Origin: Blastococcus sp. HT6-4
GTDB taxonomy: Bacteria; Actinomycetota; Actinomycetes; Mycobacteriales; Geodermatophilaceae
Direction: 5' to 3'
DNA: 64,000 nucleotides
Assembly: GCF_039679125.1 (NCBI RefSeq)
Contig: NZ_CP155551.1
Coordinates: 868,001-932,000, forward strand
Positions 1 to 64,000 of the stretch are shown piece after piece; the first letter of the stretch is position 1; the number at the start of each line of letters is the position of its first letter. The position numbers were made by a program, and so were the translations under genes. Under the pieces are notes generated by a model, which saw only the letters and a program-made list of their open reading frames with translations, did not search any database and was not told the DNA's origin.

Positions 1-1
1 G

Positions 2-277
2 GACGCCGACGCGATCGTCTCGGACACCTCGGTGTTCGACCTCGCCTACCTCGGGCAGCTGGGTGCGGTGCCGGGCTGGCCGGGAGAAGCGGTCTGCCCG
101 CCGCAGCCGATGGTGACCCAGACCCGGGCCGTGCTGGAGCGGTACGCCGCGGCCGGGGGCACCTACCGGGAGGTCGTCCTGCCGGGGGTCGGGCACTCCC
201 CGCACGTGGAGCGGCCGCAGGAGTTCGTGGTGGCCCTGCTGGAGCACCTCGACGTCCCCGCGGAGAGCCCGGCCTGA
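2..277 (+). CDS. alpha/beta hydrolase, C-terminal fragment
   Basis: The window opens inside this gene, and 91 residues to the stop are visible. The segment GVGHSPHVERP followed by EFVVALLEHL is the usual end of an alpha/beta hydrolase, with the catalytic histidine in GHSPH and a closing helix. The nucleophile and acid residues lie upstream, outside the window. An internal GTG at 32 is in frame but would leave no complete fold, so I treat the gene as truncated by the window edge. Substrate unknown. It converges on dapD with a 27-nt gap. Confidence 0.75.
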   Translation, partial: DADAIVSDTSVFDLAYLGQLGAVPGWPGEAVCPPQPMVTQTRAVLERYAAAGGTYREVVLPGVGHSPHVERPQEFVVALLEHLDVPAESPA

Positions 278-304
278 CCAGGGCAGGACCCGCGGGCCCT
301 GCCC

Positions 305-1288
305 CTAGTTGGCGTGGAGCTCGGCGTTCAGCGCACCCCAGTCGCCGTTCCGCGGCAGCGCCTCGAGCGCGCCGGTGACGCTGTTGCGCCGGAACAGCAG
401 GCCGTTGCGGCCGGACAGCTCCTTGGCCTTCGTCACCGAGCCGTCGGGCAGCGTCACCCGCGAGCCGGCGGTCACGTAGCAGCCGGCCTCGACGACGCAG
501 CCGTCACCCAGCGAGATGCCGATGCCCGCGTTGGCGCCCAGCAGGCACCCGCTGCCGATGGAGATCACCTGGGTGCCGCCACCGGAGAGCGTGCCCATGA
601 TCGAGGCGCCGCCGCCCACGTCGCTGTCGGCGCCCACGATCACGCCGGCGCTGATCCTCCCCTCGACCATCGAGGGGCCGAGGGTGCCGGCGTTGAAGTT
701 GACGAAGCCCTCGTGCATGACGGTCGTGCCCTCGGCCAGGTGCGCTCCGAGCCGCACCCGGTCGGCGTCGGCGATCCGGACGCCCGAGGGGATGACGTAG
801 TCGACCATCCGCGGGAACTTGTCGACGCTGAACACGGTCACGTGCCCGACGGCCGCACGCAGGCGGTGCGCGTTGAAGGTCGCCGCCTCCACCGGGCCGG
901 CGCTGGTCCACGCGACGTTGGTGAGCAGGCCGAAGACGCCCGTCATGTTCGCCTGGTGCGGCCGGATCAGCCGGGACGAGAGCAGGTGCAGACGCAGCCA
1001 GACGTCGTGGGTGTCCACCGGCGGCGCGCTCAGGTCGGCGATCACCGTGTGCACGGGGACGACCTCGACGCCGCGCGACTCGTCGCTGCGCACCAGGCCG
1101 CCGTAGTCGGGGCCCAGCTCGCCCGACAGCTCCAGCGCACCGAGCCGCGTCGTCCCCGTGACGGCACCGGCGCGCGCGCCGAGCCGGGGCTCGGGGTACC
1201 AGGTGTCGAGCACCGTCCCGGAGCGGGTGACGGTCGCCAGACCGGCGGCGGAGGCGGAGACGGGCACGGCGGGGGCGGCGTCGGTCAC
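305..1288 (-). CDS. dapD: 2,3,4,5-tetrahydropyridine-2,6-dicarboxylate N-succinyltransferase
   Basis: DapD transfers succinyl from succinyl-CoA to tetrahydrodipicolinate, in the succinylase branch of lysine and meso-diaminopimelate synthesis, in the cytoplasm. The 327-aa product has the actinobacterial length. Its C-terminal half shows left-handed beta-helix hexapeptide texture ([30 protein letters not shown]). The start is the GTG at 1288, giving [10 protein letters not shown]. It sits 7 nt after a TAGCGT -10-like box at 1296-1301 and has no ribosome binding site. It is divergent from dapE, the later step of the same branch. A GTG two codons upstream (1294) is an alternative start. Confidence 0.93.
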
Positions 1289-1295
1289 GGCCACG

Positions 1296-1301
1296 ACGCT
1301 A
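1296..1301 (-). promoter_or_regulatory. -10 element of dapD (leaderless type)
   Basis: TAGCGT on the minus strand lies 7 nt before the GTG at 1288. No Shine-Dalgarno sequence intervenes, so transcription and translation probably begin at the same place. Confidence 0.5.
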
Positions 1302-1347
1302 CCGAGCCGCTCCCAGCGCCGGGGCGGCCGGTGGGGACGGCGCCCCC

Positions 1348-1353
1348 TAGGCT
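1348..1353 (+). promoter_or_regulatory. -10 element of dapE (leaderless type)
   Basis: TAGGCT lies 8 nt before the dapE GTG at 1362, back to back with the dapD promoter. The spacing fits a transcript beginning at or beside the start codon. Confidence 0.5.
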
Positions 1354-1361
1354 CGGCAGGC

Positions 1362-2485
1362 GTGAGTGCCCTGCCGCAGCTCGATCTCTCCGCCGACGTC
1401 CTCGCGCTGACCCGCGCCCTGGTCGACGCACCCTCGGTGTCGGGCGGCGAGGGACCTCTGGCCGACGCCGTGGAGGCCGGCCTGCGGGCGCTCGGCGGGC
1501 TGGAGGTGGAGCGGGTCGGCGACGCCGTGCTCGCCCGCACCAACCTCGGCCGGCCCACCCGCGTGGTGCTCGCCGGCCACCTGGACACCGTGCCGATCGC
1601 CGACAACGTGCCCAGCCGCGTGGACGAGGCCACCGGCCGGCTCTACGGCTGCGGCACCTCGGACATGAAGGCCGGCGACGCGGTGATGCTGCGGCTGGCC
1701 GCCACCTTCGGCGTCCCGGGTGCGGAGCCCGCGCACGACCTCACGTTCGTCTTCTACGACAACGAGGAGGTCGAGGCGGTGAAGAACGGCCTCGGCCGGG
1801 TGGCCCGCGAACGGCGCGGCTGGCTGTACGGCGACCTGGCGATCCTGCTCGAGCCGACCGACGGCGAGATCGAGGCCGGCTGCCAGGGCACGCTGCGCGC
1901 GGTGCTCGCGACGACGGGCCGGCGCGCGCACAGCGCCCGCAGCTGGCTCGGGGAGAACGCCATCCACGGGCTGGCCGGCGCGCTGGCCGCGCTCGCCGAC
2001 TACCGGCCCCGCGAGGTGGAGATCGACGGGTGCACCTACCGGGAGGGGCTCAACGCGGTGGGCATCGCCGGCGGGGTCGCCGGCAACGTGATCCCCGACG
2101 CGTCGGCCCTGACGGTCAACTTCCGGTACGCCCCCGACCGGGACGAGGACGCCGCCGAGGCGCACGTGCGCGAGGTGTTCGCCGACGCGATCGCGGCGGG
2201 GGCCACGCTGACCGTCGTCGACAACGCGGGGGGAGCGCTGCCCGGCCTCGCGGAGCCGGCCGCCGCGGCGTTCGTCGCCGCCGTCGGCCGTCCGGCGCGG
2301 GCCAAGCTCGGCTGGACCGACGTCGCCCGGTTCGCCGCCTTCGGCATCCCGGCGATCAACTACGGCCCCGGCGACCCGCAGCTGGCGCACACCCGCGAGG
2401 AGCACGTCCTCGTCGAACGGCTGCAGCCGGCCGTGGACGCCCTGACCGCCTACCTGTCCGCACACCCCGTCCCGAGGAGCCAGGC

Positions 2486-2489
<4 letters not shown>
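1362..2489 (+). CDS. dapE: succinyl-diaminopimelate desuccinylase
   Basis: M20 metallopeptidase-fold enzyme of 375 aa that hydrolyses N-succinyl-LL-diaminopimelate. Visible motifs are the first metal-binding segment AGHLDTVP, the [10 protein letters not shown] segment with the bridging aspartate, the catalytic YDNEEVEA pair of glutamates, and a late histidine in LAHTREEHV. The start GTG at 1362 gives [10 protein letters not shown] and directly follows a TAGGCT box. Frame is open upstream to 1158, but that part overlaps dapD on the other strand. The stop overlaps the next gene as ATGA, so translation is probably coupled. Confidence 0.94.
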
Positions 2490-3319
<830 letters not shown>

Positions 3320-3320
3320 G

Positions 3321-3689
3321 GTGCTGTCCTTCGTCGTCTTCGTCGTCGCCGTCCTGCTGGTCGGCGGGGTGCTGTTCCTGGTCGCGTCCCTGCTGCTCGG
3401 CCGGGGGGAGACCCAGCCGCCGGCCGAGCTCGACCGGTCGCCGGTCGAGCTGCCCGACGACCGCCGCGTCACGTCCGACGACGTCCGGGCGCTGCGGATC
3501 GCGGTGACCGCCCGGGGCTACCGGATGGCGGAGGTCGACTGGCTGCTCGACCAGTTCGCGCAGACCCTGGACGAACGCGACGACGAGATCGCCGCGCTGC
3601 GGGCCGAGCTGGCCGGGCGCACCGAGCAGGACCAGCCGACCGACCCGCGGGTCGTGTCGTCCGAGGAGGGGGAGAGCCGCGGTGCGTGA
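3321..3689 (+). CDS. membrane-anchored DivIVA-domain protein
   Basis: 122-aa protein with an N-terminal membrane helix (about residues 3-27, VVFVVAVLLVGGVLFLVASL). A short DivIVA-like motif follows (about 56-80: VRALRIAVTARGYRMAEVDW), then a predicted coiled coil (LDERDDEIAALRAELAGR) and an acidic tail. DivIVA motifs recognise curved polar membrane in actinobacterial apical growth; a role at the pole or septum is inferred. The start is a GTG one base after the LOG stop. Its end overlaps the next gene by 8 nt. Confidence 0.8.
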   Translation: MLSFVVFVVAVLLVGGVLFLVASLLLGRGETQPPAELDRSPVELPDDRRVTSDDVRALRIAVTARGYRMAEVDWLLDQFAQTLDERDDEIAALRAELAGRTEQDQPTDPRVVSSEEGESRGA

Positions 3690-4134
3690 GGTGACCGAGC
3701 GGATCGACGTCGATGCGCCGCCGGAGCGGGTGTGGGACGCGCTGACGGCATGGACGCGGCAGGGCGAGTGGATGATCGCGACCGACGTGCGGACCGTCGC
3801 CGGGCCGGCCCAGGGGGTCGGCGGCCGGCTGGCCGCGCGCACGGGGCTGCCGCTGCCCGGTGGCCGGCACGTCGGGCTGCTCGACACCATGGTCATCACC
3901 GAGTGGGACCCGCCCCGGCGGGTGGTCGTCCAGCACACCGGGCGGCTGGTGCGCGGCCCCGGCATCTTCGAGATCGAGCCCCGCGGCGAGCACAGCACCT
4001 TCGTGTGGACCGAGCGGCTGTGGCTGCCCTACGGGCTGCTCGGGCAGGTCGGCTGGGTGCTGGTCAAGCCGTTCGCGCTCGTCGGGATCCGGCTGTCGCT
4101 GAAGCGCTTCGCCGCGTTCGCCCGCACCTTCTAG
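3682..4134 (+). CDS. SRPBCC (polyketide cyclase-like) family protein
   Basis: 150-aa START/SRPBCC-fold protein. It opens with the typical REVTERIDVDAPPERVWDALT strand-helix, and has GRLVRGPGIFEIEP followed by FVWTERLWLP for the central sheet. The long C-terminal helix (LSLKRFAAFARTF) closes the lipid- or ligand-binding cavity. Ligand unknown. It overlaps the DivIVA-domain gene by 8 nt, so it is co-transcribed in the dapE operon. No catalytic residues can be assigned. Confidence 0.82.
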   Translation: MREVTERIDVDAPPERVWDALTAWTRQGEWMIATDVRTVAGPAQGVGGRLAARTGLPLPGGRHVGLLDTMVITEWDPPRRVVVQHTGRLVRGPGIFEIEPRGEHSTFVWTERLWLPYGLLGQVGWVLVKPFALVGIRLSLKRFAAFARTF

Positions 4135-4164
4135 GCCGCTGCGCCGGACGAGCCGGCGGTCGGC

Positions 4165-4170
4165 GAGGAT
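4165..4170 (+). promoter_or_regulatory. -10 element upstream of leader mini-ORF
   Basis: GAGGAT ends 6 nt before the GTG at 4177, the same spacing used at many starts in this window. It would give a leaderless transcript beginning with the 8-codon mini-ORF. Confidence 0.35.
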
Positions 4171-4176
4171 GACGCC

Positions 4177-4203
4177 GTGGACAGCGCGGAGGCGGGGGCG
4201 TGA
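4177..4203 (+). CDS. 8-codon leader mini-ORF coupled to EamA gene
   Basis: GTG at 4177 reads MDSAEAGA and stops at TGA 4201-4203. That stop overlaps the GTG start of the transporter at 4200 as GTGA. The mini-ORF follows a GAGGAT -10-like box by 6 nt. The GGAGGCGGGG stretch inside it (from 4187) could also act as the transporter's ribosome binding site. It has no run of regulatory codons, so it is more likely a translational-coupling device than an attenuator. It could instead be simple chance. Confidence 0.35.
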   Translation: MDSAEAGA

Positions 4204-5102
4204 GCCGGCGGGGCTGGGCCCTGTTCCTCACCATGTCGGTCATCTGGGGCGTGCCCTACCTGCTCATCAAGGTCGCCGTCGGCGAGGTCTCGCCGGTGTC
4301 CGTGGTCTTCGCCCGCTGCGCCATCGGCGCGGCCCTGCTGCTGCCCTGGACGATCGCCCGCGGGCAGCTGCGCCCGGCCCTGCGGCACTGGAAGCCGCTG
4401 CTGCTGTTCACGGTGCTGGAGATGACCGGGCCGTGGCTGCTGCTGTCCTACGCCGAGCAGAGCCTGTCCAGTTCGCTCACCGGCCTGCTGGTGGCCGCCG
4501 TGCCGTTCGTGGCGGCGCTGGCCGCGCGGCTCGTGGGGGAGGAGGAGCGCCTGACCCCGGTCCGGCTGCTGGGCATGGGCATCGGGGTGGTGGGCATCGC
4601 GGTGCTCCTGGGCCTGGACATCGAGGGCGCCCAGCTGCTGCCGATCCTCGCCGTCGCCCTGGTGGTCGTCGGCTACGCGACCGCCCCGCTGGTGGTCAGC
4701 CGGGCCCTGCCCGACGTGCCCGGCGTGGCGGCCAGCTCGATCGCGCTGTTCATCACCGCCGTCGTCTACGCGCCGTTCGCCGTCCCGCGGCTCGACACGG
4801 TGGCCGACGCCTCGCCGGAGGCCCTGCTCTCGCTGGCGACCCTGGGCGTGGTGTGCACCGCGCTGGCGCTGGCCCTGTTCTTCGCGCTCATCCGCGAGGT
4901 CGGCCCGCAGCGGGCGCTGGTGATCACCTTCGTCAACCCGGTGGTCGCGGTGCTCCTCGGCGTCTGGTTGCTCGGCGAGCCGTTCACCCTGGGCATCGCG
5001 CTCGGGCTGCCGCTGGTGCTGGTCGGCTGCGTCCTGGCCACCCGGCGCAGCGCGCCCCGGCCCGAGCCCAGCGTCGCCGCGGTGGACGCCGCCGCGCGCT
5101 GA
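4200..5102 (+). CDS. EamA/DMT-family transporter
   Basis: 300-aa integral membrane protein with about ten hydrophobic helices in two EamA repeats. The first runs MSVIWGVPYLLIKVAVGEVSP to the LARLVGEEE loop. The second starts near AALIREVGPQRALVITFVNP with the GVWLLGEPFTLGIALG signature. DMT proteins export amino acids, metabolites or drugs; the substrate cannot be told. A second EamA gene lies at 34323. It is convergent with the glycosyltransferase gene, 1 nt between stops. The GTG start overlaps the stop of a mini-ORF. Confidence 0.88.
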   Translation: MSRRGWALFLTMSVIWGVPYLLIKVAVGEVSPVSVVFARCAIGAALLLPWTIARGQLRPALRHWKPLLLFTVLEMTGPWLLLSYAEQSLSSSLTGLLVAAVPFVAALAARLVGEEERLTPVRLLGMGIGVVGIAVLLGLDIEGAQLLPILAVALVVVGYATAPLVVSRALPDVPGVAASSIALFITAVVYAPFAVPRLDTVADASPEALLSLATLGVVCTALALALFFALIREVGPQRALVITFVNPVVAVLLGVWLLGEPFTLGIALGLPLVLVGCVLATRRSAPRPEPSVAAVDAAAR

Positions 5103-5103
5103 C

Positions 5104-6609
5104 TCAGCCCAGGCGCCGCAGCTGCGGCCAGATCGCCGACCAGGGCTCCTGCCGGCCGGTGGCGACCCACACCGGCCGCCCCTGCTCGTCGTTGTCCAGC
5201 GCCACCCCGTTGTCGATCCGCCCGGCCAGGTCCACGCGGGCGAACCACACGCGCAGCTCCTGCTCCGGGATCCCGACGGCGATCACGGTGTCCACCGACT
5301 CCGGCGGCGGACCCCACGTCCAGTAGGAGTTGTGCCCGCTGTAGGCCGGGCCGAGCCGGGGGGCGAACCGGTCGACGGCTCCGGCCTGCCCGTAGTTGCC
5401 GGTCAGGACGGCGACCGGTTCGTCCTCCGGCAGCCGGCCGCGCACCTGCTCGATCGTCAAGGCGAACCGGGGCCAGCCGACGGTCTCGCCGGCGTCGTAG
5501 TTGACCGCGGGGACCGGGGTGCCGGCCAGGGCGTCGACGGGCACGACCGGCAGCATCAGCACCGCGTTCAGCAGGCCGCTGAGGACCAGGGCCGGGACGA
5601 GCGTCCGCCGTGCGCGCCGGCCGCCCCGGCGCGCCCAGGCCAGCGCCGGGGCGGCCCCGGCCGCGAGCAGCACCGGGTACAGGCCCGCCAGGTAGTAGGG
5701 CTTGCCGCCGGTCAGGAGGAAGACGACCGCGAGGACGACGTAGGCCACGGGGAAGCACCGCCAGGGCCACAGCGCGGGGTCCCGCCAGAGCCGCCATCCG
5801 CCCAGCACCCAGACGGGGACGAGCAGAGGGCTCACCAGCACCAACTGGTAGGGGAGGAACAGGTACCAGGGCTCGCTGGTGCCCGAGCCGCCCGCGGCGA
5901 TCGCCTCGGCCAGCTCCAGCTGTGGCCAGCCGGAGACGGCCTGCCAGACGAGGTTCGGTGTCCACAACGCCAGTGCGAGCGCCCCACCGGCCCACGGCCA
6001 CGGGCTGCGCAGCGCCGCGCGCGGCCCGGCGGCGAGCACCCCGAGGAGCACGGCCGCGAGCAGGAAGGCGGGCTGCAGCTTGTTCTGCAGGGCCAGCCCG
6101 GCCACGGCGCCGACGACCAGCCACACCCGCCCGCCGTCGCGCAGCGCCCGGACCAGCAGCCAGCCGAGCAGGGCCCAGAAGAAGAGGTCGAAGGTCGCCG
6201 TCGACAGCAGGTGGCCGACCGCCAGCAGCACGGCCGAGACCGCCATGCACCCGGCCGCCAGCAGCTGGGCGGACCGGCCGCCGCCGAACTCGCGGGCGAG
6301 CAGCCCGGTCAGCAGGACCACCGCGCCCGCGGCCAGGGCGGAGGGCAGCCGCAGCGCCACCAGCGAACCGGGGGCGAGGGCGTCCATCGCCGCGGCGACC
6401 AGCGGGGTGAACGGCGGCTGGTCGACGTACCCGAACGCCGCCTCGCGGCCGGCCCGGAGGAAGTACAGCTCGTCGCGGTGGTGGCCGTAGCGGTCGGCGA
6501 CGGCCAGGAGGAGGGCGGCGAGCGCGCCGGCGAGCGCGCCGAGCGGCGCCCAGGCCACCGGCGCGGCCGCGGTCCCGCGCGGCGACTCGAGGTCCCGGAC
6601 CACGTTCAC
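5104..6609 (-). CDS. GT39 / PMT-like membrane glycosyltransferase
   Basis: 501-aa polytopic GT-C enzyme of the PMT_2/ArnT-like kind. These take a polyprenyl-phosphate sugar and glycosylate a protein, lipid or wall polymer on the outer membrane face. After the first helix comes the family signature DRYGHHRDELYFLRAG, with the acidic catalytic pair, then GYVDQPPFTPLVAA. About ten further helices and a soluble C-terminal domain (from about residue 360) follow. The acceptor is unknown. The GTG start lies at the very end of a 20-bp inverted repeat shared with tag. Confidence 0.86.
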   Translation of the reverse strand: MNVVRDLESPRGTAAAPVAWAPLGALAGALAALLLAVADRYGHHRDELYFLRAGREAAFGYVDQPPFTPLVAAAMDALAPGSLVALRLPSALAAGAVVLLTGLLAREFGGGRSAQLLAAGCMAVSAVLLAVGHLLSTATFDLFFWALLGWLLVRALRDGGRVWLVVGAVAGLALQNKLQPAFLLAAVLLGVLAAGPRAALRSPWPWAGGALALALWTPNLVWQAVSGWPQLELAEAIAAGGSGTSEPWYLFLPYQLVLVSPLLVPVWVLGGWRLWRDPALWPWRCFPVAYVVLAVVFLLTGGKPYYLAGLYPVLLAAGAAPALAWARRGGRRARRTLVPALVLSGLLNAVLMLPVVPVDALAGTPVPAVNYDAGETVGWPRFALTIEQVRGRLPEDEPVAVLTGNYGQAGAVDRFAPRLGPAYSGHNSYWTWGPPPESVDTVIAVGIPEQELRVWFARVDLAGRIDNGVALDNDEQGRPVWVATGRQEPWSAIWPQLRRLG

Positions 6610-6661
6610 CCGCGGACCGTAGCGCCGGGGCGTCAGGGGGCGGCGCTACGGTCCGCGGGTG
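6607..6661. promoter_or_regulatory. perfect inverted repeat forming mirrored leaderless promoters
   Basis: Two 20-bp arms (6607-6626 and 6642-6661) match perfectly around a 15-bp spacer. Each arm contains TACGGT, a -10-like box (6616-6621 minus, 6647-6652 plus), then CCGCGG and a terminal GTG. Those GTGs are the start codons of the GT39 gene (6609) and tag (6659). Both genes therefore have identical promoter-to-codon sequence. It may also be a regulator site or form a cruciform. Confidence 0.75.
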
Positions 6662-7210
6662 GATGACATCGGTCGCTGCGGCTGGGCGACGAGCAGCCCC
6701 GAGTACGTCGCCTACCACGACGAGGAGTGGGGCACGCCGCTGCGCGGCGACGACGCCCTCTTCGAACGACTGAGCCTGGAGGCGTTCCAGTCGGGGCTGT
6801 CCTGGATCACCATCCTCCGCAAGCGCCCCGCGTTCCGATCGGCCTTCGCGGGCTTCCGCATCGACGAGGTCGCCCGGTTCGGCGACGCCGACGAGGAGCG
6901 CCTGATGGCCGACGCGGGCATCGTGCGCAACCGGGTGAAGATCCGTGCGGCGATCGGCAACGCCCGCGCGGCGCAGCAGGTGCCGGAGGGGCTGTCCGCG
7001 CTGCTCTGGTCCTTCGCGCCGACGGCGGCCCGGCCGCGCCCGGCGACGCTCGCCGACGTCCCGGCGACGAGCGCGGAGTCGGTCGCGATGGCCCGGGAGC
7101 TGAAGAGCCGCGGCTTCGTCTTCGTCGGCCCGACGACCGCCTACGCGCTCATGCAGGCCACCGGCATGGTCGACGACCACGTGGCCGAGTGCTTCCGGGC
7201 ATCACCCTGA
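6659..7210 (+). CDS. tag: DNA-3-methyladenine glycosylase I
   Basis: 183-aa base-excision repair enzyme that removes 3-methyladenine from alkylated DNA. It matches the Tag family across its length: RCGWATSSPEYVAYHDEEWG at the start, then LFERLSLEAFQSGLSW with the catalytic-pocket residues, and FVGPTTAYALMQATGMVDDH. Zinc ligands are Cys7, His20, His174 and Cys178, with the spacing of the E. coli enzyme. The start is a GTG 6 nt after TACGGT, without a ribosome binding site. It shares an inverted repeat with the divergent glycosyltransferase gene. Confidence 0.95.
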   Translation: MDDIGRCGWATSSPEYVAYHDEEWGTPLRGDDALFERLSLEAFQSGLSWITILRKRPAFRSAFAGFRIDEVARFGDADEERLMADAGIVRNRVKIRAAIGNARAAQQVPEGLSALLWSFAPTAARPRPATLADVPATSAESVAMARELKSRGFVFVGPTTAYALMQATGMVDDHVAECFRASP

Positions 7211-7221
7211 CGGGCCTGCTG

Positions 7222-7250
7222 TTGGACGACGGCGGCTCATACGGGATCAT
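7222..7250 (+). promoter_or_regulatory. candidate promoter of DUF3117 gene
   Basis: TTGGAC (7222-7227) and GATCAT (7245-7250) are 17 bp apart, a plausible -35/-10 pair. The predicted leader is about 70 nt and carries an AAGGAGG ribosome binding site at 7313-7319. Confidence 0.4.
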
Positions 7251-7324
7251 TGCCACGGAGCTCACAGCATCGGACACCACGCGCCCGTCCACGGGCAGAC
7301 GCGTGGCTGGCGAAGGAGGCACGC

Positions 7325-7492
7325 ATGGCGGCCATGAAGCCGCGCACGGGTGAAGGTCCCCTCGAGGTCACCAAGGAAGGGCGCGGCCTGGTCATGCGGG
7401 TACCGCTGGAAGGCGGCGGTCGCCTGGTCGTCGAGCTGTCGCCGGACGAGGCGGCCGCGCTGTCGGAGGCGCTGAAGGGCGCGACCAGCTGA
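7325..7492 (+). CDS. DUF3117 domain protein
   Basis: 55-aa protein matching the short, strongly conserved actinobacterial DUF3117 family. MAAMKPRTGEGPLEVTKEGR is the family's N-terminus, followed by GLVMRVPLEGGGRLVVELSP and a closing helix. Function unknown. The ATG is set by AAGGAGG 5 nt upstream. It follows tag, as in M. tuberculosis (Rv1210-Rv1211, from memory). Its TGA overlaps a CTG that may start pepA. Confidence 0.92.
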   Translation: MAAMKPRTGEGPLEVTKEGRGLVMRVPLEGGGRLVVELSPDEAAALSEALKGATS

Positions 7493-7632
7493 CTTCCTCC
7501 GCGAGCCTGTCCCCGGGCAGCCCCGCACAGGACGACACGGCCCCGGCCGTCGGCACCTCGCCGGCGACCGGGGCCGCGCCGTTCCCGCGGGTCGAGGTCC
7601 TCGCCGACGTCCCGGCCCTGGGACCCGACGAC

Positions 7633-9117
7633 GTGCTGGCCGTACCGGTCGGTGCCGGCAGCGCCCTGCCGCCGTGGCTGACCGGTGCGGCGGCCCCGGT
7701 GGTCAGCCCCGAGCTGCTGACCGGTGCCCTCGCCGACACCGGCAACTCCGGCCGCGCCGGGGGGCTGACCAACGTGCCGATCGCCGGGCGGCGGCCCCGC
7801 AGCGTCGTCGCGATCGGCGTCGGCGACGGCGTCCTCCCCGACGTGCGCCGCTACGCGGCCACCGCCGTCCGCCGGGCGCAGACGCTGGCCGCGCACGGCG
7901 CGCGGCGCCTGGTCCTGCCGCTGGACACCGCGACGGCGCCGGCCGGCGCGGCCGAGGTGCGCGCGGCGGTCGAGGCGGCGCTGCTGGGCGGGTACCGGTT
8001 CCGCGACACCTCGAAGCCGCACCCGGTGCGGCTGGGGACGGTGACCCTGGTCCTCGCCGGCGCCGACGACGCCGCGGTGGCGGAGGCCGCCCGTGCCGGC
8101 CAGGTGGCCGCCGAGGCCGTCGGCTGGGCGCGGGACCTGGTCAACACGCCGCCCAGCACCAAGAACCCCGCCTGGCTGGCCGACCGGGCCATCCACCGGC
8201 TGGCCGGGCTCCCGCACGTCTCGGTCACCGTCCTCGGCCCCGAGGAGCTGAGGGCCGGCGGGTTCGGCGGCGTGCTGGCCGTCGGGAGCGGATCGGCCAC
8301 CCCGCCGTGCGTCATCGTCGCCGGCTACCGGCACCCCGCGGCCGGCCCGGCCCACCCCGTGCTGGTGGGGAAGGGCATCACCTTCGACACCGGCGGGCTG
8401 TCGATCAAGCGCGGCGCCGGCATGCGGGACATGAAGACCGACATGGCCGGTGGCGCGGCCATCCTCGCCGCGGTGGACGCCGCCGCGCGGCTGGAGCTGC
8501 CGGTGGCCGTCACGGCGGTCGTCGCCGTCGCGGAGAACGCGGTCTCGGGGTCGTCGTACCGGCCGGCCGACGTCGTCCGGCACGTCGGCGGGCGCACGAC
8601 CGAGGTGGGCAACACCGACGCCGAGGGGCGGCTGGTGCTCGCCGACGCCCTGGCCCACGCCCGGCTCGTCCTGGGCGCCACGGCGCTGGTCGACGTCGCG
8701 ACGCTCACCGGCGCCATGAAGGTGGCCCTGGGCGCGCGGACGGCCGGGCTGTACGCGACCAGCGACGGGCTGGCCGACGCGCTGTCCGCCGCCGGCACGC
8801 AGGCGGGGGAGCCCTCGTGGCGGATGCCGCTGGCCGAGGAGTACGCGGAGCTGCTCGACAGCGCCGTCGCCGATGCGACGAACGCGCCGGGCGGCCCCGG
8901 CGGGACCACCGCGGCGCTGTTCCTGCGGCCGTTCGCCGGGGAGCTGCCGTGGGCGCACCTGGACATCGCCGGCCCGGCGCTAGCCCGGTCCGACCACGAG
9001 GAGACGGTCAAGGGCGGCACCGGGTTCGGCGCGCGGACGCTCCTGCGCTGGCTGGAGGCCGGTGCCCCGGTGGATGCCGCCCCGGTGGATGCTGTCGCGG
9101 TGGTGAACGACCGATGA
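7633..9117 (+). CDS. pepA: leucyl aminopeptidase (M17)
   Basis: Cytosolic dizinc aminopeptidase of the M17 family. The catalytic domain is intact: VLVGKGITFDTGGLSIK (lysine and aspartate ligands), DMKTDMAGGAA, and the family signature NTDAEGRLVLADAL with its aspartate and glutamate. The first ATG/GTG/TTG in frame is the GTG at 7633 (494 aa). This cuts into the N-terminal domain, because the frame upstream (PFPRVEVLADVPALGPDD) looks like protein. The frame is open back to a CTG at 7489 that overlaps the DUF3117 stop as CTGA. I suspect CTG is the real start, giving 542 aa. Confidence 0.9.
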   Translation: MLAVPVGAGSALPPWLTGAAAPVVSPELLTGALADTGNSGRAGGLTNVPIAGRRPRSVVAIGVGDGVLPDVRRYAATAVRRAQTLAAHGARRLVLPLDTATAPAGAAEVRAAVEAALLGGYRFRDTSKPHPVRLGTVTLVLAGADDAAVAEAARAGQVAAEAVGWARDLVNTPPSTKNPAWLADRAIHRLAGLPHVSVTVLGPEELRAGGFGGVLAVGSGSATPPCVIVAGYRHPAAGPAHPVLVGKGITFDTGGLSIKRGAGMRDMKTDMAGGAAILAAVDAAARLELPVAVTAVVAVAENAVSGSSYRPADVVRHVGGRTTEVGNTDAEGRLVLADALAHARLVLGATALVDVATLTGAMKVALGARTAGLYATSDGLADALSAAGTQAGEPSWRMPLAEEYAELLDSAVADATNAPGGPGGTTAALFLRPFAGELPWAHLDIAGPALARSDHEETVKGGTGFGARTLLRWLEAGAPVDAAPVDAVAVVNDR

Positions 9118-10580
9118 CCGACGAATCCGCAGGTGTCGTCTTCCCGGCCGGCCCCGACGGCCGGCGCAGCACCGCCGCCCTGGGCCGGGCGGTCGTCGCC
9201 GACGCGCTGCGCCCGGTGGACGCCACCGGTGCGCTGGCCGCCGAGCACGAGACCAACTGGCGGGCGGGCTACCTGACCCACTTCCGCCGGCTCGTGGAGG
9301 CCGGGCTGCCGTCGGCAGGGGCCGCGCACGCCATCGCCGACGCCGGGCTCGACTCGCTGCACCGGCGCATGCGGGTCGCCGGACCGGACGGGGAGGCGGG
9401 GCTGGACACGCTGGCCGGCGCGCCCGCCGGCCGGTCGCTGCGCACGGTCGAGGTGACCGGGCGCGCCGAGCCGGAACGGGAGTTCTCGCTGCCCTTCCAC
9501 GGCTACCGGCTCCGCGGCGACGCGCTGCTGCGCCGCCTCGACCGCTGGACCGACGCCGGGGTGGTGGAACCCTCGTGCGGCGAGGCGGTCCGCGCCGTCG
9601 TGGCCCACCCGGAGTGGCTGGCGCTGCCGGACACCACCGTCGTCGTGCTCGGGGCCGGGGCGGAGATGGGGCCGCTCACCGCGCTGCTCCGCTGGGGGGT
9701 CCGCGTGGCCGGCGTCGACCTGCCGCGTGCCCCGCTGTGGGAGCGCGTGCTGCAGACCGCCCGCAGCGGGGCCGGCACCCTGCTGCTGCCGGTGTCCGGC
9801 GAGGGCCCCGACGCCGACCCGGCCCGCGCGGGCGCCGACCTGATCGCCGAGGTCCCGGCGGTCGCCGACTGGGTCACCGGTCTCCCCGGGCGGCCGGTAC
9901 TGGGCAACTACGTCTACGCCGACGGCGCCACGAACGTCCGGGTCTCGACGGCGGTCGACGCGCTCACCGTGCGCCTCGGGGCGGCCCGGCCCGATCTCGC
10001 GCTGGCGTTCCTCGCCACACCGACCGACGTCTTCGCCGTCCCCGGTGACGCGGTGGCGCAGTCGGTGCGGGCCTACGGCGCCCGGACGGGGACGGCCAAG
10101 CTGCTCGGCCGGCCGCTGCGCACGCTGTCCGGGGGCCGGCTGCTGCGGCGCGCGTACGTGCCCGGCGCCGACCCCGGCATCGCCGACAGCCTGGTCGCCC
10201 AGCAGGGCCCCAACTACGCGCTGGCCAAGCGCTTGCAGCGGTGGCGGGCCACGGTGGCCCGCGCAGCCGGGCACACGGTCTCGATGAACGTGGCCCCGCC
10301 GACCCGCACCCGCTCGGTGGTCAAGAACCGGGCCCTGGCCGCCGCCTACGCCGGCGCCCACCGGTTCGGCGTGGAGGTGTTCGAGCCCGCGACGGCGAAC
10401 GTGCTGATGGCCGCCCTGCTGGTGCACGACCTGCACACCGGCGGCGGGCCCGCGCACGAGCACCCCTGGCAGGACGAGGCGTACGAGGCGGCGCACGGCG
10501 GCCTGTGGCGGACCGCCTACGCCCCGCGCAGCGCGCTCGGGCTGGCCGCGCTGCTCGGCTACGGGGCCGCCCGGGCCTGA
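9114..10580 (+). CDS. uncharacterised 488-aa protein, Rossmann-like segment
   Basis: I do not recognise this family. The ATG overlaps the pepA stop (ATGA), so the two are co-translated. Residues near 175-195 read VVVLGAGAEMGPLTALLRWG followed by VRVAGVDLPRA, resembling a nucleotide-binding strand-turn-helix. YADGATNVRVS and QQGPNYALAKRLQRWR stand out as likely conserved. The C-terminal part (SMNVAPPTRTRSVVKNRAL, then HDLHTGGGPAHEHPWQ) is rich in histidine and polar residues. No signal peptide or membrane helix is seen. Coupling to an aminopeptidase suggests cytosolic metabolism, but no more can be said. Confidence 0.75.
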   Translation: MTDESAGVVFPAGPDGRRSTAALGRAVVADALRPVDATGALAAEHETNWRAGYLTHFRRLVEAGLPSAGAAHAIADAGLDSLHRRMRVAGPDGEAGLDTLAGAPAGRSLRTVEVTGRAEPEREFSLPFHGYRLRGDALLRRLDRWTDAGVVEPSCGEAVRAVVAHPEWLALPDTTVVVLGAGAEMGPLTALLRWGVRVAGVDLPRAPLWERVLQTARSGAGTLLLPVSGEGPDADPARAGADLIAEVPAVADWVTGLPGRPVLGNYVYADGATNVRVSTAVDALTVRLGAARPDLALAFLATPTDVFAVPGDAVAQSVRAYGARTGTAKLLGRPLRTLSGGRLLRRAYVPGADPGIADSLVAQQGPNYALAKRLQRWRATVARAAGHTVSMNVAPPTRTRSVVKNRALAAAYAGAHRFGVEVFEPATANVLMAALLVHDLHTGGGPAHEHPWQDEAYEAAHGGLWRTAYAPRSALGLAALLGYGAARA

Positions 10581-10651
10581 CGCGCACCGGACCCTGGCGC
10601 CTGCGGGCCCGGTCGGCCACAGTGGTCGCCCACCTGCCCGTGGGAGACGAC

Positions 10652-11668
10652 ATGGCCCGGATGTTCAGTGCGCGCACGCTGCTCACCGTGCTGCGCAGCG
10701 GGAACGCCGCCGCCCGGCTGCGGGCCACCCGCGACGGTCAGGCCGCCGTCCGGCTGCACCTGGGTGCGGCGGCGCTGGGCACCGGGGTGCTGGACGCGGT
10801 CGCCGACGGTGCCGTGGCGACGCCGGAGCTCGCCCGGCGGCTCGACGTCGCGGAGGCCGAGCTGCTCGACGCCTTCCTCCGCACCCTCGCGGCGGCCGGG
10901 CTGGTGCGGGGCGACGGCGCCGGATGGGCGCTGGCGCCGGCCGGCCGCGCCGTGGTCACCGACGACCTGGTGCGGGCCTCCTACGAGGCGTTCGCGGGCT
11001 TCCACACCGGTCTCTACCGGGACCTGGGCCCGCTGCTGGCCGGCGGGCCCCGGCGGCGCGACGTCACCACCCACGGCGGGGTGATCGCCCGGGTGTCGGC
11101 CGCCTTCGAGCCGTTCGTCGACGACGTGCTGCGGGAGACGGTGGCCGCCGTGTCGCCGCGGGCGGTGCTCGACGTCGGCTGCGGCGCGGGGCTGCAACTG
11201 GCCACGATGCTGGCGGCGGCACCGGAGGCCGCCGGGGTCGGGGTGGACACCGACCCGGCCGCGGCGGGCCTGGCCGAGACGACGCTGCGGGAGCGCGGCC
11301 TCACCGCCCGGGCGCGGATCGTGCGGGACGACGTCCGCCGGCTGACCGGCGAGGAGCCGTTCGACCTCGTGCTGCTGGCCAACGTCGTCTACTACGTCCC
11401 CGCGGACGAGCGGGCCGCGCTGTTCTCGGACGTCGCGCGCCTCCTGGCGCCGGGCGGCACGCTCCTCGTCGTCACGACGGTGGCCACGGATCAGCTCTTC
11501 AGCCGGCACTTCGACCTCCTCCTGCGGGCGCAGGAGGGCCGTATGTCGCTCCCGGACGTCGACGGACTGGAAGCCGGGCTGCGCGCGGCCGGCCTGCGGC
11601 CCCGGGAGCCGCGGCGGATCGCGCCGGGGGCTCCGCTGGTGGCCGTGACCGCCGACCGGCCGACCTGA
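10652..11668 (+). CDS. SAM-dependent methyltransferase with winged-helix N-terminus
   Basis: 338-aa class I methyltransferase. Residues 1-100 form a dimerisation/winged-helix-like part (LGTGVLDAVADGAVATPELARRL). The SAM site follows: motif I VLDVGCGAGLQLATML (about residues 167-182), the acidic loop GVGVDTDPAA, motif IV FDLVLLANVVYYV and a post-motif APGGTLLVVTT. The layout resembles O-methyltransferases of small-molecule pathways; the substrate is unknown. The ATG at 10652 has GGGAG 6 nt upstream. A GTG at 10640 is less well placed. It is convergent with the crtI-like gene. Confidence 0.85.
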   Translation: MARMFSARTLLTVLRSGNAAARLRATRDGQAAVRLHLGAAALGTGVLDAVADGAVATPELARRLDVAEAELLDAFLRTLAAAGLVRGDGAGWALAPAGRAVVTDDLVRASYEAFAGFHTGLYRDLGPLLAGGPRRRDVTTHGGVIARVSAAFEPFVDDVLRETVAAVSPRAVLDVGCGAGLQLATMLAAAPEAAGVGVDTDPAAAGLAETTLRERGLTARARIVRDDVRRLTGEEPFDLVLLANVVYYVPADERAALFSDVARLLAPGGTLLVVTTVATDQLFSRHFDLLLRAQEGRMSLPDVDGLEAGLRAAGLRPREPRRIAPGAPLVAVTADRPT

Positions 11669-11669
11669 C

Positions 11670-13172
11670 TCAGGCCGGGCCGACGAGCCGCGCCACGATC
11701 TCCGCGGACAGCCCCACGAGGGGCAGGCCCCCACCGGGGTGCGCCGAGCCGCCGGCCAGGAACAGGCCGGGCACGGGGGAGGCGTTGGCCGGGCGCAGGA
11801 ACGCCGCGCGCGAGCCGTTGCTGGAGGTGCCGTAGATCGAGCCGCCGACGCTGCCGGTGTCGCGCGCCAGATCGGCCGGCGTCCGCACCTGCCGCCAGCG
11901 CAGCCGCTCGCGGACGTCGAGCCCGCGCCGCGCCATCACCTCCAGCACCCGGTCGGCGTAGCTCTCGGCCAGGCCCGGCGCGTCCCAGTCCACCCCGCGC
12001 CCGGGGTCGTGCCGCGGTGCGTTGACCAGCACGAACCAGGACTCGCTGTCGGCGTCGGGAACCAGCGCCGGGTCGTCGGGCGCGCTGACGTAGACGGTCG
12101 GGTCGGGCACGGGACGCGGCCGGCCGGCGTACCGGCCGGTGCCGAAGACGGCGTCGAACTCCGCGTCGTAGTCGTCGGGGAAGAGCACCGAGTGGTGGGC
12201 CAGCCCGGGGGTGCGGCCGCGCAGGGCCAGCAGCAGGACGAACCCGGACAGCGAGGGGGTGGCCCGGCGGAGGTCGCGGCGGACCCGCCGGATGCGCGGA
12301 TCGGGTGGCAGCAGGTCGGCGTGCAGCGCGGTGGCGTCGACCCCGGAGACGACGACGTCGGCGGGCAGCCGTTCCCCGTCGGCCAGCTCCACCCCGGCCA
12401 CCCGGCCACCCTCGAGCGAGATCCGGCGCACGGCCCGGCCGGTGCGCAGCACGGCACCGCGGTCCACCGCCCGTTCCAGCACCGCCTGTCCGAGCCGGTG
12501 CAGTCCACCGCGCACGTACCAGGACCCGAACGCCTGCTCCGCGTGCGGGACGGTCGCGAGCACCGCCGGCGCGCGGCGCGGGTCGGAGCCGGAGTAGGTG
12601 GCGTAGCGGTCGAGCAGCGTGCGCAGGTGCGGGTGGTCGAGGTAGCGGCGGCCCAGCCCGCGCAGCGACGCCCACGGGGCGATCGCCGTGACGTCGCCGG
12701 GCCGGCGGGCCAGCCGCGCGAGGGTCACCGGCCCGGCCAGCGGCGTGCGCAGGAACGGGCCCTCGCTGATCCGCCACATCGTCGCCCCCCGGTCCAGCAG
12801 GGCGGTCCACTGCCGGCCGGCGCCAGCGCCCAGTGCGTCGTCGAGCGCGGAGGGAACGGCCTCGAGCCGTCCCGGCATCGTCAGCCGGGTGCCGTCGGCG
12901 AAGCGGTAGCCGACGGCCGGGTCGAGCCGCATGAGGTCGACGGCGTCCTCCAGCCGGCCGCCGGTGGCGGCGAACAGGTCGCGGTAGACCTGGGGGAGGG
13001 TGACCAGGCTCGGCCCGGTGTCGAACGCGTGCCCGTCCCGGCTGAACCAGCCGAGCTTGCCGCCGATCCGCGGCGCCTGCTCGACGACGGTGACCGCGTG
13101 CCCCAGCGCGGTCAGCCGGGCGGCCGACGCCAGCCCGCCCAGGCCGGCGCCCACCACCACCACGCGCGCCAC
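11670..13172 (-). CDS. phytoene desaturase-like FAD oxidoreductase
   Basis: 500-aa FAD enzyme of the CrtI/phytoene desaturase superfamily. It starts with the dinucleotide fold VVVVGAGLGGLASAARL, has the GGKLGWFSRDGHAFDTGPSL continuation, and ends with the family's C-terminal flavin motif GGSAHPGGGLPLVGLSAE. Carotenoid desaturation, oxygenation or isomerisation is possible. No crtB, crtE or cyclase gene is nearby, so the pathway step cannot be assigned. The GTG start at 13172 follows TACGGT (13179-13184) by 6 nt. Confidence 0.85.
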   Translation of the reverse strand: MARVVVVGAGLGGLASAARLTALGHAVTVVEQAPRIGGKLGWFSRDGHAFDTGPSLVTLPQVYRDLFAATGGRLEDAVDLMRLDPAVGYRFADGTRLTMPGRLEAVPSALDDALGAGAGRQWTALLDRGATMWRISEGPFLRTPLAGPVTLARLARRPGDVTAIAPWASLRGLGRRYLDHPHLRTLLDRYATYSGSDPRRAPAVLATVPHAEQAFGSWYVRGGLHRLGQAVLERAVDRGAVLRTGRAVRRISLEGGRVAGVELADGERLPADVVVSGVDATALHADLLPPDPRIRRVRRDLRRATPSLSGFVLLLALRGRTPGLAHHSVLFPDDYDAEFDAVFGTGRYAGRPRPVPDPTVYVSAPDDPALVPDADSESWFVLVNAPRHDPGRGVDWDAPGLAESYADRVLEVMARRGLDVRERLRWRQVRTPADLARDTGSVGGSIYGTSSNGSRAAFLRPANASPVPGLFLAGGSAHPGGGLPLVGLSAEIVARLVGPA

Positions 13173-13178
13173 GGGCCC

Positions 13179-13184
13179 ACCGTA
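13179..13184 (-). promoter_or_regulatory. -10 element of crtI-like gene (leaderless type)
   Basis: TACGGT on the minus strand is followed by GGGCCC and the GTG at 13172. The arrangement is the same as at tag, and no ribosome binding site is present. Confidence 0.45.
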
Positions 13185-13194
13185 GCCAGGCGGA

Positions 13195-14853
13195 TCAGCG
13201 GGGGACGGCGAGCGCCAGGACGGCGAGGTCGTCGTGCTCGTGCCGCGACCCGGCCAGCTGCGTCTCGACGGCGGCCGACACCGCGGCCACCACGGCCTCC
13301 GCGTCGGCGACCGGGGCGCCCGCCACCACCCGCAGCAGCGCGTCCTCACCGAACTGGCGGCCGGTGTCGTCCCGCGCCTCGGTGACCCCGTCGGTGTAGA
13401 GGACCAGCGTGGAGCCGGGGGGCAGCTCGACGACGGTCTCGGTGAAGACCACGTCGGCGTCGATGCCCAGCGGCCGCCCGGCGGCACCGACCTCCCGGGC
13501 GCCGTCCGCCGTGGCGAGCACGGGCAGCGGGTGCCCGGCGACGCTGAGGCAGGCGCGGCGCCCCTGCCCGGCGGGCTCGAGGACCAGGCAGCAGGCGGTG
13601 ACGAAGCGCAGCGGGGTGCCCTGCCCGTGCAGCAAGGCGGTGTTCACCGCGGCGAGGATCTCGCCGGGGCGGCCCGCGGCGGCGGCGGCGCGCGCGGTGT
13701 GCCGGGTGACCGCGGTGACGGCGGCGGCCTCGGCCCCGGTGCCGCAGACGTCGGCGATCAGCACCATCCATCGCCCGTCGGGAAGCGGCATGACGTCGTA
13801 GGTGTCGCCGCCGACGAGCGCGGTGTCCCCGCCCGGCCGGTAGCGCGCCGCGAGCTCCATGCCGGGGATGGCCGGCAGGTGCGAGGGCAGCAGGCTGCGC
13901 TGCAGCGTGTCGGCCAGCTCCCGGACCTCCGACTCGGCGCGCAACCGGGCGAGGAACTGGCCGATCTGGCGCCCGGCGTGGGAGAGCACCTCGACCAGTT
14001 CCGGTGGTACCGGCCGGGCCGACTTCGAGAACAGCTCGCAGACGGCGAGGAGGCGATCGCCGCGCAGCACGGGGAAGGCCACCCCGGTGGACAGCGCGTC
14101 GGCGCGGGCCACCTCGGCCCGGATGAAGCGGCTGTCGTCGGTGAGGTCCTCGACGACCACCGGCACCCGCTGCTGCCAGGCCAGCCCCGGCAGCCCCTCG
14201 CCCCGGACGAAGGTGCGGACGGCGGCGTCGGACTCCAGCGCGGGAACCTCCGCGCCCGGCGCGGTCCAGGTGCCGGCGTGCACCAGCCGGGTGCCGTCGG
14301 AGTCGGGCTGCCAGAGGCTGGCGGCGTCCCAGTCGAGCTGGGTGCACAGCGTCGGCAGCAGCTGGCGGAAGGCGACGTCGGCGTCGCGGGCCTCGGTGAG
14401 CGCGGCGGTGACCCGCAGCGTGGCGGCGAGGTAGCGGCTGACCTGCAGCTGCCGCTCCAGCAGGATGGTGGTGCTCGCGTCGCGCAGCACGGCGACGACG
14501 GAGGACTCCGCGGCGGTGGCGCCCGGGAAGGGCTCGACGCGGGCGAGCGTCACGTCGATCGAGACCTCCTCGCCGCTGGCGTGCAGGGCCGGCAGCTGGG
14601 TGGTCGAGCCGACCAGCTCGCCCTGCCCGGTGGTCAGGAACCGGGTGATGCGGCCGCCGTGCCCGCGCCGGAACCGCTGGGGCATGATCGCCGTCAGGGG
14701 CAGCCCGAGCATCTCCTCGGCCTCGTAGCCGAGCAGCCGGGAGACTGCAGGGTTGACGTAGGTGACGCGCCCCTCGGCGTCGGCGACGACGACCGTGTCC
14801 GGCAGGGCGGCCAGCAGCGCAGCCGCCGGCAGCCCCGAGCTCGCCTCAGGCAC
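13195..14853 (-). CDS. PAS-GAF-SpoIIE (PP2C) phosphatase
   Basis: 552-aa sensor phosphatase of the RsbU/RsbP kind that would dephosphorylate an anti-sigma antagonist. Domains in order: PAS (about 12-125; DTVVVADAEGRVTYVNPAVS), GAF (about 145-300), and SpoIIE-type PP2C (about 320-550). Metal-site motifs are intact: GGDTYDVMPL, IADVCGTGAEAA, YTDGVTEARD and HDDLAVLAL. The start is the GTG at 14853, preceded by GAGGGGG at a good distance. The ATG at 14877 abuts a GGAGG with no spacing and is less likely. The cognate RsbV/RsbW partners are not in the window. Confidence 0.88.
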   Translation of the reverse strand: MPEASSGLPAAALLAALPDTVVVADAEGRVTYVNPAVSRLLGYEAEEMLGLPLTAIMPQRFRRGHGGRITRFLTTGQGELVGSTTQLPALHASGEEVSIDVTLARVEPFPGATAAESSVVAVLRDASTTILLERQLQVSRYLAATLRVTAALTEARDADVAFRQLLPTLCTQLDWDAASLWQPDSDGTRLVHAGTWTAPGAEVPALESDAAVRTFVRGEGLPGLAWQQRVPVVVEDLTDDSRFIRAEVARADALSTGVAFPVLRGDRLLAVCELFSKSARPVPPELVEVLSHAGRQIGQFLARLRAESEVRELADTLQRSLLPSHLPAIPGMELAARYRPGGDTALVGGDTYDVMPLPDGRWMVLIADVCGTGAEAAAVTAVTRHTARAAAAAGRPGEILAAVNTALLHGQGTPLRFVTACCLVLEPAGQGRRACLSVAGHPLPVLATADGAREVGAAGRPLGIDADVVFTETVVELPPGSTLVLYTDGVTEARDDTGRQFGEDALLRVVAGAPVADAEAVVAAVSAAVETQLAGSRHEHDDLAVLALAVPR

Positions 14854-14942
14854 CCGTTCCCCCTCGGGTCCTGACATCCTCCGTGGACGGTGGACCCGTG
14901 GGCGAGCGTCTCACACACGCGGTGATCGTGCCGACACGGAAT

Positions 14943-14964
14943 GTCGACATGTGACCATGTCGAC
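14943..14964. promoter_or_regulatory. palindromic operator candidate upstream of PP2C gene
   Basis: GTCGACATG and CATGTCGAC form a perfect 9-bp inverted repeat around TGAC. Further GTCGAC or CGACACGG copies flank it at 14931-14938, 14961-14968 and 14975-14980. It sits about 70-110 nt upstream of the phosphatase start, between that gene and the SPL gene. There is no U-rich tail, so I favour a regulator site over a terminator. Confidence 0.45.
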
Positions 14965-14987
14965 ACGGCGCCCTGTCGACCGCTCGG

Positions 14988-16106
14988 TCAGAAGGCATAG
15001 CGGACCCGCAGCCAGGGGGCGTGGGCCGCGATCAGCGCCCGGAGCCGGGCCAGTCCGGCCCGCTTCACGTCGGCGCGGTAGCGCACGTTGTCCTGGCCGT
15101 TCTGGCTCCGCTTCGGCTCCTGCAGGTCCGGTCGCCAGAGCAGCTGCTCGGCCGTCGGGTGCCAGCCCAGGTTGACCTCGTGCAGCCCCTCGTTGTGGGT
15201 CAGCATGATCACCTCCGCGGCGGCCTGCGCCTTGGCCGCGGCGCCCAGGCCGTCGTCGAGCTGCTGCAGCAGCTCGGCCCAGGCCTGCTCCCAGCCGTCC
15301 CGCAGGACGACCGGCGACAGGTTGAGGTGCACCTCGTAGCCGGCCGCCACGAAGTCGTCGACCGCGGCGATCCGCTCGGCGACCCGGCTGGTGCGCACGT
15401 CCAGGACGCGTGCGTCGGCATCGGGCATGACCGAGAAGCGCAGCCGGGTGCGGCCCGCGGGATCGAGGTCGAGCAGCCGCCGGTTGACGTACTTGGTGGC
15501 GAAAGACGCCTTCGCCGTCGGCAGCCCGCGGAAGGTGGCGACCAGATCGGCGACGTTGTCGCTGACCAGCGCGTCGACCGAGCAGTCGCTGTTCTCACCG
15601 ATGTCGTAGACCCAGCTCTCCGGGTCGCACTGGTCGGGCTCGGTCTTGGGCCCCTGACGGGTCACGTGCCGGCGCAGGTGCGCGGTGATCTGGTCGATGT
15701 TGGTGAAGACGGTGATCGGGTTGGCGTAGCCCTTGCGCCGAGGGACGTAGCAGTACGAGCACGCCATCGCGCAGCCGTTCGCGGTGCCGGGGGCGATGAA
15801 GTTCGCCGAGCGGCCGTTCGGCCGGGTGGCCAGCCCCTTGCGGACACCGAGCACCAGCGTCTCGGTCTTCACGCGGACCCAGCGGTCGACGTTCCCCGCG
15901 TTGCCGTGCAGCTCCGGGATCTGCCAGTGCGAGGGCACCTCGACGACGTCGACGCCCGGGAACCGGCCCAGCACCTGGCGCCCGCGGGGGGAGTCGAGGG
16001 CGGCGGGCTCGGCGTAGATCCGCCGCACCTGGAGCAGCGGGTTGGGCGGCATCGGCTCCGGCGGCGCCCCGAGGTCGAAGAGGGTGAGCGGCTCCGCGGC
16101 TGCCAT
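14988..16106 (-). CDS. spore photoproduct lyase family radical SAM protein
   Basis: 372-aa radical SAM protein. The [4Fe-4S] cluster cysteines are Cys112, Cys116 and Cys119 (CAMACSYCY). They are followed by [14 protein letters not shown] and the family-typical [17 protein letters not shown] and [12 protein letters not shown]. In endospore formers SPL reverses the thymine dimer spore photoproduct. Actinobacterial homologues of this length are annotated as SPL family, but their substrate is less certain. Cys160 and Cys175 are candidates for the extra catalytic cysteine. The start ATG at 16106 gives [10 protein letters not shown]. It is divergent from pxpA. Confidence 0.87.
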
Positions 16107-16146
16107 GACCGGTGCAGCGCCGGCGGGGCGGCTCCCATTCCGGTGC

Positions 16147-16152
16147 CAGACT
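16147..16152 (+). promoter_or_regulatory. -10 element of pxpA (leaderless type)
   Basis: CAGACT lies 6 nt before the GTG at 16159. No ribosome binding site is present. Confidence 0.4.
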
Positions 16153-16158
16153 GCCCCG

Positions 16159-16935
16159 GTGAGCGCACCGGGCACCCCCCGCATCGACCTCAACGCCGAC
16201 CTCGGCGAGGGCTTCGGCGTCTGGCGGCTGGGCGACGACGACGCGCTGCTGGGCATCGTGAGCAGCGCCAACGTCGCCTGCGGCTTCCACGCCGGTGACC
16301 CGCTGACCATGCGGCGGGTGAGCGCCTCGGCGGTTGGGGCCGGGGTGGCGGTCGGCGCACAGGTGGCCTACCGGGACCTGGCCGGGTTCGGCCGGCGGTT
16401 CGTCGACGTCGCCCCCGACGAGCTGGCGGCCGACGTGCTGTACCAGCTGGCCGCGCTCGACGGCATCGCGCGGGCGGCGGGCGGCGGGGTCTCCTACGTC
16501 AAGCCGCACGGGGCCCTCTACAACGCGGTGGTGGCCCACGAAGCGCAGGCGCGGGCGGTGGTCGACGCCGTCGTCGCCCACGGCCGCGGCCTGCCCGTGC
16601 TCGGCCTGCCGGGCTCCGCGCTGCTCCGCGCCGCGGCGGCCGCGGGACTGCCGACCGTGAGGGAGGGGTTCGCCGACCGCGGCTACACCCCGGAGGGCAC
16701 CCTCGTGCCCCGGGGTGCGCCCGGCGCCCTCGTGCACGAACCCGCCGAGGTGGCGCGGCGGGCCGTCCGGATGGCCGTCGACGGCACGGTGGTGGCGGTG
16801 GACGGCAGCGTGGTGCCCGTGGACGTCCGGTCGGTCTGCGTCCACGGCGACACCCCGGGGGCGGTGGGGCTGGCACGCGCGGTGCGGGCGGCGCTGGAGA
16901 CGGCCGGGCTCGCGATCGCCCCCTTCGCCGGCTGA
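16159..16935 (+). CDS. pxpA: 5-oxoprolinase subunit A (LamB/YcsF family)
   Basis: 258-aa LamB/YcsF protein. With PxpB and PxpC it forms the prokaryotic ATP-dependent 5-oxoprolinase, converting pyroglutamate to glutamate. Family motifs: [12 protein letters not shown] at the N-terminus, [14 protein letters not shown], and [13 protein letters not shown]. The GTG start follows a CAGACT box by 6 nt. The pxpB and pxpC partners are 0.8 kb downstream on the same strand, but an ANTAR regulator gene on the opposite strand intervenes. PxpA therefore needs its own promoter. Confidence 0.93.
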
Positions 16936-16939
16936 ACCC

Positions 16940-17668
16940 TCAACCGCCGGGGCGGAGCGACTCCACCGGCTCCCGGCCGGACAGGAGGTCGGCGGCGAGG
17001 TCGTCGACGGAACGCCCCGTCGTGGCGGCGGCGGCGCGCATCAGCGCGAGCGCGTCGGCGGGGTCGACGTCGAGCGCGATACCCACCTTGCCCATGGCCT
17101 CCCAGACGGCGGCGCGCCGACGGGGCGCCGGGCCCTGCAGCCAGCCGGGGCCCTCGGCGGGGGACCAGGTGGACCAGACCGCCGCGTCGCTCAGCGCGGA
17201 GCTGACCAGCTGACCCACCGCGACGGCCGCGAAGACGTCGAGCTCCGGGACGGCGGCCGGCCGGGTGAAGTACAGGTCGAGGGCGCCGTCGCCGGACGGG
17301 GAGGGGCGCAGCGGCAGGGCGACGACGGCCCGGAACGGCGTCCCGCCGAGGAGCAGGCCGGCGAACACCGGCCAGCGCTGCCGCAGGTCCTCCTCGACGG
17401 CGAAGACCGGCTGGCCGCGGCGTTGCGAGGTCGTGCACGGGCCGTCGCCGGCGGTGAACTGCATGCGCTCGGCGGCGGCGGCCACCGGGCCGCTGGACCC
17501 CAGGGGCACCCACCGGCCGGTCGCGTCGACCATGCTGAGGCCGGCGCCGTCGACGGCCAGCACCCGGGCGCAGGCCCGGCTCAGCCGCTCCGGCAGCAGT
17601 TCCGGCCCGGCCGGCTCCGCGGCGGAGACCTCCGCGAGCGCGGCGCGGAACCGGTCGGCGATGGTCAT
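16940..17668 (-). CDS. GAF-ANTAR RNA-binding antitermination regulator
   Basis: 242-aa regulator. A GAF-like domain (about 15-165; MQFTAGDGPCTTSQRRGQPV is typical) is followed by a C-terminal ANTAR domain (about 175-235; VWEAMGKVGIALDVDPADAL). ANTAR domains bind dual hairpins in nascent RNA and prevent termination. The ATG at 17668 has GGAGAATCAGCC upstream. The gene lies antisense between pxpA and pxpB, converging on pxpA with a 4-nt gap. No dual-hairpin target was identified, so a link to 5-oxoproline use is only positional. Confidence 0.85.
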   Translation of the reverse strand: MTIADRFRAALAEVSAAEPAGPELLPERLSRACARVLAVDGAGLSMVDATGRWVPLGSSGPVAAAAERMQFTAGDGPCTTSQRRGQPVFAVEEDLRQRWPVFAGLLLGGTPFRAVVALPLRPSPSGDGALDLYFTRPAAVPELDVFAAVAVGQLVSSALSDAAVWSTWSPAEGPGWLQGPAPRRRAAVWEAMGKVGIALDVDPADALALMRAAAATTGRSVDDLAADLLSGREPVESLRPGG

Positions 17669-17740
17669 GGCTGATTCTCCGCCCGCGCGGCCCACCGCAC
17701 ATCCTGGGCGGAGCCGGGTCCGGCCTGGCCCGCGATGGCC

Positions 17741-17746
17741 GATCAT
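17741..17746 (+). promoter_or_regulatory. -10 element of pxpB (leaderless type)
   Basis: GATCAT ends 6 nt before the GTG at 17753. This favours that GTG over the in-frame ATG at 17735. Confidence 0.4.
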
Positions 17747-17752
17747 GGGCCG

Positions 17753-18379
17753 GTGACCGACCCCCAGGAACCGGTGCGCGCCGTGCCGTACGGCGACCGC
17801 GCGGTCCTGGTCGAGGCCGCCGATCCCGCCGCCGTGCCCGGACTCCGGGCGGCGCTGGCGGCCGCCCCGCTCACCGGGCAGCTCGACCTGGTACCGGCCG
17901 CCCGCACGCTCCTCGTCGTCCTCGACCGGCCGGTCACCGACCTCGACGTCGCCGCCCTGCGCCGGCTGACCCCGGCGGCCGGCGAGCGGCCGGCGGCGGC
18001 GGACGTCGAGCTGCCGGTGGTCTTCGACGGGCCCGACCTGGCCGAGGTCGCCCGGCTCACCGGCGGCTCGGCCGCCGATCTCGTGAGCCGGCTCACCGCG
18101 CTGCGGCTCACCGTCGCCTTCAGCGGCTTCGCCCCCGGCTTCGGCTACCTGACCGGGCTCCCTGCCGACCTGCACGTGCCCCGCCGGCCCACCCCCCGCA
18201 CCCGGGTGCCCGCGGGGGCCGTGGCGCTGGCGGGCCCCTACGCCGGGGTCTACCCGAGGCCCTCGCCCGGTGGCTGGCAGCTGGTGGGGCGGACCGACGC
18301 GCTGCTGTTCGACGTGGACCGCGACCCGCCGGCGCTGCTCGTCCCGGGAGCCGCCGTCCGCTTCCGCGAGGTGCGCTGA
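17753..18379 (+). CDS. pxpB: 5-oxoprolinase subunit B (KipI family)
   Basis: 208-aa allophanate-hydrolase subunit 1-like protein, the KipI/PxpB part of 5-oxoprolinase. Diagnostic segment: LTVAFSGFAPGFGYLTGLPA, followed by [20 protein letters not shown] and YPRPSPGGWQLVGRT. The GTG at 17753 is chosen from its GATCAT box 6 nt upstream; an ATG at 17735 would add six residues. pxpC follows after 1 nt. KipI homologues also inhibit a kinase in Bacillus, but the pxpC and pxpA context supports the enzyme role. Confidence 0.92.
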   Translation: MTDPQEPVRAVPYGDRAVLVEAADPAAVPGLRAALAAAPLTGQLDLVPAARTLLVVLDRPVTDLDVAALRRLTPAAGERPAAADVELPVVFDGPDLAEVARLTGGSAADLVSRLTALRLTVAFSGFAPGFGYLTGLPADLHVPRRPTPRTRVPAGAVALAGPYAGVYPRPSPGGWQLVGRTDALLFDVDRDPPALLVPGAAVRFREVR

Positions 18380-18380
18380 G

Positions 18381-19232
18381 GTGCTCACCGTCCTGGCGCC
18401 CGGGCCGCTGGCCACCGTGCAGGACGCCGGCCGGTGCGGCTGGGCGTCGATCGGGGTGACCCGGTCGGGGTTCGCCGACCGGCCGGCGGCCGGGCTGGCC
18501 AACCGGTTGGTGGGCAACGACCCGGGGGCCGCGGCGATCGAGGCGACCGCGGGTGGGCTGCGGGTGCGCGCCGAGCGCGCGCTACTCGTGGCCGTGACCG
18601 GCGCGCCCGCTCCGCTGACCGTCGACGGCCGGCCGGCGCCGCTGAACGGGCCGCTGGGCCTGGCGCCCGGGGCGGTCCTCGACCTGGGGATCCCGCCGGT
18701 GGGGCTGCGCACGTACCTGGCGGTGCGCGGCGGCGTCGACGTCCCGCCGGTGCTGGGCTCGCGCAGCACCGACACGCTGTCCGGCCTGGGGCCCGGCCCG
18801 CTGCGGCCCGGTGACCTGCTGGCGGTCGGGCCGCCACCGCCGGGGCAGCCCACGGTGGACGTCGCCCCGGTCGCCCCGCCGTCGTCGGCGCCGCTCCTGC
18901 GGGTGCTGCCCGGCCCGCGGCGCGACTGGCTGGCCGGGGAGGCGTGGACGGCGCTGACGGCGGCGGCGTGGACCGTCACGGCCGACAGCGACCGGGTGGG
19001 GCTCCGGCTCGCCGGTCCGCGGCTGCACCGCGCGCGGGACGGGGAGCTGCCGAGCGAGGGGCTGGTGCCCGGCGCGGTGCAGGTCCCGCCGGACGGCGCC
19101 CCGGTCCTGTTCCTCGCCGACCACCCGGTGACCGGCGGCTACCCGGTGCTCGCCGTCGTCGTCACCGCCGACCTGGCCGGAGCCGCGCAGCTGCGCCCGG
19201 GCGACGCGGTGCGGTTCCGGGCCGCGCGCTGA
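18381..19232 (+). CDS. pxpC: 5-oxoprolinase subunit C (KipA family)
   Basis: 283-aa allophanate-hydrolase subunit 2-like protein, the PxpC partner of PxpB. It begins with VLAPGPLATVQDAGRCGWAS, has RTYLAVRGGVDVPPVLGSRS in the middle, and ends with PSEGLVPGAVQVPPDGAPV and the ADHPVTGGYPVLAVV segment. All are family signatures. The GTG start lies 1 nt after the pxpB stop, so translation is coupled. It converges on glgA with a 14-nt gap. Confidence 0.93.
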   Translation: MLTVLAPGPLATVQDAGRCGWASIGVTRSGFADRPAAGLANRLVGNDPGAAAIEATAGGLRVRAERALLVAVTGAPAPLTVDGRPAPLNGPLGLAPGAVLDLGIPPVGLRTYLAVRGGVDVPPVLGSRSTDTLSGLGPGPLRPGDLLAVGPPPPGQPTVDVAPVAPPSSAPLLRVLPGPRRDWLAGEAWTALTAAAWTVTADSDRVGLRLAGPRLHRARDGELPSEGLVPGAVQVPPDGAPVLFLADHPVTGGYPVLAVVVTADLAGAAQLRPGDAVRFRAAR

Positions 19233-19246
19233 GCCGCCGGCGAGGT

Positions 19247-20419
19247 TCACCCGCGGGCGGCGAGCACCGCCGAGTACACCTCGACGGTGCGCTCCGCGAC
19301 GGCGGCCCAGCCGAACTCCGCGAGCACCCGTTCCCGACCGGCGGCGCCCATCGCGGCGGCCCGGTCGGGATCGGCCAGCAGCTCAGCCGTGCGGGCGGCC
19401 AGGCCCGCGGCGAAACCGGCCGGGTCGGCCTCGTCGTAGGGCACGAGCAGCCCGGTGCGGCCGTCCTCGACGACCTCCGGGATGCCGCCCACCGCGCTGG
19501 CGACGACGGCGGTGCCGCAGGCCGCGGCCTCCAGGTTGACGATGCCGAGCGGCTCGTACACCGACGGGCAGACGAAGACGGTGGCCCCGGTGATCAGCGG
19601 CACCAGCTGCTCCCGCGGCAGCATCTCCTCGATCCACACGACACCGGTCCGCCGCTCCTGCAGCGCGGCCACCGCGTCAGCGACCTGACGGCGTTCCGCG
19701 GGGGTGTCGGCGGCGCCGGCGCACAGCACCAGCCCGGCGTCGGCGGGCAGCTGCTCGGCGGCGGCCAGCAGGTGGACCAGCCCCTTCTGCCGCGTGATCC
19801 GGCCGACGAACAGCGCGTACGGCCGGTCGGGGTCGACGCCCAGCCCGCGGACCACCTCCGGTGCGGGAACCGGGCGGTAGGCCTCGGCGTCGACGCCGTT
19901 GTGCACGACGTGCACCCGGGCCGGGTCGAGCTCGGGATACACGGCGAGGACGTCGTCGCGCATGCCGGCGCTGACCGCGATCACCGCGTCGGCGCCCAGG
20001 TACGCGGTGCGCTCGGCCCAGGAGGAGAGGCGGTAGCCGCCGCCGAGCTGCTCGGCCTTCCACGGTCGGCGCGGCTCCAGCGAGTGCGCGGTGACCACGT
20101 GCGGCACCCCGTGCACCAGCGCGGCGAGCAGACCGGCGGTGTTGGCGTACCAGGTGTGGCTGTGCACCAGGTCGGCGCCGGCCAGCGCCGCGGCGATCTC
20201 GACGTCGACGCCCAGGGCCTGCAGGGCGCCGTTGGCCTCGCGCAACCCGGCCGGGACGGCGTGCCCGGTCGCGTCGATGCGGGCGCCGCCGAAGCAGTGG
20301 ACGTCGAGGTCGGGCCCGGCGGGCAAGGAGCGCAGCGCCGCCACGAGGTGCTCGACGTGCACGCCCGCCCCGCCGTAGACGTCCGGCGGCCACTCGCGTG
20401 TGACGATCCCGATGCGCAC
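19247..20419 (-). CDS. glgA: GT4 glycogen synthase / maltose-1-phosphate synthase (GlgA/GlgM type)
   Basis: 390-aa GT-B fold enzyme of the corynebacterial GlgA type. It shows the N-terminal nucleotide-sugar glycine loop ([20 protein letters not shown]), [41 protein letters not shown], and the GT4 EX7E-type segment [16 protein letters not shown]. In mycobacteria this type makes maltose-1-phosphate from ADP-glucose for GlgE-linked alpha-glucan. The GTG start follows TAGGGT by 6 nt. It is divergent from glgC, which supplies ADP-glucose. Confidence 0.93.
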
Positions 20420-20425
20420 GACGTC

Positions 20426-20431
20426 ACCCTA
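20426..20431 (-). promoter_or_regulatory. -10 element of glgA (leaderless type)
   Basis: TAGGGT on the minus strand lies 6 nt before the GTG at 20419, within the 71-bp region shared with divergent glgC. Confidence 0.5.
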
Positions 20432-20478
20432 GGGGGGCGCAGTCGGCTGTCCAGTGGGACGGCGCCCTGGCCAGCGGC

Positions 20479-20484
20479 TACCGT
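20479..20484 (+). promoter_or_regulatory. -10 element of glgC (leaderless type)
   Basis: TACCGT is followed by GCCTTT and the ATG at 20491. No ribosome binding site is present. Confidence 0.5.
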
Positions 20485-20490
20485 GCCTTT

Positions 20491-21711
20491 ATGCGTGGCG
20501 GTCCTCGGGTGCTCGGCATCGTCCTGGCGGGCGGTGAGGGGAAGCGGCTGGCGCCGTTGACCTCCGACCGCGCGAAGCCGGCTGTCCCGTTCGGGGGCAA
20601 CTACCGGCTCATCGACTTCGTGCTCTCCAACCTGGTCAACGGCGACATCCGGCAGATCGCCGTGCTCACCCAGTACAAGAGCCACAGCCTCGACCGGCAC
20701 ATCACCCAGACCTGGCGGATGTCGAGCCTGCTCGGCAACTACGTGACGCCGGTGCCGGCCCAGCAGCGCCTGGGTCCCCGCTGGTACACCGGCAGCGCCG
20801 ACGCGATCTTCCAGAGCCTGAACCTGATCTACGACGAGCGGCCGGAGATCGTCGTCGTCTTCGGTGCCGACCACGTCTACCGGATGGACCCCCGGCAGAT
20901 GCTCGACCAGCACCTGCAGACCGGGGCCGGAGTCACCATCGCGGGGCTGCGGGTACCGCGGCGGGAGGCGACCGAGTTCGGGGTGATCGACTCCGACGCC
21001 GAGGGCAAGGTGCGGGGCTTCCTGGAGAAGCCGGCCGACCCGCCCGGGCTGCCCGATTCGCCCGAGGAGAGCTTCGCCTCCATGGGCAACTACGTCTTCA
21101 CCACCGACGCGCTGCTCGAGGCGCTGCGCGCCGACGCGGAGGACCCGGACTCGGTGCACGACATGGGCGGCTCGATCATGCCCATGCTGGCCGACGCGGG
21201 CGAGGCGTACGTCTACGACTTCTCCACCAACGTCGTGCCCGGCGCCACCGAGCGCGACCACGGCTACTGGCGCGACGTGGGGACGATCGACTCCTACTAC
21301 GACGCGCACATGGACCTGGTCTCGGTGACGCCCGTGTTCAACCTCTACAACGACCGGTGGCCGATCTACACCCTGGCGCCGCAGCGCCCGCCGGCGAAGT
21401 TCGTGCTCGGCGGCCGGGCCGAGGAGTCGATGGTCAGCGCCGGCGCGATCATCGGCGGCGGCTCGGTGCACAACTCGGTGATCTCACCCGGGGTCCGCGT
21501 CGAACGCGGCGCCCGGGTCGAGGACAGCGTCGTGATGGACGGCGTCTACATCGGCGAGGGCGCGCACGTGCGCCGCGCCATCCTCGACAAGAACGTGGTC
21601 GTGCCGGCGGGCGCGCGGATCGGCCTGGACCACGACCTCGACCGGCAGCACTACCACGTGAGCGCCGGCGGCATCACGGTGCTGGCGAAGAGCGCCCGCG
21701 CCTACCTCTGA
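20491..21711 (+). CDS. glgC: glucose-1-phosphate adenylyltransferase
   Basis: 406-aa ADP-glucose pyrophosphorylase, making ADP-glucose from ATP and glucose-1-phosphate for glycogen or alpha-glucan. The nucleotidyltransferase signature is [39 protein letters not shown] and [12 protein letters not shown] follow. The C-terminal third (about 290-406) is a left-handed beta-helix ([17 protein letters not shown]) that regulates the family allosterically. The ATG lies 6 nt after TACCGT. A palindromic repeat element begins 7 nt past the stop. Confidence 0.96.
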
Positions 21712-21718
21712 CACACCC

Positions 21719-21778
21719 GGCACAGGAACCTATGCCTACGGTTCTCGCGCTGGATCCGTAGGCATAGCTTCCTGTGCC
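21719..21778. repeat. dispersed palindromic repeat, copy 1 (terminator-like)
   Basis: Two 23-bp arms (21719-21741 and 21756-21778) pair with one mismatch around a 14-nt loop. The core is CTATGCCTACGG. It sits between the stops of convergent glgC and the O-methyltransferase gene. A second, inverted copy lies at 36375-36443, also between convergent genes. It probably ends transcription from both sides; I found no U tract. Confidence 0.75.
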
Positions 21779-21785
21779 CGGTCGG

Positions 21786-22448
21786 TCAGGCGCGCTTGGT
21801 GGCCACGAGCAGGCCGCTGCCGATCGGCAGCAGGGCCGGCAGGAGCGCGTCGTCGTCCCGGATGGTGCGGGCGATCTCCCGCCAGGCGACCGTCTGCGGG
21901 TCGCGCGCCGTCCGGTCCGCGACCCGGCCACCCTGGAGCAGGCCGTGGCAGGTGAGCGTGCCGCCGATCCGGGCCAGGGCGAGCAGCGCCGGCAGGTGCT
22001 CGGCGTACTCCCGGGGCGGACCGGCGCAGCAGACCATGTCGTAGGCGCCGGGCGAGAGCCGGGGGAGCACCTCGCCGGGGGTGCCGAAGATCAGTCGCGC
22101 CCGGCCCGCGGGCACCCTGGCCTCGGCGAGCGCGCTGCGGGCGGCACGCAGCTGCTCCGGGTCGCCGTCCAGGGCGGTGAGCACGCCGTCGGGGCGCATG
22201 CCGCGCAGCAGCCAGAGCGCGGCCAGGCCGCCGCCGCTGCCGATCGACACCACCGACCGGGCGCCGGTGGTGGTGGCCAGCACGGCGAGGGTCGCCCCCA
22301 CCGCGGGCTCCACGGGGGGCGGCCCGGAGAGGAACTGCGCCCGCTGCCGTGCGGCCACCATCTCGGGTGTCTCGGCGGCGAAGCGGTCGGCGTAGGCGGC
22401 GCCCTGGTCGGTGCCGCCCCCGGGCGGCGGTTCCTGGGCGCTCATCAC
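21786..22448 (-). CDS. O-methyltransferase (class I, SAM-dependent)
   Basis: 220-aa methyltransferase of the O-methyltransferase family 3 type found beside sigE in actinobacteria. Motifs: [20 protein letters not shown] for SAM binding, then [19 protein letters not shown] for the ribose-binding acid, and [13 protein letters not shown]. The substrate is unknown. The GTG at 22448, directly before an ATG, lies 6 nt from TACCCT. In M. tuberculosis Rv1220c occupies the same place divergent from sigE, as I recall. Confidence 0.88.
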
Positions 22449-22454
22449 CGACCG

Positions 22455-22460
22455 AGGGTA
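22455..22460 (-). promoter_or_regulatory. -10 element of O-methyltransferase gene (leaderless type)
   Basis: TACCCT on the minus strand lies 6 nt before the GTG at 22448. Confidence 0.45.
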
Positions 22461-22528
22461 GTTGCCCGGCCCCGTCGGACCGCGTGCGGCGGCGGCACCT
22501 GTGCGTCTCCTGGGAACGGCGGTGCCCG

Positions 22529-22555
22529 GGAACACGGATGTGCCGTCCGTCCGTT
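22529..22555 (+). promoter_or_regulatory. ECF (SigE-type) promoter of sigE
   Basis: GGAAC (22529-22533) and CGTT (22552-22555), 18 nt apart, match the GGAAC/GTT promoters used by actinobacterial SigE-like factors. This suggests autoregulation of sigE with a leader of about 80 nt. Confidence 0.5.
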
Positions 22556-22633
22556 GATCGATGTGTGCGCCTGAAGCGAGCCGAGCCGGTACGAACCGCT
22601 GACGCGGGGGAGGTCGTGGGTGGCCCCGTCTGC

Positions 22634-22639
22634 GATCCT
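22634..22639 (+). promoter_or_regulatory. -10 element of sigE (second, leaderless promoter)
   Basis: GATCCT ends 6 nt before the GTG at 22646. A housekeeping leaderless promoter may give basal sigE expression beside the ECF promoter upstream. Confidence 0.4.
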
Positions 22640-22645
22640 GGTGGC

Positions 22646-23236
22646 GTGTCCGAGGCCTCAGCACCGCAGCCCCCGGCCGCGGCCGTGAGCCAGGACGCCT
22701 GGGTGGCCCCGTCCTGGGAGCAGGTCGTACGCGACCACTCCGCGCGGGTGTACCGGCTGGCCTACCGGCTCTCCGGCAACGCGCAGGACGCCGAGGACCT
22801 CACCCAGGAGACGTTCGTCCGGGTGTTCCGCTCCCTGGCCGACTACTCCCCGGGCACCTTCGAGGGCTGGCTGCACCGGATCACCACGAACCTCTTCCTC
22901 GACATGGTCCGCCGGCGGCAGCGGATCCGGTTCGACGCACTGCCCGAGGACACCGAGCGGCTGCCGGGCCGGGCCCCCAGCCCGGAGCAGGTCTACGCCG
23001 ACACCCATCTCGACCCGCAGGTGCAGGCGGCGCTCGACGCGCTGGCCCCGGAGTTCCGCGTCGCCGTCGTCCTCTGCGACATCGAGGGCCTCACGTACGA
23101 GGAGATCGCCGCGACGCTGGGCATCAAGCTCGGCACGGTGCGCAGCCGCATCCACCGCGGGCGGGTGCAGCTGCGCCAGGCGCTGGCCCACCTCGCCCCT
23201 CGCCGGGCGGGTGTTCCCGGGGAGGTCGGGGCGTGA
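22646..23236 (+). CDS. sigE: ECF RNA polymerase sigma factor SigE
   Basis: 196-aa extracytoplasmic-function sigma factor for envelope stress. Sigma region 2 (about 30-100) includes [20 protein letters not shown] and [17 protein letters not shown]. Region 4 (about 130-180) includes [20 protein letters not shown]. Region 3 is absent, as in all ECF factors. The GTG at 22646 is taken from the GATCCT box. The stop overlaps the anti-sigma gene (GTGA), and htrA and tatB follow, which is the actinobacterial sigE operon. Confidence 0.95.
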
Positions 23237-23805
23237 GCATCCCGGAGAGCCACCTGGCCCAGGAGGCCATCGCCGCGCTCGTCGACGGCGAGCTGACCGC
23301 GGGTCCGGCGAGCCGGGCCGCCCGGCACCTGACCGGCTGCCTGCAGTGCCGGATGGCCGTGGAGGCGCAGCGCGAGGCGAAGGCGGCGCTGCACGGCTCG
23401 GCGGACGTCGCCGTCCCCGGCGACCTGATGTCCCGGCTGTGCGCGATCCCGTTCACCGCGGACGTGCCGGGGTCCGGCGAGGGCACCGGCGGGATCAGCG
23501 CCGGCCCTGGTGAGCTCACCGTCACGGGTAGTGCCGGCTCGTGGTCGGTCGACCTCACCCCCGGCCCGGCGCCGCGGCGGGGCCCGCTCGGCAACCGCTG
23601 GCTCCGGCGCGGGGTGGCCGGCACGCTCGCCGGCCTCGGCGCCGGGGTGACCGCTCTGGCTCTCACCCTGCCGGCCGACGCCGCGCGCGCGCCCGCCGCG
23701 GACAGCCCGACGCGCGAGCAGCACACCCAGGTGGTGCCGCCGGTGCTGCGTACCGTCACCGTGGACACCTCCGTCGGCGTCGTCCCCCCGGGTGGTACCC
23801 CCTGA
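23233..23805 (+). CDS. zinc-finger anti-sigma factor (RseA-like)
   Basis: 190-aa anti-sigma factor. The zf-HC2 helix bundle (about 8-60) carries the zinc motif in [16 protein letters not shown] (H-x3-C-x2-C). A hydrophobic segment near 128-150 ([20 protein letters not shown]) probably spans the membrane, with a short outer tail. It should hold SigE inactive until stress. It overlaps sigE by 4 nt. Its TGA overlaps a CTG that probably starts htrA. Confidence 0.9.
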
Positions 23806-25355
23806 GCACCTCCTCCGACCAGTCGCCGGACAGCGGCGGTGACGCGGTCTTCGCGCGGCCGGCCGGCCAGACCGGGGCCTTCGACGACTCCGCGGCGCAG
23901 CGGCTGACCCCGCGTCCGGCCGCCGCGCCGGAGCCGACCCCCGGCCAGGCGACCGCCTTCGGCCGGCCCGACCGGGTCACCGGGAGCTTCGCCGGTGACC
24001 GCCCGCCGCCGAGACCGCGCCCGGTGCCGCCACCCCCGCCCGAGGCGCTGCTGCGCGCCTTCGGTCCGCCGATCCCCGGCCGGGGCGGCCTGCAGGATCC
24101 GCCCGGTGGCCGACCGGGCCGGCGGCGGACCGCCCCGGGCCCCTGGTGGAAGGCCGACGCCCGCGACGATCCGTGGCGCGACCCGGCGTCACCGGCCGGC
24201 CTCGGCGCGCCCGCGGTCTACGCCGAGGACGCCCAGCCCGGGCCGGTCGTCATCGACGCGGCGGGCCGCCGGAAGGTGCGGCTGCGCGACCTCTCCGTGC
24301 GGCTGGCGACGCTGGTCGTGCTGACCCTGCTGGTCGTGGCGGCCGTCGGCGGTGGGGTCGGGTGGTACCTCACCCGCACCGCGGGGGAGTCGCCGCTGCT
24401 CAGCCCGGGGACGACGCTCTCCCAGGTGCAGCCCGGCATCACCCGCGAGCCGGGTTCGGTCTCCACCATCGCCGAGGCGGTCATGCCCGCGGTCGTCTCC
24501 ATCGAGGTGCGGGTCGGTCAGGCCGGCGCCACCGGCTCCGGTGTGGTCGTCGACGGCGAGAACGGCTACATCGTCACCAACAACCACGTGATCTCCGGGG
24601 CCGACGGCGTCGAGGGCGCGGAGATCCGGGCGATCTTCTCCGACGGCAGCGGCTCGGCCGCCCGCATCGTGGGGCGTGACCCGGCGAGCGACCTCGCGGT
24701 CATCAAGGTCGAGAAGCCGGGTCTGGTGACCGCGTCGCTGGGCATGTCCGGCGAGGTCGCCGTCGGCGATCCGGTGGTCGCGATCGGCTCGCCGCTCGGG
24801 CTGGCGGGCACCGTGACCAGCGGCATCGTGAGCGCCCTGAACCGGCCCGTGCGGCTGGCGGGCGAGGGCACCGACACCAACGCCGTGATCAGCGCCGTGC
24901 AGACCGATGCGCCGATCAACCCCGGCAACTCCGGCGGCGCGCTGGTCGACGCCACCGGCTCGCTCGTCGGCATCAACACCGCGATCGCCTCGACCGGGAC
25001 GGGTGGCTCGATCGGTCTGGGCTTCGCCATCCCCGTCGACACGGTGAAGCAGATCACCGAGCAGCTGATCTCCGACGGGACGGCCGTGCACGCCGTGCTG
25101 GGCGTCAACGCCCGGTCGGTCACCGACGGCACGCGCGACGGCGCACTGGTGCTCAACGTGGAGCCGGGCAGCGCCGCGGCGCGGGCCGGCATCCGCGAGG
25201 AGGACGTCATCATCGCGGTCGACGGCACCCCGGTGGGCAGCTCCGAGGAGCTCGTCGTCGCCGTCGACGCCCACGAGCCCGGGGACGTGGTCACGATCGA
25301 GCTGGTCCGCAACGGCAGTTCGCGCCAGGTCGAGGCCACGCTCGACCCTGCCTGA
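23802..25355 (+). CDS. htrA: HtrA/DegP-like membrane serine protease with PDZ domain
   Basis: S1C protease of 517 aa if started at the CTG at 23802, which overlaps the anti-sigma stop as CTGA. No ATG, GTG or TTG is available between there and a GTG at 24024. A proline-rich cytoplasmic region of about 165 aa precedes one membrane helix (about 168-190). The trypsin-like domain has His262 (NNHVI), Asp297 (SDLAVIK) and Ser377 (NPGNSGGAL). A PDZ domain (about 425-510) ends it. It faces outward and handles damaged envelope proteins under SigE control. Confidence 0.92.
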   Translation: MSTSSDQSPDSGGDAVFARPAGQTGAFDDSAAQRLTPRPAAAPEPTPGQATAFGRPDRVTGSFAGDRPPPRPRPVPPPPPEALLRAFGPPIPGRGGLQDPPGGRPGRRRTAPGPWWKADARDDPWRDPASPAGLGAPAVYAEDAQPGPVVIDAAGRRKVRLRDLSVRLATLVVLTLLVVAAVGGGVGWYLTRTAGESPLLSPGTTLSQVQPGITREPGSVSTIAEAVMPAVVSIEVRVGQAGATGSGVVVDGENGYIVTNNHVISGADGVEGAEIRAIFSDGSGSAARIVGRDPASDLAVIKVEKPGLVTASLGMSGEVAVGDPVVAIGSPLGLAGTVTSGIVSALNRPVRLAGEGTDTNAVISAVQTDAPINPGNSGGALVDATGSLVGINTAIASTGTGGSIGLGFAIPVDTVKQITEQLISDGTAVHAVLGVNARSVTDGTRDGALVLNVEPGSAAARAGIREEDVIIAVDGTPVGSSEELVVAVDAHEPGDVVTIELVRNGSSRQVEATLDPA

Positions 25356-25360
25356 CCGAA

Positions 25361-25398
25361 GGGCCGCCTAGGCTGGGACGGGTCGCGCGAGGCGGCCC
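25361..25398 (+). promoter_or_regulatory. tatB promoter inside an inverted repeat
   Basis: TAGGCT (25369-25374) is a -10-like box lying between GGGCCGCC (25361-25368) and GGCGGCCC (25391-25398), which can pair. The hairpin could weaken read-through from htrA while the box starts a tatB transcript. Confidence 0.35.
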
Positions 25399-25419
25399 GG
25401 AGGAACGGAGAGAGCGGCG

Positions 25420-25821
25420 GTGTTCGACTCGATCGGCTGGCCCGAGATCTTCGTGCTCGCGCTGGCGGCGTTGTTCATCTTCGGGCCGGAGCGGCTGCCG
25501 GATCTGGCCAAGGAGGCCGCCGGCGGGCTCAAGCGACTGCGCTCGGCGATCACCGGCGTCCGGGCGCAGATGAACGACTCGCTCGGCGACGACTTCGCCG
25601 AGCTGCGCGACCTCGATCTGCGCAAGTACCACCCACGGACCTTCATCCGCAGCCAGCTCCTGGATGACGACGACGAGGACGGCCCGGTCGGTCACCGGGG
25701 CAGCGCGACCGGATCGGCCGGCCTGGGCGCCACCGCCATGGGCGCGGCCGTGCCGGCGGCCGCCGTCGCCCGGTCCCGCGACGCAGGCTCACCCCCGCCG
25801 TTCGACGTCGACGCGACGTGA
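25420..25821 (+). CDS. tatB: Sec-independent protein translocase subunit TatB
   Basis: 133-aa TatB with the canonical N-terminus MFDSIGWPEIFVLALAALFI. FGPERLPDLAKEAAGGLKRL then runs from the membrane helix into the amphipathic helix. A polar, partly acidic tail follows. It works with TatC and TatA in exporting folded proteins. The GTG start has GGAGAGA 7 nt upstream. A terminator separates it from convergent mrp. The same htrA-tatB order occurs in mycobacteria. Confidence 0.95.
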   Translation: MFDSIGWPEIFVLALAALFIFGPERLPDLAKEAAGGLKRLRSAITGVRAQMNDSLGDDFAELRDLDLRKYHPRTFIRSQLLDDDDEDGPVGHRGSATGSAGLGATAMGAAVPAAAVARSRDAGSPPPFDVDAT

Positions 25822-25865
25822 TCGGTCGTCGTCCTCCGGACGACACCGCAACGCGCCCCGACAAG

Positions 25866-25901
25866 CGCAGAGGCCGTTCCCCTCGGGAACCGGCCTCTGC
25901 G
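25866..25901. terminator. bidirectional hairpin between tatB and mrp
   Basis: A 16-bp stem with one bulged C (25866-25881 with 25885-25901) encloses a 3-nt loop. Each arm includes CGCAGAGGCC or its complement. It lies just past both stops, without a U tract. Confidence 0.75.
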
Positions 25902-25911
25902 GCGGATCAGC

Positions 25912-27063
25912 TCAGTGCTTGACGGGGGTGAGACCCAGCGACATGCCCGACAGGCCGCGCTGACGGGTGGCCAGCCCGTCGGCGATCCTGATCAGGGCCT
26001 GCGCGGCGGGGGAGTCCGGGTCGGCCAGCACGATCGGCGCGCCGGAGTCACCGGACTCGCGCAGCCGCACGTCGAGCGGGATCTGGCCCAGCAGCGGCAC
26101 CCGGGCACCGAGCGTGCGGGTCAGCGCGTCGGAGACCGCCTCGCCGCCGCCCGAGCCGAACACCTCGACGCGGGAACCGTCGGGGAGGTCCATCCAGCTC
26201 ATGTTCTCGATGACGCCGACCACCTGCTGGTGGGTCTGCGTCGCGATCGCGCCGGCGCGCTCGGCCACCTCGGCGGCGGCCAGCTGCGGGGTGGTGACGA
26301 CGAGGATCTCGGCGTTGGGCAGCAGCTGGGCGATGGAGATGGCGACGTCGCCGGTGCCGGGCGGCAGGTCCAGCAGCAGGACGTCGAGGTCGCCCCACCA
26401 GACGTCGGCGAGGAACTGCTGCAGCGCGCGGTGCAGCATCGGCCCGCGCCAGACGACGGGGGTGTTGCCCGGGGTGAACATGCCGATCGAGATGACCTTC
26501 ACGCCCATGGACTGCGGCGGCATGATCATGTTGTCGACCTGGGTGGGCTTGTCGTCCACGCCGAGCATGCGCGGCACCGAGTGGCCGTAGATGTCGGCGT
26601 CGACGACGCCGACCGCGAGGCCGCGCTTGGCCAGGGCGGCGGCCAGGTTGACCGTGACCGACGACTTGCCGACGCCGCCCTTGCCGGAGGCGACGGCGTA
26701 GACGCGGGTGAGCGAGCCGGGCTGGGCGAACGGGATGACCGGGTCGGCGGCGTCGGTGCCGCGCACGGTCTTGCGCAGCTCGGAGCGCTGCTCGTCGCTC
26801 ATCACGTCGAGCGCGACCTGCACGGAGGTCACACCGGGGACGGCGGAGACCGCCTGGGTGACCCGGGTGGTGATCGTCTCCCGCATCGGGCAGCCCGCGA
26901 CGGTGAGGTAGACCTCGACGGCGACCGAGCCGTCGGGCCCGATCCGCACGTCCTTGATCATGCCGAGCTCGGGGAGCGGGCGGTTGATCTCGGGATCCTG
27001 GACGGTGGCCAGAGCGGCGTTGACGGCGTCGAGCGCCGGCGTGCCGGTCAGCTGGTCGGACAT
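25912..27063 (-). CDS. mrp: Mrp/NBP35-family Fe-S carrier P-loop ATPase
   Basis: 383-aa protein. An N-terminal MIP18/DUF59 domain (about 8-85; ATVQDPEINRPLPELGMIKD) precedes an NBP35-type ATPase. The deviant Walker A is VASGKGGVGKSSVTVN, followed by VDADIYGHSVPRML and LLLDLPPGTGDVAIS. The family carries and inserts [4Fe-4S] clusters. The usual CxxC pair of Nbp35 is not seen at the C-terminus. The start ATG at 27063 gives MSDQLTGTPA; GGAG lies rather far (13 nt) upstream. Confidence 0.93.
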   Translation of the reverse strand: MSDQLTGTPALDAVNAALATVQDPEINRPLPELGMIKDVRIGPDGSVAVEVYLTVAGCPMRETITTRVTQAVSAVPGVTSVQVALDVMSDEQRSELRKTVRGTDAADPVIPFAQPGSLTRVYAVASGKGGVGKSSVTVNLAAALAKRGLAVGVVDADIYGHSVPRMLGVDDKPTQVDNMIMPPQSMGVKVISIGMFTPGNTPVVWRGPMLHRALQQFLADVWWGDLDVLLLDLPPGTGDVAISIAQLLPNAEILVVTTPQLAAAEVAERAGAIATQTHQQVVGVIENMSWMDLPDGSRVEVFGSGGGEAVSDALTRTLGARVPLLGQIPLDVRLRESGDSGAPIVLADPDSPAAQALIRIADGLATRQRGLSGMSLGLTPVKH

Positions 27064-27214
27064 CGTGTTCGCTTGTCTCCTTCGACGGGGACCGGCGTCC
27101 GGCGGTCGGCGGCCAGCAGGCGGCGACCTGCGCGATCGGTCGCCTGCCACTGTACGGCGGGTCACGGCCGCGCCCGCCCGCCGGAGGGTGATCTACCGCG
27201 CAACCGCGCATCAC

Positions 27215-27220
27215 TAGGGT
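27215..27220 (+). promoter_or_regulatory. -10 element of azlC (leaderless type)
   Basis: TAGGGT is followed by CGGGCC and the GTG at 27227. It is the same hexamer and spacing as at glgA. Confidence 0.5.
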
Positions 27221-27226
27221 CGGGCC

Positions 27227-27919
27227 GTGTCGCCCGACCGCTCCCGGACCCTGCGCGACGCCGTCGGCCTGGGGCTGGCCGTCGGGCTCTACGGCGTGGC
27301 GTTCGGCGCCGCGGCCGACGCCGCCGGGCTCGACGTCTGGCAGGCGCTGACCCTCTCGGCGCTGATGTTCACCGGGGCGTCGCAGTTCGCGCTCGTCGGC
27401 GTCCTGGGGGCGGGGGGCAGCGCGCCGGCGGCCGTGGGCAGCGCCCTCCTGCTCGGCACCCGCAACACCGTCTACGCCGTGCGGATGGCACCGCTGCTGG
27501 CCCCTCGCGGCCTGCTCCGCCGGGCCGGGGCGGCGCACTGGGTGATCGACGAGACGACGGCGATGGCGGTGGCCGCGCCCAGCAGGGAGCTCGGCCGGCT
27601 GGCGTTCTGGGCCACCGGCGCGACCATCTACCTCGGCTGGAACGCCATGACGCTGGTCGGCGTGCTGGGGGCCTCGGGGCTGGGCGCGCCGGCGGAGGCC
27701 GCGCTGGACTCCGTCGTCCCCGCCGCGTTCCTGGCGTTGCTGTGGCCCCGGCTGCGGAGGGGATCCCGCGAGGCGGGGGCGCAGCGGCGGGTGGCGGCCG
27801 GCGGTGCCGTGGTGGCGCTGGCGCTGACGCCGTTCGTGCCGCCGGGGGTGCAGGTCGTCGCCGCGGTGGTGGCCGTCGCCCTCGCCGGCCGCCCTCGCCG
27901 CGCGGAGCAGCCGGCATGA
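27227..27919 (+). CDS. azlC: AzlC-family branched-chain amino acid exporter subunit
   Basis: 230-aa membrane protein of the AzlC/LIV-E family, the large subunit of a two-part branched-chain amino acid exporter. The signature LSALMFTGASQFALVGVLGA is present, along with GTRNTVYAVRMAPLL and HWVIDETTAMA. About seven hydrophobic segments are visible. The GTG follows TAGGGT by 6 nt. The stop overlaps azlD (ATGA). Substrate is taken from the family. Confidence 0.92.
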   Translation: MSPDRSRTLRDAVGLGLAVGLYGVAFGAAADAAGLDVWQALTLSALMFTGASQFALVGVLGAGGSAPAAVGSALLLGTRNTVYAVRMAPLLAPRGLLRRAGAAHWVIDETTAMAVAAPSRELGRLAFWATGATIYLGWNAMTLVGVLGASGLGAPAEAALDSVVPAAFLALLWPRLRRGSREAGAQRRVAAGGAVVALALTPFVPPGVQVVAAVVAVALAGRPRRAEQPA

Positions 27920-28233
27920 CCGGCACCACGCTGTGGGCCGCCGTCCTGGTCGCCTCCGCCGGCTGCTACCTGCTCAAGCTCGCCGGGCTGTCGGTGCCCG
28001 CCTCCTGGGTCGAGCAGCCGTGGGTGGCCCGGTTCGTCGACTTCGTGCCCGCCGGGCTCCTGGCCGCGCTCGTGGTCGTCCAGGCGCTGACCACCGGCGA
28101 CCGGATCGTGGTCGACGGCCGGCTGGCCGGGCTGGCCGTCGCGGCGCTGGCCCTGGCGCTGCGGGCGCCGTTCATCGTCGTGCTGCTCCTCGCCGGGGCG
28201 GCCGGCGCGCTGGTCCACGTCGTCAGCGGCTGA
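27916..28233 (+). CDS. azlD: AzlD-family transporter small subunit
   Basis: 105-aa protein with four short hydrophobic helices, the usual partner of AzlC. It shows ASAGCYLLKLAGLSVPASWV and [20 protein letters not shown], both typical of AzlD. It overlaps azlC by 4 nt, so the pair is co-translated. Confidence 0.92.
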   Translation: MTGTTLWAAVLVASAGCYLLKLAGLSVPASWVEQPWVARFVDFVPAGLLAALVVVQALTTGDRIVVDGRLAGLAVAALALALRAPFIVVLLLAGAAGALVHVVSG

Positions 28234-28326
28234 CCCGCGCCCGACCGTCGAGCCGTGACCGCGGGGGTTGGACGGCCGATCGGAGGGCACGGCAGCGGGG
28301 CCGGACCCGATGATCGGAGGAACTCC

Positions 28327-28790
28327 ATGCAGTACCGCGAGATCACCAGCCCGGGAACCAGCACGGGGGCGAGAGCACCTACGTCGTCATCCTCGACGAG
28401 GGGGACGACGCGGTGGCGGCGCTGACGTCGTTCGCGCAGCAGGAACAGCTGTCCGCCGCCCAGGTCACGGCCGTCGGCGCGTTCCGGCGTGCGGTGGTCG
28501 GCTGGTTCGACCGGCAGACCAGCGACTACCGGCGGATCACCGTCGGCCAGCAGTGCGAGGTGCTCTCGCTGATCGGCGACGTCGCCCTCGGCGCCGACGG
28601 GGAGCCGGCGCTGCACCTGCATGCCGTCCTCGGCCTGGCGGACGGCACCACGCGCGGCGGCCACCTGCTCGAGGGCGAGGTGTGGCCCACGCTGGAGGTG
28701 GTGGTCCGGGAGAGCCCGGCGCAGCTGCGCAAGACCATGCGCCCGGAGGTCGGACTGGCGCTGATCGACCTGGACCGCGCCGAGCGCTAG
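28327..28790 (+). pseudogene. PCC/DUF296-domain DNA-binding-like protein, frameshifted
   Basis: ATG at 28327, after GGAGGAACTCC, begins MQYREITSPGTSTG. The frame then breaks at a run of five G (28365-28369). Adding one G restores STYVVILDEGDDAVAALTSF and the rest, 154 aa in all. The restored protein matches the plants-and-prokaryotes conserved (DUF296) domain, with LHLHAVLGLADGTTRGGHLL as the metal-site region. As written, only a 125-aa piece from a GTG at 28413 is readable. Sequencing error or a recent mutation are both possible. Confidence 0.75.
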
Positions 28791-28858
28791 CGGGCACGTG
28801 CTCACCGGCTGACCGGAACCCTCGCGCGCCGGAACCGCCCATCGGGCCGGACCTCGGC

Positions 28859-28864
28859 CAGGAT
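28859..28864 (+). promoter_or_regulatory. -10 element of membrane protein gene (leaderless type)
   Basis: CAGGAT ends 6 nt before the GTG at 28871. Confidence 0.35.
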
Positions 28865-28870
28865 CGCCGC

Positions 28871-29534
28871 GTGACCGACGTCGTGGGGGCTGACGCCGCA
28901 CCGGCCCGGGTGCGGCGGTCCGGAGTGCTCCGGCTGGCCGGCTTCGCGCTGCTGGGCGCCCTCGCCGGGGGCCGCCAAGGCCGGCGACGAGTCCGGCTGG
29001 CAGTGGGCCGGCGACCTCGGCACCTACCCGGCCGCCTGGGTGCTGGTCGTGGCGCTGATCGGCCGGTTCGCGCCGGGCGCCGGTGCGGCCGCGGTCCGCG
29101 CCGCCGTCTTCTTCGCATCGATGACCGCGGCGTACTACGGCTGGGCGGTGGTCGTGCTCGGGTTCGGCTACGACCCGGACCTGATCCTCGCCTGGCTCTT
29201 CCTCGCCGCGACCGCCGTGGCCGCGTTCGCCGCGGTCGGCTGGTGGGCGACCCGGCGGCCGGGACCGGTGGCAGGGGCGCTGCTGGCGCTGGCGGCCGGG
29301 ACGGCGCTGGCCGACGGCGCGGTGCGGGGCCTCTACCTCTCCTGGACCGGCTCGGCCGTGCCGTCGCGCCCGGTGCAGGCCGCCGTGGAGGTCGTCGTCG
29401 CGCTGGCCGTCACGCTGGCGCTGCCCCGGTTCCGCAGCGCCCGGCTCTGGGCGCTGGGGCTGCTGCTGCCGATGGCCTGGCTGGCCCAGGAGCTGCTCGA
29501 CCGGCTGCTCTACGGGACCGGCTTCATCCGCTGA
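28871..29534 (+). pseudogene. polytopic membrane protein (DUF6518-like), frameshifted
   Basis: Translation from the GTG at 28871 reads VTDVVGADAAPARVRRSGVL into a first helix (LAGFALLGALAG). It is then thrown out of frame by an extra G in a five-G run (28967-28971). Removing one G joins AAKAGDESGWQWAGDLGTYP and the rest into one 220-aa protein with about six membrane helices. The family resembles DUF6518, but I am not certain. As given, only the part from 29040 on is readable. The gene before it has a similar defect. Confidence 0.65.
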
Positions 29535-29648
29535 TCGGGCCGGCCGCGGTCGATCGGGTGGTGCGGCCCGCGGGAAAAGGCCTGGTCAGACCACCCTCGT
29601 GCGGGTGAGGCGCCCCGGGGAACGATCAACGACCTGCCGCCACGGATC

Positions 29649-29667
29649 GACGATGATCACGTGATCA
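29649..29667 (+). promoter_or_regulatory. leaderless promoter with palindrome over the start of the GGDEF-EAL gene
   Basis: GACGAT (29649-29654) lies 6 nt before the GTG at 29661. The 14-bp palindrome TGATCACGTGATCA (29654-29667) is centred on that start codon, where a bound regulator would block initiation. Confidence 0.4.
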
Positions 29668-31466
29668 CTGCGCTCAGCCAGGTCGAGGACGGTCTCGGCG
29701 CCCTGTGTCCGACTGCGGGTGGCCCCGGCGAGGTGCCGACGCTCGACGGGCTCGCGCGGGACGTCCCCGTGCTGTCGGGCACCGGCACCTGCGAGGACCT
29801 CGACCGCCTCTTCGCCCGATCCCACGGCGCCGGCTGCGCCGCGGTGACCCATCCCGAGTTCGACGGGGTGGTCGGCCTCGTCGAGCGCAGCCGGTTCGAC
29901 GCCATGATGAGCGGCCCCTACGGCTACGGGCGGTCCCTGTACGGCCGCCGGCCCGTGACCGAGGTGGCGCAGTGGGACGCCCTCACGCTCTCCCCGGCCA
30001 CCACCGTCGTCGAGGCCGCCAGCCGGGCGATCACCCGCCCGGCCGACCACGTGCAGGACCACGTCCTCGTCATGGGCCCCGGGGTGGTCCGCACCGTCGC
30101 CATGCCGGTCCTGCTGTCCGCGCTCGCGCGGGCGCTGGCCGGCCAGGCGCTGCGCGATCCGCTGACCGGCCTCGCCAACCGGGAGGCGTTCTTCGGCCGG
30201 GTCGAGGAGTCCTGCCGGCGCAGCGCCACGCAGGCGGGCCACCAGACCGCCGTCGTCTACTTCGACCTGGACGGCTTCAAGGCCGTCAACGACACCTTCG
30301 GGCACGACCGGGGTGACGCGCTGCTCGTGGAGGTGGCCGCCGCCCTGGCCGAGTCGGCCCGGCCGACCGACCTCGTCGCGCGACTCGGCGGTGACGAGTT
30401 CGCGGTCTGCCTGGACATCGACGCCACCGTGAGCCGGCGGCACGGTGCGGCGCCGGACACCGACGTCGCGCGCAGCGTCGCCGGGCGGATGCATGCGGCC
30501 GTGGCCGCGATCGGCCGGTCCGACGGCGTGGCGCAACGGGTGCGCGTCAGCGCGGGTGTCGCCGTCAGCGCCGGTGGCTGCGTCGACCCGGCGGAGCTGG
30601 TGCGCGCCGCCGATCTGGCGATGTACACGGGGAAGCGGGACCGCGGGGACCAGGTCACGGGGCCGGTCGTGGTGACGACCTCGGCCGACGCGGACCCGCT
30701 CCTGGGCACGAGCATCGCCGCGGCCGGGGCGCGGGGCGAACTGCTGCTCCTCTTCCAGCCGATCGTGCGGCTGGCCGACGGGTGCCTCGCCAGCGTGGAG
30801 GCCCTGGTCCGCTGGCGGCATCCGCGGCTCGGCCTGCTCGCCCCGGACGCCTTCCTGGCCGCCGCCGCCCGGGCCGGCCAGCTGACCGATCTGGACGACT
30901 GGGTGCTGCGGACCGCGGTGCGGCAGTTCGCCGAGTGGCGCCGGGCCGGGGGCTCGGACACCGCCCGGGTGGCCCTCAACGTCAACGTGAGCACCGACCG
31001 GCTGCTCAGCCCGGGGCTGTGCGACCTGCTCGCCGGCGCGGCATCCGATGCGGCGGTGGAGCCGAGGTCGGTGCGGGTCGAGGTGCCCGAGCACCTGCTG
31101 GTGGACCAGCTGCAGGACGCCGTCCAGCCGCTGGCCGAGCTCCGCACGGCCGGGTTCCAGGTGACCTTCGACGACGTCGGCGCCGGGGGAACGTCGTTGC
31201 GCCACCTCCGCGAGGTGCGCGCCGACGGGCTGAAGATCGACCGGTCGTACGTGCAGGGGATGCTGACCGACGACCGCGACCGCGCGCTCGTCCAGCTGCT
31301 GATCGACTTCGCCCGCGGGACGGGGACCAGGGTCACCGGCGAGGGGGTCGAGACGGCGGCGCACCGCGACGCCCTGGTGGCGATGGGCTGCGAGTACGCC
31401 CAGGGCTGGCTGTTCGGCCGGCCCGTGCCGCTGCCCCAGCTGGGAACGAGCTACCCGGCGCCCTGA
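29661..31466 (+). CDS. CBS-like / GGDEF / EAL cyclic-di-GMP protein
   Basis: 601 aa, cytoplasmic. An N-terminal segment (about 35-140) resembles a CBS pair (FDGVVGLVERSRFDAMM). The GGDEF domain (about 155-325) has an intact GGDEF at 243-247 and an upstream RPTD inhibitory site, so it should make cyclic-di-GMP with feedback control. The EAL domain (about 345-595) keeps EAL (380-382), KIDRSYV, EGVET and QGW. It has EVPE where ExTE is usual and DDVGAGGTS in place of DDFGTGYSS. Phosphodiesterase activity is therefore doubtful, and the domain may only bind ligand. Confidence 0.93.
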   Translation: MITALSQVEDGLGALCPTAGGPGEVPTLDGLARDVPVLSGTGTCEDLDRLFARSHGAGCAAVTHPEFDGVVGLVERSRFDAMMSGPYGYGRSLYGRRPVTEVAQWDALTLSPATTVVEAASRAITRPADHVQDHVLVMGPGVVRTVAMPVLLSALARALAGQALRDPLTGLANREAFFGRVEESCRRSATQAGHQTAVVYFDLDGFKAVNDTFGHDRGDALLVEVAAALAESARPTDLVARLGGDEFAVCLDIDATVSRRHGAAPDTDVARSVAGRMHAAVAAIGRSDGVAQRVRVSAGVAVSAGGCVDPAELVRAADLAMYTGKRDRGDQVTGPVVVTTSADADPLLGTSIAAAGARGELLLLFQPIVRLADGCLASVEALVRWRHPRLGLLAPDAFLAAAARAGQLTDLDDWVLRTAVRQFAEWRRAGGSDTARVALNVNVSTDRLLSPGLCDLLAGAASDAAVEPRSVRVEVPEHLLVDQLQDAVQPLAELRTAGFQVTFDDVGAGGTSLRHLREVRADGLKIDRSYVQGMLTDDRDRALVQLLIDFARGTGTRVTGEGVETAAHRDALVAMGCEYAQGWLFGRPVPLPQLGTSYPAP

Positions 31467-31504
31467 CGGATGCGCCCGGCGCCGCCCCCGCCCCTGCGCC
31501 GCCG

Positions 31505-32089
31505 TCAGCGGACGGGATCGCGCCGCTTGGCCTTCTCGCGGCGGTCGTCGCCGTCGTCGCGCCGCTTGTTCTTCTCGCGGCGGTCGTCGCCGTCGTCGCG
31601 CCGTTTGCCCTTGTCGCGGCGGTCGTCGCCGTCCTCGCTGGAGATCCGGTTGAGCTCGCCCCGGATGAAGTCACGGGTGGCCAGCTCGCCGACGGCCACC
31701 CGGACCGCCGCCAGCTCACGGGCGAGGTACTCGGTGTCGGCGCGCGTCGACGCCGCCCGGGCGCGGTCCTCCTCGGCCTGCACCCGGTCGCGGTCGGCCT
31801 GCCGGTTCTGCGCCAGCAGGATCAGCGGAGCGGCGTACGCGGCCTGCGTCGAGAACGCCAGGTTGAGCAGGATGAACGGGTACGGGTCCCAGCGCAGCTG
31901 CACCGCGAAGACGTTCAGCGAGATCCAGACGACGACGAGGATCGTCTGCACGGCCAGGAACCGGCCGGTGCCCAGGAACCGCGCGATGCCCTCGGCGAAC
32001 TGCCCGACGGCGTCGGGGTTGAGCCGGAGGAAGCTGCCGAACCGGCGCGCGCCACCGCGGGGGACGTCGAGCCGGGGACCGTCAGCCAC
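31505..32089 (-). CDS. DUF1003 membrane protein with charged tandem-repeat tail
   Basis: 194-aa protein. The DUF1003 core (about 15-130) has two membrane helices (TILVVVWISLNVFAVQLRWD and FILLNLAFSTQAAYAAPLIL), then a coiled-coil stretch. The last 40 residues are three imperfect 13-residue repeats of the type RDDGDDRREKxKR. Function unknown. The GTG at 32089 overlaps the upstream MgtE-like gene by 8 nt. DUF1003 beside an MgtE/CBS protein is also the mycobacterial arrangement. Confidence 0.9.
   Translation of the reverse strand: MADGPRLDVPRGGARRFGSFLRLNPDAVGQFAEGIARFLGTGRFLAVQTILVVVWISLNVFAVQLRWDPYPFILLNLAFSTQAAYAAPLILLAQNRQADRDRVQAEEDRARAASTRADTEYLARELAAVRVAVGELATRDFIRGELNRISSEDGDDRRDKGKRRDDGDDRREKNKRRDDGDDRREKAKRRDPVR
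31521..31637. repeat. three 39-bp tandem repeats inside DUF1003 gene
   Basis: Units begin at 31521, 31560 and 31599 and keep the reading frame. They encode a 13-residue charged unit. Copy number could vary between strains by slippage. Confidence 0.8.
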
Positions 32090-33320
32090 GGCGGGCCCGC
32101 TCCCGCCAGTCCTCGGGCAGCAGGTGGTCGAGGACGTCGTCGACACTCACCGCGCCGACCAGCCGGCCCTGGGCGTCGACCACCGGCGCGGCCACCAGGT
32201 TGTAGGTGGCGAAGTAGTGGGTCACCTCCGCCAGCGGCGCCTCGGGTCGGAGCGGCTCGAGGTCGTCGAGCACCCCGCTGACCAGCGTCGACGGAGGCTC
32301 GCGCAGCAGCCGCTGGATGTGTGCCAGCCCCAGGTAGCGGCCCGTCGGCGTGGCCGACGGCGGCCGGCAGACGTACACCTGGCTGGCCAGCGCCGGGGTG
32401 ATCTCCTCTTCCCGGACCCGGGCGAGCGCCTCGGCGATGGTGGCGTCGGGGGCGAGGATGACCGGCTCGCTGGTCATCATCCCGCCGGCGGTGTCCTCCG
32501 AGTACTTGAGCAGCTGGCGCACCGACTCGGCCTCGTCGGGCTCCATGAGCTCCAGCAGCCGGTCGCGGTCGACGTCGTGCAGCTCCGACAGCAGGTCGGC
32601 GGCGTCGTCGGGGTCCATCTCCTCGAGGACGTCGGCGGCGCGGCTCTCCTCGAGCGTGCCGAGGATGGTGATCTGCTCGGCCTCGGGCAGCTCGCCGAGG
32701 ACGTCGGCCAGGCGCTCGTCGTCCATGGCCTCGGCGACCTCGTGCCGCCGCTTGATCGGCAGCTCTTGGAGGGCGTGCGCCATGTCGGCGGCGTTGAGCT
32801 CCCGATAGGTGGCGATCAGCGTCTCGGCGCCCTGCCCGGTCTCGGGCAGCGAGAGCCCGGTCACCTCGTCCCACGCGAGCTGGTGCAGCTGCCCGCGCCG
32901 GCCGATCCGGCCCGGCTCCTGGACGGCGAGCCGGGTGAGCAGCCAGTCGCCGGTGCGGGTCTGCTCGATCGCGGCGTCGACGACGTGCGCGGGGCGGCCG
33001 GACTCGTCGATCCGCACCTGCCGGTCCAGCAGCTCCCCGAGCACGAGGGTCTCGCCGCCCCGCTGCTCGAACCGCTTGAGGTTGAGCGTGCCCGAGGCCA
33101 GCATCACCGCGCCCGGGTCCAGCGCGGTGACCCGGCCCATCGGGACGAAGATCCGGCGACGGGCGACGACCTCCACCACCACGCCCAGCACGCGCGGGGC
33201 GGCGTTGCCCACCCGCAGGGCGACGACGACGTCGCGGACCTTGCCGACGCGGTCGCCGTTGGGGTCGAAGACGGTGAGCCCGGCCAAGCGGGAGACGTAG
33301 GCCCTGGTCGCCGTGGTCAC
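32082..33320 (-). CDS. MgtE N-domain / CBS protein without membrane domain
   Basis: 412 aa. A PRC-barrel-like part (about 5-165; YVSRLAGLTVFDPNGDRVGK) is followed by an MgtE_N superhelix (about 175-280; ESRAADVLEEMDPDDAADLL) and two CBS motifs (about 285-405; DTAGGMMTSEPVILAP, then LVGAVSVDDVLDHLLPEDWR). The five-helix Mg2+ channel of MgtE is missing, so this is a sensor or regulator rather than a transporter. It is the counterpart of the mycobacterial Rv1232c type, from memory. Co-transcribed with DUF1003. Confidence 0.9.
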   Translation of the reverse strand: MTTATRAYVSRLAGLTVFDPNGDRVGKVRDVVVALRVGNAAPRVLGVVVEVVARRRIFVPMGRVTALDPGAVMLASGTLNLKRFEQRGGETLVLGELLDRQVRIDESGRPAHVVDAAIEQTRTGDWLLTRLAVQEPGRIGRRGQLHQLAWDEVTGLSLPETGQGAETLIATYRELNAADMAHALQELPIKRRHEVAEAMDDERLADVLGELPEAEQITILGTLEESRAADVLEEMDPDDAADLLSELHDVDRDRLLELMEPDEAESVRQLLKYSEDTAGGMMTSEPVILAPDATIAEALARVREEEITPALASQVYVCRPPSATPTGRYLGLAHIQRLLREPPSTLVSGVLDDLEPLRPEAPLAEVTHYFATYNLVAAPVVDAQGRLVGAVSVDDVLDHLLPEDWRERARRG

Positions 33321-33407
33321 GGACCCTCCTCGCCGGCGTCGTCGGCCGCATGACCGAGGTGTGTCGTGCGTCGTGACCTCGCACGATCGGCCACCGGACG
33401 CTGAGGT

Positions 33408-33413
33408 TACCGT
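33408..33413 (+). promoter_or_regulatory. -10 element of phzF-like gene (leaderless type)
   Basis: TACCGT ends 7 nt before the GTG at 33421. Confidence 0.45.
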
Positions 33414-33420
33414 CGCTGCC

Positions 33421-34326
33421 GTGGCCGCTCCCGCACTGCTGGACTACGAGATCGTGGACGTCTTCGCTGCCCGCGCGTTCGCCGGCAACCCGCTGGCCGT
33501 GGTGTTCGACGCCGACGGGCTGACCACCGCCCAGTGCCAGGCGCTGGCGAACGAGTTCCACCTGTCGGAGACCTCGTTCCTGTGCGCGCCCACCGCGCCG
33601 GGAGCCGACCACCCCGGTTCGGCCGGCGGTCCGCAGGCCGACTACCGCGTTCGCATCTTCACGCCGTTCGCGGAGCTGCCCTTCGCCGGTCATCCGAGCG
33701 TGGGGGCGGCGCACACGCTGGTGCGCACCGGGCGGCTGCCGGCCGGGACGTTGCGCCAGGAGTGCGGCGCCGGGGTGCTGGACGTGGTCGTCGACGCCGA
33801 CGGCGCGACGCTCTCCGGCGGCCGCCCGACGCTCGTGGACGGCCCGGACGCCGGGACGCTGGCCGGGGCCATGGGCCTGACCCGCGCGGACAGCACCGGG
33901 GTGCCGGCCGACGTCGCCGGCTGCGGGCTGCCGTTCGCCTACCTCTCCGTCCGGCCCGGCGCGGTCGACCGCGCGGTCCCCGACCCGGCGGCGCTGGCCG
34001 CGCTGCAGGTGGGGGAGGGGGTCTCGGTCCTCTCCTGGGATGCCGGGACCGCGACGGCGTACGCGCGGGTGTTCGCCGCGGACCTGGCGTGGGGGGAGGA
34101 CCCGGCCACCGGCTCCGCGGCCCTGGGTGCCGGCGTCTGGCTGGTGGAGAGCGGGCTGCTCGCCGGGGAGGGGACGTCGTCGTTCACCGTGCGCCAGGGC
34201 GAGCGGCTCGGCCGCCCGTCGGTGCTGGAGTGCACGGTGACCGCCGCCGGGCGGCACGCCGTGGCCGCGACCGTGCGCGGCACCGTCGTCCCGATCGCGC
34301 GGGGCCGCATCCGCGTGCCGGAGTGA
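33421..34326 (+). CDS. PhzF-family isomerase-like protein
   Basis: 301-aa protein of the PhzF/diaminopimelate-epimerase fold. It begins with YEIVDVFAARAFAGNPLAVV, carries the catalytic glutamate in FHLSETSFL, then FTPFAELPFAGHPSVGAAHT and the late GEDPATGSAALGAGVWL. No other phenazine gene is near, so a phenazine role is unlikely and the substrate is unknown. The GTG follows TACCGT by 7 nt. Its stop overlaps the next transporter gene (GTGA). Confidence 0.92.
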   Translation: MAAPALLDYEIVDVFAARAFAGNPLAVVFDADGLTTAQCQALANEFHLSETSFLCAPTAPGADHPGSAGGPQADYRVRIFTPFAELPFAGHPSVGAAHTLVRTGRLPAGTLRQECGAGVLDVVVDADGATLSGGRPTLVDGPDAGTLAGAMGLTRADSTGVPADVAGCGLPFAYLSVRPGAVDRAVPDPAALAALQVGEGVSVLSWDAGTATAYARVFAADLAWGEDPATGSAALGAGVWLVESGLLAGEGTSSFTVRQGERLGRPSVLECTVTAAGRHAVAATVRGTVVPIARGRIRVPE

Positions 34327-35246
34327 GCACCGCCTCGGCCGAGGCCTGGGCACTGCACCGCCCGCAGCCCCGGGACGTCGGCCTGCTCTCCCTCGCCGTC
34401 GTCGGCGTCTCGCTGTCGGCGCCCCTGACCGCGATGGTGGCCGCACCGATGCTGGCGCTGGCGTTCTGGCGCAACGCCGCCGGCGCGGCCGTGCTCGTCC
34501 CGGTGCTCCTGACCCGGGAGCGCGCCACCCTGTCGGGGCTGCGGGTGCGGGACCTGCGGAGCTCGGTCGTCGCCGGGCTCTTCCTCGCGGCGCACTTCGC
34601 CGCGTGGCTGCCGAGCCTGTCGATGACGACGGTGGCCGCGTCGGTCGCGCTGGTCACCACCACGCCGATCTGGACGGCGCTGGCGGCCCGGGTCTCCGGC
34701 GTGCGGCTGCCGGCTTCGGTCTGGTGGGGCCTGCTGCTGGCGTTCGCCGGCGTCGTGCTGATCGTCGGGGTGGACGTCACGGTGAGCCTCGAGGCGCTCG
34801 CCGGCGATGCGCTGGCCCTGCTGGGGGCGATCTGCGCCGGCGGGTACGTGCTGGCCGGGGCGCGCGCCCGCCGGCGGCTGGCGACCTCGGCCTACGCCGT
34901 CGTCTGCTACTCCGTGTGCGCCGTCGTCATCGCGGTGGCGGCGCTGCTCGTCGACGCACCGCTGAGCGGGTTCCAGGCCCGGGACTGGTGGCTGATCGCG
35001 GGCATCACGGTCGCCGCGCAGCTGTTCGGGCACACACTGCTCAACCTGGTGCTCTCGTCGGTGGGCCCGACCGTCGTGAGCCTCGCCGTCCTGCTCGAGG
35101 TGCCCGGCGCGCTGCTGTTCGCCCTCGTCCTGCTCGGCCAGGTGCCGCCGCTGCTGGCGCTCCCGGGTGTCGCGCTGGTGGTGGCCGGGGTGGCGCTGGT
35201 CGTGCGGGCGAGCCGGCCGACGACGCTGGTCGAACCCGGTACCTGA
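34323..35246 (+). CDS. EamA/DMT-family transporter
   Basis: 307-aa membrane protein with ten predicted helices in two EamA halves. Recognisable parts are ALAFWRNAAGAAVLVPVLLT, LPSLSMTTVAASVALVTTTP and, in the second half, NLVLSSVGPTVVSLAVLLEV. It exports an unknown metabolite. It overlaps the PhzF-like gene by 4 nt, so enzyme and exporter may serve the same compound. It is distinct from the EamA gene at 4200. Confidence 0.88.
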   Translation: MSTASAEAWALHRPQPRDVGLLSLAVVGVSLSAPLTAMVAAPMLALAFWRNAAGAAVLVPVLLTRERATLSGLRVRDLRSSVVAGLFLAAHFAAWLPSLSMTTVAASVALVTTTPIWTALAARVSGVRLPASVWWGLLLAFAGVVLIVGVDVTVSLEALAGDALALLGAICAGGYVLAGARARRRLATSAYAVVCYSVCAVVIAVAALLVDAPLSGFQARDWWLIAGITVAAQLFGHTLLNLVLSSVGPTVVSLAVLLEVPGALLFALVLLGQVPPLLALPGVALVVAGVALVVRASRPTTLVEPGT

Positions 35247-35344
35247 CGGCCCATCGGCCAGTCCGTGTCGCCCGAACCGGCGAGTCGGCGGGTGTCGTCG
35301 ACCACACTTGCGCACCCGGCCGCGGGGCCGGGCGTCGGCGGGTG

Positions 35345-35379
35345 AGCGACGCGATCAGCGCGTCGCTACCCTCCGGTAA
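35345..35379 (+). promoter_or_regulatory. promoter/operator of malyl-CoA lyase-like gene
   Basis: A perfect 8-bp inverted repeat (GCGACGCG, 35345-35352; CGCGTCGC, 35358-35365) directly precedes TACCCTCCGGTAAC (35366-35379). That 14-mer recurs with two changes (TACTCACCGGTAAC, 37053-37066) before the acyl-CoA dehydrogenase gene. TACCCT could be the -10 box and CCGGTAAC a repressor half-site. Confidence 0.4.
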
Positions 35380-35415
35380 CCGACCTTCCCGACCCCATCG
35401 ACAAGCGGAGGCACC

Positions 35416-36369
35416 GTGGCCGAGCTGCGATCCCGTCGTTCCAACCTCGCCGTCCCGGGCAGCAACCCCCGGTTCCTCGAGAAGGCCAAGGGCCTGCCGG
35501 CCGACCAGGTCTTCCTCGACCTGGAGGACGCGTGCGCGCCGCTGGCCAAGCCCGGCGCGCGGAAGAACATCGTCGCCGCGCTGAACGAGGGCGGCTGGGG
35601 CGACAAGATCCGCACCGTCCGCGTGAACGACTGGACGACGGAGTGGACCTACCACGACGTGATCGAGGTCGTCGGCGGCGCCGGCGCGAACCTCGACTGC
35701 ATCATGCTGCCGAAGGTCGCCGACGCCGCTCAGGTGAAGGCGCTGGACTTCCTGCTCACCCAGATCGAGAAGAGCAACGGCCTGGAGGTCGGCCGGATCG
35801 GCATCGAGGCGCAGATCGAGACGGCGCAGGGCCTGATCAACGTCAACGACATCGCGTTCGCCAGCGAGCGGATCGAGACGATCATCTTCGGGCCGGCCGA
35901 CTTCATGGCCAGCATCAACATGAAGTCGCTCGTCGTGGGCGCCCTGCACCCCGACTACCCGGGCGACCCGTTCCACTACATCCTCATGCAGATCCTGATG
36001 GCCGCCCGCGCCCGTGGCGTGCAGGCCATCGACGGCCCGTTCCTGCAGGTCCGCGACGTGCCGGCCTTCGAGGAGGTCGCGAAGCGCTCGGCGATGCTGG
36101 GCTTCGACGGCAAGTGGGTGCTGCACCCGGGCCAGATCGACGCGGCCAACGAGATCTACGCGCCGTCCCAGGAGGACTACGACCACGCCGAGCTCATCCT
36201 CGACGCCTACGACTGGGCGACGTCGGAGGCCGGTGGCAAGAAGGGCTCGGCGATGCTGGGCGACGAGATGATCGACGAGGCCAGCCGCAAGATGGCGCTG
36301 GTCATCGCCGGCAAGGGGCGCGCCGCCGGCCTGTCCCGGACGTCGTCCTTCACCCCGCCCGAGAGCTGA
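35416..36369 (+). CDS. HpcH/HpaI CoA-ester lyase, malyl-CoA/beta-methylmalyl-CoA lyase-like
   Basis: 317-aa TIM-barrel lyase of the CitE/Mcl superfamily. Conserved parts: RSNLAVPGSNPRFLEKAKG at the start, VFLDLEDACAP, RVNDWTTEWTYHDVIEVV, and the metal-site residues in GIEAQIETAQGL and FGPADFMASINMKS. WVLHPGQIDAANEI closes the active site. It closely resembles the enzyme of streptomycete ethylmalonyl-CoA pathways that cleaves methylmalyl-CoA, but the other pathway genes are absent here. The GTG at 35416 has GGAGG 5 nt upstream. Confidence 0.9.
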   Translation: MAELRSRRSNLAVPGSNPRFLEKAKGLPADQVFLDLEDACAPLAKPGARKNIVAALNEGGWGDKIRTVRVNDWTTEWTYHDVIEVVGGAGANLDCIMLPKVADAAQVKALDFLLTQIEKSNGLEVGRIGIEAQIETAQGLINVNDIAFASERIETIIFGPADFMASINMKSLVVGALHPDYPGDPFHYILMQILMAARARGVQAIDGPFLQVRDVPAFEEVAKRSAMLGFDGKWVLHPGQIDAANEIYAPSQEDYDHAELILDAYDWATSEAGGKKGSAMLGDEMIDEASRKMALVIAGKGRAAGLSRTSSFTPPES

Positions 36370-36374
36370 GCCGA

Positions 36375-36443
36375 CCCAGGGTATAGGAGGCTATGCCTAC
36401 GGATCCAGGCGCGATTCCGTATGCATAGCTTCCTGTGCCTGGG
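36375..36443. repeat. dispersed palindromic repeat, copy 2 (terminator-like)
   Basis: Arms at 36375-36402 and 36417-36443 pair imperfectly around a 14-nt loop. Core and loop match copy 1 (21719-21778) in reverse orientation, and both hold CTATGCCTACGG. It lies between the convergent CoA lyase and DUF4190 genes. Confidence 0.75.
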
Positions 36444-36446
36444 CGG

Positions 36447-36878
36447 TCAGGGGCCGAACGAGCCGCTCCTCAGCGCCGCGAAGGACGCGATCATCAGCAC
36501 GAACATCAGCACGAACAGCGCCGTCACGATGCCGCCGACGATGATGCCGGCGAGCGCCAGGCCGTTGCCCTCCTCGCCGGTCTCGCGGATCTGCCGGCGG
36601 GCGATGACGCCCAGGACCAGCCCGACGGGCGCGAAGACGAACGCCATGACGAGCGCGAGGATCGCCATCGTGTTGGTGGGCCGGCCGTAGGCCGGCGGGT
36701 AGCCCGGTGGCGGGCCGTAGCCCGGCGGCGGCCCGTACTGCCGCTGGCCGTACGGGGGCTGCCCGTACTGCGACTGACCGTGCTGCTGCTCGTACCGGGG
36801 GCCGTACCCGGTCCGGTCGCCCGGAGGTGGCCCGGCGGGCGTGTCCCCCCGGTAGAGGTTCTCGTCGTCGTTGCTCAT
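36447..36878 (-). CDS. DUF4190 membrane protein with Tyr/Pro/Gln-rich head
   Basis: 143 aa. Residues 1-65 are low-complexity (YGQPPYGQRQYGPPPGYG), as in many actinobacterial membrane proteins. Two membrane helices follow in the DUF4190 domain: MAILALVMAFVFAPVGLVLG, the loop ARRQIRETGEEGNGLALAGI, then IVGGIVTALFVLMFVLMIAS. Function unknown. The ATG has CGGAGGACGCCC immediately upstream. Confidence 0.88.
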   Translation of the reverse strand: MSNDDENLYRGDTPAGPPPGDRTGYGPRYEQQHGQSQYGQPPYGQRQYGPPPGYGPPPGYPPAYGRPTNTMAILALVMAFVFAPVGLVLGVIARRQIRETGEEGNGLALAGIIVGGIVTALFVLMFVLMIASFAALRSGSFGP

Positions 36879-37052
36879 GGGCGTCCTCCGTGGTGCGGCC
36901 CGTCCGGTCGCGGATCTGCCGGGGTACTCCACCACGCCGGCGGGGACCGGACGCGGGACGGCGCGCGGAACCGCCGGGACGGGTGCCGGTGTGCGGCGCG
37001 CTCGGCCCCAGGGTGACCAGGCACACTCGGGAGGTCGTCCGAGGGTGCCCCA

Positions 37053-37066
37053 TACTCACCGGTAAC
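37053..37066 (+). promoter_or_regulatory. shared motif upstream of acyl-CoA dehydrogenase gene
   Basis: TACTCACCGGTAAC matches 12 of 14 positions of the element before the CoA lyase gene (35366-35379). TACTCA could be a -10 box overlapped by a TetR-like half-site, giving joint control. The regulator is not in the window. Confidence 0.4.
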
Positions 37067-37096
37067 TCGGACACCGGAGTCCCGAAGGAGTGGACG

Positions 37097-38296
37097 TTGA
37101 CCCGCTTGGCCCAGACCGCTGACCTGACCGACATCCAGCGCGAGATCCTGTCGACGGTCAGGAGCTTCGTCGACCGGGAGATCATCCCCAACGCGCAGGA
37201 GCTCGAGCACGGCGACATCTACCCGCAGAAGATCGTCGACGGGCTCAAGGAGCTCGGCATCTTCGGGCTCATGATCCCCGAGGAGTACGGCGGCCTCGGG
37301 GAGTCGCTGCTGACCTACGCCCTCGTGGTCGAGGAGATCGCGCGCGGCTGGATGAGCGTCTCCGGCGTCATCAACACCCACTTCATCGTGGCGTACATGA
37401 TCAAGCAGCACGGCACGCAGGAGCAGAAGGAGCACTACCTCCCGCGGATGGCCACCGGCGAGGTCCGTGGCGCCTTCTCCATGTCGGAGCCGGGCCTGGG
37501 GTCCGACGTCGCCGGGATCCGCACCAAGGCCACCAAGCAGGCCGACGGCGGCTACGTCATCGACGGCCAGAAGATGTGGCTGACCAACGGCGGCAGCTCG
37601 ACGCTGGTGGCCGCGCTCGTGCGCACCGACGAGGGCGCCGAGAAGGCCCACCAGAACCTGACGACCTTCCTCGTCGAGAAGCCGGCCGGCTTCGGCGAGG
37701 TCGAGCCCGGGCTCACCATCCCCGGCAAGATCGACAAGATGGGCTACAAGGGTGTCGACACCACCGAGCTGGTGTTCGACGGCTACCAGGCGGGTGCCTC
37801 CGACATCCTCGGCGGTGAGCCCGGCCGGGGATTCGCGCAGATGATGGACGGCGTCGAGGTGGGCCGGGTCAACGTGGCCGCCCGCGCCTGCGGCATCTCG
37901 ATCCGCGCCTTCGAGCTCGCCGTCGCCTACGCCCAGCAGCGGGAGACGTTCGGCAAGCCGATCGCCCAGCACCAGGCCATCGCCTTCCAGCTGGCCGAGA
38001 TGGCGACCAAGGTCGAGGCCGCGCACCTGATGATGGTCAACGCCGCCCGGCTCAAGGACGCCGGCAAGCGCAACGACGTCGAGGCCGGCATGGCCAAGCT
38101 GATCGCCAGCGAGTACTGCGCCGAGGTGACCACCCAGTCGTTCCGGATCCACGGTGGGTACGGCTACTCGAAGGAGTACGAGATCGAGCGCCTCATGCGC
38201 GAGGCGCCGTTCCTGCTGATCGGCGAGGGCACCAGCGAGATCCAGAAGACGATCATCAGCCGCGGGCTGCTCAAGGAGTACAAGCTGAAGGGCTGA
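37097..38296 (+). CDS. acyl-CoA dehydrogenase
   Basis: 399-aa FAD-dependent acyl-CoA dehydrogenase. It has GLMIPEEYGGLGESLLTYAL, the FAD signature GAFSMSEPGLGSDVAGIR, then RETFGKPIAQHQAIAFQLAE, and ends with FRIHGGYGYSKEYEIERLMR and the IGEGTSEIQ flavin motif. Its length excludes the longer methylsuccinyl-CoA dehydrogenase type; chain specificity is unknown. The start is a TTG at 37097 with GAAGGAG 6 nt upstream. It shares an upstream motif with the CoA lyase gene. Confidence 0.93.
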   Translation: MTRLAQTADLTDIQREILSTVRSFVDREIIPNAQELEHGDIYPQKIVDGLKELGIFGLMIPEEYGGLGESLLTYALVVEEIARGWMSVSGVINTHFIVAYMIKQHGTQEQKEHYLPRMATGEVRGAFSMSEPGLGSDVAGIRTKATKQADGGYVIDGQKMWLTNGGSSTLVAALVRTDEGAEKAHQNLTTFLVEKPAGFGEVEPGLTIPGKIDKMGYKGVDTTELVFDGYQAGASDILGGEPGRGFAQMMDGVEVGRVNVAARACGISIRAFELAVAYAQQRETFGKPIAQHQAIAFQLAEMATKVEAAHLMMVNAARLKDAGKRNDVEAGMAKLIASEYCAEVTTQSFRIHGGYGYSKEYEIERLMREAPFLLIGEGTSEIQKTIISRGLLKEYKLKG

Positions 38297-38316
38297 TCTC
38301 CCGTCTCCCGTCCCCC

Positions 38317-38349
38317 GGCCCCCGCTCCTCGTCCCGATGAGCGGGGGCC
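38317..38349 (+). terminator. rho-independent-like hairpin after acyl-CoA dehydrogenase
   Basis: GGCCCCCGCTC (38317-38327) pairs perfectly with 38339-38349 around an 11-nt loop, 20 nt past the stop. No U tract follows. Confidence 0.6.
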
Positions 38350-38358
38350 GAGGTGTTC

Positions 38359-38410
38359 CCGGGTCGGTCGGTCTCTGCCCACCGTCGTGGGCAGAGACCG
38401 ACCGACCCGG
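38359..38410. terminator. perfect 24-bp hairpin between convergent genes
   Basis: Arms 38359-38382 and 38387-38410 pair without mismatch around the 4-nt loop CGTC. It follows another hairpin by 9 nt and would stop transcription from both the acyl-CoA dehydrogenase and DUF4230 sides. Confidence 0.8.
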
Positions 38411-38438
38411 ATTCAGCCGGTCGCGGCCGGCGCGGTGG

Positions 38439-39164
38439 TCAGCTCGCGTCGCCCGGCGCGGGCTCGAACCGGACCTCGACCTGCTCGACGCCGAGGGACC
38501 GGGCGAGCGTGATCAGCATGCGGCGGGTGTTCTGCTCGGCCCGGTCGGCCAGGTCGCTGTCGGCCGCGGCCGCCGACAGTCGGCGCTCGGCCAGGGCGTA
38601 GAGCTCGCTGTCGTCGGACGGGTTCTCCACGAACAGGCTCCCCACCCGGTCCAGCGCGCCGCGGTCGCGGTCGACGACGCGGCTGTTCTCCGGGTCGATC
38701 CGGACGTCGCCGATGCGCGGAGCCGGTAGCTCGATCGTCGCGGACCCGCCGTCGGGTGACAGGGTGACGCCGCCGGTCGTCAGCCGGTCGAAGTCGACGT
38801 AGGCGTCCGCGGTGCCGGTGGCCAGGAAGCTGACCCGCTCGCCGCTGATCACCGAGGGCACGAACCGGGTGTCCTTCTCCCGGTCGATGACCACCTGGAA
38901 GGTGGCCTCCGCAGCGCGGTACTCCGACAGGTCCTCCAGCGCCAGGAGCAGCGGAGGGGTGCTGCGGTCGACGACCTCCTGCTCGAGCGGGTTCCCGAAG
39001 CCGGGGATCCACTCGGCCACCTGGCCGGCGAGGGGGACGAGGAGTGCGACACCGACACCGGTGGCGACGAGGGTGACCGGCACGCGCGGGCGGGAGCGCG
39101 GAGGGCGGGGAGCGTCCCCGTCCGTCTCGGCGTTCCGGGCGGGATCCTGCAGGAGAGCGGGCAT
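38439..39164 (-). CDS. DUF4230 membrane-anchored protein
   Basis: 241-aa protein with one N-terminal membrane helix (about 28-50, VPVTLVATGVGVALLVPLAG). An outside DUF4230 domain (about 80-240) follows (DLSEYRAAEATFQVVIDREK is typical, with TADAYVDFDRL). The domain is uncharacterised. The ATG at 39164 has GAGAGG 6 nt upstream. A TTG two codons earlier is possible but lies inside that spacing. Confidence 0.85.
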   Translation of the reverse strand: MPALLQDPARNAETDGDAPRPPRSRPRVPVTLVATGVGVALLVPLAGQVAEWIPGFGNPLEQEVVDRSTPPLLLALEDLSEYRAAEATFQVVIDREKDTRFVPSVISGERVSFLATGTADAYVDFDRLTTGGVTLSPDGGSATIELPAPRIGDVRIDPENSRVVDRDRGALDRVGSLFVENPSDDSELYALAERRLSAAAADSDLADRAEQNTRRMLITLARSLGVEQVEVRFEPAPGDAS

Positions 39165-39322
39165 GCGCAACCTCTCGCGGTTCGTGCCGGGGTATGCGCT
39201 GCTCAGCGATCCGGCTCGGCCCGCTATTCCCGCGACACGCGCGACACGCCGGTCGCCGAGGCGATCGATCGCGGCCCTGCGCAGCCGCGGTCGGACGGCG
39301 CGCGGCGGTCGACGCCGGCGTG

Positions 39323-39328
39323 TAGGCA
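39323..39328 (+). promoter_or_regulatory. -10 element of quinone oxidoreductase-like gene (leaderless type)
   Basis: TAGGCA ends 6 nt before the ATG at 39335. Confidence 0.35.
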
Positions 39329-39334
39329 GGGGGC

Positions 39335-40270
39335 ATGCGCGCAGCCGGAGTGACCGAGTTCGGTGGGCCGGAGGCCCTGCACATCGTCGACGTGGCGCCC
39401 GAACCGCTCGGCCCCGGCCAGGTGCGGTTGCGCGTCGAGGCGGCCGCCGTGAGCCCGACGGACACGCACGCCCGGTCGGGGGCCTACGCCGAGCGCGACC
39501 CGGTGAAGACCCCGCCGTGGGTGCCCGGCATGGACGTCGCCGGCACCGTCACCGAGGTCGGCCAGGGCGTGGAGCACCTCGCCGTCGGCGACCCGGCGAT
39601 GGGCATCGTCGTCCCGTTCGGCCCGTACGGGGCCTACCGGGAGGACAAGGTGCTGCCCGGCGACTCGGTCGTCCGCGCGCCGGAGGGCGCCGACGCCGTG
39701 GCCGCCTCCACCCTGCCGATGAACGGGCTCACCGCCCGGCTCTCGCTCGACCTGATGGGGCTGCAGCCGGGACAGGTGCTCGCGGTGACCGGTGCGGCGG
39801 GTGCCTACGGCGGCTACGTCGTCCAGCTGGCCAAGGCCGACGGCCTGACCGTGGTGGCCGACGCCTCGCAGGCCGACGAGGAGCTCGTCCGCGGACTGGG
39901 CGCCGACGTCGTGGTGCGCCGCGGCGACGACGTCGCCGACCGGATCCGGGAGCGGTTCCCGGACGGCGTCGACGGGCTGGCCGACGGCTCGGTGCAGGAC
40001 GAGCTGGTCCTGCCCGCGGTCAGGGACGGCGGGGCGGTTGCCACGGTGCGCGGCTACCGCGGGAACGGCGAGCGCGGGCTGCGGTTCTTCCCCACGCTGG
40101 TGCGCAAGGTGGCCACCGACCGGGCGGCGCTCGACCGGCTCCGGCAGCAGGTGGAGGACGGCGCGGTGACGTTGCGCGTCGCGCGCACGTTCCCGGCCGA
40201 GCAGGCCGCCGAGGCGCACCGGGTCCTGGAGGCCGGCGGCGTGCGGGGGCGGCTGGTGCTCACCTTCTGA
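39335..40270 (+). CDS. zinc-free medium-chain (quinone oxidoreductase-like) reductase
   Basis: 311-aa MDR-superfamily NAD(P)H reductase. The GroES-like half (VRLRVEAAAVSPTDTHARSG, then VPGMDVAGTVTEVGQGVE) is followed by the cofactor fold LAVTGAAGAYGGYVVQLAKA. The structural-zinc cysteine cluster of alcohol dehydrogenases is absent, as in quinone oxidoreductases. The substrate is unknown. The ATG follows TAGGCA by 6 nt. Confidence 0.9.
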   Translation: MRAAGVTEFGGPEALHIVDVAPEPLGPGQVRLRVEAAAVSPTDTHARSGAYAERDPVKTPPWVPGMDVAGTVTEVGQGVEHLAVGDPAMGIVVPFGPYGAYREDKVLPGDSVVRAPEGADAVAASTLPMNGLTARLSLDLMGLQPGQVLAVTGAAGAYGGYVVQLAKADGLTVVADASQADEELVRGLGADVVVRRGDDVADRIRERFPDGVDGLADGSVQDELVLPAVRDGGAVATVRGYRGNGERGLRFFPTLVRKVATDRAALDRLRQQVEDGAVTLRVARTFPAEQAAEAHRVLEAGGVRGRLVLTF

Positions 40271-40350
40271 GGTCGCGCCGGGCGCCGCTCACCTGATTGG
40301 CTGCGCAGGTGGGCGCGGGCAGCGGAGCCCGGGCGATCGGGAGGTTGCAG

Positions 40351-40662
40351 ATGGTGCACAGACTGGTGGTCAGCTACGGGACGCCCGAGGACCCTGCGGC
40401 GTTCGACTCCTACTACCGGGAGACCCACACCCCGCTGGCGCTGAAGCAGCCCGGGCTGGTGCGGCTCACCTTCGGGCACGGCAAGGCGATGGACCCGGCG
40501 CAGCCGGCGCCCTACCTCGTCGCCGAGCTGGACTTCGACTCCGAGGCGGCCATGGGGCAGGCGCTGGCCTCGCCCGAGGGCCGGGCCGCGGGCGCGGACC
40601 TGGCCAACTTCGCCACCGGCGGGGTCTCCTTCGTGCACTTCGAGGTCCATACGGCGAGCTGA
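40351..40662 (+). CDS. EthD-family protein
   Basis: 103-aa alpha-beta barrel protein of the EthD type. It has VHRLVVSYGTPEDPAAFDSY and YYRETHTPLALKQPGLV, with the family histidine, then a closing FVHFEVHT strand. EthD proteins assist ether or polyketide metabolism elsewhere; the role here is unknown. The ATG has GGGAGG 7 nt upstream. Confidence 0.85.
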   Translation: MVHRLVVSYGTPEDPAAFDSYYRETHTPLALKQPGLVRLTFGHGKAMDPAQPAPYLVAELDFDSEAAMGQALASPEGRAAGADLANFATGGVSFVHFEVHTAS

Positions 40663-40705
40663 GCCGGCCGGCCCGGACCGCCTCGTCCGAGTGTCCCGCG
40701 ACAGC

Positions 40706-40715
40706 TCGTCCACAG
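40706..40715 (+). promoter_or_regulatory. TTGTCCACAG-like motif, copy 1
   Basis: TCGTCCACAG is one base off the motif found at 45151, 48822 and 58716. It is followed 32 nt later by the TAGCGT box of the FtsK/FHA ATPase gene. Confidence 0.4.
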
Positions 40716-40747
40716 CCGGCCGGTGGACCGGAACTGACGCGTCCGTC

Positions 40748-40753
40748 TAGCGT
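40748..40753 (+). promoter_or_regulatory. -10 element of FtsK/FHA ATPase gene
   Basis: TAGCGT ends 8 nt before the GTG at 40762. The same hexamer precedes the ESX-like gene (45188-45193). Confidence 0.45.
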
Positions 40754-40761
40754 TCCGGCCC

Positions 40762-43700
40762 GTGCGCGTCCAGGTGAGCGTCGGGCAGCCCGGTGGTGGG
40801 CTGCTCGACGTCGCCGTCGACGTGGACGACGACCTGCCCGTCCGCCGGCTCGCCGCGGAGCTCGCCCGGGTCGCCGGCCGGCCGGCCGAGGGGCTGTGGC
40901 TCGCCGGAGAGCGGCTCGACGAGGACCGGCCGGTGGGGGAGAGCCCCCTGGTCGACGGCGCGGTCGTGCACCTCTCCGAGCCGGCCGCCGGCGCGGTGCC
41001 GGCCGGGCCGCCTGCCCGCGGCTGGCAGCTCCGGGTGATCGGCGGGCCCGGCAGCGGGCTGGTCACCCGCCTGCCGATGGGCGACCACGGGCTCGGCCGG
41101 AGCGGCGCGCTCGGGTGGGACCGGTCGATGTCGCGGCGGCACGCGCTGCTGCGGGTCGGCGCGGACGGGGCGACCCTGCGCGATCTCGGGTCGGCCAACG
41201 GCACGTTCGCCGACGGCGAGCCGGTGCCCGAGGACGAGGACGTGGCGGTCGCCCCCGGGCAGGTGATCCGGCTGGGCGACACCCAGCTGGCGATCGCACC
41301 CGCCGCCGTCGCCGACGCCGCGGTCGAGCCGGCCGGCCCCGGCACCCGGGCGTTCGTGCGGGCCCCGCGGCTGCTGCCCGCGCGGCGTGAGGTCCGCATC
41401 GAGCTGCCACGGGAACCGGCCACCCGGGAGCCCCGCCGGGTCCCCCTGGTGATGATCCTGGCGCCGCTGGTCGTCGGCGTCGTCCTGGCCGTGGTCCTGC
41501 GGTCGCCGCTGTACCTGGTGTTCGCCGTCGCCGGCCCGGTCATGATGCTCGGCAACGCCGTCGCCGACCGCCGGCAGTCCGCGCGCGAGGACCGCCGGGC
41601 CCGCGAGGAGCACGCACGGGAGCTCGCCCGCAGGCTGCAGCGGATCGACGCCGCGGTGGCCGAGGAGACCGTCCGCCGCCGGGCCGCCCACCCCGACCCG
41701 GCCGCGGCACTGCTCACCGCGCTGCTGCCCGGTCGCCGGCTGTGGGAGCGCCGCCGGACCGACCCCGACGCGCTGGACCTGCGGCTCGGCACCGCCGACC
41801 TGCCCGCCGAGGTGGTGGTCACCGGCCGCCCGGGGGCGGACGAGGCGTCGCCGCGGCGCGCCGTGCGGGCGGTGCCGGTGGTCGTGCCGCTCCGCGGGAC
41901 CGGGGTCGTGGGGCTGGCCGGCCCGGCCGGGCCGCTGGCCGGTCTGCTGCGCTGGGTGGTGCTGCAGCTGGCGATCCACCACCCGCCGCGCGACCTCGGG
42001 CTCACCGTCCTCACGCCGCGGGCCCGGGCCGACTGGAACTGGGTGCGCTGGCTGCCCCACGTCCGGCCGGCCGACGGGGACGGCCCGGTGGCGTCGGTCG
42101 GCAACGACCCGGAGACCGTCACCGCCCGCGTCGCCGAGCTGACCGCCCTGGTGCGGGCCCGCCGGGCGGCCACCGCCACCGGTGGCCGGGTGCCGCCGGA
42201 GGCCTTCCCCGCGCACGTGCTGGTCGTGCACGGGTTCCGGCCGCTGCGGGCGACCCCGGGGCTGGCCCAGCTGCTGCAGGACGGGCCGGCGGTCGGCGTC
42301 TACGCGGTCTGCGCCGACGAGGAGGAGCGGTTCCTGCCCGAGACGGCGACGGCGACGGCGGTGTTCCACCCGGCGGAGGAGACGACGCTCGCCGTGCACC
42401 GCAGCGGCGCCGACCCGGTGGGGGCCGTGCTCGCCGAGCCGGTGGCGGCAGAGCTCGCGGAGGCCGCGGCCCGGGCGCTGGCTCCCCTGCGCGACGTCAG
42501 CCTGGAGGAGGACGAGGCGGTCCTGCCCGACAGCGTCCGGCTGCTCGACGTGCTGGGCCTCGAGCCCCCCACGGCCGATGGCGTCCGCGCGCGCTGGCAG
42601 CTGGAGGGGCGGACGACGCGGCTGGTCGCCGGCGCGGGGCTGCAGGGGCCGTTCGTGCTCGACCTGCGCACCGACGGCCCGCACGCCCTGATCGCCGGCA
42701 CCACGGGCGCCGGCAAGTCGGAGCTCCTGCAGACGATGATCGCGTCGCTGGCCGTCGCCAACCGCCCCGACGCGCTGAACCTGGTGCTGGTCGACTACAA
42801 GGGCGGCAGCGCGTTCAAGGACTGCGTGGACCTGCCGCACACCGTCGGCATGGTGACCGACCTCGACGCGCACCTGGTGGAGCGCGCGCTCACCTCGCTC
42901 GCCGCCGAGCTCACCCACCGGGAGCACCGGCTGGCCGGGGCGGGGGTGAAGGACATCGACGACTACGTCGACCTGCAGGCGCGCGAGCCGGGCCGCCCGC
43001 CGCTGCCGCGGCTGCTGATCGTCATCGACGAGTTCGCCTCGCTGGCCCGGGAGCTGCCCGACTTCGTGACCGGCCTGGTCGGCATCGCGCAGCGCGGCCG
43101 GTCGCTGGGCATCCACCTGGTCCTGGCGACCCAGCGGCCCAGCGGCGTCGTGTCCCCGGAGATCCGGGCGAACACCAACCTGCGCATCTCGCTGCGGGTC
43201 ACCGACGGGGCCGACAGCAGTGACGTGCTGGACTCACCGGACGCCGCGCGGATCCCGAAGTCGGCGCCCGGTCGCGGGTTCGCCCGGCTCGGGCACGGCG
43301 CCCTCGTGCCGTTCCAGGCCGGCCGGATCGGTGGCCGGCGCCCCGGCCAGGGCACGGGGGCAGCGGCACCGTTCGTCGTGCCGCTCGGCTGGCACCAGGT
43401 GGGGTACGCCGCGCCCCGGCGTCCGACGCCGGACGGGGTGCGATCCGACGTCGAGATCACCGACCTCTCGGTGCTGGTGGCGGCCGTGCGCGCTGCCGCG
43501 GTCGCCGAGCAGGTGCCGGCGCAGCGCAGCCCCTGGCTCCCGGCCCTGCCCGCGCGGGTGCTGGTCGTCGACCTGGACGTCCCTCCGCCGGCTGCCGCCG
43601 CGGTGCCCCGGCTGCCCTTCGGCCTGCAGGACCTCCCGGCGTCGCAGGAGCGCCGGGTGGCCGCCTTCGACCCGGCCGCGGACGGGCACCTGCTGGTGAT

Positions 43701-45141
43701 CGGCTCGCCGAGGAGTGGGCGGTCGCAGCTGCTGCGCACCCTGGCCGGCGCCGTCGGCGCGCGCTGCTCGACCGGCGACGTCCACCTCTACGCCCTCGAC
43801 TGCGGCAACGGCGCGCTGCTGCCGTTGGCCGACCTGCCGCACTGCGGGGCGGTGGTGACCCGCACCGAGACCGAGCGCGCCGCCCGGTTGCTCGACCGGC
43901 TCGCGCGGGAGCTGGAGCGCCGGCAGCAGATCCTCGCCGAGGGCGGCTTCGCCGACGTCGCCGAGCAGCGCCGCCGGGCACCGGCTGACGACCGGCTGCC
44001 GCACGTCCTGCTGCTGCTGGACCGGTGGGAGGGGTTCGCCCCGACCCTCGGCGAGGTGGACGGCGGTCGGCTCACCGACGTCCTCCTGGCGATCGTCCGC
44101 GAGGGCGCCTCGGCCGGGATGTCGCTGGTGATGACCGGTGACCGGTCCCTCGGCACGGCCCGGTTGGCCTCGCTCACCGACAACCGGCTGGTCATGCGGC
44201 TGGCCGACCGCGGCGACTACCCGCTCGTCGGCGTCCCGGGCAGGCAGGTGCCCGGCGCCATGCCACCGGGACGTGCGCTGACCGCCGACGGCGCGATCGA
44301 GACCCAGGTCGCGCTGCTGGCCGACGACGAGTCGGGGCAGGGGCAGGCGGCGGCGCTCGCCGAGATCGCGAAGGCCGCGCACGTGCGGGATGCGCTGCTG
44401 CCGCGGTCGGCACGGCCCTTCCGCGTCGACGCGCTGCCCGCACGGATCGGCTTCGATGCGGCGTGGCAGCTGCGGCCCCCGGACGCCGGCAGCGGATTCG
44501 CGCTGGTCGGGGTGGGCGGTGACGAGCTGACCGCGGTCGGCCCCGACCTGGCGGACGGCGCCCCGGCGTTCGTGGTGGCCGGACCATCCCGCTCGGGGAA
44601 GAGCACCGTGCTGGTGGGGATGGCGGAGTCGTTGCTGCGCCAGGGGGCCCGCGTCGTCGTCTGCACGCCGAAGGCGTCGCCGCTGCGGGCGCTGGCCGGG
44701 CGGCCGGGCGTGCTCGAGGTCGTCACCGATCCCGCCACCCCGGCGCAGCGATGGCGGGAGCTGCTCGCCACCGGGCCCGGCCGGCCGCTGGCCCTGCTGC
44801 TCGACGACGGCGACCTGCTGCGCGACTGCCCGGCGGCGGAGGTCTTCCGCGACGTCGTGAAGGGGTACGCCGGCCCGGGACGGGGCCTGGTGCTGGCCGG
44901 CACCGCCGACGGCATCTGCACCGGCCTGTCCGGCTGGCAGGTCGACGCGAGGAGGGCGCGACAGGGCGTGCTGCTCTCCCCGCAGAGCAGCACCGACGGC
45001 GACCTGATCGGGGTGCGGCTCCCGCGCGGCGCCGTCGGCGGGCCGGTGCAGCCGGGACGGGGGCTGCTGCACATCGGGAACGGGTCGCCGTGCACCGTCG
45101 CCGTCCCCCTCCCGCCGCCGGCCGGCGCGGCCCGGAGCTGA
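40762..45141 (+). CDS. EssC/EccC-like type VII secretion ATPase with ubiquitin-like and FHA domains
   Basis: 1459 aa. Domains in order: a ubiquitin-like segment (about 1-75; LWLAGERLDEDRPVGESPLV), an FHA domain (about 90-180; SMSRRHALLRV and SANGTF), two membrane helices (about 228-272), and three FtsK/SpoIIIE-type modules. Module 1 has Walker A GTTGAGKS (646-653) and Walker B LLIVIDEF (about 752-759). Module 2 is degenerate (GSPRSGRSQ at 981; LLDRWEG). Module 3 has GPSRSGKST at 1274 and LLLDDGDLL. This is the motor of ESX/WXG100 secretion. FHA plus ubiquitin-like heads are closer to Bacillota EssC/YukD than to mycobacterial EccC. Confidence 0.9.
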   Translation: MRVQVSVGQPGGGLLDVAVDVDDDLPVRRLAAELARVAGRPAEGLWLAGERLDEDRPVGESPLVDGAVVHLSEPAAGAVPAGPPARGWQLRVIGGPGSGLVTRLPMGDHGLGRSGALGWDRSMSRRHALLRVGADGATLRDLGSANGTFADGEPVPEDEDVAVAPGQVIRLGDTQLAIAPAAVADAAVEPAGPGTRAFVRAPRLLPARREVRIELPREPATREPRRVPLVMILAPLVVGVVLAVVLRSPLYLVFAVAGPVMMLGNAVADRRQSAREDRRAREEHARELARRLQRIDAAVAEETVRRRAAHPDPAAALLTALLPGRRLWERRRTDPDALDLRLGTADLPAEVVVTGRPGADEASPRRAVRAVPVVVPLRGTGVVGLAGPAGPLAGLLRWVVLQLAIHHPPRDLGLTVLTPRARADWNWVRWLPHVRPADGDGPVASVGNDPETVTARVAELTALVRARRAATATGGRVPPEAFPAHVLVVHGFRPLRATPGLAQLLQDGPAVGVYAVCADEEERFLPETATATAVFHPAEETTLAVHRSGADPVGAVLAEPVAAELAEAAARALAPLRDVSLEEDEAVLPDSVRLLDVLGLEPPTADGVRARWQLEGRTTRLVAGAGLQGPFVLDLRTDGPHALIAGTTGAGKSELLQTMIASLAVANRPDALNLVLVDYKGGSAFKDCVDLPHTVGMVTDLDAHLVERALTSLAAELTHREHRLAGAGVKDIDDYVDLQAREPGRPPLPRLLIVIDEFASLARELPDFVTGLVGIAQRGRSLGIHLVLATQRPSGVVSPEIRANTNLRISLRVTDGADSSDVLDSPDAARIPKSAPGRGFARLGHGALVPFQAGRIGGRRPGQGTGAAAPFVVPLGWHQVGYAAPRRPTPDGVRSDVEITDLSVLVAAVRAAAVAEQVPAQRSPWLPALPARVLVVDLDVPPPAAAAVPRLPFGLQDLPASQERRVAAFDPAADGHLLVIGSPRSGRSQLLRTLAGAVGARCSTGDVHLYALDCGNGALLPLADLPHCGAVVTRTETERAARLLDRLARELERRQQILAEGGFADVAEQRRRAPADDRLPHVLLLLDRWEGFAPTLGEVDGGRLTDVLLAIVREGASAGMSLVMTGDRSLGTARLASLTDNRLVMRLADRGDYPLVGVPGRQVPGAMPPGRALTADGAIETQVALLADDESGQGQAAALAEIAKAAHVRDALLPRSARPFRVDALPARIGFDAAWQLRPPDAGSGFALVGVGGDELTAVGPDLADGAPAFVVAGPSRSGKSTVLVGMAESLLRQGARVVVCTPKASPLRALAGRPGVLEVVTDPATPAQRWRELLATGPGRPLALLLDDGDLLRDCPAAEVFRDVVKGYAGPGRGLVLAGTADGICTGLSGWQVDARRARQGVLLSPQSSTDGDLIGVRLPRGAVGGPVQPGRGLLHIGNGSPCTVAVPLPPPAGAARS

Positions 45142-45150
45142 GCCGCCCGC

Positions 45151-45160
45151 CTGTGGACAA
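45151..45160 (-). promoter_or_regulatory. TTGTCCACAG motif, copy 2
   Basis: CTGTGGACAA on the plus strand is an exact TTGTCCACAG on the minus strand. It lies 27 nt before the TAGCGT box of the ESX-like gene. Confidence 0.45.
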
Positions 45161-45187
45161 CCGCCGATCGGGACGCCCCGGTGTCGT

Positions 45188-45193
45188 TAGCGT
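45188..45193 (+). promoter_or_regulatory. -10 element of ESX-like gene
   Basis: TAGCGT lies 34 nt before the GTG at 45228. Here a leader with GGAGG (45218-45222) intervenes, unlike the leaderless starts elsewhere in the window. Confidence 0.45.
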
Positions 45194-45227
45194 GTGCGGA
45201 CCCTTCCCCTCCGACGCGGAGGTTCGC

Positions 45228-45524
45228 GTGAGCGACCTGTACATCGACGGCGCGATGCTGGCTCGCGTCCGGTCCGACCTCGGCACCATCGGCGATCTCC
45301 TGGCCGGCCCGGCGCGGGAGATGCGGGCCGTGACCGGCTCGGCCATGGGCGCCCCGGCGCTCGCCCGGCGGATGGACGAGTTCGGCGACGAGTGGTCCTA
45401 CGGCATCGAGCGCCTCGGTGGCTTCGCGGCGGGCGCGGCGGACGCGCTGGCGCGGATCGACGAGGCGTTCCGCGCGGCCGACACCGCGCTCGGTGACGCG
45501 CTGCGCCGGGCCGGCGCGCGGTGA
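45228..45524 (+). CDS. small ESX/WXG100-like protein
   Basis: 98-aa helical protein with the length and helix-turn-helix pattern of WXG100 substrates. The central turn reads FGDEWSYGIERLGGF, with a tryptophan and W-x-x-G instead of W-x-G. The flanking helices (LARVRSDLGTIGDLLAG; ADALARIDEAFRAADTALGD) are amphipathic. It is likely a substrate or partner of the upstream ATPase. The GTG has GGAGG 5 nt upstream. It overlaps the next gene by 4 nt. Confidence 0.75.
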   Translation: MSDLYIDGAMLARVRSDLGTIGDLLAGPAREMRAVTGSAMGAPALARRMDEFGDEWSYGIERLGGFAAGAADALARIDEAFRAADTALGDALRRAGAR

Positions 45525-46761
45525 GCGGCGGCTTCCCGTCGCTGGGGTTCGACCCGGCTCCGGGTGACGTGGTGGTCGCCCGGCAGGTCGCCGGCGGGGT
45601 CACCCACGCCGCGCGGGCGCTCGAGGAGATCTCGGCCGTGCTCGCCGGCACCGCGGACGGGGAGTGGCGCGGGAACGCGGCGATCGCCTTCCGGACCCTG
45701 CTGGCCGAGGACTTCCGCCCGAAGGTCGTCACCGCGGCCCGGTCGTTCGACGAGGCGAGCCGCGCGCTGCACGACTGGCTGGACACGATGCAGGCCGGCC
45801 AGGCGCGGGCGAGGTCGCTGGAGACGCAGCACGCGGCGGCGGTCCGGCGGGCACAGGAGGCGCGGGCCGCCTGCGCGGCCGTCCCTGCGGCCGCGCCACC
45901 GTCCGGGGTGCCGCGTGCGCCGGAGGAGGCCGCGGTGGAGGACGAGCGCTCGCGGGCGCGGGCGGCGGCCGGGCGCGCGGCGGACTCCGCGGACGCCGAG
46001 GTCGACGGCATCGTGCAGGAGGCGCGGCGACTTCTCGCCGAGTACGAGGAGCTGGGCCGGCAGGCCGCCGGCCGGCTCCGGGGGGCCATGGACCTCGCGC
46101 CGGACCAGCCCGGCTTCTGGCAGGGCCTCGTCGTGTCGATCGGCGCCGTGCTGGAGGAGATCGGCAAGTTCGCCGACGGCTTCGACGAGCTCGTCGTGGC
46201 CCAGCTCGCCCGGTTCGCGCCGGTCCTCGACCACATCGGGGACGTCGCGTCGTTCCTCGGGACCGTCTGCGGCGTGGTGGCCTGGTTCCCCGGCTTCCAG
46301 TCGCTGGCCGTCGCGGCGGTCGCGCTGAACGGCGTCGCGCTCGTGATGCACTACGGGGCGGCCGTCGGTCAGACCGGCAGCTTCGCCGAGGCGCTGACCG
46401 ACGAGACCGTGCTCATGGACGCGGCGGGTGTCGCGCTCGGTGCCGGGGCGCGGGCGGCGGGCGGGCGCCTCGTCGGCGCGGTCCGCTCCGGCAGCTCGGC
46501 GCGGCGGCCCCCGGGGGCAGCGCGCTGCGCACCGTGCCGCAGGTCTTCGGACGTCCCAAGGAGCTGCCCTTCAACTACTTCCAGCTCGCCCGCAGCGCCG
46601 GCTACCGGATGGGTGAGGGGGAGCTGCTCTGGCGGACCGCGACCTTCCACATCGGGGCCGGCAACGTCGCACACCTCGTCGTCAATGCGCCGGGCACCCG
46701 GTCGACCGCCACCCGCCTGTTCGACCCGCCGGGTCCGCGCCGGCCGAGCGGGGTCCGGTGA
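45521..46761 (+). pseudogene. WXG-headed multidomain T7SS substrate-like protein, frameshifted
   Basis: The GTG at 45521 starts a protein whose first 100 residues look like WXG100 (TADGEWRGNAAIAFRTLLAE). An Ala/Arg-rich coiled coil follows (about 100-190), then a hydrophobic region (about 225-305; FLGTVCGVVAWFPGFQSLAV). The frame breaks in a five-G run (46513-46517). One added G restores GSALRTVPQVFGRPKELPFN and a tail ending at 46761, 413 aa in all. The architecture resembles LXG or long WXG effectors. No toxin domain is recognised in the tail. Confidence 0.65.
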
Positions 46762-47396
46762 GCGCCCCACCTGCCGGGGTCGTGGACCTCTGCCTCCCGG
46801 CGGACTGGTGCGACCTGGTCCTCGGCGACGACGCCGGCGCCCGGGCGCGGTTCGCGGACCTGGCGCAGCAGGTCTGGCCCGGCGGTCCGGAGCACCTGCG
46901 GACCGCGGTGGCCGACGCGCTGGTCGCCTGGCGCGCGCGCCTGGTGGCCGCGGGGGCGGTCAGCCACGGGGTGGTCGGCGCGGTCGCCCCCGGCGGCGAG
47001 CCGGCGGTGTGGCACGTGATCAGCAGCGTCGTCGAGCTGCCGCGCTCGCCGGAGGTCGACCTCACGGCCGTCCTGGCCGAACTGCTGCCGGTGCGCATCC
47101 ACGACGTGCTGCACGTGGAGCGCTTCGCGACCGACCTCGGGCTGGGCGTCGGCTTCGTGGCTGCGCCGGAGGCGCTGCCCCCACCGGGCCCGGGCCCGGC
47201 GGCCGGCGGCCGGACGGTCCGCACCGGCCTGGCCGGCGCGCTCGCCTGCGTGCCCGGCGCCGGACACGGCCTGCTGGTCACCGGCGCCTGTCTGGCCGCC
47301 GGTCAGGTGGCCGAGCTGGCCGCGCTGGTCGCCACGATCGCCGGTCGGTCGCGGTTGCGGCCGGCACCCACCCGTCAGGACGGAGGGCCACGATGA
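46758..47396 (+). CDS. unknown T7SS-associated protein
   Basis: 212 aa, unrecognised. It starts GTG in GTGA overlap with the WXG-headed gene and overlaps the next gene as ATGA, so it is translated with its neighbours. No membrane helix or signal is seen. The sequence is alpha/beta-like, with DWCDLVLGDDAGARARFADL and IHDVLHVERFATDLGLGVGF. Location between a substrate-like protein and a membrane protein suggests a chaperone or immunity role. That is inference only. Confidence 0.6.
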   Translation: MSAPPAGVVDLCLPADWCDLVLGDDAGARARFADLAQQVWPGGPEHLRTAVADALVAWRARLVAAGAVSHGVVGAVAPGGEPAVWHVISSVVELPRSPEVDLTAVLAELLPVRIHDVLHVERFATDLGLGVGFVAAPEALPPPGPGPAAGGRTVRTGLAGALACVPGAGHGLLVTGACLAAGQVAELAALVATIAGRSRLRPAPTRQDGGPR

Positions 47397-48330
47397 CAGC
47401 TGCGCCGACGCCCCTGGGCCCCGCCGACCGGCCGTGGCGCACCAGGGCCGAACTGCTGGCGGCCCGCGCGCCGGCCGTGCCGCAGCTCGACAAGCAGTTG
47501 CTGGCCCCATGGCGCTATCTGGGGACGGTGGCGTTGGTCGCCGTCACCGTCGTCACCGGCATGTTCGCCGCGCTCGGCTTCGCCGAGGGGGAGCGGCTGA
47601 GCACCGCCCTCGCGGTGTTCTTCGCGGGCATCAGCGTGGCCGCGGCGGTCCCGTCGGTCCTGCTCGCAGCCCGCACCCGGGCGGTGCACGACCGGCTCCG
47701 GGACTGGGAAGAGGTCGAGCAGCGGTTCCGGGCGCTACCGCGGGCCCGATCGCGCCGGAGCACCGGACACCGTACGACGCCCGGGATGACGCCGACTTCG
47801 AGCTGGTGGCACGCGACGCACTGCTCGACGCCTACATCCATGCGCATGGCTCCCGCGGCATGCTCCGGCTCTGCTCGCTGCCCGGGGTCGTGTTCGGACC
47901 GGTGCTGATGGCGACGCCGCTCGGCATGCCGGAGTCCGCCGTGGGGTGGGGCGCGGTGATCGTCGGCGGCTACCTGTTCGTGGCCGGCGTGCTGGGCGTG
48001 GGGACCTACTTCCGGCGGGTGTTCCGAGGTGAACGGAGCTACCGCAGGCTCGAGCGTGAGATCTTCGAGCTCCGTCGGCAACGCTACGGCGAGTCGGAAG
48101 CCCTGGCTGTGGACCGCGCCCTGCTGTGGGGGCGTGCGCGCGAGGCGCTGACCGTCGGACTGGTGGCCGTGCCCGTGGCCGGCTGGCAGGTGGCCGCAGG
48201 GCGGGAGGGAGCGATTCCCGTGCTCGTCCTCGTCGTCGCGGTCATGGCGGCGATCGCGCTCGCACCACTGGTGCCCCGCCGCCGGAGGAACGCCGGTGCC
48301 CAGGAGCCGACCGGTACCTCGGCGCCCTGA
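47393..48330 (+). pseudogene. four-helix membrane protein of T7SS locus, frameshifted
   Basis: ATG at 47393 overlaps the preceding stop. The first part has two membrane helices (YLGTVALVAVTVVTGMFAAL; TALAVFFAGISVAAAVPSVL) and a coiled coil. The frame breaks near 47742-47747 (CGGGCCC). Restoring one G joins PIAPEHRTPYDARDDADFEL and a second half with four more hydrophobic segments, 312 aa in all. The family is unrecognised. As a polytopic protein beside the ATPase it could be a channel component. Confidence 0.6.
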
Positions 48331-48371
48331 GACCGGGCCGCAGGCCGACCCCGACGACGCCGGCCGACCCG

Positions 48372-48414
48372 ACGACGACGGCCGCCTCGCATCAGGCGAG
48401 GCGGCCGCCGTCGT
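48372..48414. terminator. bidirectional hairpin at end of T7SS operon
   Basis: GACGACGG/CCGCCTCGC pairs with GCGAGGCGG/CCGTCGTC-like sequence around ATCAG, with a small bulge. It lies between the convergent stops at 48330 and 48428. Confidence 0.65.
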
Positions 48415-48427
48415 GCTGTGCCGGTGA

Positions 48428-48724
48428 TCAGCGACCGAGTGCACCGGCCAGCTGGGTGTCGGCGTCCCGGAAGGTCGCGGCCGCCTGGTTGAGGTACTGC
48501 GCCATGCCGTCGAGCCCGGCGACCATGTTCCGCGCACCGGTGGTGAACTCGTCGTAGGACGCCTGGAAGGTGCGGCTGGAGCTGTCCGTGACGTAGCCCT
48601 CGGCGACGAGCTGGTCGACCAGGCCCTTGAGCTGGCCCAGCAGGCCGTCGATCTCGGCGCGCCCGTTGACGAGACGCCCGGCGGCGTCCTCCATCTGCTG
48701 GTAGGTGACGTTGACGTTGGCCAT
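48428..48724 (-). CDS. WXG100-family type VII secretion target
   Basis: 98-aa WXG100-type protein: MANVNVTYQQMEDAAGRLVN, a turn at EGYVTDSSSRTFQASYDEFT, and a second helix ending in FRDADTQLAGALG. The tryptophan of the W-x-G turn is replaced (GYVTDSS), a variant common in actinobacterial members. It should be exported as a helical hairpin dimer by the adjacent ATPase. It faces the T7SS operon. The ATG is 98 nt from a TTGTCCACAG motif. Confidence 0.88.
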   Translation of the reverse strand: MANVNVTYQQMEDAAGRLVNGRAEIDGLLGQLKGLVDQLVAEGYVTDSSSRTFQASYDEFTTGARNMVAGLDGMAQYLNQAAATFRDADTQLAGALGR

Positions 48725-48821
48725 GGGGGGTCCAATCGGGAGGGCCCGGTCGCACGCGTCGCACCGGGGATGAGCGGGGTGTCGCGGGAACGAAACCACG
48801 CCGGCGGACACGCCGAGCCGG

Positions 48822-48831
48822 TTGTCCACAG
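48822..48831 (+). promoter_or_regulatory. TTGTCCACAG motif, copy 3
   Basis: An exact TTGTCCACAG stands in the 259-bp gap between the WXG100 gene (minus) and the DUF1028 gene (plus). Nothing else is evident in that gap. Confidence 0.4.
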
Positions 48832-48983
48832 GCCCTCCGGCCGCCTCCGTCGCGACATCCCAGCGGGGCCGGCGGCGGCTCACCCGGTCCCGCTCGGAGG
48901 TCGGCGTCGTGAGCGGCGCCCGGTTACGGCGCCCCGGCACCGGGCACCGGCTCCTCGACCACCCGACGGACGGAGCCTCCCGC

Positions 48984-49664
48984 ATGACCTTCTCGATCGT
49001 GGCCCGCTGCCCGCACACCGGTGAGTTCGGCGTGGGCGCCCTGACCGCGCTCATGGGGGTGGGCAAGCTCGTCGGCCACGCGTCGCCGGGCGTGGGGGCG
49101 ACCGCGTCGCAGGCCTCGATGAACCCCTACCTCGCCATCGACGGCCTCCGGCTCATGGCCGAGGGGCTGGAGGCGCCGGCCGCCTTGCAGGAGGTCCTCC
49201 GCCGCGACCCGGGCCGGGACGTGCGCCAGTGCGGCTTCGTCGACCGCAACGGCTGCACGGCCGCCTGGACCGGTGAACGCACCCTCGACTGGGCAGGGCA
49301 CATCGAGGGCGACGGCGTGGTCGTCTCGGGCAATCGGCTGGTCGGCCGGCACACCGTGGAGGCGGCGCTCGACGCGTTCGTCGCCCATCGCGACCGGGAG
49401 CTCGCCGAACGGCTGGTGCTCGCCGTCGAGGCCGGTGAGTCGACCGGCGCGGACACCGAGGGCGCGCGGTCGGGGCACGTGCTGGTCCTCGGCACGGAGG
49501 CCTATCCGCTGTGGGACATCCGGGTGGACTCGGACAAGGACCCGGCGGCCCGGTTGTGCGAGCTCTTCGAGGAGTACCGCACCGACTTCCTGCCCGAGGT
49601 CCAGCGGCTCCCGACCCGCCGCGACCCGGTGGGCGCCGCCACCCGGGAGCTGCTCGGGGAGTGA
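48984..49664 (+). CDS. DUF1028 Ntn-hydrolase-like protein
   Basis: 226-aa protein of the DUF1028 family. The start MTFSIVARCPHTGEFGVGAL is typical, with SPGVGATASQASMNPYLAID and GRDVRQCGFVDRNG following. Most members resemble Ntn hydrolases and need N-terminal processing, which I cannot verify here. The ATG at 48984 has CGGAG 8 nt upstream; the frame is open further upstream but not protein-like. Role unknown. Confidence 0.85.
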   Translation: MTFSIVARCPHTGEFGVGALTALMGVGKLVGHASPGVGATASQASMNPYLAIDGLRLMAEGLEAPAALQEVLRRDPGRDVRQCGFVDRNGCTAAWTGERTLDWAGHIEGDGVVVSGNRLVGRHTVEAALDAFVAHRDRELAERLVLAVEAGESTGADTEGARSGHVLVLGTEAYPLWDIRVDSDKDPAARLCELFEEYRTDFLPEVQRLPTRRDPVGAATRELLGE

Positions 49665-49721
49665 GCGGGGGGCGCGCCCTCGCAGGGGCCCACCCGGGTC
49701 GCCGCCGTCTTCCGGCCGTGC

Positions 49722-49727
49722 GAGGGT
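49722..49727 (+). promoter_or_regulatory. -10 element of TPP enzyme gene (leaderless type)
   Basis: GAGGGT ends 7 nt before the GTG at 49735. Confidence 0.35.
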
Positions 49728-49734
49728 CGCGGTC

Positions 49735-51273
49735 GTGAACGGCGCCCAGGCACTCATCCGGACCCTCGTCAGCGCAGGCGTGGACGTCTGCTTCGCCAAT
49801 CCCGGCACCTCGGAGATGCACTTCGTCGCCGCACTGGACGACGTCCCGGAGATGCGCGGCGTCCTCACCCTGTTCGAGGGCGTGGCCACCGGTGCAGCCG
49901 ACGGCTGGGCGCGGATGACCGGCCGGCCCGCGGCCACGCTGCTGCACCTGGGCCCCGGCATGGGCAACGGTCTGGCGAACCTGCACAACGCCCGGCGCGG
50001 CCGGGCGCCGATGGTCAACGTGGTCGGCGACCACGCCCGCTCGCACAAGCGGCTGGACGCGCCGCTGGAGTCCGACATCGACGCCGTGGCCGGCACGGTG
50101 TCCCGCTGGGTGCGCCGGTCGCTCTCCCCGGCCGACGTCGCCGCCGATGCCGTCGACGCGGTGGCGGCCGCCTCCGCCGGGGGCATCGCGACCCTCATCC
50201 TCCCGGCCGACGTGTCGTGGGAGGACGGCGCCGAGGTCGCCGAGCCGCTGCCCCTGCGGCCGGCGCCCCGGGTGGCCCCGGGGGTGGTCGAGGAGGTGGC
50301 CGCCGTCCTGGCGGGTGGTGAGCCGGTGGTGCTGCTGCTCGGCGGGGACGCGGTGGGCGAGGACGGACTGCTCGCCGCCGGGCAGGTCGCGGCCGGCACC
50401 GGCGCGCGGTTGATGACCGAGACGTTCCCGGCGCGCGCGGCCCGCGGGGCCGGGCTCCCCGACGTCACCAGGCTGCCCTACCCGCCGGACGTCGCGATGG
50501 CGGCGCTGGCCGGGACCAGGCACCTGGTGCTGGCCGGCGCCACGGCGCCGGTGCACTTCTTCGGCTACCCCGGGGTCCCCGGCCACCCGGTGCCGGAGGA
50601 CTGCACCGTGCACGTGCTCAGCGAGCCGGGGGAGGACGGCGTGGCCGCGCTGCAGGCGCTCGCAGAGCTCGCCGCCCCGGATGCGAAGCCCGAGCTGCTC
50701 GAGTCCTCGCGCCCGGAGCTGCCCACGGGCCCGCTGACCCCACGGGCGATGTCGGCCGTCATCGGCGCCCTGCTGCCCGAGAACGCGATCGTGGTGGACG
50801 AGGCGATCACCTCCGGGGTGGGGATCATGGAGCTGACCTCCGGTGCGCCGCGGCACGACTGGCTGGCGCTGACCGGCGGCGCGATCGGCGACGGGCTGCC
50901 GATGGCGCTGGGCGCGGCGGTGGCCTGCCCCGACCGGCCGGTGATCGGGATCCAGGCCGACGGCAGCGCCATGTACACGATCTCGGCGCTGTGGAGCCAC
51001 GCCCGCGAACAGGCCGACATCACCACGATCATCTGCGACAACGGCTCCTACGCGATCCTGCAGCACGAGCTGTCCCGCGTGGGTGCGGCCGGTGACGGGG
51101 AGCAGGCGGCGAAGCTGCTCGACCTGGGCGGGCCGCGGCTGGACTTCGTCGCCCTCGCGCAGGGGATGGGTGTGCCGGCGACCCGGGCCACCACCGCCGA
51201 TGAGCTCGCCGACCAGCTGCGCCGGGCGCTGGCCGAGCCCGGCCCCCACCTGATCGTCGCCGTCCTGCGCTGA
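49735..51273 (+). CDS. acetolactate synthase-like TPP-dependent enzyme
   Basis: 512-aa thiamine-diphosphate enzyme of the acetolactate synthase/benzoylformate decarboxylase group. The N-terminal PYR domain (about 1-165) has the catalytic glutamate in LTLFEGVATGAADGWARM. The C-terminal PP domain (about 350-510) has TGGAIGDGLPMALGAAVACP and the cofactor motif QADGSAMYTISALW ending CDNGSYAIL. It is shorter than IlvB, and no regulatory subunit gene is near. It is more likely a catabolic decarboxylase or ligase than the branched-chain enzyme. Confidence 0.88.
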   Translation: MNGAQALIRTLVSAGVDVCFANPGTSEMHFVAALDDVPEMRGVLTLFEGVATGAADGWARMTGRPAATLLHLGPGMGNGLANLHNARRGRAPMVNVVGDHARSHKRLDAPLESDIDAVAGTVSRWVRRSLSPADVAADAVDAVAAASAGGIATLILPADVSWEDGAEVAEPLPLRPAPRVAPGVVEEVAAVLAGGEPVVLLLGGDAVGEDGLLAAGQVAAGTGARLMTETFPARAARGAGLPDVTRLPYPPDVAMAALAGTRHLVLAGATAPVHFFGYPGVPGHPVPEDCTVHVLSEPGEDGVAALQALAELAAPDAKPELLESSRPELPTGPLTPRAMSAVIGALLPENAIVVDEAITSGVGIMELTSGAPRHDWLALTGGAIGDGLPMALGAAVACPDRPVIGIQADGSAMYTISALWSHAREQADITTIICDNGSYAILQHELSRVGAAGDGEQAAKLLDLGGPRLDFVALAQGMGVPATRATTADELADQLRRALAEPGPHLIVAVLR

Positions 51274-51380
51274 CTGCGAGCCGGCCCGGGACAGCCCGCG
51301 AGCGGCCGCTTGCCGACGTCAGGTACACAGGAGTCCCCTCGATGTGAGGAGCACCACAGCCACGACAAAGGAGTCGCGTC

Positions 51381-52850
51381 TTGTCCCTGCACCGCAACCG
51401 GTTGGTCCCCCTCGCTGTCGCCGCAGGTGTGGGGATGGGTGCGTTCGTCGCCGGCGGGCCGGCGCTGGCCGGTCCGCCGTCCTCCGTCCAGCCGCCCGGG
51501 AAGGCCGAGGGTCACCCGTCCGCGGGCCAGGAGGGCTGGCAGCCGGTCCAGAAGTCCGAGCGCGAGCCGCTCTACGACCTCGACTGGACGATCGCCGACC
51601 CGCGCTACGACTACACCCCTGAGGGCCCCGGCGCGGAGTTCGTGCCGCTGACCGACGACGAGGGCAACGCGATCAGCCGGGTGCTCTACGGCGTCGACCA
51701 CGGTGCCGCATACCGGATCGAGGTGCCGCTGGACTGGAACGGCGACGTCGTCTTCTGGGAGCACGGCTACCGGGGCACGGGGACGACGCTCTACGTGAGC
51801 GACCCGAGCTACGACCTGCGCCGCACCTACATCGAGAACGGCTACGCCTGGGCGGCGTCGTCCTACAGCGCCAACCGGTACGACATCGAGGCCGGCGTCC
51901 GCTCGACCGAGAAGCTCGCGAAGCTCTTCGACCGGGAGGTCGGGAAGGCCGACGAGCGGTACCTGCAGGGCGTCTCGATGGGCGGGCACGTGATCGGCGT
52001 GCTCCTGGAGCGCAACCGCGGCGTCGAGTGGGACGGCGCGGCGCCGATGTGCGGCGTCATGGGCGACCGCGAGCTCTACGACTTCTTCCTCGACTACAAC
52101 CTGCTGGCCCAGACGCTGGCCGGGATCGACGCCTACCCGATCCCGGACGACTACCTGACCGCGGTGGTGCCGCGGATCAAGGCGGCCCTGGGCACGCCGC
52201 CGGCGCCCGGCCCGCTGACCGAGGAGGGTGAGGTCTTCCGCGACCTGATCACCGAGATCTCCGGCGGGGAGCGTCCCGGTGACGACGAGGCGTTCGCCTA
52301 CTGGGAGGGGCGGAGCTTCGTCTACGGCGTGGTGGCCACCGAGCCCGGCGGTCTGGACGGCGTCGCTCCGGGCCCGGTGTGGTCGAACGTCGACACCGAC
52401 TACCCGATCGACCACACGTTCGACGACGGGTCCACCCTCGACGAGCGCATCGAGCGGGTCGCCCCGGCGCACCAGGCGCGGCGCTCCGGACCGTCGGCGT
52501 ACGTCCCCGACATCACCGGTGACATCGACGTCCCGGTGCTGTCCATCCACACCCTCGGCGACTACTACGTGCCGTTCTCGATGCAGCAGTACTACGCCGA
52601 GGACGTGCTCGAGGAGGGCAACGAGGACCTGCTCGTGCAGCGGGCCATCCGGGCCGCCGGGCACTGCGAGTTCACGCCGGAGGAGGCGTCGGCGCAGTTC
52701 TTCGACCTCGTGGAGTGGGTGGAGGACGGGGTGACGCCCGCGGGCGCCTCGGTGCTCGACGACGCCGTGGTGGCCTCGCCGACCTACGGCTGCGAGTTCA
52801 CCACGCCGGCCGCCACCGGCACGCGGGTCTTCTACGAGCCCTGCCCGTGA
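51381..52850 (+). CDS. secreted alpha/beta hydrolase
   Basis: 489 aa with an N-terminal signal peptide (NRLVPLAVAAGVGMGAFVAG, cleavage probably near Ala-Leu-Ala-Gly at 30). The hydrolase fold shows an oxyanion segment WEHGYRGTGTTLY, the nucleophile elbow QGVSMGGHVIG, and a C-terminal histidine in RAAGHCEFTPEE. IPVLSI-like strand HTLGDYYVPF carries the acid. Substrate unknown. The start is TTG at 51381 with AAAGGAG 8 nt upstream. A strong hairpin follows it. Confidence 0.85.
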   Translation: MSLHRNRLVPLAVAAGVGMGAFVAGGPALAGPPSSVQPPGKAEGHPSAGQEGWQPVQKSEREPLYDLDWTIADPRYDYTPEGPGAEFVPLTDDEGNAISRVLYGVDHGAAYRIEVPLDWNGDVVFWEHGYRGTGTTLYVSDPSYDLRRTYIENGYAWAASSYSANRYDIEAGVRSTEKLAKLFDREVGKADERYLQGVSMGGHVIGVLLERNRGVEWDGAAPMCGVMGDRELYDFFLDYNLLAQTLAGIDAYPIPDDYLTAVVPRIKAALGTPPAPGPLTEEGEVFRDLITEISGGERPGDDEAFAYWEGRSFVYGVVATEPGGLDGVAPGPVWSNVDTDYPIDHTFDDGSTLDERIERVAPAHQARRSGPSAYVPDITGDIDVPVLSIHTLGDYYVPFSMQQYYAEDVLEEGNEDLLVQRAIRAAGHCEFTPEEASAQFFDLVEWVEDGVTPAGASVLDDAVVASPTYGCEFTTPAATGTRVFYEPCP

Positions 52851-52895
52851 CCGCCCGGCGGCGCCTCACCTGAGGGGGCGCTGACCGGAGCACAG

Positions 52896-52936
52896 CAGAG
52901 GGCCCTCCCTCCGTCACCGGGAGGGAGGGCCCTCTG
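52896..52936. terminator. bidirectional 17-bp hairpin
   Basis: CAGAGGGCCCTCCCTCC (52896-52912) pairs perfectly with 52920-52936. It serves the hydrolase gene on the plus strand and the 45-aa gene on the minus strand, whose stop is 3 nt away. Confidence 0.8.
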
Positions 52937-52939
52937 TGG

Positions 52940-53077
52940 TCAGTGCTTCTTGCCGTGGGTCAGGTTCTCCATCTGGGACGTCGTGTCCACCTTGGCCTTG
53001 CGGTCGATCCGCTTCTCCTTGATCGACTTTCCGCTGGCCTTCTTGGTCATCGACTGTCGCGGGGACTTGTCACCCAT
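52940..53077 (-). CDS. 45-aa basic protein
   Basis: A short gene with a good ribosome binding site (GAGGGAG, 6 nt before the ATG at 53077) and a terminator directly after its stop. The product starts MGDKSPRQSMTKKASGKSIK and is lysine-rich throughout, ending GKKH. It resembles small, abundant lysine-rich proteins annotated as hypothetical in many actinobacteria. Nucleic-acid or ribosome contact would fit its charge, but is not shown. Confidence 0.75.
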   Translation of the reverse strand: MGDKSPRQSMTKKASGKSIKEKRIDRKAKVDTTSQMENLTHGKKH

Positions 53078-53192
53078 GGTGCGCTCCCTCATCGGGAGCC
53101 TGGACGGCTCCGTGCCGCGGACGGTACGCGCCCGACGGGCCGGCCGGTGGCCGCCGGACCGGCCCGGGTGAGCCGCGTCCGTGGGCGCTGCC

Positions 53193-53198
53193 TAGATT
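53193..53198 (+). promoter_or_regulatory. -10 element of MFS gene (leaderless type)
   Basis: TAGATT ends 8 nt before the GTG at 53207. Confidence 0.45.
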
Positions 53199-53206
53199 GC
53201 CTGGCA

Positions 53207-54457
53207 GTGGACGACGGACCGGGGGACGCAGCCGGACCCGCCGCGCCACGTCCGTCACGGCGGCTGGTCACCGATCCGGTCTTCGGGCCCTACTGGGCCG
53301 GCAAGCTGCTGGCGAACATCGGCATCTGGATCCAGAACATCGCCAGCGCCGCGCTGGTCTGGCAGCTCACCTCATCGGCGTTCCTCGTCGGCCTGGTGAG
53401 CTTCGCCCAGTTCGTGCCGCAGCTGGTGCTGACCCCGGTAAGCGGGGCGATGGCCGACCGGGGCAGCCCGCGCAAGCAGATCCTGCTCGGCCGCTCGCTG
53501 TGCACGCTGGGTGCCGCGGCTCTCGCCGGCTGGGTCCTGCTGACGCCCGACGTGTCGGACGTGCCGCCGTGGGTCGTGATGGTCACCGCGCTCGTCGTCG
53601 GTATCGGGTTCTCCGTCGGCGGTCCGGCGATGCAGGCGCTGCTCCCGTCGCTGGTGCGGCAGGGGGAGGTCGCCCGGGCGGTGGCGCTGGACAACCTGAC
53701 CTTCTCCGTGGGCCGCGCCGTCGGGCCGGCCGTGGGGGGTGTCGTGGCCGCCACCGCCGGCTACGGCGTCGCCTTCCTGCTCGCCGCGATCGGCCACGCC
53801 GTCTTCCTCCTGGCGGTGTTCCGGCTCCGGGCACCGGGCGCCGCCACCGCCCCGGGCCCGCGGCTGTCGGTCATCGACGGGCTCCGGTACCTGCGCACCG
53901 ACCCGGTGGTCGGCGTCCTGCTCCTCGGCGTCACCGCGGTCGGGATCGGCGCCGACCCGGCCGTGACCCTCGGACCGTCCCTGGCGGACGCCCTCGGGGG
54001 CGGGCCCGAACTGGTCGGCCTGTTCGCCTCCGCCTTCGGCGTGGGCGCCTTCCTCGGGTTCTTCGTCCAGGCGCTGCTGATCCGCTTCCTCGACCACGCC
54101 CGGCTGGCCACGAGTGGTCTGGTGCTCCTCGGGCTGTCGGCGGTCGGGCTGGCGCTGAGCACCGGCGTTCCCGTCGCCGTGGCGGCGTTCGGGGTGGGTG
54201 GCGTCGGCCTGACGCTGGCCATGAACGGCGTCACGACGCTGCTCTACGACCGGGTGCCGCGCGAGTACATCGGCCGCATCATGGCGCTCTGGCTGGTCGG
54301 CTTCGTCGGCTCGAGGCCGCTGGCCGCGACGCTCAACGGCGCGCTGACCGACCTGATCACGGTCGGCGCGGCCCTGCTGACCACCGCCGTCCTCGTGCTC
54401 GGCGTGGCTGCGGTGTGCCGCCCGTCGGTGCTGCGGCGGGCCGCCCCGGAGCGCTGA
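53207..54457 (+). CDS. MFS transporter (EntS-like exporter group)
   Basis: 416-aa major-facilitator protein with 11-12 predicted helices. It shows GPYWAGKLLANIGIWIQNIA in helix 1, the conserved loop GAMADRGSPRKQILLGRSL between helices 2 and 3, and YDRVPREYIGRIMALWLVGF in the C-terminal half. This is the enterobactin-exporter/DUF894-like group, which exports siderophores or drugs. No siderophore genes are near. The GTG follows TAGATT by 8 nt. Confidence 0.88.
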   Translation: MDDGPGDAAGPAAPRPSRRLVTDPVFGPYWAGKLLANIGIWIQNIASAALVWQLTSSAFLVGLVSFAQFVPQLVLTPVSGAMADRGSPRKQILLGRSLCTLGAAALAGWVLLTPDVSDVPPWVVMVTALVVGIGFSVGGPAMQALLPSLVRQGEVARAVALDNLTFSVGRAVGPAVGGVVAATAGYGVAFLLAAIGHAVFLLAVFRLRAPGAATAPGPRLSVIDGLRYLRTDPVVGVLLLGVTAVGIGADPAVTLGPSLADALGGGPELVGLFASAFGVGAFLGFFVQALLIRFLDHARLATSGLVLLGLSAVGLALSTGVPVAVAAFGVGGVGLTLAMNGVTTLLYDRVPREYIGRIMALWLVGFVGSRPLAATLNGALTDLITVGAALLTTAVLVLGVAAVCRPSVLRRAAPER

Positions 54458-54464
54458 GGGCTGG

Positions 54465-54470
54465 CATCAT
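54465..54470 (+). promoter_or_regulatory. -10 element of alpha/beta hydrolase gene (leaderless type)
   Basis: CATCAT ends 8 nt before the GTG at 54479. Confidence 0.3.
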
Positions 54471-54478
54471 CGCCAGGC

Positions 54479-55315
54479 GTGGTCCGGTCGGTACTGGTGG
54501 GCGCCGGGGCGGTGGTGCTGCTGTTCGCGTCCCTGGTCGGCCTGCTGTGGGCGTTCCAGCGCAGCCTGATCTACCTGCCCGACGACGGCCCGGCGCGCAC
54601 GGTCGACGTCGCCCTCCCCGGTGCGCGGGAGGTGGCTCTGACCACCTCCGACGGGCTGGAGCTCGGCGGTTGGTACCTGCCGGCCGAGGGGACCGGCGCG
54701 CCGACGGTCCTCGTGGCCAACGGCAACGGCGGCTCCCGGGACCTGCGCGCACCGCTCGGGCGGGCGCTCGGTGACGAGGGGCTGGGTGTGCTGCTCTTCG
54801 ACTACCGGGGTTACGCCGACAACCCGGGGAGCCCCACCGAGGACGGGCTGGCGCTCGACGTCCGTGCCGCCCGGGAGTTCCTGGTGACGGAGGCCGGCGT
54901 CCCGCCCGACCGGTTGCTCTACTTCGGCGAGAGCCTCGGGGCGGCCGTGGTCACCGAGCTCGCCGTCGAGCATCCGCCGGCCGGGCTGGTGCTGCGCTCA
55001 CCGTTCGTCGACCTGCCGTCGGTGGCCGCCGAGCACTATCCCGTCCTGCCGGTCCGGGCGCTGCTGTGGGACCGGTTCCCGGTCGCCGAGCGGATCGCCC
55101 GCGTGGACGTGCCCACCACGGTCGTGCTGGGCACCGACGACTCGATCGTGCCGCCCGGGCAGAGCCGGACGGTCGCCGAGGCGGCCGCCCGGCTGCACCG
55201 CCTGGTGGAGGTGCCCGGTGCGAACCACAACGACCGGGTGCTGCTGGACGGCGCCGCTCTCGTCGACGCCGTCCTGGACCTGGCCGAGCACGCCACCGGC
55301 TGGTCCCGGTCCTGA
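54479..55315 (+). CDS. membrane-anchored alpha/beta hydrolase (ABHD13/17-like)
   Basis: 278 aa with an N-terminal membrane helix (about 4-26, VLVGAGAVVLLFASLVGLLW). The hydrolase domain starts at RSLIYLPDDG. Catalytic features: VLVANGNGGSRD oxyanion loop, nucleophile elbow YFGESLGAAVVTE, acid in VVLGTDDSIVPPGQ, and histidine in VPGANHNDRVLL. The layout resembles acyl-protein or phospholipid hydrolases; substrate unknown. Confidence 0.88.
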   Translation: MVRSVLVGAGAVVLLFASLVGLLWAFQRSLIYLPDDGPARTVDVALPGAREVALTTSDGLELGGWYLPAEGTGAPTVLVANGNGGSRDLRAPLGRALGDEGLGVLLFDYRGYADNPGSPTEDGLALDVRAAREFLVTEAGVPPDRLLYFGESLGAAVVTELAVEHPPAGLVLRSPFVDLPSVAAEHYPVLPVRALLWDRFPVAERIARVDVPTTVVLGTDDSIVPPGQSRTVAEAAARLHRLVEVPGANHNDRVLLDGAALVDAVLDLAEHATGWSRS

Positions 55316-55381
55316 CCAGGCGGGTACGGCGCCGGAGGCGCGGGTACGGGGTGCGCTGACGGCTTCCGGGGGGAGGAACGC

Positions 55382-55783
55382 GTGCCTGATCCGGCGGGAC
55401 GGTCGACCCGCGAGGTGTTCGAGGACCATCTCCGGCTGGCCGCGGCCGGCGATCTGGAGAGCGACCTCGCCCGCAACGTGGCCGAGGACGTCGTCGTCCT
55501 GTGCGGCCGCGGGACCTTCCGCGGCCACGACGGCGTCCGGGAGCTGGCCCGGCAGCTGATGGACGAGGTGCCGAACGGCCGCTGGAACTACGTCACGCGG
55601 CTGGTCGAGGGACGCCTGGCCTACCTGGAGTGGACGGTGGACGAGGGCGCGGTGCGGGTCCGCGACGGCGCCGATTCGTTCCTCGTCGAGGGCGGGAAGA
55701 TCCGGGCGCAGACCATCCACTACACCGTCGAGGACGAGCACGGGACCGTGCTGGTGCGGCCCGACGGGAGCCGGCCGGGCTGA
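55382..55783 (+). CDS. SnoaL/NTF2-like protein
   Basis: 133-aa protein with the NTF2-like cone fold. An N-terminal helix (REVFEDHLRLAAAGDLESDL) is followed by VVVLCGRGTFRGHDGVRELA and the sheet strands VEGRLAYLEWTVDEG and KIRAQTIHYTVED. Usually such proteins bind or isomerise small hydrophobic ligands; no active site is assigned. The GTG has GGGAGG upstream. Confidence 0.82.
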   Translation: MPDPAGRSTREVFEDHLRLAAAGDLESDLARNVAEDVVVLCGRGTFRGHDGVRELARQLMDEVPNGRWNYVTRLVEGRLAYLEWTVDEGAVRVRDGADSFLVEGGKIRAQTIHYTVEDEHGTVLVRPDGSRPG

Positions 55784-55822
55784 CGCGACCACGAACTCGA
55801 CGACGCCGCGAGCCGTGTCCCG

Positions 55823-56512
55823 TCAGACCGCGGTGGCGAAGACGATGACGTTGTCCCGGTAGCTGCGGTCGGCCTCGTCGAACGGCCCGCCGCAGGTGAT
55901 GAGGCGCAGCTCCGGGCCGTCGGCCTGCCGGTAGACCGCGTCGGTGGGGAACTCGCTCTTGGGCCAGCGGCCGACGCCGTCCACGACGAACGCGTGCACG
56001 GTCCCGTCGGCGGCGGTGACCTCGATGCGGTCACCTGGCGTCAGCTCGCCCAGCCGCCAGAACGCGCCCGGGCCCTCGTAGGAGTCGACGTGGCCGGCGA
56101 GCACGGCGGCGCCGTCGGCGCCCGGGGCCGGACCTCCCGACCACCAGCCGACCTGGGCGGGGTCCTCCGGCACCTCGAGCCTGCGCTGCGCGTCGAGCCC
56201 GAGGTCGACCAGGTCGACCTCGAGGTCCAGCGAGGGGATGGAGAGGGCGGCCGGTCGGGCCAGGGCCGGGGCCGGCGCGGGGACGGCGGGCTGCGCCGCA
56301 GGCGGCACGGTCGTGGTGGGCGCCGTGGTGAGGGGCGCGGCCGCCACCTGCCGCACGTCGGCCACCTCCCCGCTCAGCGGGGGCTGCGGCGCGGCCGACG
56401 GGGTGGTCCCGAGCCAGGCGCTGCCGCCCAGCAGCGCCAGCCCGGTGAGGGCGAGGGCCGTCGGCGCGGTGCCCATCCGGGCACCGCGCCGGCGGTGACG
56501 GGCAGTGCTCAC
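55823..56512 (-). CDS. class F sortase
   Basis: 229-aa actinobacterial sortase. An N-terminal helix (about 15-38) is followed by a proline/threonine-rich linker and the catalytic barrel (about 90-229). The triad is visible: His in VLAGHVDSYEG, Cys in LRLITCGGPF, and Arg in RSYRDNVIVF. It would anchor secreted proteins to the wall. It overlaps the upstream surface-protein gene by 4 nt, so that protein is a candidate substrate. Confidence 0.92.
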   Translation of the reverse strand: MSTARHRRRGARMGTAPTALALTGLALLGGSAWLGTTPSAAPQPPLSGEVADVRQVAAAPLTTAPTTTVPPAAQPAVPAPAPALARPAALSIPSLDLEVDLVDLGLDAQRRLEVPEDPAQVGWWSGGPAPGADGAAVLAGHVDSYEGPGAFWRLGELTPGDRIEVTAADGTVHAFVVDGVGRWPKSEFPTDAVYRQADGPELRLITCGGPFDEADRSYRDNVIVFATAV

Positions 56513-57027
56513 CCGTGGCGGCGCCGGATGCCCAGGGCCACGCCACCGACGGTCAGTGCCGCGCCGGAGGCACCGAGCGCGATGAGGGCCGGGTCGGCGT
56601 CCGCGCCCCCGCCGAGACCGGCGTCGACTCCGCCGTCGGGCACGGGGCCGATCGGCTGCTGGGGCTGGTCACCCTGGATGGTGAGCTGGGCCGTGAGGAC
56701 GGTGCCACCCGCCGGGCAGGGCACGCTGACCTCGCCCGTGGCCGAGGGCGAGCCCGCGGGGATCGTCACCGACCCGTCGAAGCTGCCGTCCTCGGCGAGG
56801 GGCACCCGGCCGAGCAGGCCGCCCTCGAAGCCGCTGCCCGCGAGGACGGCGACGTCCTGCTCGCCACCGGCGCTCTCGCACTGCCCCGTGACCTGGATGC
56901 TCTCGCCGTCCTGGACCGTGGACGGTTCGATCATCAGCGACTCGTGCTCGTCCGCCGCCGCGACTCCGGGCAGCGAGAAGGCGACCGCCGCCGCCAGAAA
57001 GGTTCCGGTACTGATCAGCTTCCTCAA
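56509..57027 (-). CDS. secreted, C-terminally anchored surface protein
   Basis: 172 aa. A signal peptide (RKLISTGTFLAAAVAFSLPG, then VAAADE) is followed by an Ig-like domain (SLMIEPSTVQDGESIQVTGQ, with a cysteine pair), a Gly/Asp-rich spacer, a membrane helix (ALIALGASGAALTVGGVALG) and a basic IRRRHG tail. This looks like a sortase substrate, but no LPxTG is present. The start is TTG at 57027 with GGAGG 7 nt upstream. Coupled to the class F sortase. Confidence 0.75.
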   Translation of the reverse strand: MRKLISTGTFLAAAVAFSLPGVAAADEHESLMIEPSTVQDGESIQVTGQCESAGGEQDVAVLAGSGFEGGLLGRVPLAEDGSFDGSVTIPAGSPSATGEVSVPCPAGGTVLTAQLTIQGDQPQQPIGPVPDGGVDAGLGGGADADPALIALGASGAALTVGGVALGIRRRHG

Positions 57028-57262
57028 CGTGCGACCTCCATCGTGTCGTCGATCTCGGACTGCACCCCGATGTTTGCCGATCATGTGGATCACTGCACCT
57101 CGGGGTCACCGATCGTCCGTTGGGCGACCGATCTCGGCCAACTCCGAGCTGCTGCTGGTCGCGGCCCACGGTGGAGGCCGCGTGATCCGGCCCCGACCGG
57201 CGTTCGTCACGGCTCGGTGACGCCCCGACTAGGGGCTGCCGCACCGGGTAGGAGCCCTGGGC

Positions 57263-57655
57263 ATGAAACGACTTGCGAGCGCACTGGCCGTATCCGGACT
57301 CCTGGTCGCAGGTTGCGGGGAGGAACAGCCCGCGGAGACCGTCGACGCGTTCTGCCGCGAGTTCCAAGGCACCGGGGTGACCGGTTTCGGCGTCGGCACG
57401 AGAGAAGAGATCACGGACAGCGCGGCTTTCTTCTCCGGCTTGGAGGCCGAGGCGCCGGAGCCGATCTCGGACGAGGTGTCCACGGTGGCCGACGGGCTGA
57501 ACGCGATGGCGGAGGCATTCGGGCAGGCCGAAGCAGAGGGCATCGAGGCCGTCGAGGCCGTGCAGGAGATCGCGGACGTGAACCTCGACGAGATCGCCTC
57601 CGCGGCGGAGCAGGTGGAGCAGTACGCGGTGGAGAACTGCGAGACCGTGGAGTAG
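57263..57655 (+). CDS. small lipoprotein
   Basis: 130 aa with a lipobox: MKRLASALAVSGLLVAGCGE, so lipidation at Cys18 is expected. The mature part is acidic and helical, with two more cysteines (AFCREF and ENCETVE) likely to form a disulphide. Function unknown. The ATG has GGAG 9 nt upstream. The 235-bp gap before it holds no recognisable gene. Confidence 0.8.
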   Translation: MKRLASALAVSGLLVAGCGEEQPAETVDAFCREFQGTGVTGFGVGTREEITDSAAFFSGLEAEAPEPISDEVSTVADGLNAMAEAFGQAEAEGIEAVEAVQEIADVNLDEIASAAEQVEQYAVENCETVE

Positions 57656-57820
57656 CCCGAACAGTGGACGGCTCCGGGTCACCCGCGCCGGGCACGCGTG
57701 CGGCCGGCGGTGCGAGTCGGCGGCTCGGCCTCGGCCGGCGTCCCGCCCTCCTGCCGGCAAGCCCGGGCGGCGGTGGCTGATCGGTACCGGAACGCGCGTA
57801 GCGGCCCGGCCGTCGACGGG

Positions 57821-57826
57821 TAGGCC
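57821..57826 (+). promoter_or_regulatory. -10 element of small membrane protein gene (leaderless type)
   Basis: TAGGCC ends 6 nt before the ATG at 57833. Confidence 0.3.
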
Positions 57827-57832
57827 CCTGAC

Positions 57833-58207
57833 ATGTCGACGGAGCTGCAACCGGTTCGGACGATCGTGGCCGCGTTCGTGGGCGGAGTGGTCGGTGGTCT
57901 GGCGCTGGCCATGGTCGTCGGCTACGGCGCCGACGCGCTGCTCGAGCCGCAGGCCGGGGGAGGCCTGGAAGCCCTGCTCCACGCCTTCGTCGGGTTCGTG
58001 GTGGGGGCGACGCTGGGGGCGGCCGCGGCCGCGGGCCTGGCATTCCGCGACGAGAACGCCCACGGGCGTGGCGTGACGGTGCTGGCGGTCCTCGCCGGCG
58101 GTGTGCTCTGGACCATCGCCTGGTGGCTGGAGCCGGTGCTGATCTGGGCCGGCCCCGTCGTGCTGCCGGCGGCCGCCCTGGTGGGGCGTGTGATCGCCAC
58201 CCGGTAA
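57833..58207 (+). CDS. hypothetical four-helix membrane protein
   Basis: 124 aa with about four hydrophobic segments (IVAAFVGGVVGGLALAMVVG; FVGFVVGATLGAAAAAGLAF; VTVLAVLAGGVLWTIAWWL; GPVVLPAAALVGRVIA). No known family is recognised. It stands alone between the lipoprotein and the 69-aa gene. Confidence 0.7.
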   Translation: MSTELQPVRTIVAAFVGGVVGGLALAMVVGYGADALLEPQAGGGLEALLHAFVGFVVGATLGAAAAAGLAFRDENAHGRGVTVLAVLAGGVLWTIAWWLEPVLIWAGPVVLPAAALVGRVIATR

Positions 58208-58414
58208 CGGCCGCGCTCTGGGTCACCGGCGCGCTCGACCGGGTGAGCGCGTGACGGTCGACCACGTCGGTGCGTCACCCGATCGGCTGGCGGTGGACGA
58301 CGAGGCCCCGTTCGGCTGCTCGGGTCGTCACCGTGGGTGCATGGCGATCCCCGAGGCGACCGCGGCCCTGCCCTCCGGCCGGTCCGACGGGGCCCCGGGT
58401 GGACGGACGACCGC

Positions 58415-58624
58415 ATGACACCCCGCCGCTGTCCGGCCGTGATCCTCGTGAGCCCGGAGCGTCGGGTCCGGTGCACGGGACGACTCGGCCACGGCCCGGC
58501 CGAGGACATGCACCAGGGGTTGCTGCGGGTGACACTGCCGGACGGCCGGGAGCACGCGGCCTCGCTCGTGTGGAGCACGTCGCCCAGTCCCGCGGAGCGC
58601 GAACTGCTCGATCGGGCCGATTGA
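58415..58624 (+). CDS. 69-aa Cys/His protein
   Basis: MTPRRCPAVILVSPERRVRC and then TGRLGHGPAEDMHQG place two cysteines and two histidines in a spacing typical of small zinc-binding proteins. A family of short actinobacterial proteins shares this pattern. The gene lacks a clear ribosome binding site; upstream in-frame starts exist from 58337. The 207-bp gap before it holds nothing recognisable. Confidence 0.5.
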   Translation: MTPRRCPAVILVSPERRVRCTGRLGHGPAEDMHQGLLRVTLPDGREHAASLVWSTSPSPAERELLDRAD

Positions 58625-58715
58625 CCGGATCGCGCGTTGTCCGGCCGCCTCTCGTCCGCTGCGGGGCCGGTCCGGTCACCCGACCGGGTGCTGTCGCGCC
58701 TCTCCGTGCCCGTCC

Positions 58716-58725
58716 TTGTCCACAG
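58716..58725 (+). promoter_or_regulatory. TTGTCCACAG motif, copy 4
   Basis: An exact TTGTCCACAG, 38 nt before TACAGT (58764-58769), in the leader of the tad operon. Confidence 0.4.
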
Positions 58726-58763
58726 ATCGACTGACGGCGGCCCCGCGGACTGCCTGGTTTCCA

Positions 58764-58769
58764 TACAGT
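58764..58769 (+). promoter_or_regulatory. -10 element of tad operon
   Basis: TACAGT lies 35 nt before the ATG at 58805. No good -35 box is seen at 17 bp. Confidence 0.35.
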
Positions 58770-58804
58770 CCCCGCGATCCGACTGCTCGCTGGCTCGACG
58801 GGGG

Positions 58805-60040
58805 ATGGGCGTGCCGACTGCTCTGGACGTCGTGGACGGTGAGGTCCGCGAGCTCATCCGCCGGCGTGGGCTGGACCCGTTCACCGACCCGGGCCCGGTG
58901 CGGCTGCTGGTGCGCGACGTCGTCGCCGACTACTCGGAGCGGTCGCTGACCTCGGCACTGCCGCCGATCGGTGACGTCGAGTCGGTGGTGCGCGACGTGC
59001 TGGACCGGGTGGCCGGGTTCGGGCCGCTGCAGCGCTACCTGGACGACCCGGAGGTCGAGGAGATCTGGGTCAACGAGCCGGGCCGGGTGTTCGTCGCCCG
59101 GCACGGCCGCAGCGAGCTGACGACGACGATCCTGGCGCCCGGTGAGCTGGCCGATCTGGTGGAGCGGATGCTGCGCACCTCGGGTCGACGCATCGACATG
59201 TCGACCCCGTTCGTGGACGCGATGATGCCCGACGGGTCGCGGCTGCACGTGGTCATCCCCGACATCACCCGCCGGCACATGGCGGTCAACATCCGCAAGT
59301 TCGTGCTGCAGGCGCACTCGCTCGACGAGCTGGTCGCGCTCGGCACGCTCACCGCGCCGGCGGCCCGCTTCCTCGAGGCCGCCGTCGCCTCCGGGCTCAA
59401 CATCCTCGTCTCCGGCGGCACCCAGGCCGGGAAGACGACGTTGCTCAACTGCCTCTGCGCGGCGGTGCCCGCCCGGGAGCGGGTGATCACCTGCGAGGAG
59501 GTCTTCGAGCTGCGGGTGCCGCTGCCCGACGTCGTCTCCATGCAGACCCGCCAGCCCAACCTGGAGGGCGCCGGGGAGATCCCGCTGCGCCGGCTGGTGA
59601 AGGAGGCGCTGCGGATGCGGCCCTCCCGGATCGTGGTCGGCGAGGTGCGGCAGGAGGAGTGCTTGGACCTGCTGATCGCGCTGAACTCCGGGCTGCCGGG
59701 CATGTGCACCCTGCACGCCAACAGCGCCCGCGAGGCCGTGGTGAAGATGTGCACGCTGCCGTTGCTGGCCGGCGAGAACATCGGCACGTCGTTCGTCGTC
59801 CCCACCGTCGCCTCCAGCGTGGACCTGGTGGTGCACGCGGGCACCGACGCCGACGGCCGGCGGCGGGTGCGCGAGATCGTCGCGCTGCCCGGCCGGTCGG
59901 AGGACGGCGTCATCGAGACCGCCGACGTCTTCACCAGCCGGGACGGCCGCCTGGTGCGGGCCGACGGCTACCCGCCGCACCCGGAGCGGTTTGCCGCCGC
60001 CGGGTTCGACCTGCCGGCGCTGCTCGGAGCCGGCACGTGA
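58805..60040 (+). CDS. tadA: TadA/CpaF pilus assembly ATPase
   Basis: 411-aa secretion ATPase that powers Flp pilus assembly. Motifs: GFGPLQRYLDDPEVEEIWVN in the N-domain, Walker A SGGTQAGKTTLLNCL, the Asp box CEEVFELRVPLPDV, Walker B in PSRIVVGEVRQEECLDLL, and the His box GMCTLHANSAREAV. The start is ATG 58805 or GTG 58811; the GGGGG before them is better spaced for GTG. The stop overlaps tadB (GTGA). Confidence 0.93.
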   Translation: MGVPTALDVVDGEVRELIRRRGLDPFTDPGPVRLLVRDVVADYSERSLTSALPPIGDVESVVRDVLDRVAGFGPLQRYLDDPEVEEIWVNEPGRVFVARHGRSELTTTILAPGELADLVERMLRTSGRRIDMSTPFVDAMMPDGSRLHVVIPDITRRHMAVNIRKFVLQAHSLDELVALGTLTAPAARFLEAAVASGLNILVSGGTQAGKTTLLNCLCAAVPARERVITCEEVFELRVPLPDVVSMQTRQPNLEGAGEIPLRRLVKEALRMRPSRIVVGEVRQEECLDLLIALNSGLPGMCTLHANSAREAVVKMCTLPLLAGENIGTSFVVPTVASSVDLVVHAGTDADGRRRVREIVALPGRSEDGVIETADVFTSRDGRLVRADGYPPHPERFAAAGFDLPALLGAGT

Positions 60041-60900
60041 CCGGGTCGGGCGCGCTCCTCGGGCTGTTGCTGGGCGTGGGACTGCTGCTGATCTGGCGCA
60101 GCGGGCCGCGGGCGCCGAAGCCGCGGACGGATGCCCGCCGGCCCGGGAAGCGGGAGCAGCTGCTGGCCGCGGCTGGGCTCACCGGCATCAACGGCGCCCA
60201 GCTGGTGGCGCTGCAGGTGGCGCTGGGGGTGCTGGTCACCGTCGTCGTCCTGCTGACCACGGGCACGGTCACGGTGAGCCTGGTGTTCGGGCTGTTCGGT
60301 TTCTGCCTCCCGCACGTGCAGGTGCGCCGGCTGGCCGGGAAGCGGCGGGCCGACCTGCGCGAGGTGTGGCCGGAGGTGGTCGACAACCTGGCCTCGGCGG
60401 TGCGGGCGGGGCTTTCGCTGCCGGAGGCGCTGTCGACGCTGTCCACCCGCGGGCCCGAGGTGCTGCGCCCGCCGTTCGCGCGGTTCGCCGTCGAGTACCG
60501 GTCCAGCGGCCGGTTCGGCGCGGCGCTGGACCGGCTCAAGGACGATCTCGCCGACCCGGTGGGCGACCGGATCGTGGAGACGCTGCGGGTCGCCCGGGAG
60601 GTCGGTGGCAGCGACCTGGGCCGGGTGCTGCGCACGCTGTCGACGTTCCTGCGCGAGGACGCCCGTGCCCGCGCGGAGCTGGAGACCCGGCAGGGCTGGG
60701 TGGTGCAGGCGGCCCGGCTGGCGGTCGCCGCGCCGTGGGTGGTGCTGCTCCTGCTCGCCACGCAGTCGACGACGTTGGACGCCTACGACTCGGCGCTGGG
60801 CAGCGCGATCCTGCTCGGTGGGGGCGCGGTCTGCCTGGTCGCGTACCGGCTGATGCTGCGGATCGGGCGGCTGCCCGAGGACGTGCGGGTGCTGCAGTGA
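60037..60900 (+). CDS. tadB: TadB pilus assembly membrane protein
   Basis: 287-aa T2SSF-domain protein that forms the inner-membrane platform with TadC. Three or four membrane helices flank the cytoplasmic T2SSF domain, with LREVWPEVVDNLASAVRAGL and LPEALSTLSTRGPEVLRPPF. GDRIVETLRVAREVGGSDLG follows. It starts in a 4-nt overlap with tadA. Confidence 0.92.
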   Translation: MTGSGALLGLLLGVGLLLIWRSGPRAPKPRTDARRPGKREQLLAAAGLTGINGAQLVALQVALGVLVTVVVLLTTGTVTVSLVFGLFGFCLPHVQVRRLAGKRRADLREVWPEVVDNLASAVRAGLSLPEALSTLSTRGPEVLRPPFARFAVEYRSSGRFGAALDRLKDDLADPVGDRIVETLRVAREVGGSDLGRVLRTLSTFLREDARARAELETRQGWVVQAARLAVAAPWVVLLLLATQSTTLDAYDSALGSAILLGGGAVCLVAYRLMLRIGRLPEDVRVLQ

Positions 60901-60913
60901 GCGGGGTGCGCTC

Positions 60914-61855
60914 GTGAGCGCCGGTGCCCTGGGGATGCTGCTGGGTCTGGTGGCGGCCACCGGGCTGGTGCTGGTGCTCACCTATGCACCGCCGTTCCGC
61001 TCGGTCCGGCTGGTCGACCGCCTGGCGCCGTACGTGCACGACACCCCGCCGCCGTCGCGGCTGCTCGGCACGGCGACCGAGCCGGGCATGTTCTCCGCCG
61101 TCCTGCGGATCGCCGGCCCCTCGATCGGGAACGGGGCCCGCCTGGTCGACCGGTTCCTCGGCGGGCGGGCGGCGGTGCGCCGGCGGCTGGACGCGCTCGG
61201 CGGCGAGATGACCGTCGAGGACTTCCGCATCGAGCAGGTGGTGTGGGGCGCGCTCGGGCTGCTGGCCGCGACGGCGGTGGCCCTGGTCGGGTCCGTGGCC
61301 GCCGGTGACGTCAACGTGCTCTCGGCCGGGCTGCTCTGCGTGGCCGGCCTGCTGGGCGGTGTGCTCGGCCGCGACTGGTGGCTCACCCAGCAGGTCCGGA
61401 AGCGCGAGGAGCTCCTGCTCGCCGAGTTCCCGGTGGTCGCCGAGCTGCTCGCGCTGGCGGTGACCGCGGGGGAGAGCCCGACGGCGGCCATCGTGCGGGT
61501 CACCCGCCTGTCGGGCGGGGAGCTGGCCCGCGAGCTGGGCGCCGCGCTCGGTCGCGCGCGGGCCGGGGTGCCGCTGGTCGACGCGCTGCAGCAGGTCGCC
61601 GACCGCACCTCGCTGGACCCGCTCGCCCGCTTCATCGACGGCCTGCTCGTGGCCATCGAGCGCGGCACCCCGCTGGCCGAGGTGCTGCGTGCCCAGGCCG
61701 CCGACGTCCGGGAGGCCGGCAAGCGCCGGCTGCTGGAGGCCGGTGGCCGCAAGGAGATCGCGATGATGGTGCCGGTCGTCTTCCTGGTGCTGCCGGTCAC
61801 CGTCCTCTTCGCCCTGTTCCCGGGGTTGATCAGCATCGTCTCGCTGGCGCAGTGA
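60914..61855 (+). CDS. tadC: TadC pilus assembly membrane protein
   Basis: 313-aa second T2SSF-type platform protein. It has an N-terminal helix, a helix pair around ALGLLAATAVALVGSVAAGD, and the T2SSF core EFPVVAELLALAVTAGESPT followed by LVDALQQVADRTSLDPLARF. The last helix is MMVPVVFLVLPVTVLFALFP. The GTG start is 13 nt after tadB. Confidence 0.92.
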   Translation: MSAGALGMLLGLVAATGLVLVLTYAPPFRSVRLVDRLAPYVHDTPPPSRLLGTATEPGMFSAVLRIAGPSIGNGARLVDRFLGGRAAVRRRLDALGGEMTVEDFRIEQVVWGALGLLAATAVALVGSVAAGDVNVLSAGLLCVAGLLGGVLGRDWWLTQQVRKREELLLAEFPVVAELLALAVTAGESPTAAIVRVTRLSGGELARELGAALGRARAGVPLVDALQQVADRTSLDPLARFIDGLLVAIERGTPLAEVLRAQAADVREAGKRRLLEAGGRKEIAMMVPVVFLVLPVTVLFALFPGLISIVSLAQ

Positions 61856-61884
61856 GCCCAGTGGAACCGAAGGAAGGACGCCAT

Positions 61885-62091
61885 ATGCCTGGCATCGCAC
61901 ACCTGTCCGCCGCCTTGGCCGCGCTGTCGGCGCGGTTGCGCGGGGAGGACCCCGAGCGGGGTGACGTGCCCGGCTGGGTGATGATCACCGTGATGACGGC
62001 GGCGCTGGTGCTGGCCATCCTCATCCCGTTTCGCGAGGCGATCGTGGCCGCGGTGACGAACGCGCTGACGTCGGTCACAGGTGCGGGCTGA
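61885..62091 (+). CDS. pilin-like small membrane peptide
   Basis: 68 aa. The polar N-terminal half ends ERGDVPGWVMITVMTAALVL, running into a single helix. This is the position of the Flp pilin in Tad operons. The usual Glu at +5 of the mature pilin and a clear G/xxxxE processing site are missing, so it may be a divergent pilin or a Tad accessory peptide. AAGGAAGG precedes the ATG. It overlaps the next gene by 11 nt. Confidence 0.7.
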   Translation: MPGIAHLSAALAALSARLRGEDPERGDVPGWVMITVMTAALVLAILIPFREAIVAAVTNALTSVTGAG

Positions 62092-62494
62092 CCCGGCCGA
62101 CCGCAGGGACGACGGCGAGCGGGGCAGCGCCGTCGTCGACTTCGTGCTGGTGTCGATGCTGATCGTGGCGCTGCTGCTGGCGGTGCTGCAGGTGGCGGTC
62201 TACGCGCACGTGCGCAACGTCGTGACCGCCGGCGCGCAGGAGGGGGCGCGGTACGCGGCGATGGCCGACGTCGATTCCGCTCTCGGCGCGGGCCGCACGG
62301 TGGAGGTGGTGGCGCGGGCGACCTCGGTGCAGACCGCGCAGGGGCTGGCGTGCACGTCGGGGGAGGAGGCCGATCCCGGCGGCGCGACGCTGGTGGTGGT
62401 GCGCTGCTCGGGGGCGGTGCCCTCGCTGCTCGCGGCGCTGGGCAACGTGCTGCCGCTGGAGGTCACCGGGCGGGCGATGAAGGAGGCGGCGTGA
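62081..62494 (+). CDS. TadE-like minor pilin
   Basis: 137-aa TadE-family pseudopilin. It has GERGSAVVDFVLVSMLIVAL with the class-typical G-S-A-V-V-D-F start, one helix, then VRNVVTAGAQEGARYAAMAD. An outer domain with two cysteines (ACTSG and VRCSG) follows. It overlaps its neighbours on both sides, so all the pilin genes are co-translated. Confidence 0.9.
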   Translation: MRADPADRRDDGERGSAVVDFVLVSMLIVALLLAVLQVAVYAHVRNVVTAGAQEGARYAAMADVDSALGAGRTVEVVARATSVQTAQGLACTSGEEADPGGATLVVVRCSGAVPSLLAALGNVLPLEVTGRAMKEAA

Positions 62495-62958
62495 GGTGGC
62501 TGCCGCGCCGGCTGGGCATGGTCGCCGGGGAGCGCGGTTCGGCGCTGGTGGAATTCGTGTTCGTCGCGCTTGTGGTGTTCGTGCCGCTGGTCTACATCGT
62601 GGCCGGGTTCTCGGCGGTGCAGCGCGGGGTGTTCGCGTCGCAGGCCGCGGCGCGGGAGGCCGGGCGGGTGATGGGTACCGCGCCGGATCCGGTCACCGGG
62701 CACGAGCGGGCGCTGCGGGCGGCGGAGCTGGCGGTGGAGGACCAGTCGGTGGACGTCGCGGATCTGCGGCTGGGCTACGCCCCGGTGGGGTCCGGGTGCG
62801 ATGCCGCGGGGAGCTACTCGCCGACGCTGGCGCCGGGGGAGGAGTTCTCCGTCTGCGTCACCGTGACCGTGCGGATCCCGCTGCTGCCGGAGTTCGTCGA
62901 CGCCAACACCGCCATCGGCCAGTTCGTCGTCGAGCGCGACCGCTACGTCGACGGCTGA
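62491..62958 (+). CDS. TadE/TadF-like minor pilin
   Basis: 155 aa. It starts in GTGA overlap with the previous gene and shows AGERGSALVEFVFVALVVFV, the same processing-type start with Glu. SQAAAREAGRVMGTAPDPVT follows, then a cysteine-containing outer domain (GSGCDAAGSY; FSVCVTVTVRIPLLPEFVD). It is probably a second minor pilin of the same pilus. It is the last gene of the operon. Confidence 0.85.
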   Translation: MRWLPRRLGMVAGERGSALVEFVFVALVVFVPLVYIVAGFSAVQRGVFASQAAAREAGRVMGTAPDPVTGHERALRAAELAVEDQSVDVADLRLGYAPVGSGCDAAGSYSPTLAPGEEFSVCVTVTVRIPLLPEFVDANTAIGQFVVERDRYVDG

Positions 62959-62982
62959 GCCCGGCGACAGCGTGGCTCCTCG

Positions 62983-64000
62983 TCAGGCGGCGTGGCCGAT
63001 GGCCCAGGCGAGCCCGCCCGCCAGTGCAGCGGCGACCAGGCGTGGACGGCCGCCGCGAGGCGCCATCCACCGTGCCAGGGCGACGGTGCCGCCCACGGCC
63101 AGGGGCGCGGCCATCGCTCCGGCCAGCCGCCCGGCCAGGCCGAACCAGTACGGCGAGGCGCCGTCCTGCTCGTCGTCCGTTCGGCCGTCCAGGAGGTAGG
63201 CGGTCACGTGCGGGAGCACCCCGGGTTCCAAGGCGGCACCGTGGCCGCCGCGGTAGGCGCCGCACTGCTCGACCACGCGCGCCGGCCGGTCGTCGAATCC
63301 GTCGACTCCCGCCGTCCCGATGTCGCGCATGCCGAGGCCCCGCAGTGCGGCGCACAGCCAGCCGACCGGCACGTCGTGGGTCGCGCGGTCGTGCAGCACG
63401 AGTTCCCGCACCTGCTGCCGGTCGGTGATCCGGGTCCACGGGTACTCCCGGGGCAGCACCGATCCCGCGAGGTAGATGCGGTCGAAGTGCATGGCCGGGA
63501 CCGCCTCCAAGGCGCGGCCGAGCAGGTAGGTGCCGTTGCTGTGGCCGGCGAAATGCCGCTCGCCACCGTGGGTCACGTGCACCCGGCCGTACCACTCGAG
63601 GAAGCGGCGCAGATTGCGTGCCCTGGTGAAGGGCAGCGCGAAGTCGACGGCGCTGAAGTAGCCGTAGCTGGGCGCCCAGACGACGGGCGTGGGGTGGTCC
63701 ACCGTGGCGGGTCGCTCGGTCAGCCCGCTGGTCAGCTGCCCCACCCAGTTCGCGTACCTGCTCGTGCGGATGCCGTGGAGGACGATGATCACTGGCTCTG
63801 CGGACGGCGTCTCGGCCAGCAGGCGTTCGCGGTTCAGGTCGCCCCGCAGGGCGTGGTGCAGGATCCCGTACCGGTCCGGAGCGTCGTCGACGTCGACGAC
63901 GCCGGCGTGGTCGGCCTCCGGGACGTCGATCCGCATCGCGCCGGGCATGTACTCGACGTCGAGGCTGTCGTCCCGGGTGACGATGTCGTCGCGGTCCCCC
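62983..64000 (-). CDS. alpha/beta hydrolase-like protein, runs off window
   Basis: At least 338 residues are readable, and the frame stays open to the window end. The ATG at 63948 is a possible start but not certain. The hydrolase features are VIIVLHGIRTSRYANWVGQL and the nucleophile elbow HFAGHSNGTYLLGRALEAVP. The C-terminus has two hydrophobic segments (LAGRLAGAMAAPLAVGGTVA; RLVAAALAGGLAWAIGH). Function unknown. It converges on the tad operon with a 24-nt gap. Confidence 0.7.
   Translation of the reverse strand, partial: GDRDDIVTRDDSLDVEYMPGAMRIDVPEADHAGVVDVDDAPDRYGILHHALRGDLNRERLLAETPSAEPVIIVLHGIRTSRYANWVGQLTSGLTERPATVDHPTPVVWAPSYGYFSAVDFALPFTRARNLRRFLEWYGRVHVTHGGERHFAGHSNGTYLLGRALEAVPAMHFDRIYLAGSVLPREYPWTRITDRQQVRELVLHDRATHDVPVGWLCAALRGLGMRDIGTAGVDGFDDRPARVVEQCGAYRGGHGAALEPGVLPHVTAYLLDGRTDDEQDGASPYWFGLAGRLAGAMAAPLAVGGTVALARWMAPRGGRPRLVAAALAGGLAWAIGHAA

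Follow-up and report, generated by a model that had tools for sequence, protein, structure and literature searches.

Which secretion system does the ATPase encoded at 40762..45141 of the window (the whole 64,000-nucleotide stretch of DNA from the soil bacterium Blastococcus sp. HT6-4 that was analysed) belong to, and how much of that system is left around it? A preliminary description had seen here a compact, poorly described type VII system with an EssC-like motor and a YukD-like head. The first of these proposals is supported by our analysis, and the affinities of the motor and its head appear to lie elsewhere. The locus comprises the following features.

40762..45141, plus strand: motor with ubiquitin-like (Ubl) head, FHA domain, two membrane helices and ATPase domains, 1459 aa, EccC/EssC superfamily, apparent third lineage (open reading frame, Pfam and NCBIfam profiles, trees, dN/dS)
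40762..40986, plus strand: Ubl head of the motor, aa 1-75 (hhalign of lineage profile, AlphaFold model)
41023..41301, plus strand: FHA domain of the motor, aa 88-180 (PF00498 E=2.1e-10, alignment, model)
41446..41571, plus strand: two predicted membrane helices, about aa 229-270 (model)
45228..45524, plus strand: 98-aa WXG100-superfamily small partner, cargo cassette (iterated profile, inside a longer open reading frame)
45521..46761, plus strand: long cargo protein with a WXG/T7SS_signal head (PF21725 E=5e-7, 30.2 bits against a cut-off of 27)
46758..47396, plus strand: 212-aa protein (of a family adjoining this kind of motor)
47393..48330, plus strand: polytopic protein, cargo cassette (frame comparison with relatives, hydrophobic segments in relative L015)
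48379..48407, strand not assigned: hairpin between convergent genes (by eye in intergenic sequences of the window and relatives L007, L009, L010, L014 and L016)
48428..48724, minus strand: 98-aa WXG100 protein, always paired with the motor in Blastococcus (PF06013 E=8.6e-19; 18 of 18 other Blastococcus loci)

As the preliminary description had stated, one open reading frame joins an FHA domain (PF00498 E=2e-10) to an FtsK_SpoIIIE motor (E=4e-59). The protein matches the NCBIfam models TIGR03928 (E=2e-152) and TIGR03924 (E=3e-128) but does not reach the curated threshold of the EssC, EccCa or EccCb model; the EssC model gives 509 bits against a required 778.4, and the EccCa and EccCb models give 429 and 314 bits. 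By this profile test the protein is an EccC/EssC-type FtsK motor, as expected of type VII secretion in the wide sense. Its top PDB match is 4nh0, an EccC of Thermomonospora. The AlphaFold model (mean pLDDT 73.9, pTM 0.37) predicts two strands, a helix and more strands, then a beta sandwich, and then the two membrane helices that had been proposed earlier. The phosphothreonine motif of the FHA domain, GRS..SRRH..GSANGT, is intact in the alignment. The three P-loop modules of the preliminary description hold for domains 1 (GTTGAGKS) and 3 (GPSRSGKS), which are canonical in the window, and not for domain 2, which is degenerate (GSPRSGRS); across the lineage only the domain 1 P-loop is conserved (38 of 39 rows, against 10 of 36 for domain 2 and 9 of 37 for domain 3). 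The dN/dS of the motor gene is 0.24-0.28 between the window and four relatives, and a promoter scan of the locus region found none.

The Ubl head is weakly matched when searched as a single sequence (PF00240 E=0.065; YukD, PF08817, E=0.32; both under cut-off). A profile of 21 lineage heads, compared by hhalign, matches a profile of eight EccD heads at 94% (E=1.6e-7) and a YukD profile, built from three sequences only, at 49% (E=1.7e-4). The known homologues YukD and EccD, used as a positive control, reach 80% (E=1.4e-5), and the negative controls give 10.4% (FHA), 0.4% (WXG) and 0.2% (212-aa family). A ubiquitin-like head is therefore upheld by the profile comparison, and it appears closer to the EccD-head profile than to the YukD profile with its three sequences, contrary to the earlier likening to YukD. 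The head is absent in L173, which has no N-terminus in its contig, and in the called frame of L119.

To place the motor, the preliminary description had proposed a phylogeny against EccC and EssC. Our main tree holds 62 motors, aligned over residues 372-862 of the window motor (linker plus ATPase domain 1), with EccC, EssC and T7SSd-like motors as comparators; the published T7SSc and T7SSe-j are not among the rows. The window motor sits in a single clade of 40 rows (support 100/99), apart from these comparators. EccC (T7SSa, eight rows) forms its own clade (100/100), and EssC (T7SSb, four rows) groups with ten motors from other actinobacterial genomes, three of them T7SSd-like (100/99). The split is repeated in a 31-row tree (96/92) and in a 59-row quick tree (SH-aLRT 96), from which ten rows were left out and 13 added to give the 62. 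Among the comparators on these trees, the motor thus seems to belong to a third type VII lineage, apart from EccC and from EssC and T7SSd-like motors, and descent from EssC is supported neither by the tree nor by the sub-threshold EssC score. Rows were recruited by one of three queries (the window motor, a fragment of YukB from B. subtilis, a profile of the lineage N-terminus), so the breadth of the lineage is not an unbiased sample, and some deep rows are lone genomes on long branches (L114). Of the 296 actinobacterial genomes sampled, 33, including that of the window, contain a lineage motor or a strong head match in a long frame (counted at E<=1e-17 with an open frame of >=1000 aa), and records named as Micromonospora, Streptomyces, Rothia and Curtobacterium supply further members.

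Small ESX/WXG100 proteins had been reported beside the motor, and both are recovered: the 98-aa superfamily member on the plus strand, which has no Pfam or NCBIfam match, and the minus-strand protein (PF06013 E=9e-19), with GYV at the WXG position. The latter is the only WXG100 protein over cut-off in the whole genome, its gene has a dN/dS of 0.07-0.25 (window against four relatives), and a convergent WXG100 gene lies beside the motor in all 18 other Blastococcus loci. These loci were retrieved via their ATPase, so the presence of the ATPase in every one of them is by construction. A WXG100 protein is thus coupled to the motor, as in type VII systems in the wide sense. Across the lineage, profiles find small WXG-like open reading frames within 2.5 kb of 22 of the 40 motors (32 of 752 near frames, against 10 of 1305 farther ones); they find none within that distance at the other 18, some having one farther off (L051) and some little flanking sequence (L037). 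The hairpin at 48379..48407 is also present in relatives with an empty slot between the two genes, and a consensus terminator scan did not list it.

What lies between the motor and the WXG100 gene varies. Among the 18 other Blastococcus loci the slot is empty in ten, holds cargo in six and holds a remnant in two (L008 and L025). Seven of the 18 have, upstream, a triple of kinase, lipoprotein and secreted protein, as called by a home-made gene caller, and cargo or a remnant occurs in all seven of these against one of the 11 without the triple (window omitted), an association that amounts to only three independent changes. The window locus has cargo without the triple, and no kinase within 6 kb of its motor. 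A coupling of FHA domain and kinase across the lineage was considered and is not supported: a kinase lies near the motor in nine of 19 loci with an intact FHA domain and in five of 15 with a degenerate one (one of the five being L173, whose N-terminus is missing), and independent pairs show no agreement. The core in the genus Blastococcus is ATPase plus WXG100, with the long, 98-aa, 212-aa and polytopic proteins as optional cargo.

The WXG-headed long gene and the polytopic gene of the preliminary description are present, and each shifts frame in the window (near 46490-46510 and near 47735-47745), so that two of the four cargo genes are broken; the long gene is unbroken in L015, which is Blastococcus sp. 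TBT05-19, and in L019, which is strain VKM Ac-2987, and the polytopic gene, with four hydrophobic segments in L015, is unbroken in L015 and L025. We reject programmed frameshifting because the relatives' frames are continuous. The 212-aa protein, a candidate chaperone or adaptor (model pLDDT 78.7), belongs to a family that accompanies motors of this kind and is missing from the EccC and EssC loci fetched. The window protein has no Pfam match and its best PDB profile hit is an ATP synthase epsilon chain at E=0.79, and assignment to a known family was dropped; 18 family members give only weak, scattered Pfam matches (best E=0.01). No function was found for the cargo C-terminus. T7SS_signal-headed cargo occurs at the same loci in relatives, and in Micromonospora musae the cargo is an Rhs protein (RHS repeats E=3e-79; T7SS_signal E=2.5e-5 and Scabin-like E=0.0024, both under cut-offs). 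An RHS-annotated gene near the Rothia motor has no Pfam match at E 0.1.

Could the locus nonetheless be part of a system already known? A canonical ESX (T7SSa) system with its core genes elsewhere in the genome would be in keeping with the EccCa and EccCb scores and with an EccC as best PDB match, but we hold it to be scarcely credible. EccC forms a separate clade, and searches to E 10 found neither EccB nor EccD in the genome, which rejects a hidden ESX core for these two proteins and agrees with the earlier view of a compact locus lacking them. EccB is likewise found in none of the 18 other Blastococcus genomes, while the same search recovered it in 11 control genomes that also bear the motor (10 of 10 Micromonospora and the one Actinomadura); the EccD search has no positive control, because none of 14 control genomes exceeded the cut-off. 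Nor was EssB/YukC found in any of 20 genomes, the window's included, with B. subtilis as a positive control, and besides the motor there is one FtsK in the window genome. The other candidate is T7SSd, described in actinobacteria (Olsenella, Bifidobacterium) with a WXG100 protein, an FHA motor, a kinase, TsdH and TsdI. The intact phosphothreonine motif, the actinobacterial host and a kinase in seven of 18 relatives all fit. The T7SSd-like motors L189-L191, however, group with EssC outside the window clade; they were assigned by gene content, each having as neighbours a WXG100 gene and a protein of 1650-1737 aa that is hydrophobic in segments at its N- and C-terminal ends, and are imperfect comparators in that profiles find no kinase in them. 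A profile of seven heads that includes theirs reaches only 0.1-1.7% against Ubl profiles, and gene calls place no TsdI-like protein of about 1650 aa next to the motor in the window or its 18 relatives (a 1726-aa frame lies farther out in L013). We therefore regard T7SSd as improbable.

Two further readings concern whether the locus still works. The two frame changes might be sequencing or assembly errors in an intact cassette, a possibility that deserves attention given that both lie within very GC-rich stretches of a single-contig genome, though we lean against it: conserved genes around them match relatives' lengths, and the remnants in L008 and L025 indicate that decay of the cargo slot happens in the genus. 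Alternatively, the ATPase and WXG100 protein might never have been secretory, or be so no longer, and serve another task, for instance as a membrane ATPase gated by WXG100; the cargo would then be a relic on its way to being lost. The window locus shows neither a channel nor an envelope protein, so the pair might no longer secrete; ten of the 18 relatives hold the pair alone, and the cargo frames in the window are broken. Against this, relatives carry T7SS_signal-headed cargo, and WXG100 proteins with EccC/EssC-type motors are common to described type VII systems, T7SSi being listed without a clear WXG100 core gene in the sections of PMC11217815 drawn on here. We think a non-secretory role rather unlikely.

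The explanation that we favour, and consider probable, is that Actinomycetota have a third lineage of type VII secretion, of which this locus is a member that has been reduced and has in part decayed. It draws on features read from sequence: the domain order, the separate lineage, the constant ATPase-WXG100 pair, the optional cargo slot, the frame changes, and searches that found no EccB, EccD or EssB. A single membrane-anchored ATPase would serve as the motor, with Ubl and FHA domains on its own N-terminus; we infer that it oligomerises at the membrane and is activated when the WXG100 protein binds its ATPase domains. Cargo with a WXG/T7SS_signal helical head may be pumped out after being presented jointly with the 98- and 212-aa proteins, perhaps for an antibacterial purpose. 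The FHA domain may read phosphothreonine as part of a phospho-switch, and in fuller members the receptor-like Ser/Thr kinase, lipoprotein and secreted coiled protein could form an envelope part or its control. A bolder version, which we judge unlikely, is that Actinomycetota have a phylum-wide type VII lineage with Ubl fused to the motor, and that the Blastococcus form, pared down to a single motor with a single WXG100 protein, still exports without a dedicated channel protein, as the smallest such system known.

These loci bear on two wider questions. Since the Ubl sits on the motor polypeptide, the open question of how EsaB/YukD acts on the motor becomes testable by deletion of a single domain, and the reduced Blastococcus loci ask what is the fewest parts that type VII export requires. 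In the portions of Garrett et al. 2024 (PMC11217815) used here, the T7SSa to T7SSj classification lists no subtypes for Actinomycetota other than T7SSa and T7SSd, and reports T7SSc and T7SSe-j in Bacillota only.

Among known systems, T7SSa/ESX shares the EccC-type motor and WXG100 partner, but carries its Ubl on EccD rather than on the motor; the window system has an FHA domain on a motor outside the EccC clade, and no EccB or EccD was found in the genome. T7SSb/Ess is alike in its FHA-headed motor, YukD-like domain and effectors with small helical partners, but has FHA heads and a separate YukD, where the window motor has one FHA domain and a fused Ubl, stands outside the EssC clade and under its cut-off, and lacks a detectable EssB. 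T7SSd, as described in PMC11217815, shares with the window lineage the Actinomycetota host, a single WXG100 core gene, an FHA domain with the phosphothreonine motif and, in fuller members, a kinase. The same paper reports no Ubl for T7SSd, whereas the window motor carries one, is in another clade than the T7SSd-like comparators, and has neither a TsdI-like protein beside it nor a TsdD-type kinase nearby. Finally, the portion of PMC3482391 that we cite describes mobile loci that combine WXG proteins with a three-domain YueA-like ATPase. By description, these solo WXG domains with one three-domain FtsK-type ATPase resemble the window system; they differ in occurring in Proteobacteria, Planctomycetes and others, and in that the middle of the three ATPase domains is reported as the sole active one.

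The window locus, in the 4.30-Mb single-contig genome of Blastococcus sp. HT6-4, has its closest relatives in other Blastococcus and is arranged as follows.

40762-45141, plus strand: ATPase (the motor), first gene of the locus
3' of the ATPase, plus strand, in this order: 98-aa protein, WXG-headed long gene, 212-aa gene, polytopic gene
48428-48724, minus strand: WXG100 gene, convergent to the plus-strand genes

The motor matches the FHA and FtsK/SpoIIIE families and stays under the curated cut-offs for EssC (509 of 778 bits), EccCa (429 of 509) and EccCb (314 of 347). Phylogenies covering the linker and the first ATPase domain (residues 372-862 of the window protein), built from 31, 59 (quick) and 62 (careful) motors, all place EccC, EssC and the window lineage apart, and in the 62-motor tree the 40 lineage rows form one clade (support 100/99; 100% of 200 bootstrap trees). 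Across the lineage, the P-loop is kept only in ATPase domain 1 (38 of 39). The WXG100 partner carries GYV at the WXG site (residues 43-45; window 48590-48598, minus strand). A small gene at 40351-40662, which we take to be EthD-like, lies upstream of the motor in the window and in two relatives (L017, L019), and several of the remaining Blastococcus loci have its counterpart on the downstream side of the WXG100 gene.

The preliminary description had likened the head domains of the motor to Bacillota EssC plus YukD. Single-sequence matches of the window head are weak (ubiquitin E=0.065, YukD E=0.32), and a profile of 21 lineage heads scores 94% (E=1.6e-7) against EccD heads and 49% (E=1.7e-4) against a three-sequence YukD profile. 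Among the controls, the YukD-EccD pair gave 80%, FHA 10.4%, WXG 0.4% and the 212-aa family 0.2%. In an AlphaFold model of residues 1-300 (mean pLDDT 73.9, pTM 0.37), the head is beta-beta-alpha-beta-like, residues 88-180 fold as a beta sandwich, and one helix spans 229-246 and another starts at 250. A pattern match finds an intact FHA motif in 22 of the 40 lineage rows, with L173, whose N-terminus is absent from its contig, scored as not intact. Of the 34 rows that have sufficient flank or show a kinase, a kinase lies near the motor in 9 of 19 with an intact motif versus 5 of 15 others. Because kinase proximity does not follow motif state, an FHA phospho-switch is only a proposal.

Some match to the lineage head profile occurs in 260 of 296 sampled Actinomycetota genomes. 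The weaker matches listed are mostly confined to positions 80-190, and so we take them for plain FHA proteins. A match at E<=1e-17 in a frame of at least 1000 aa, counted by hand from the listing, is present in 33 of the 296, the window's own genome included. Regions were fetched from 31 genomes (30 of the 33 plus one weaker match, with G053 and G223 left out), and all 31 motors fall on the lineage side of the 59-motor tree.

Genome-wide searches of the window genome returned no EccB and no EccD, the latter search having no positive control over the cut-off, and EssB was found in none of 20 genomes searched, this one included. EccB was likewise not found in any of the 18 other Blastococcus genomes or in the Nocardioides genome. 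It is present in all ten Micromonospora genomes and the one Actinomadura genome carrying the motor, which therefore coexists there with ESX.

The relatives search gave 32 loci (18 Blastococcus, 10 Micromonospora and one each from Actinomadura, Nocardioides, Acidimicrobiia and Enterobacter, the last dropped for its short match of 205 residues). Since loci were fetched by ATPase, its presence is true by construction. The convergent WXG100 gene is found in 18/18 other Blastococcus loci, and the slot between it and the motor varies: empty in ten (L007, L009, L010, L013, L014, L016, L017, L018, L031, L034), a window-type cassette in three (L015, L019, L033), a different cassette with a T7SS_signal protein in three (L011, L012, L020) and a cargo remnant in two (L008, L025). 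A hairpin between the convergent genes is readable in five empty loci, and in the window on the WXG100 side.

Directly upstream of the ATPase, seven of the 18 (L008, L011, L012, L015, L020, L025, L033) carry a triple: a coiled protein of ~915 aa, some copies of which start with a signal-like stretch; a ~428-aa protein resembling a lipoprotein; and a Ser/Thr kinase (~672 aa) that has a single membrane helix. Cargo or its remnant accompanies the triple in 7/7 loci versus 1/11 without it (Fisher p=0.00025, relatedness ignored); counting the window, 2/12 loci without the triple have cargo (p=0.0007, relatedness again ignored). The triple has undergone at least three changes over the tree, and of 3 independent pairs an average of 2.9 are concordant for cargo, a number too small for a test.

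Purifying selection acts on the motor (dN/dS 0.24-0.28) and the WXG100 protein (0.07-0.25), and evolution is faster in the 98-aa (0.37-0.39) and 212-aa (0.60-0.65) proteins. Because the 212-aa family adjoins lineage motors together with differing cargo proteins, and was not found at the fetched EccC, EssC or T7SSd-like loci, we read it as a candidate chaperone or adaptor rather than an immunity protein. The window long gene and polytopic gene each contain one frame departure, and relatives read through uninterrupted (long gene in L015 and L019, polytopic gene in L015 and L025). Decay is our first choice for these changes, with error ranked behind it.

Several other loci deserve mention. On Rothia terrae plasmid p2, matches to all three triple profiles lie beside the motor. 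Two plasmid records of this species, NZ_CP062961.1 (L046) and NZ_CP062960.1, match the Bacillus subtilis YukB fragment equally (38.1%), and thus more than one plasmid may carry the system. In three genomes of the same class (L114-L116, family f5), a long-branched lineage motor has two adjacent strong kinase genes beside it on the opposite strand. The deep lineage locus L117 (15260-19989) encodes a kinase and then a 1049-aa secreted-looking protein with repeats resembling Ig/FN3 domains by eye, a possible analogue of TsdI.

We found no description of the lineage among the open-licence papers listed, judged by titles and the abstract openings shown. PMC3482391 mentions, in other phyla, WXG loci of the solo type whose ATPase has three domains. 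PMC11217815 names T7SSc-j, of which it places only T7SSd in Actinomycetota, and 'Streptomyces' is absent from the main text. Nine of the ten actinobacterial motors outside the lineage are, by our inference, from Coriobacteriia. The tenth (L170; G217:C39:1-16000, 1-10502), from another Actinomycetota genome, lacks an N-terminal FHA domain and reaches 1275 bits with the EssC model. Several WXG-like ORFs lie near it, and inspection by eye adds a phosphatase-like ORF and, where the contig ends, a kinase-like fragment. This locus is reminiscent of T7SSc, given as Bacillota only in PMC11217815. At three comparator loci (L189-L191), a motor whose head is FHA-like and a WXG100 gene lie next to a 1650-1737-aa protein with hydrophobic segments at its N and C termini, and in these three components the loci fit T7SSd as PMC11217815 describes it; the kinase profile found no kinase there. 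Their motors branch with EssC, and a seven-head profile including them has no match to ubiquitin-like profiles (0.1-1.7%), in agreement with the account of T7SSd in PMC11217815 as a system without a ubiquitin-like protein.
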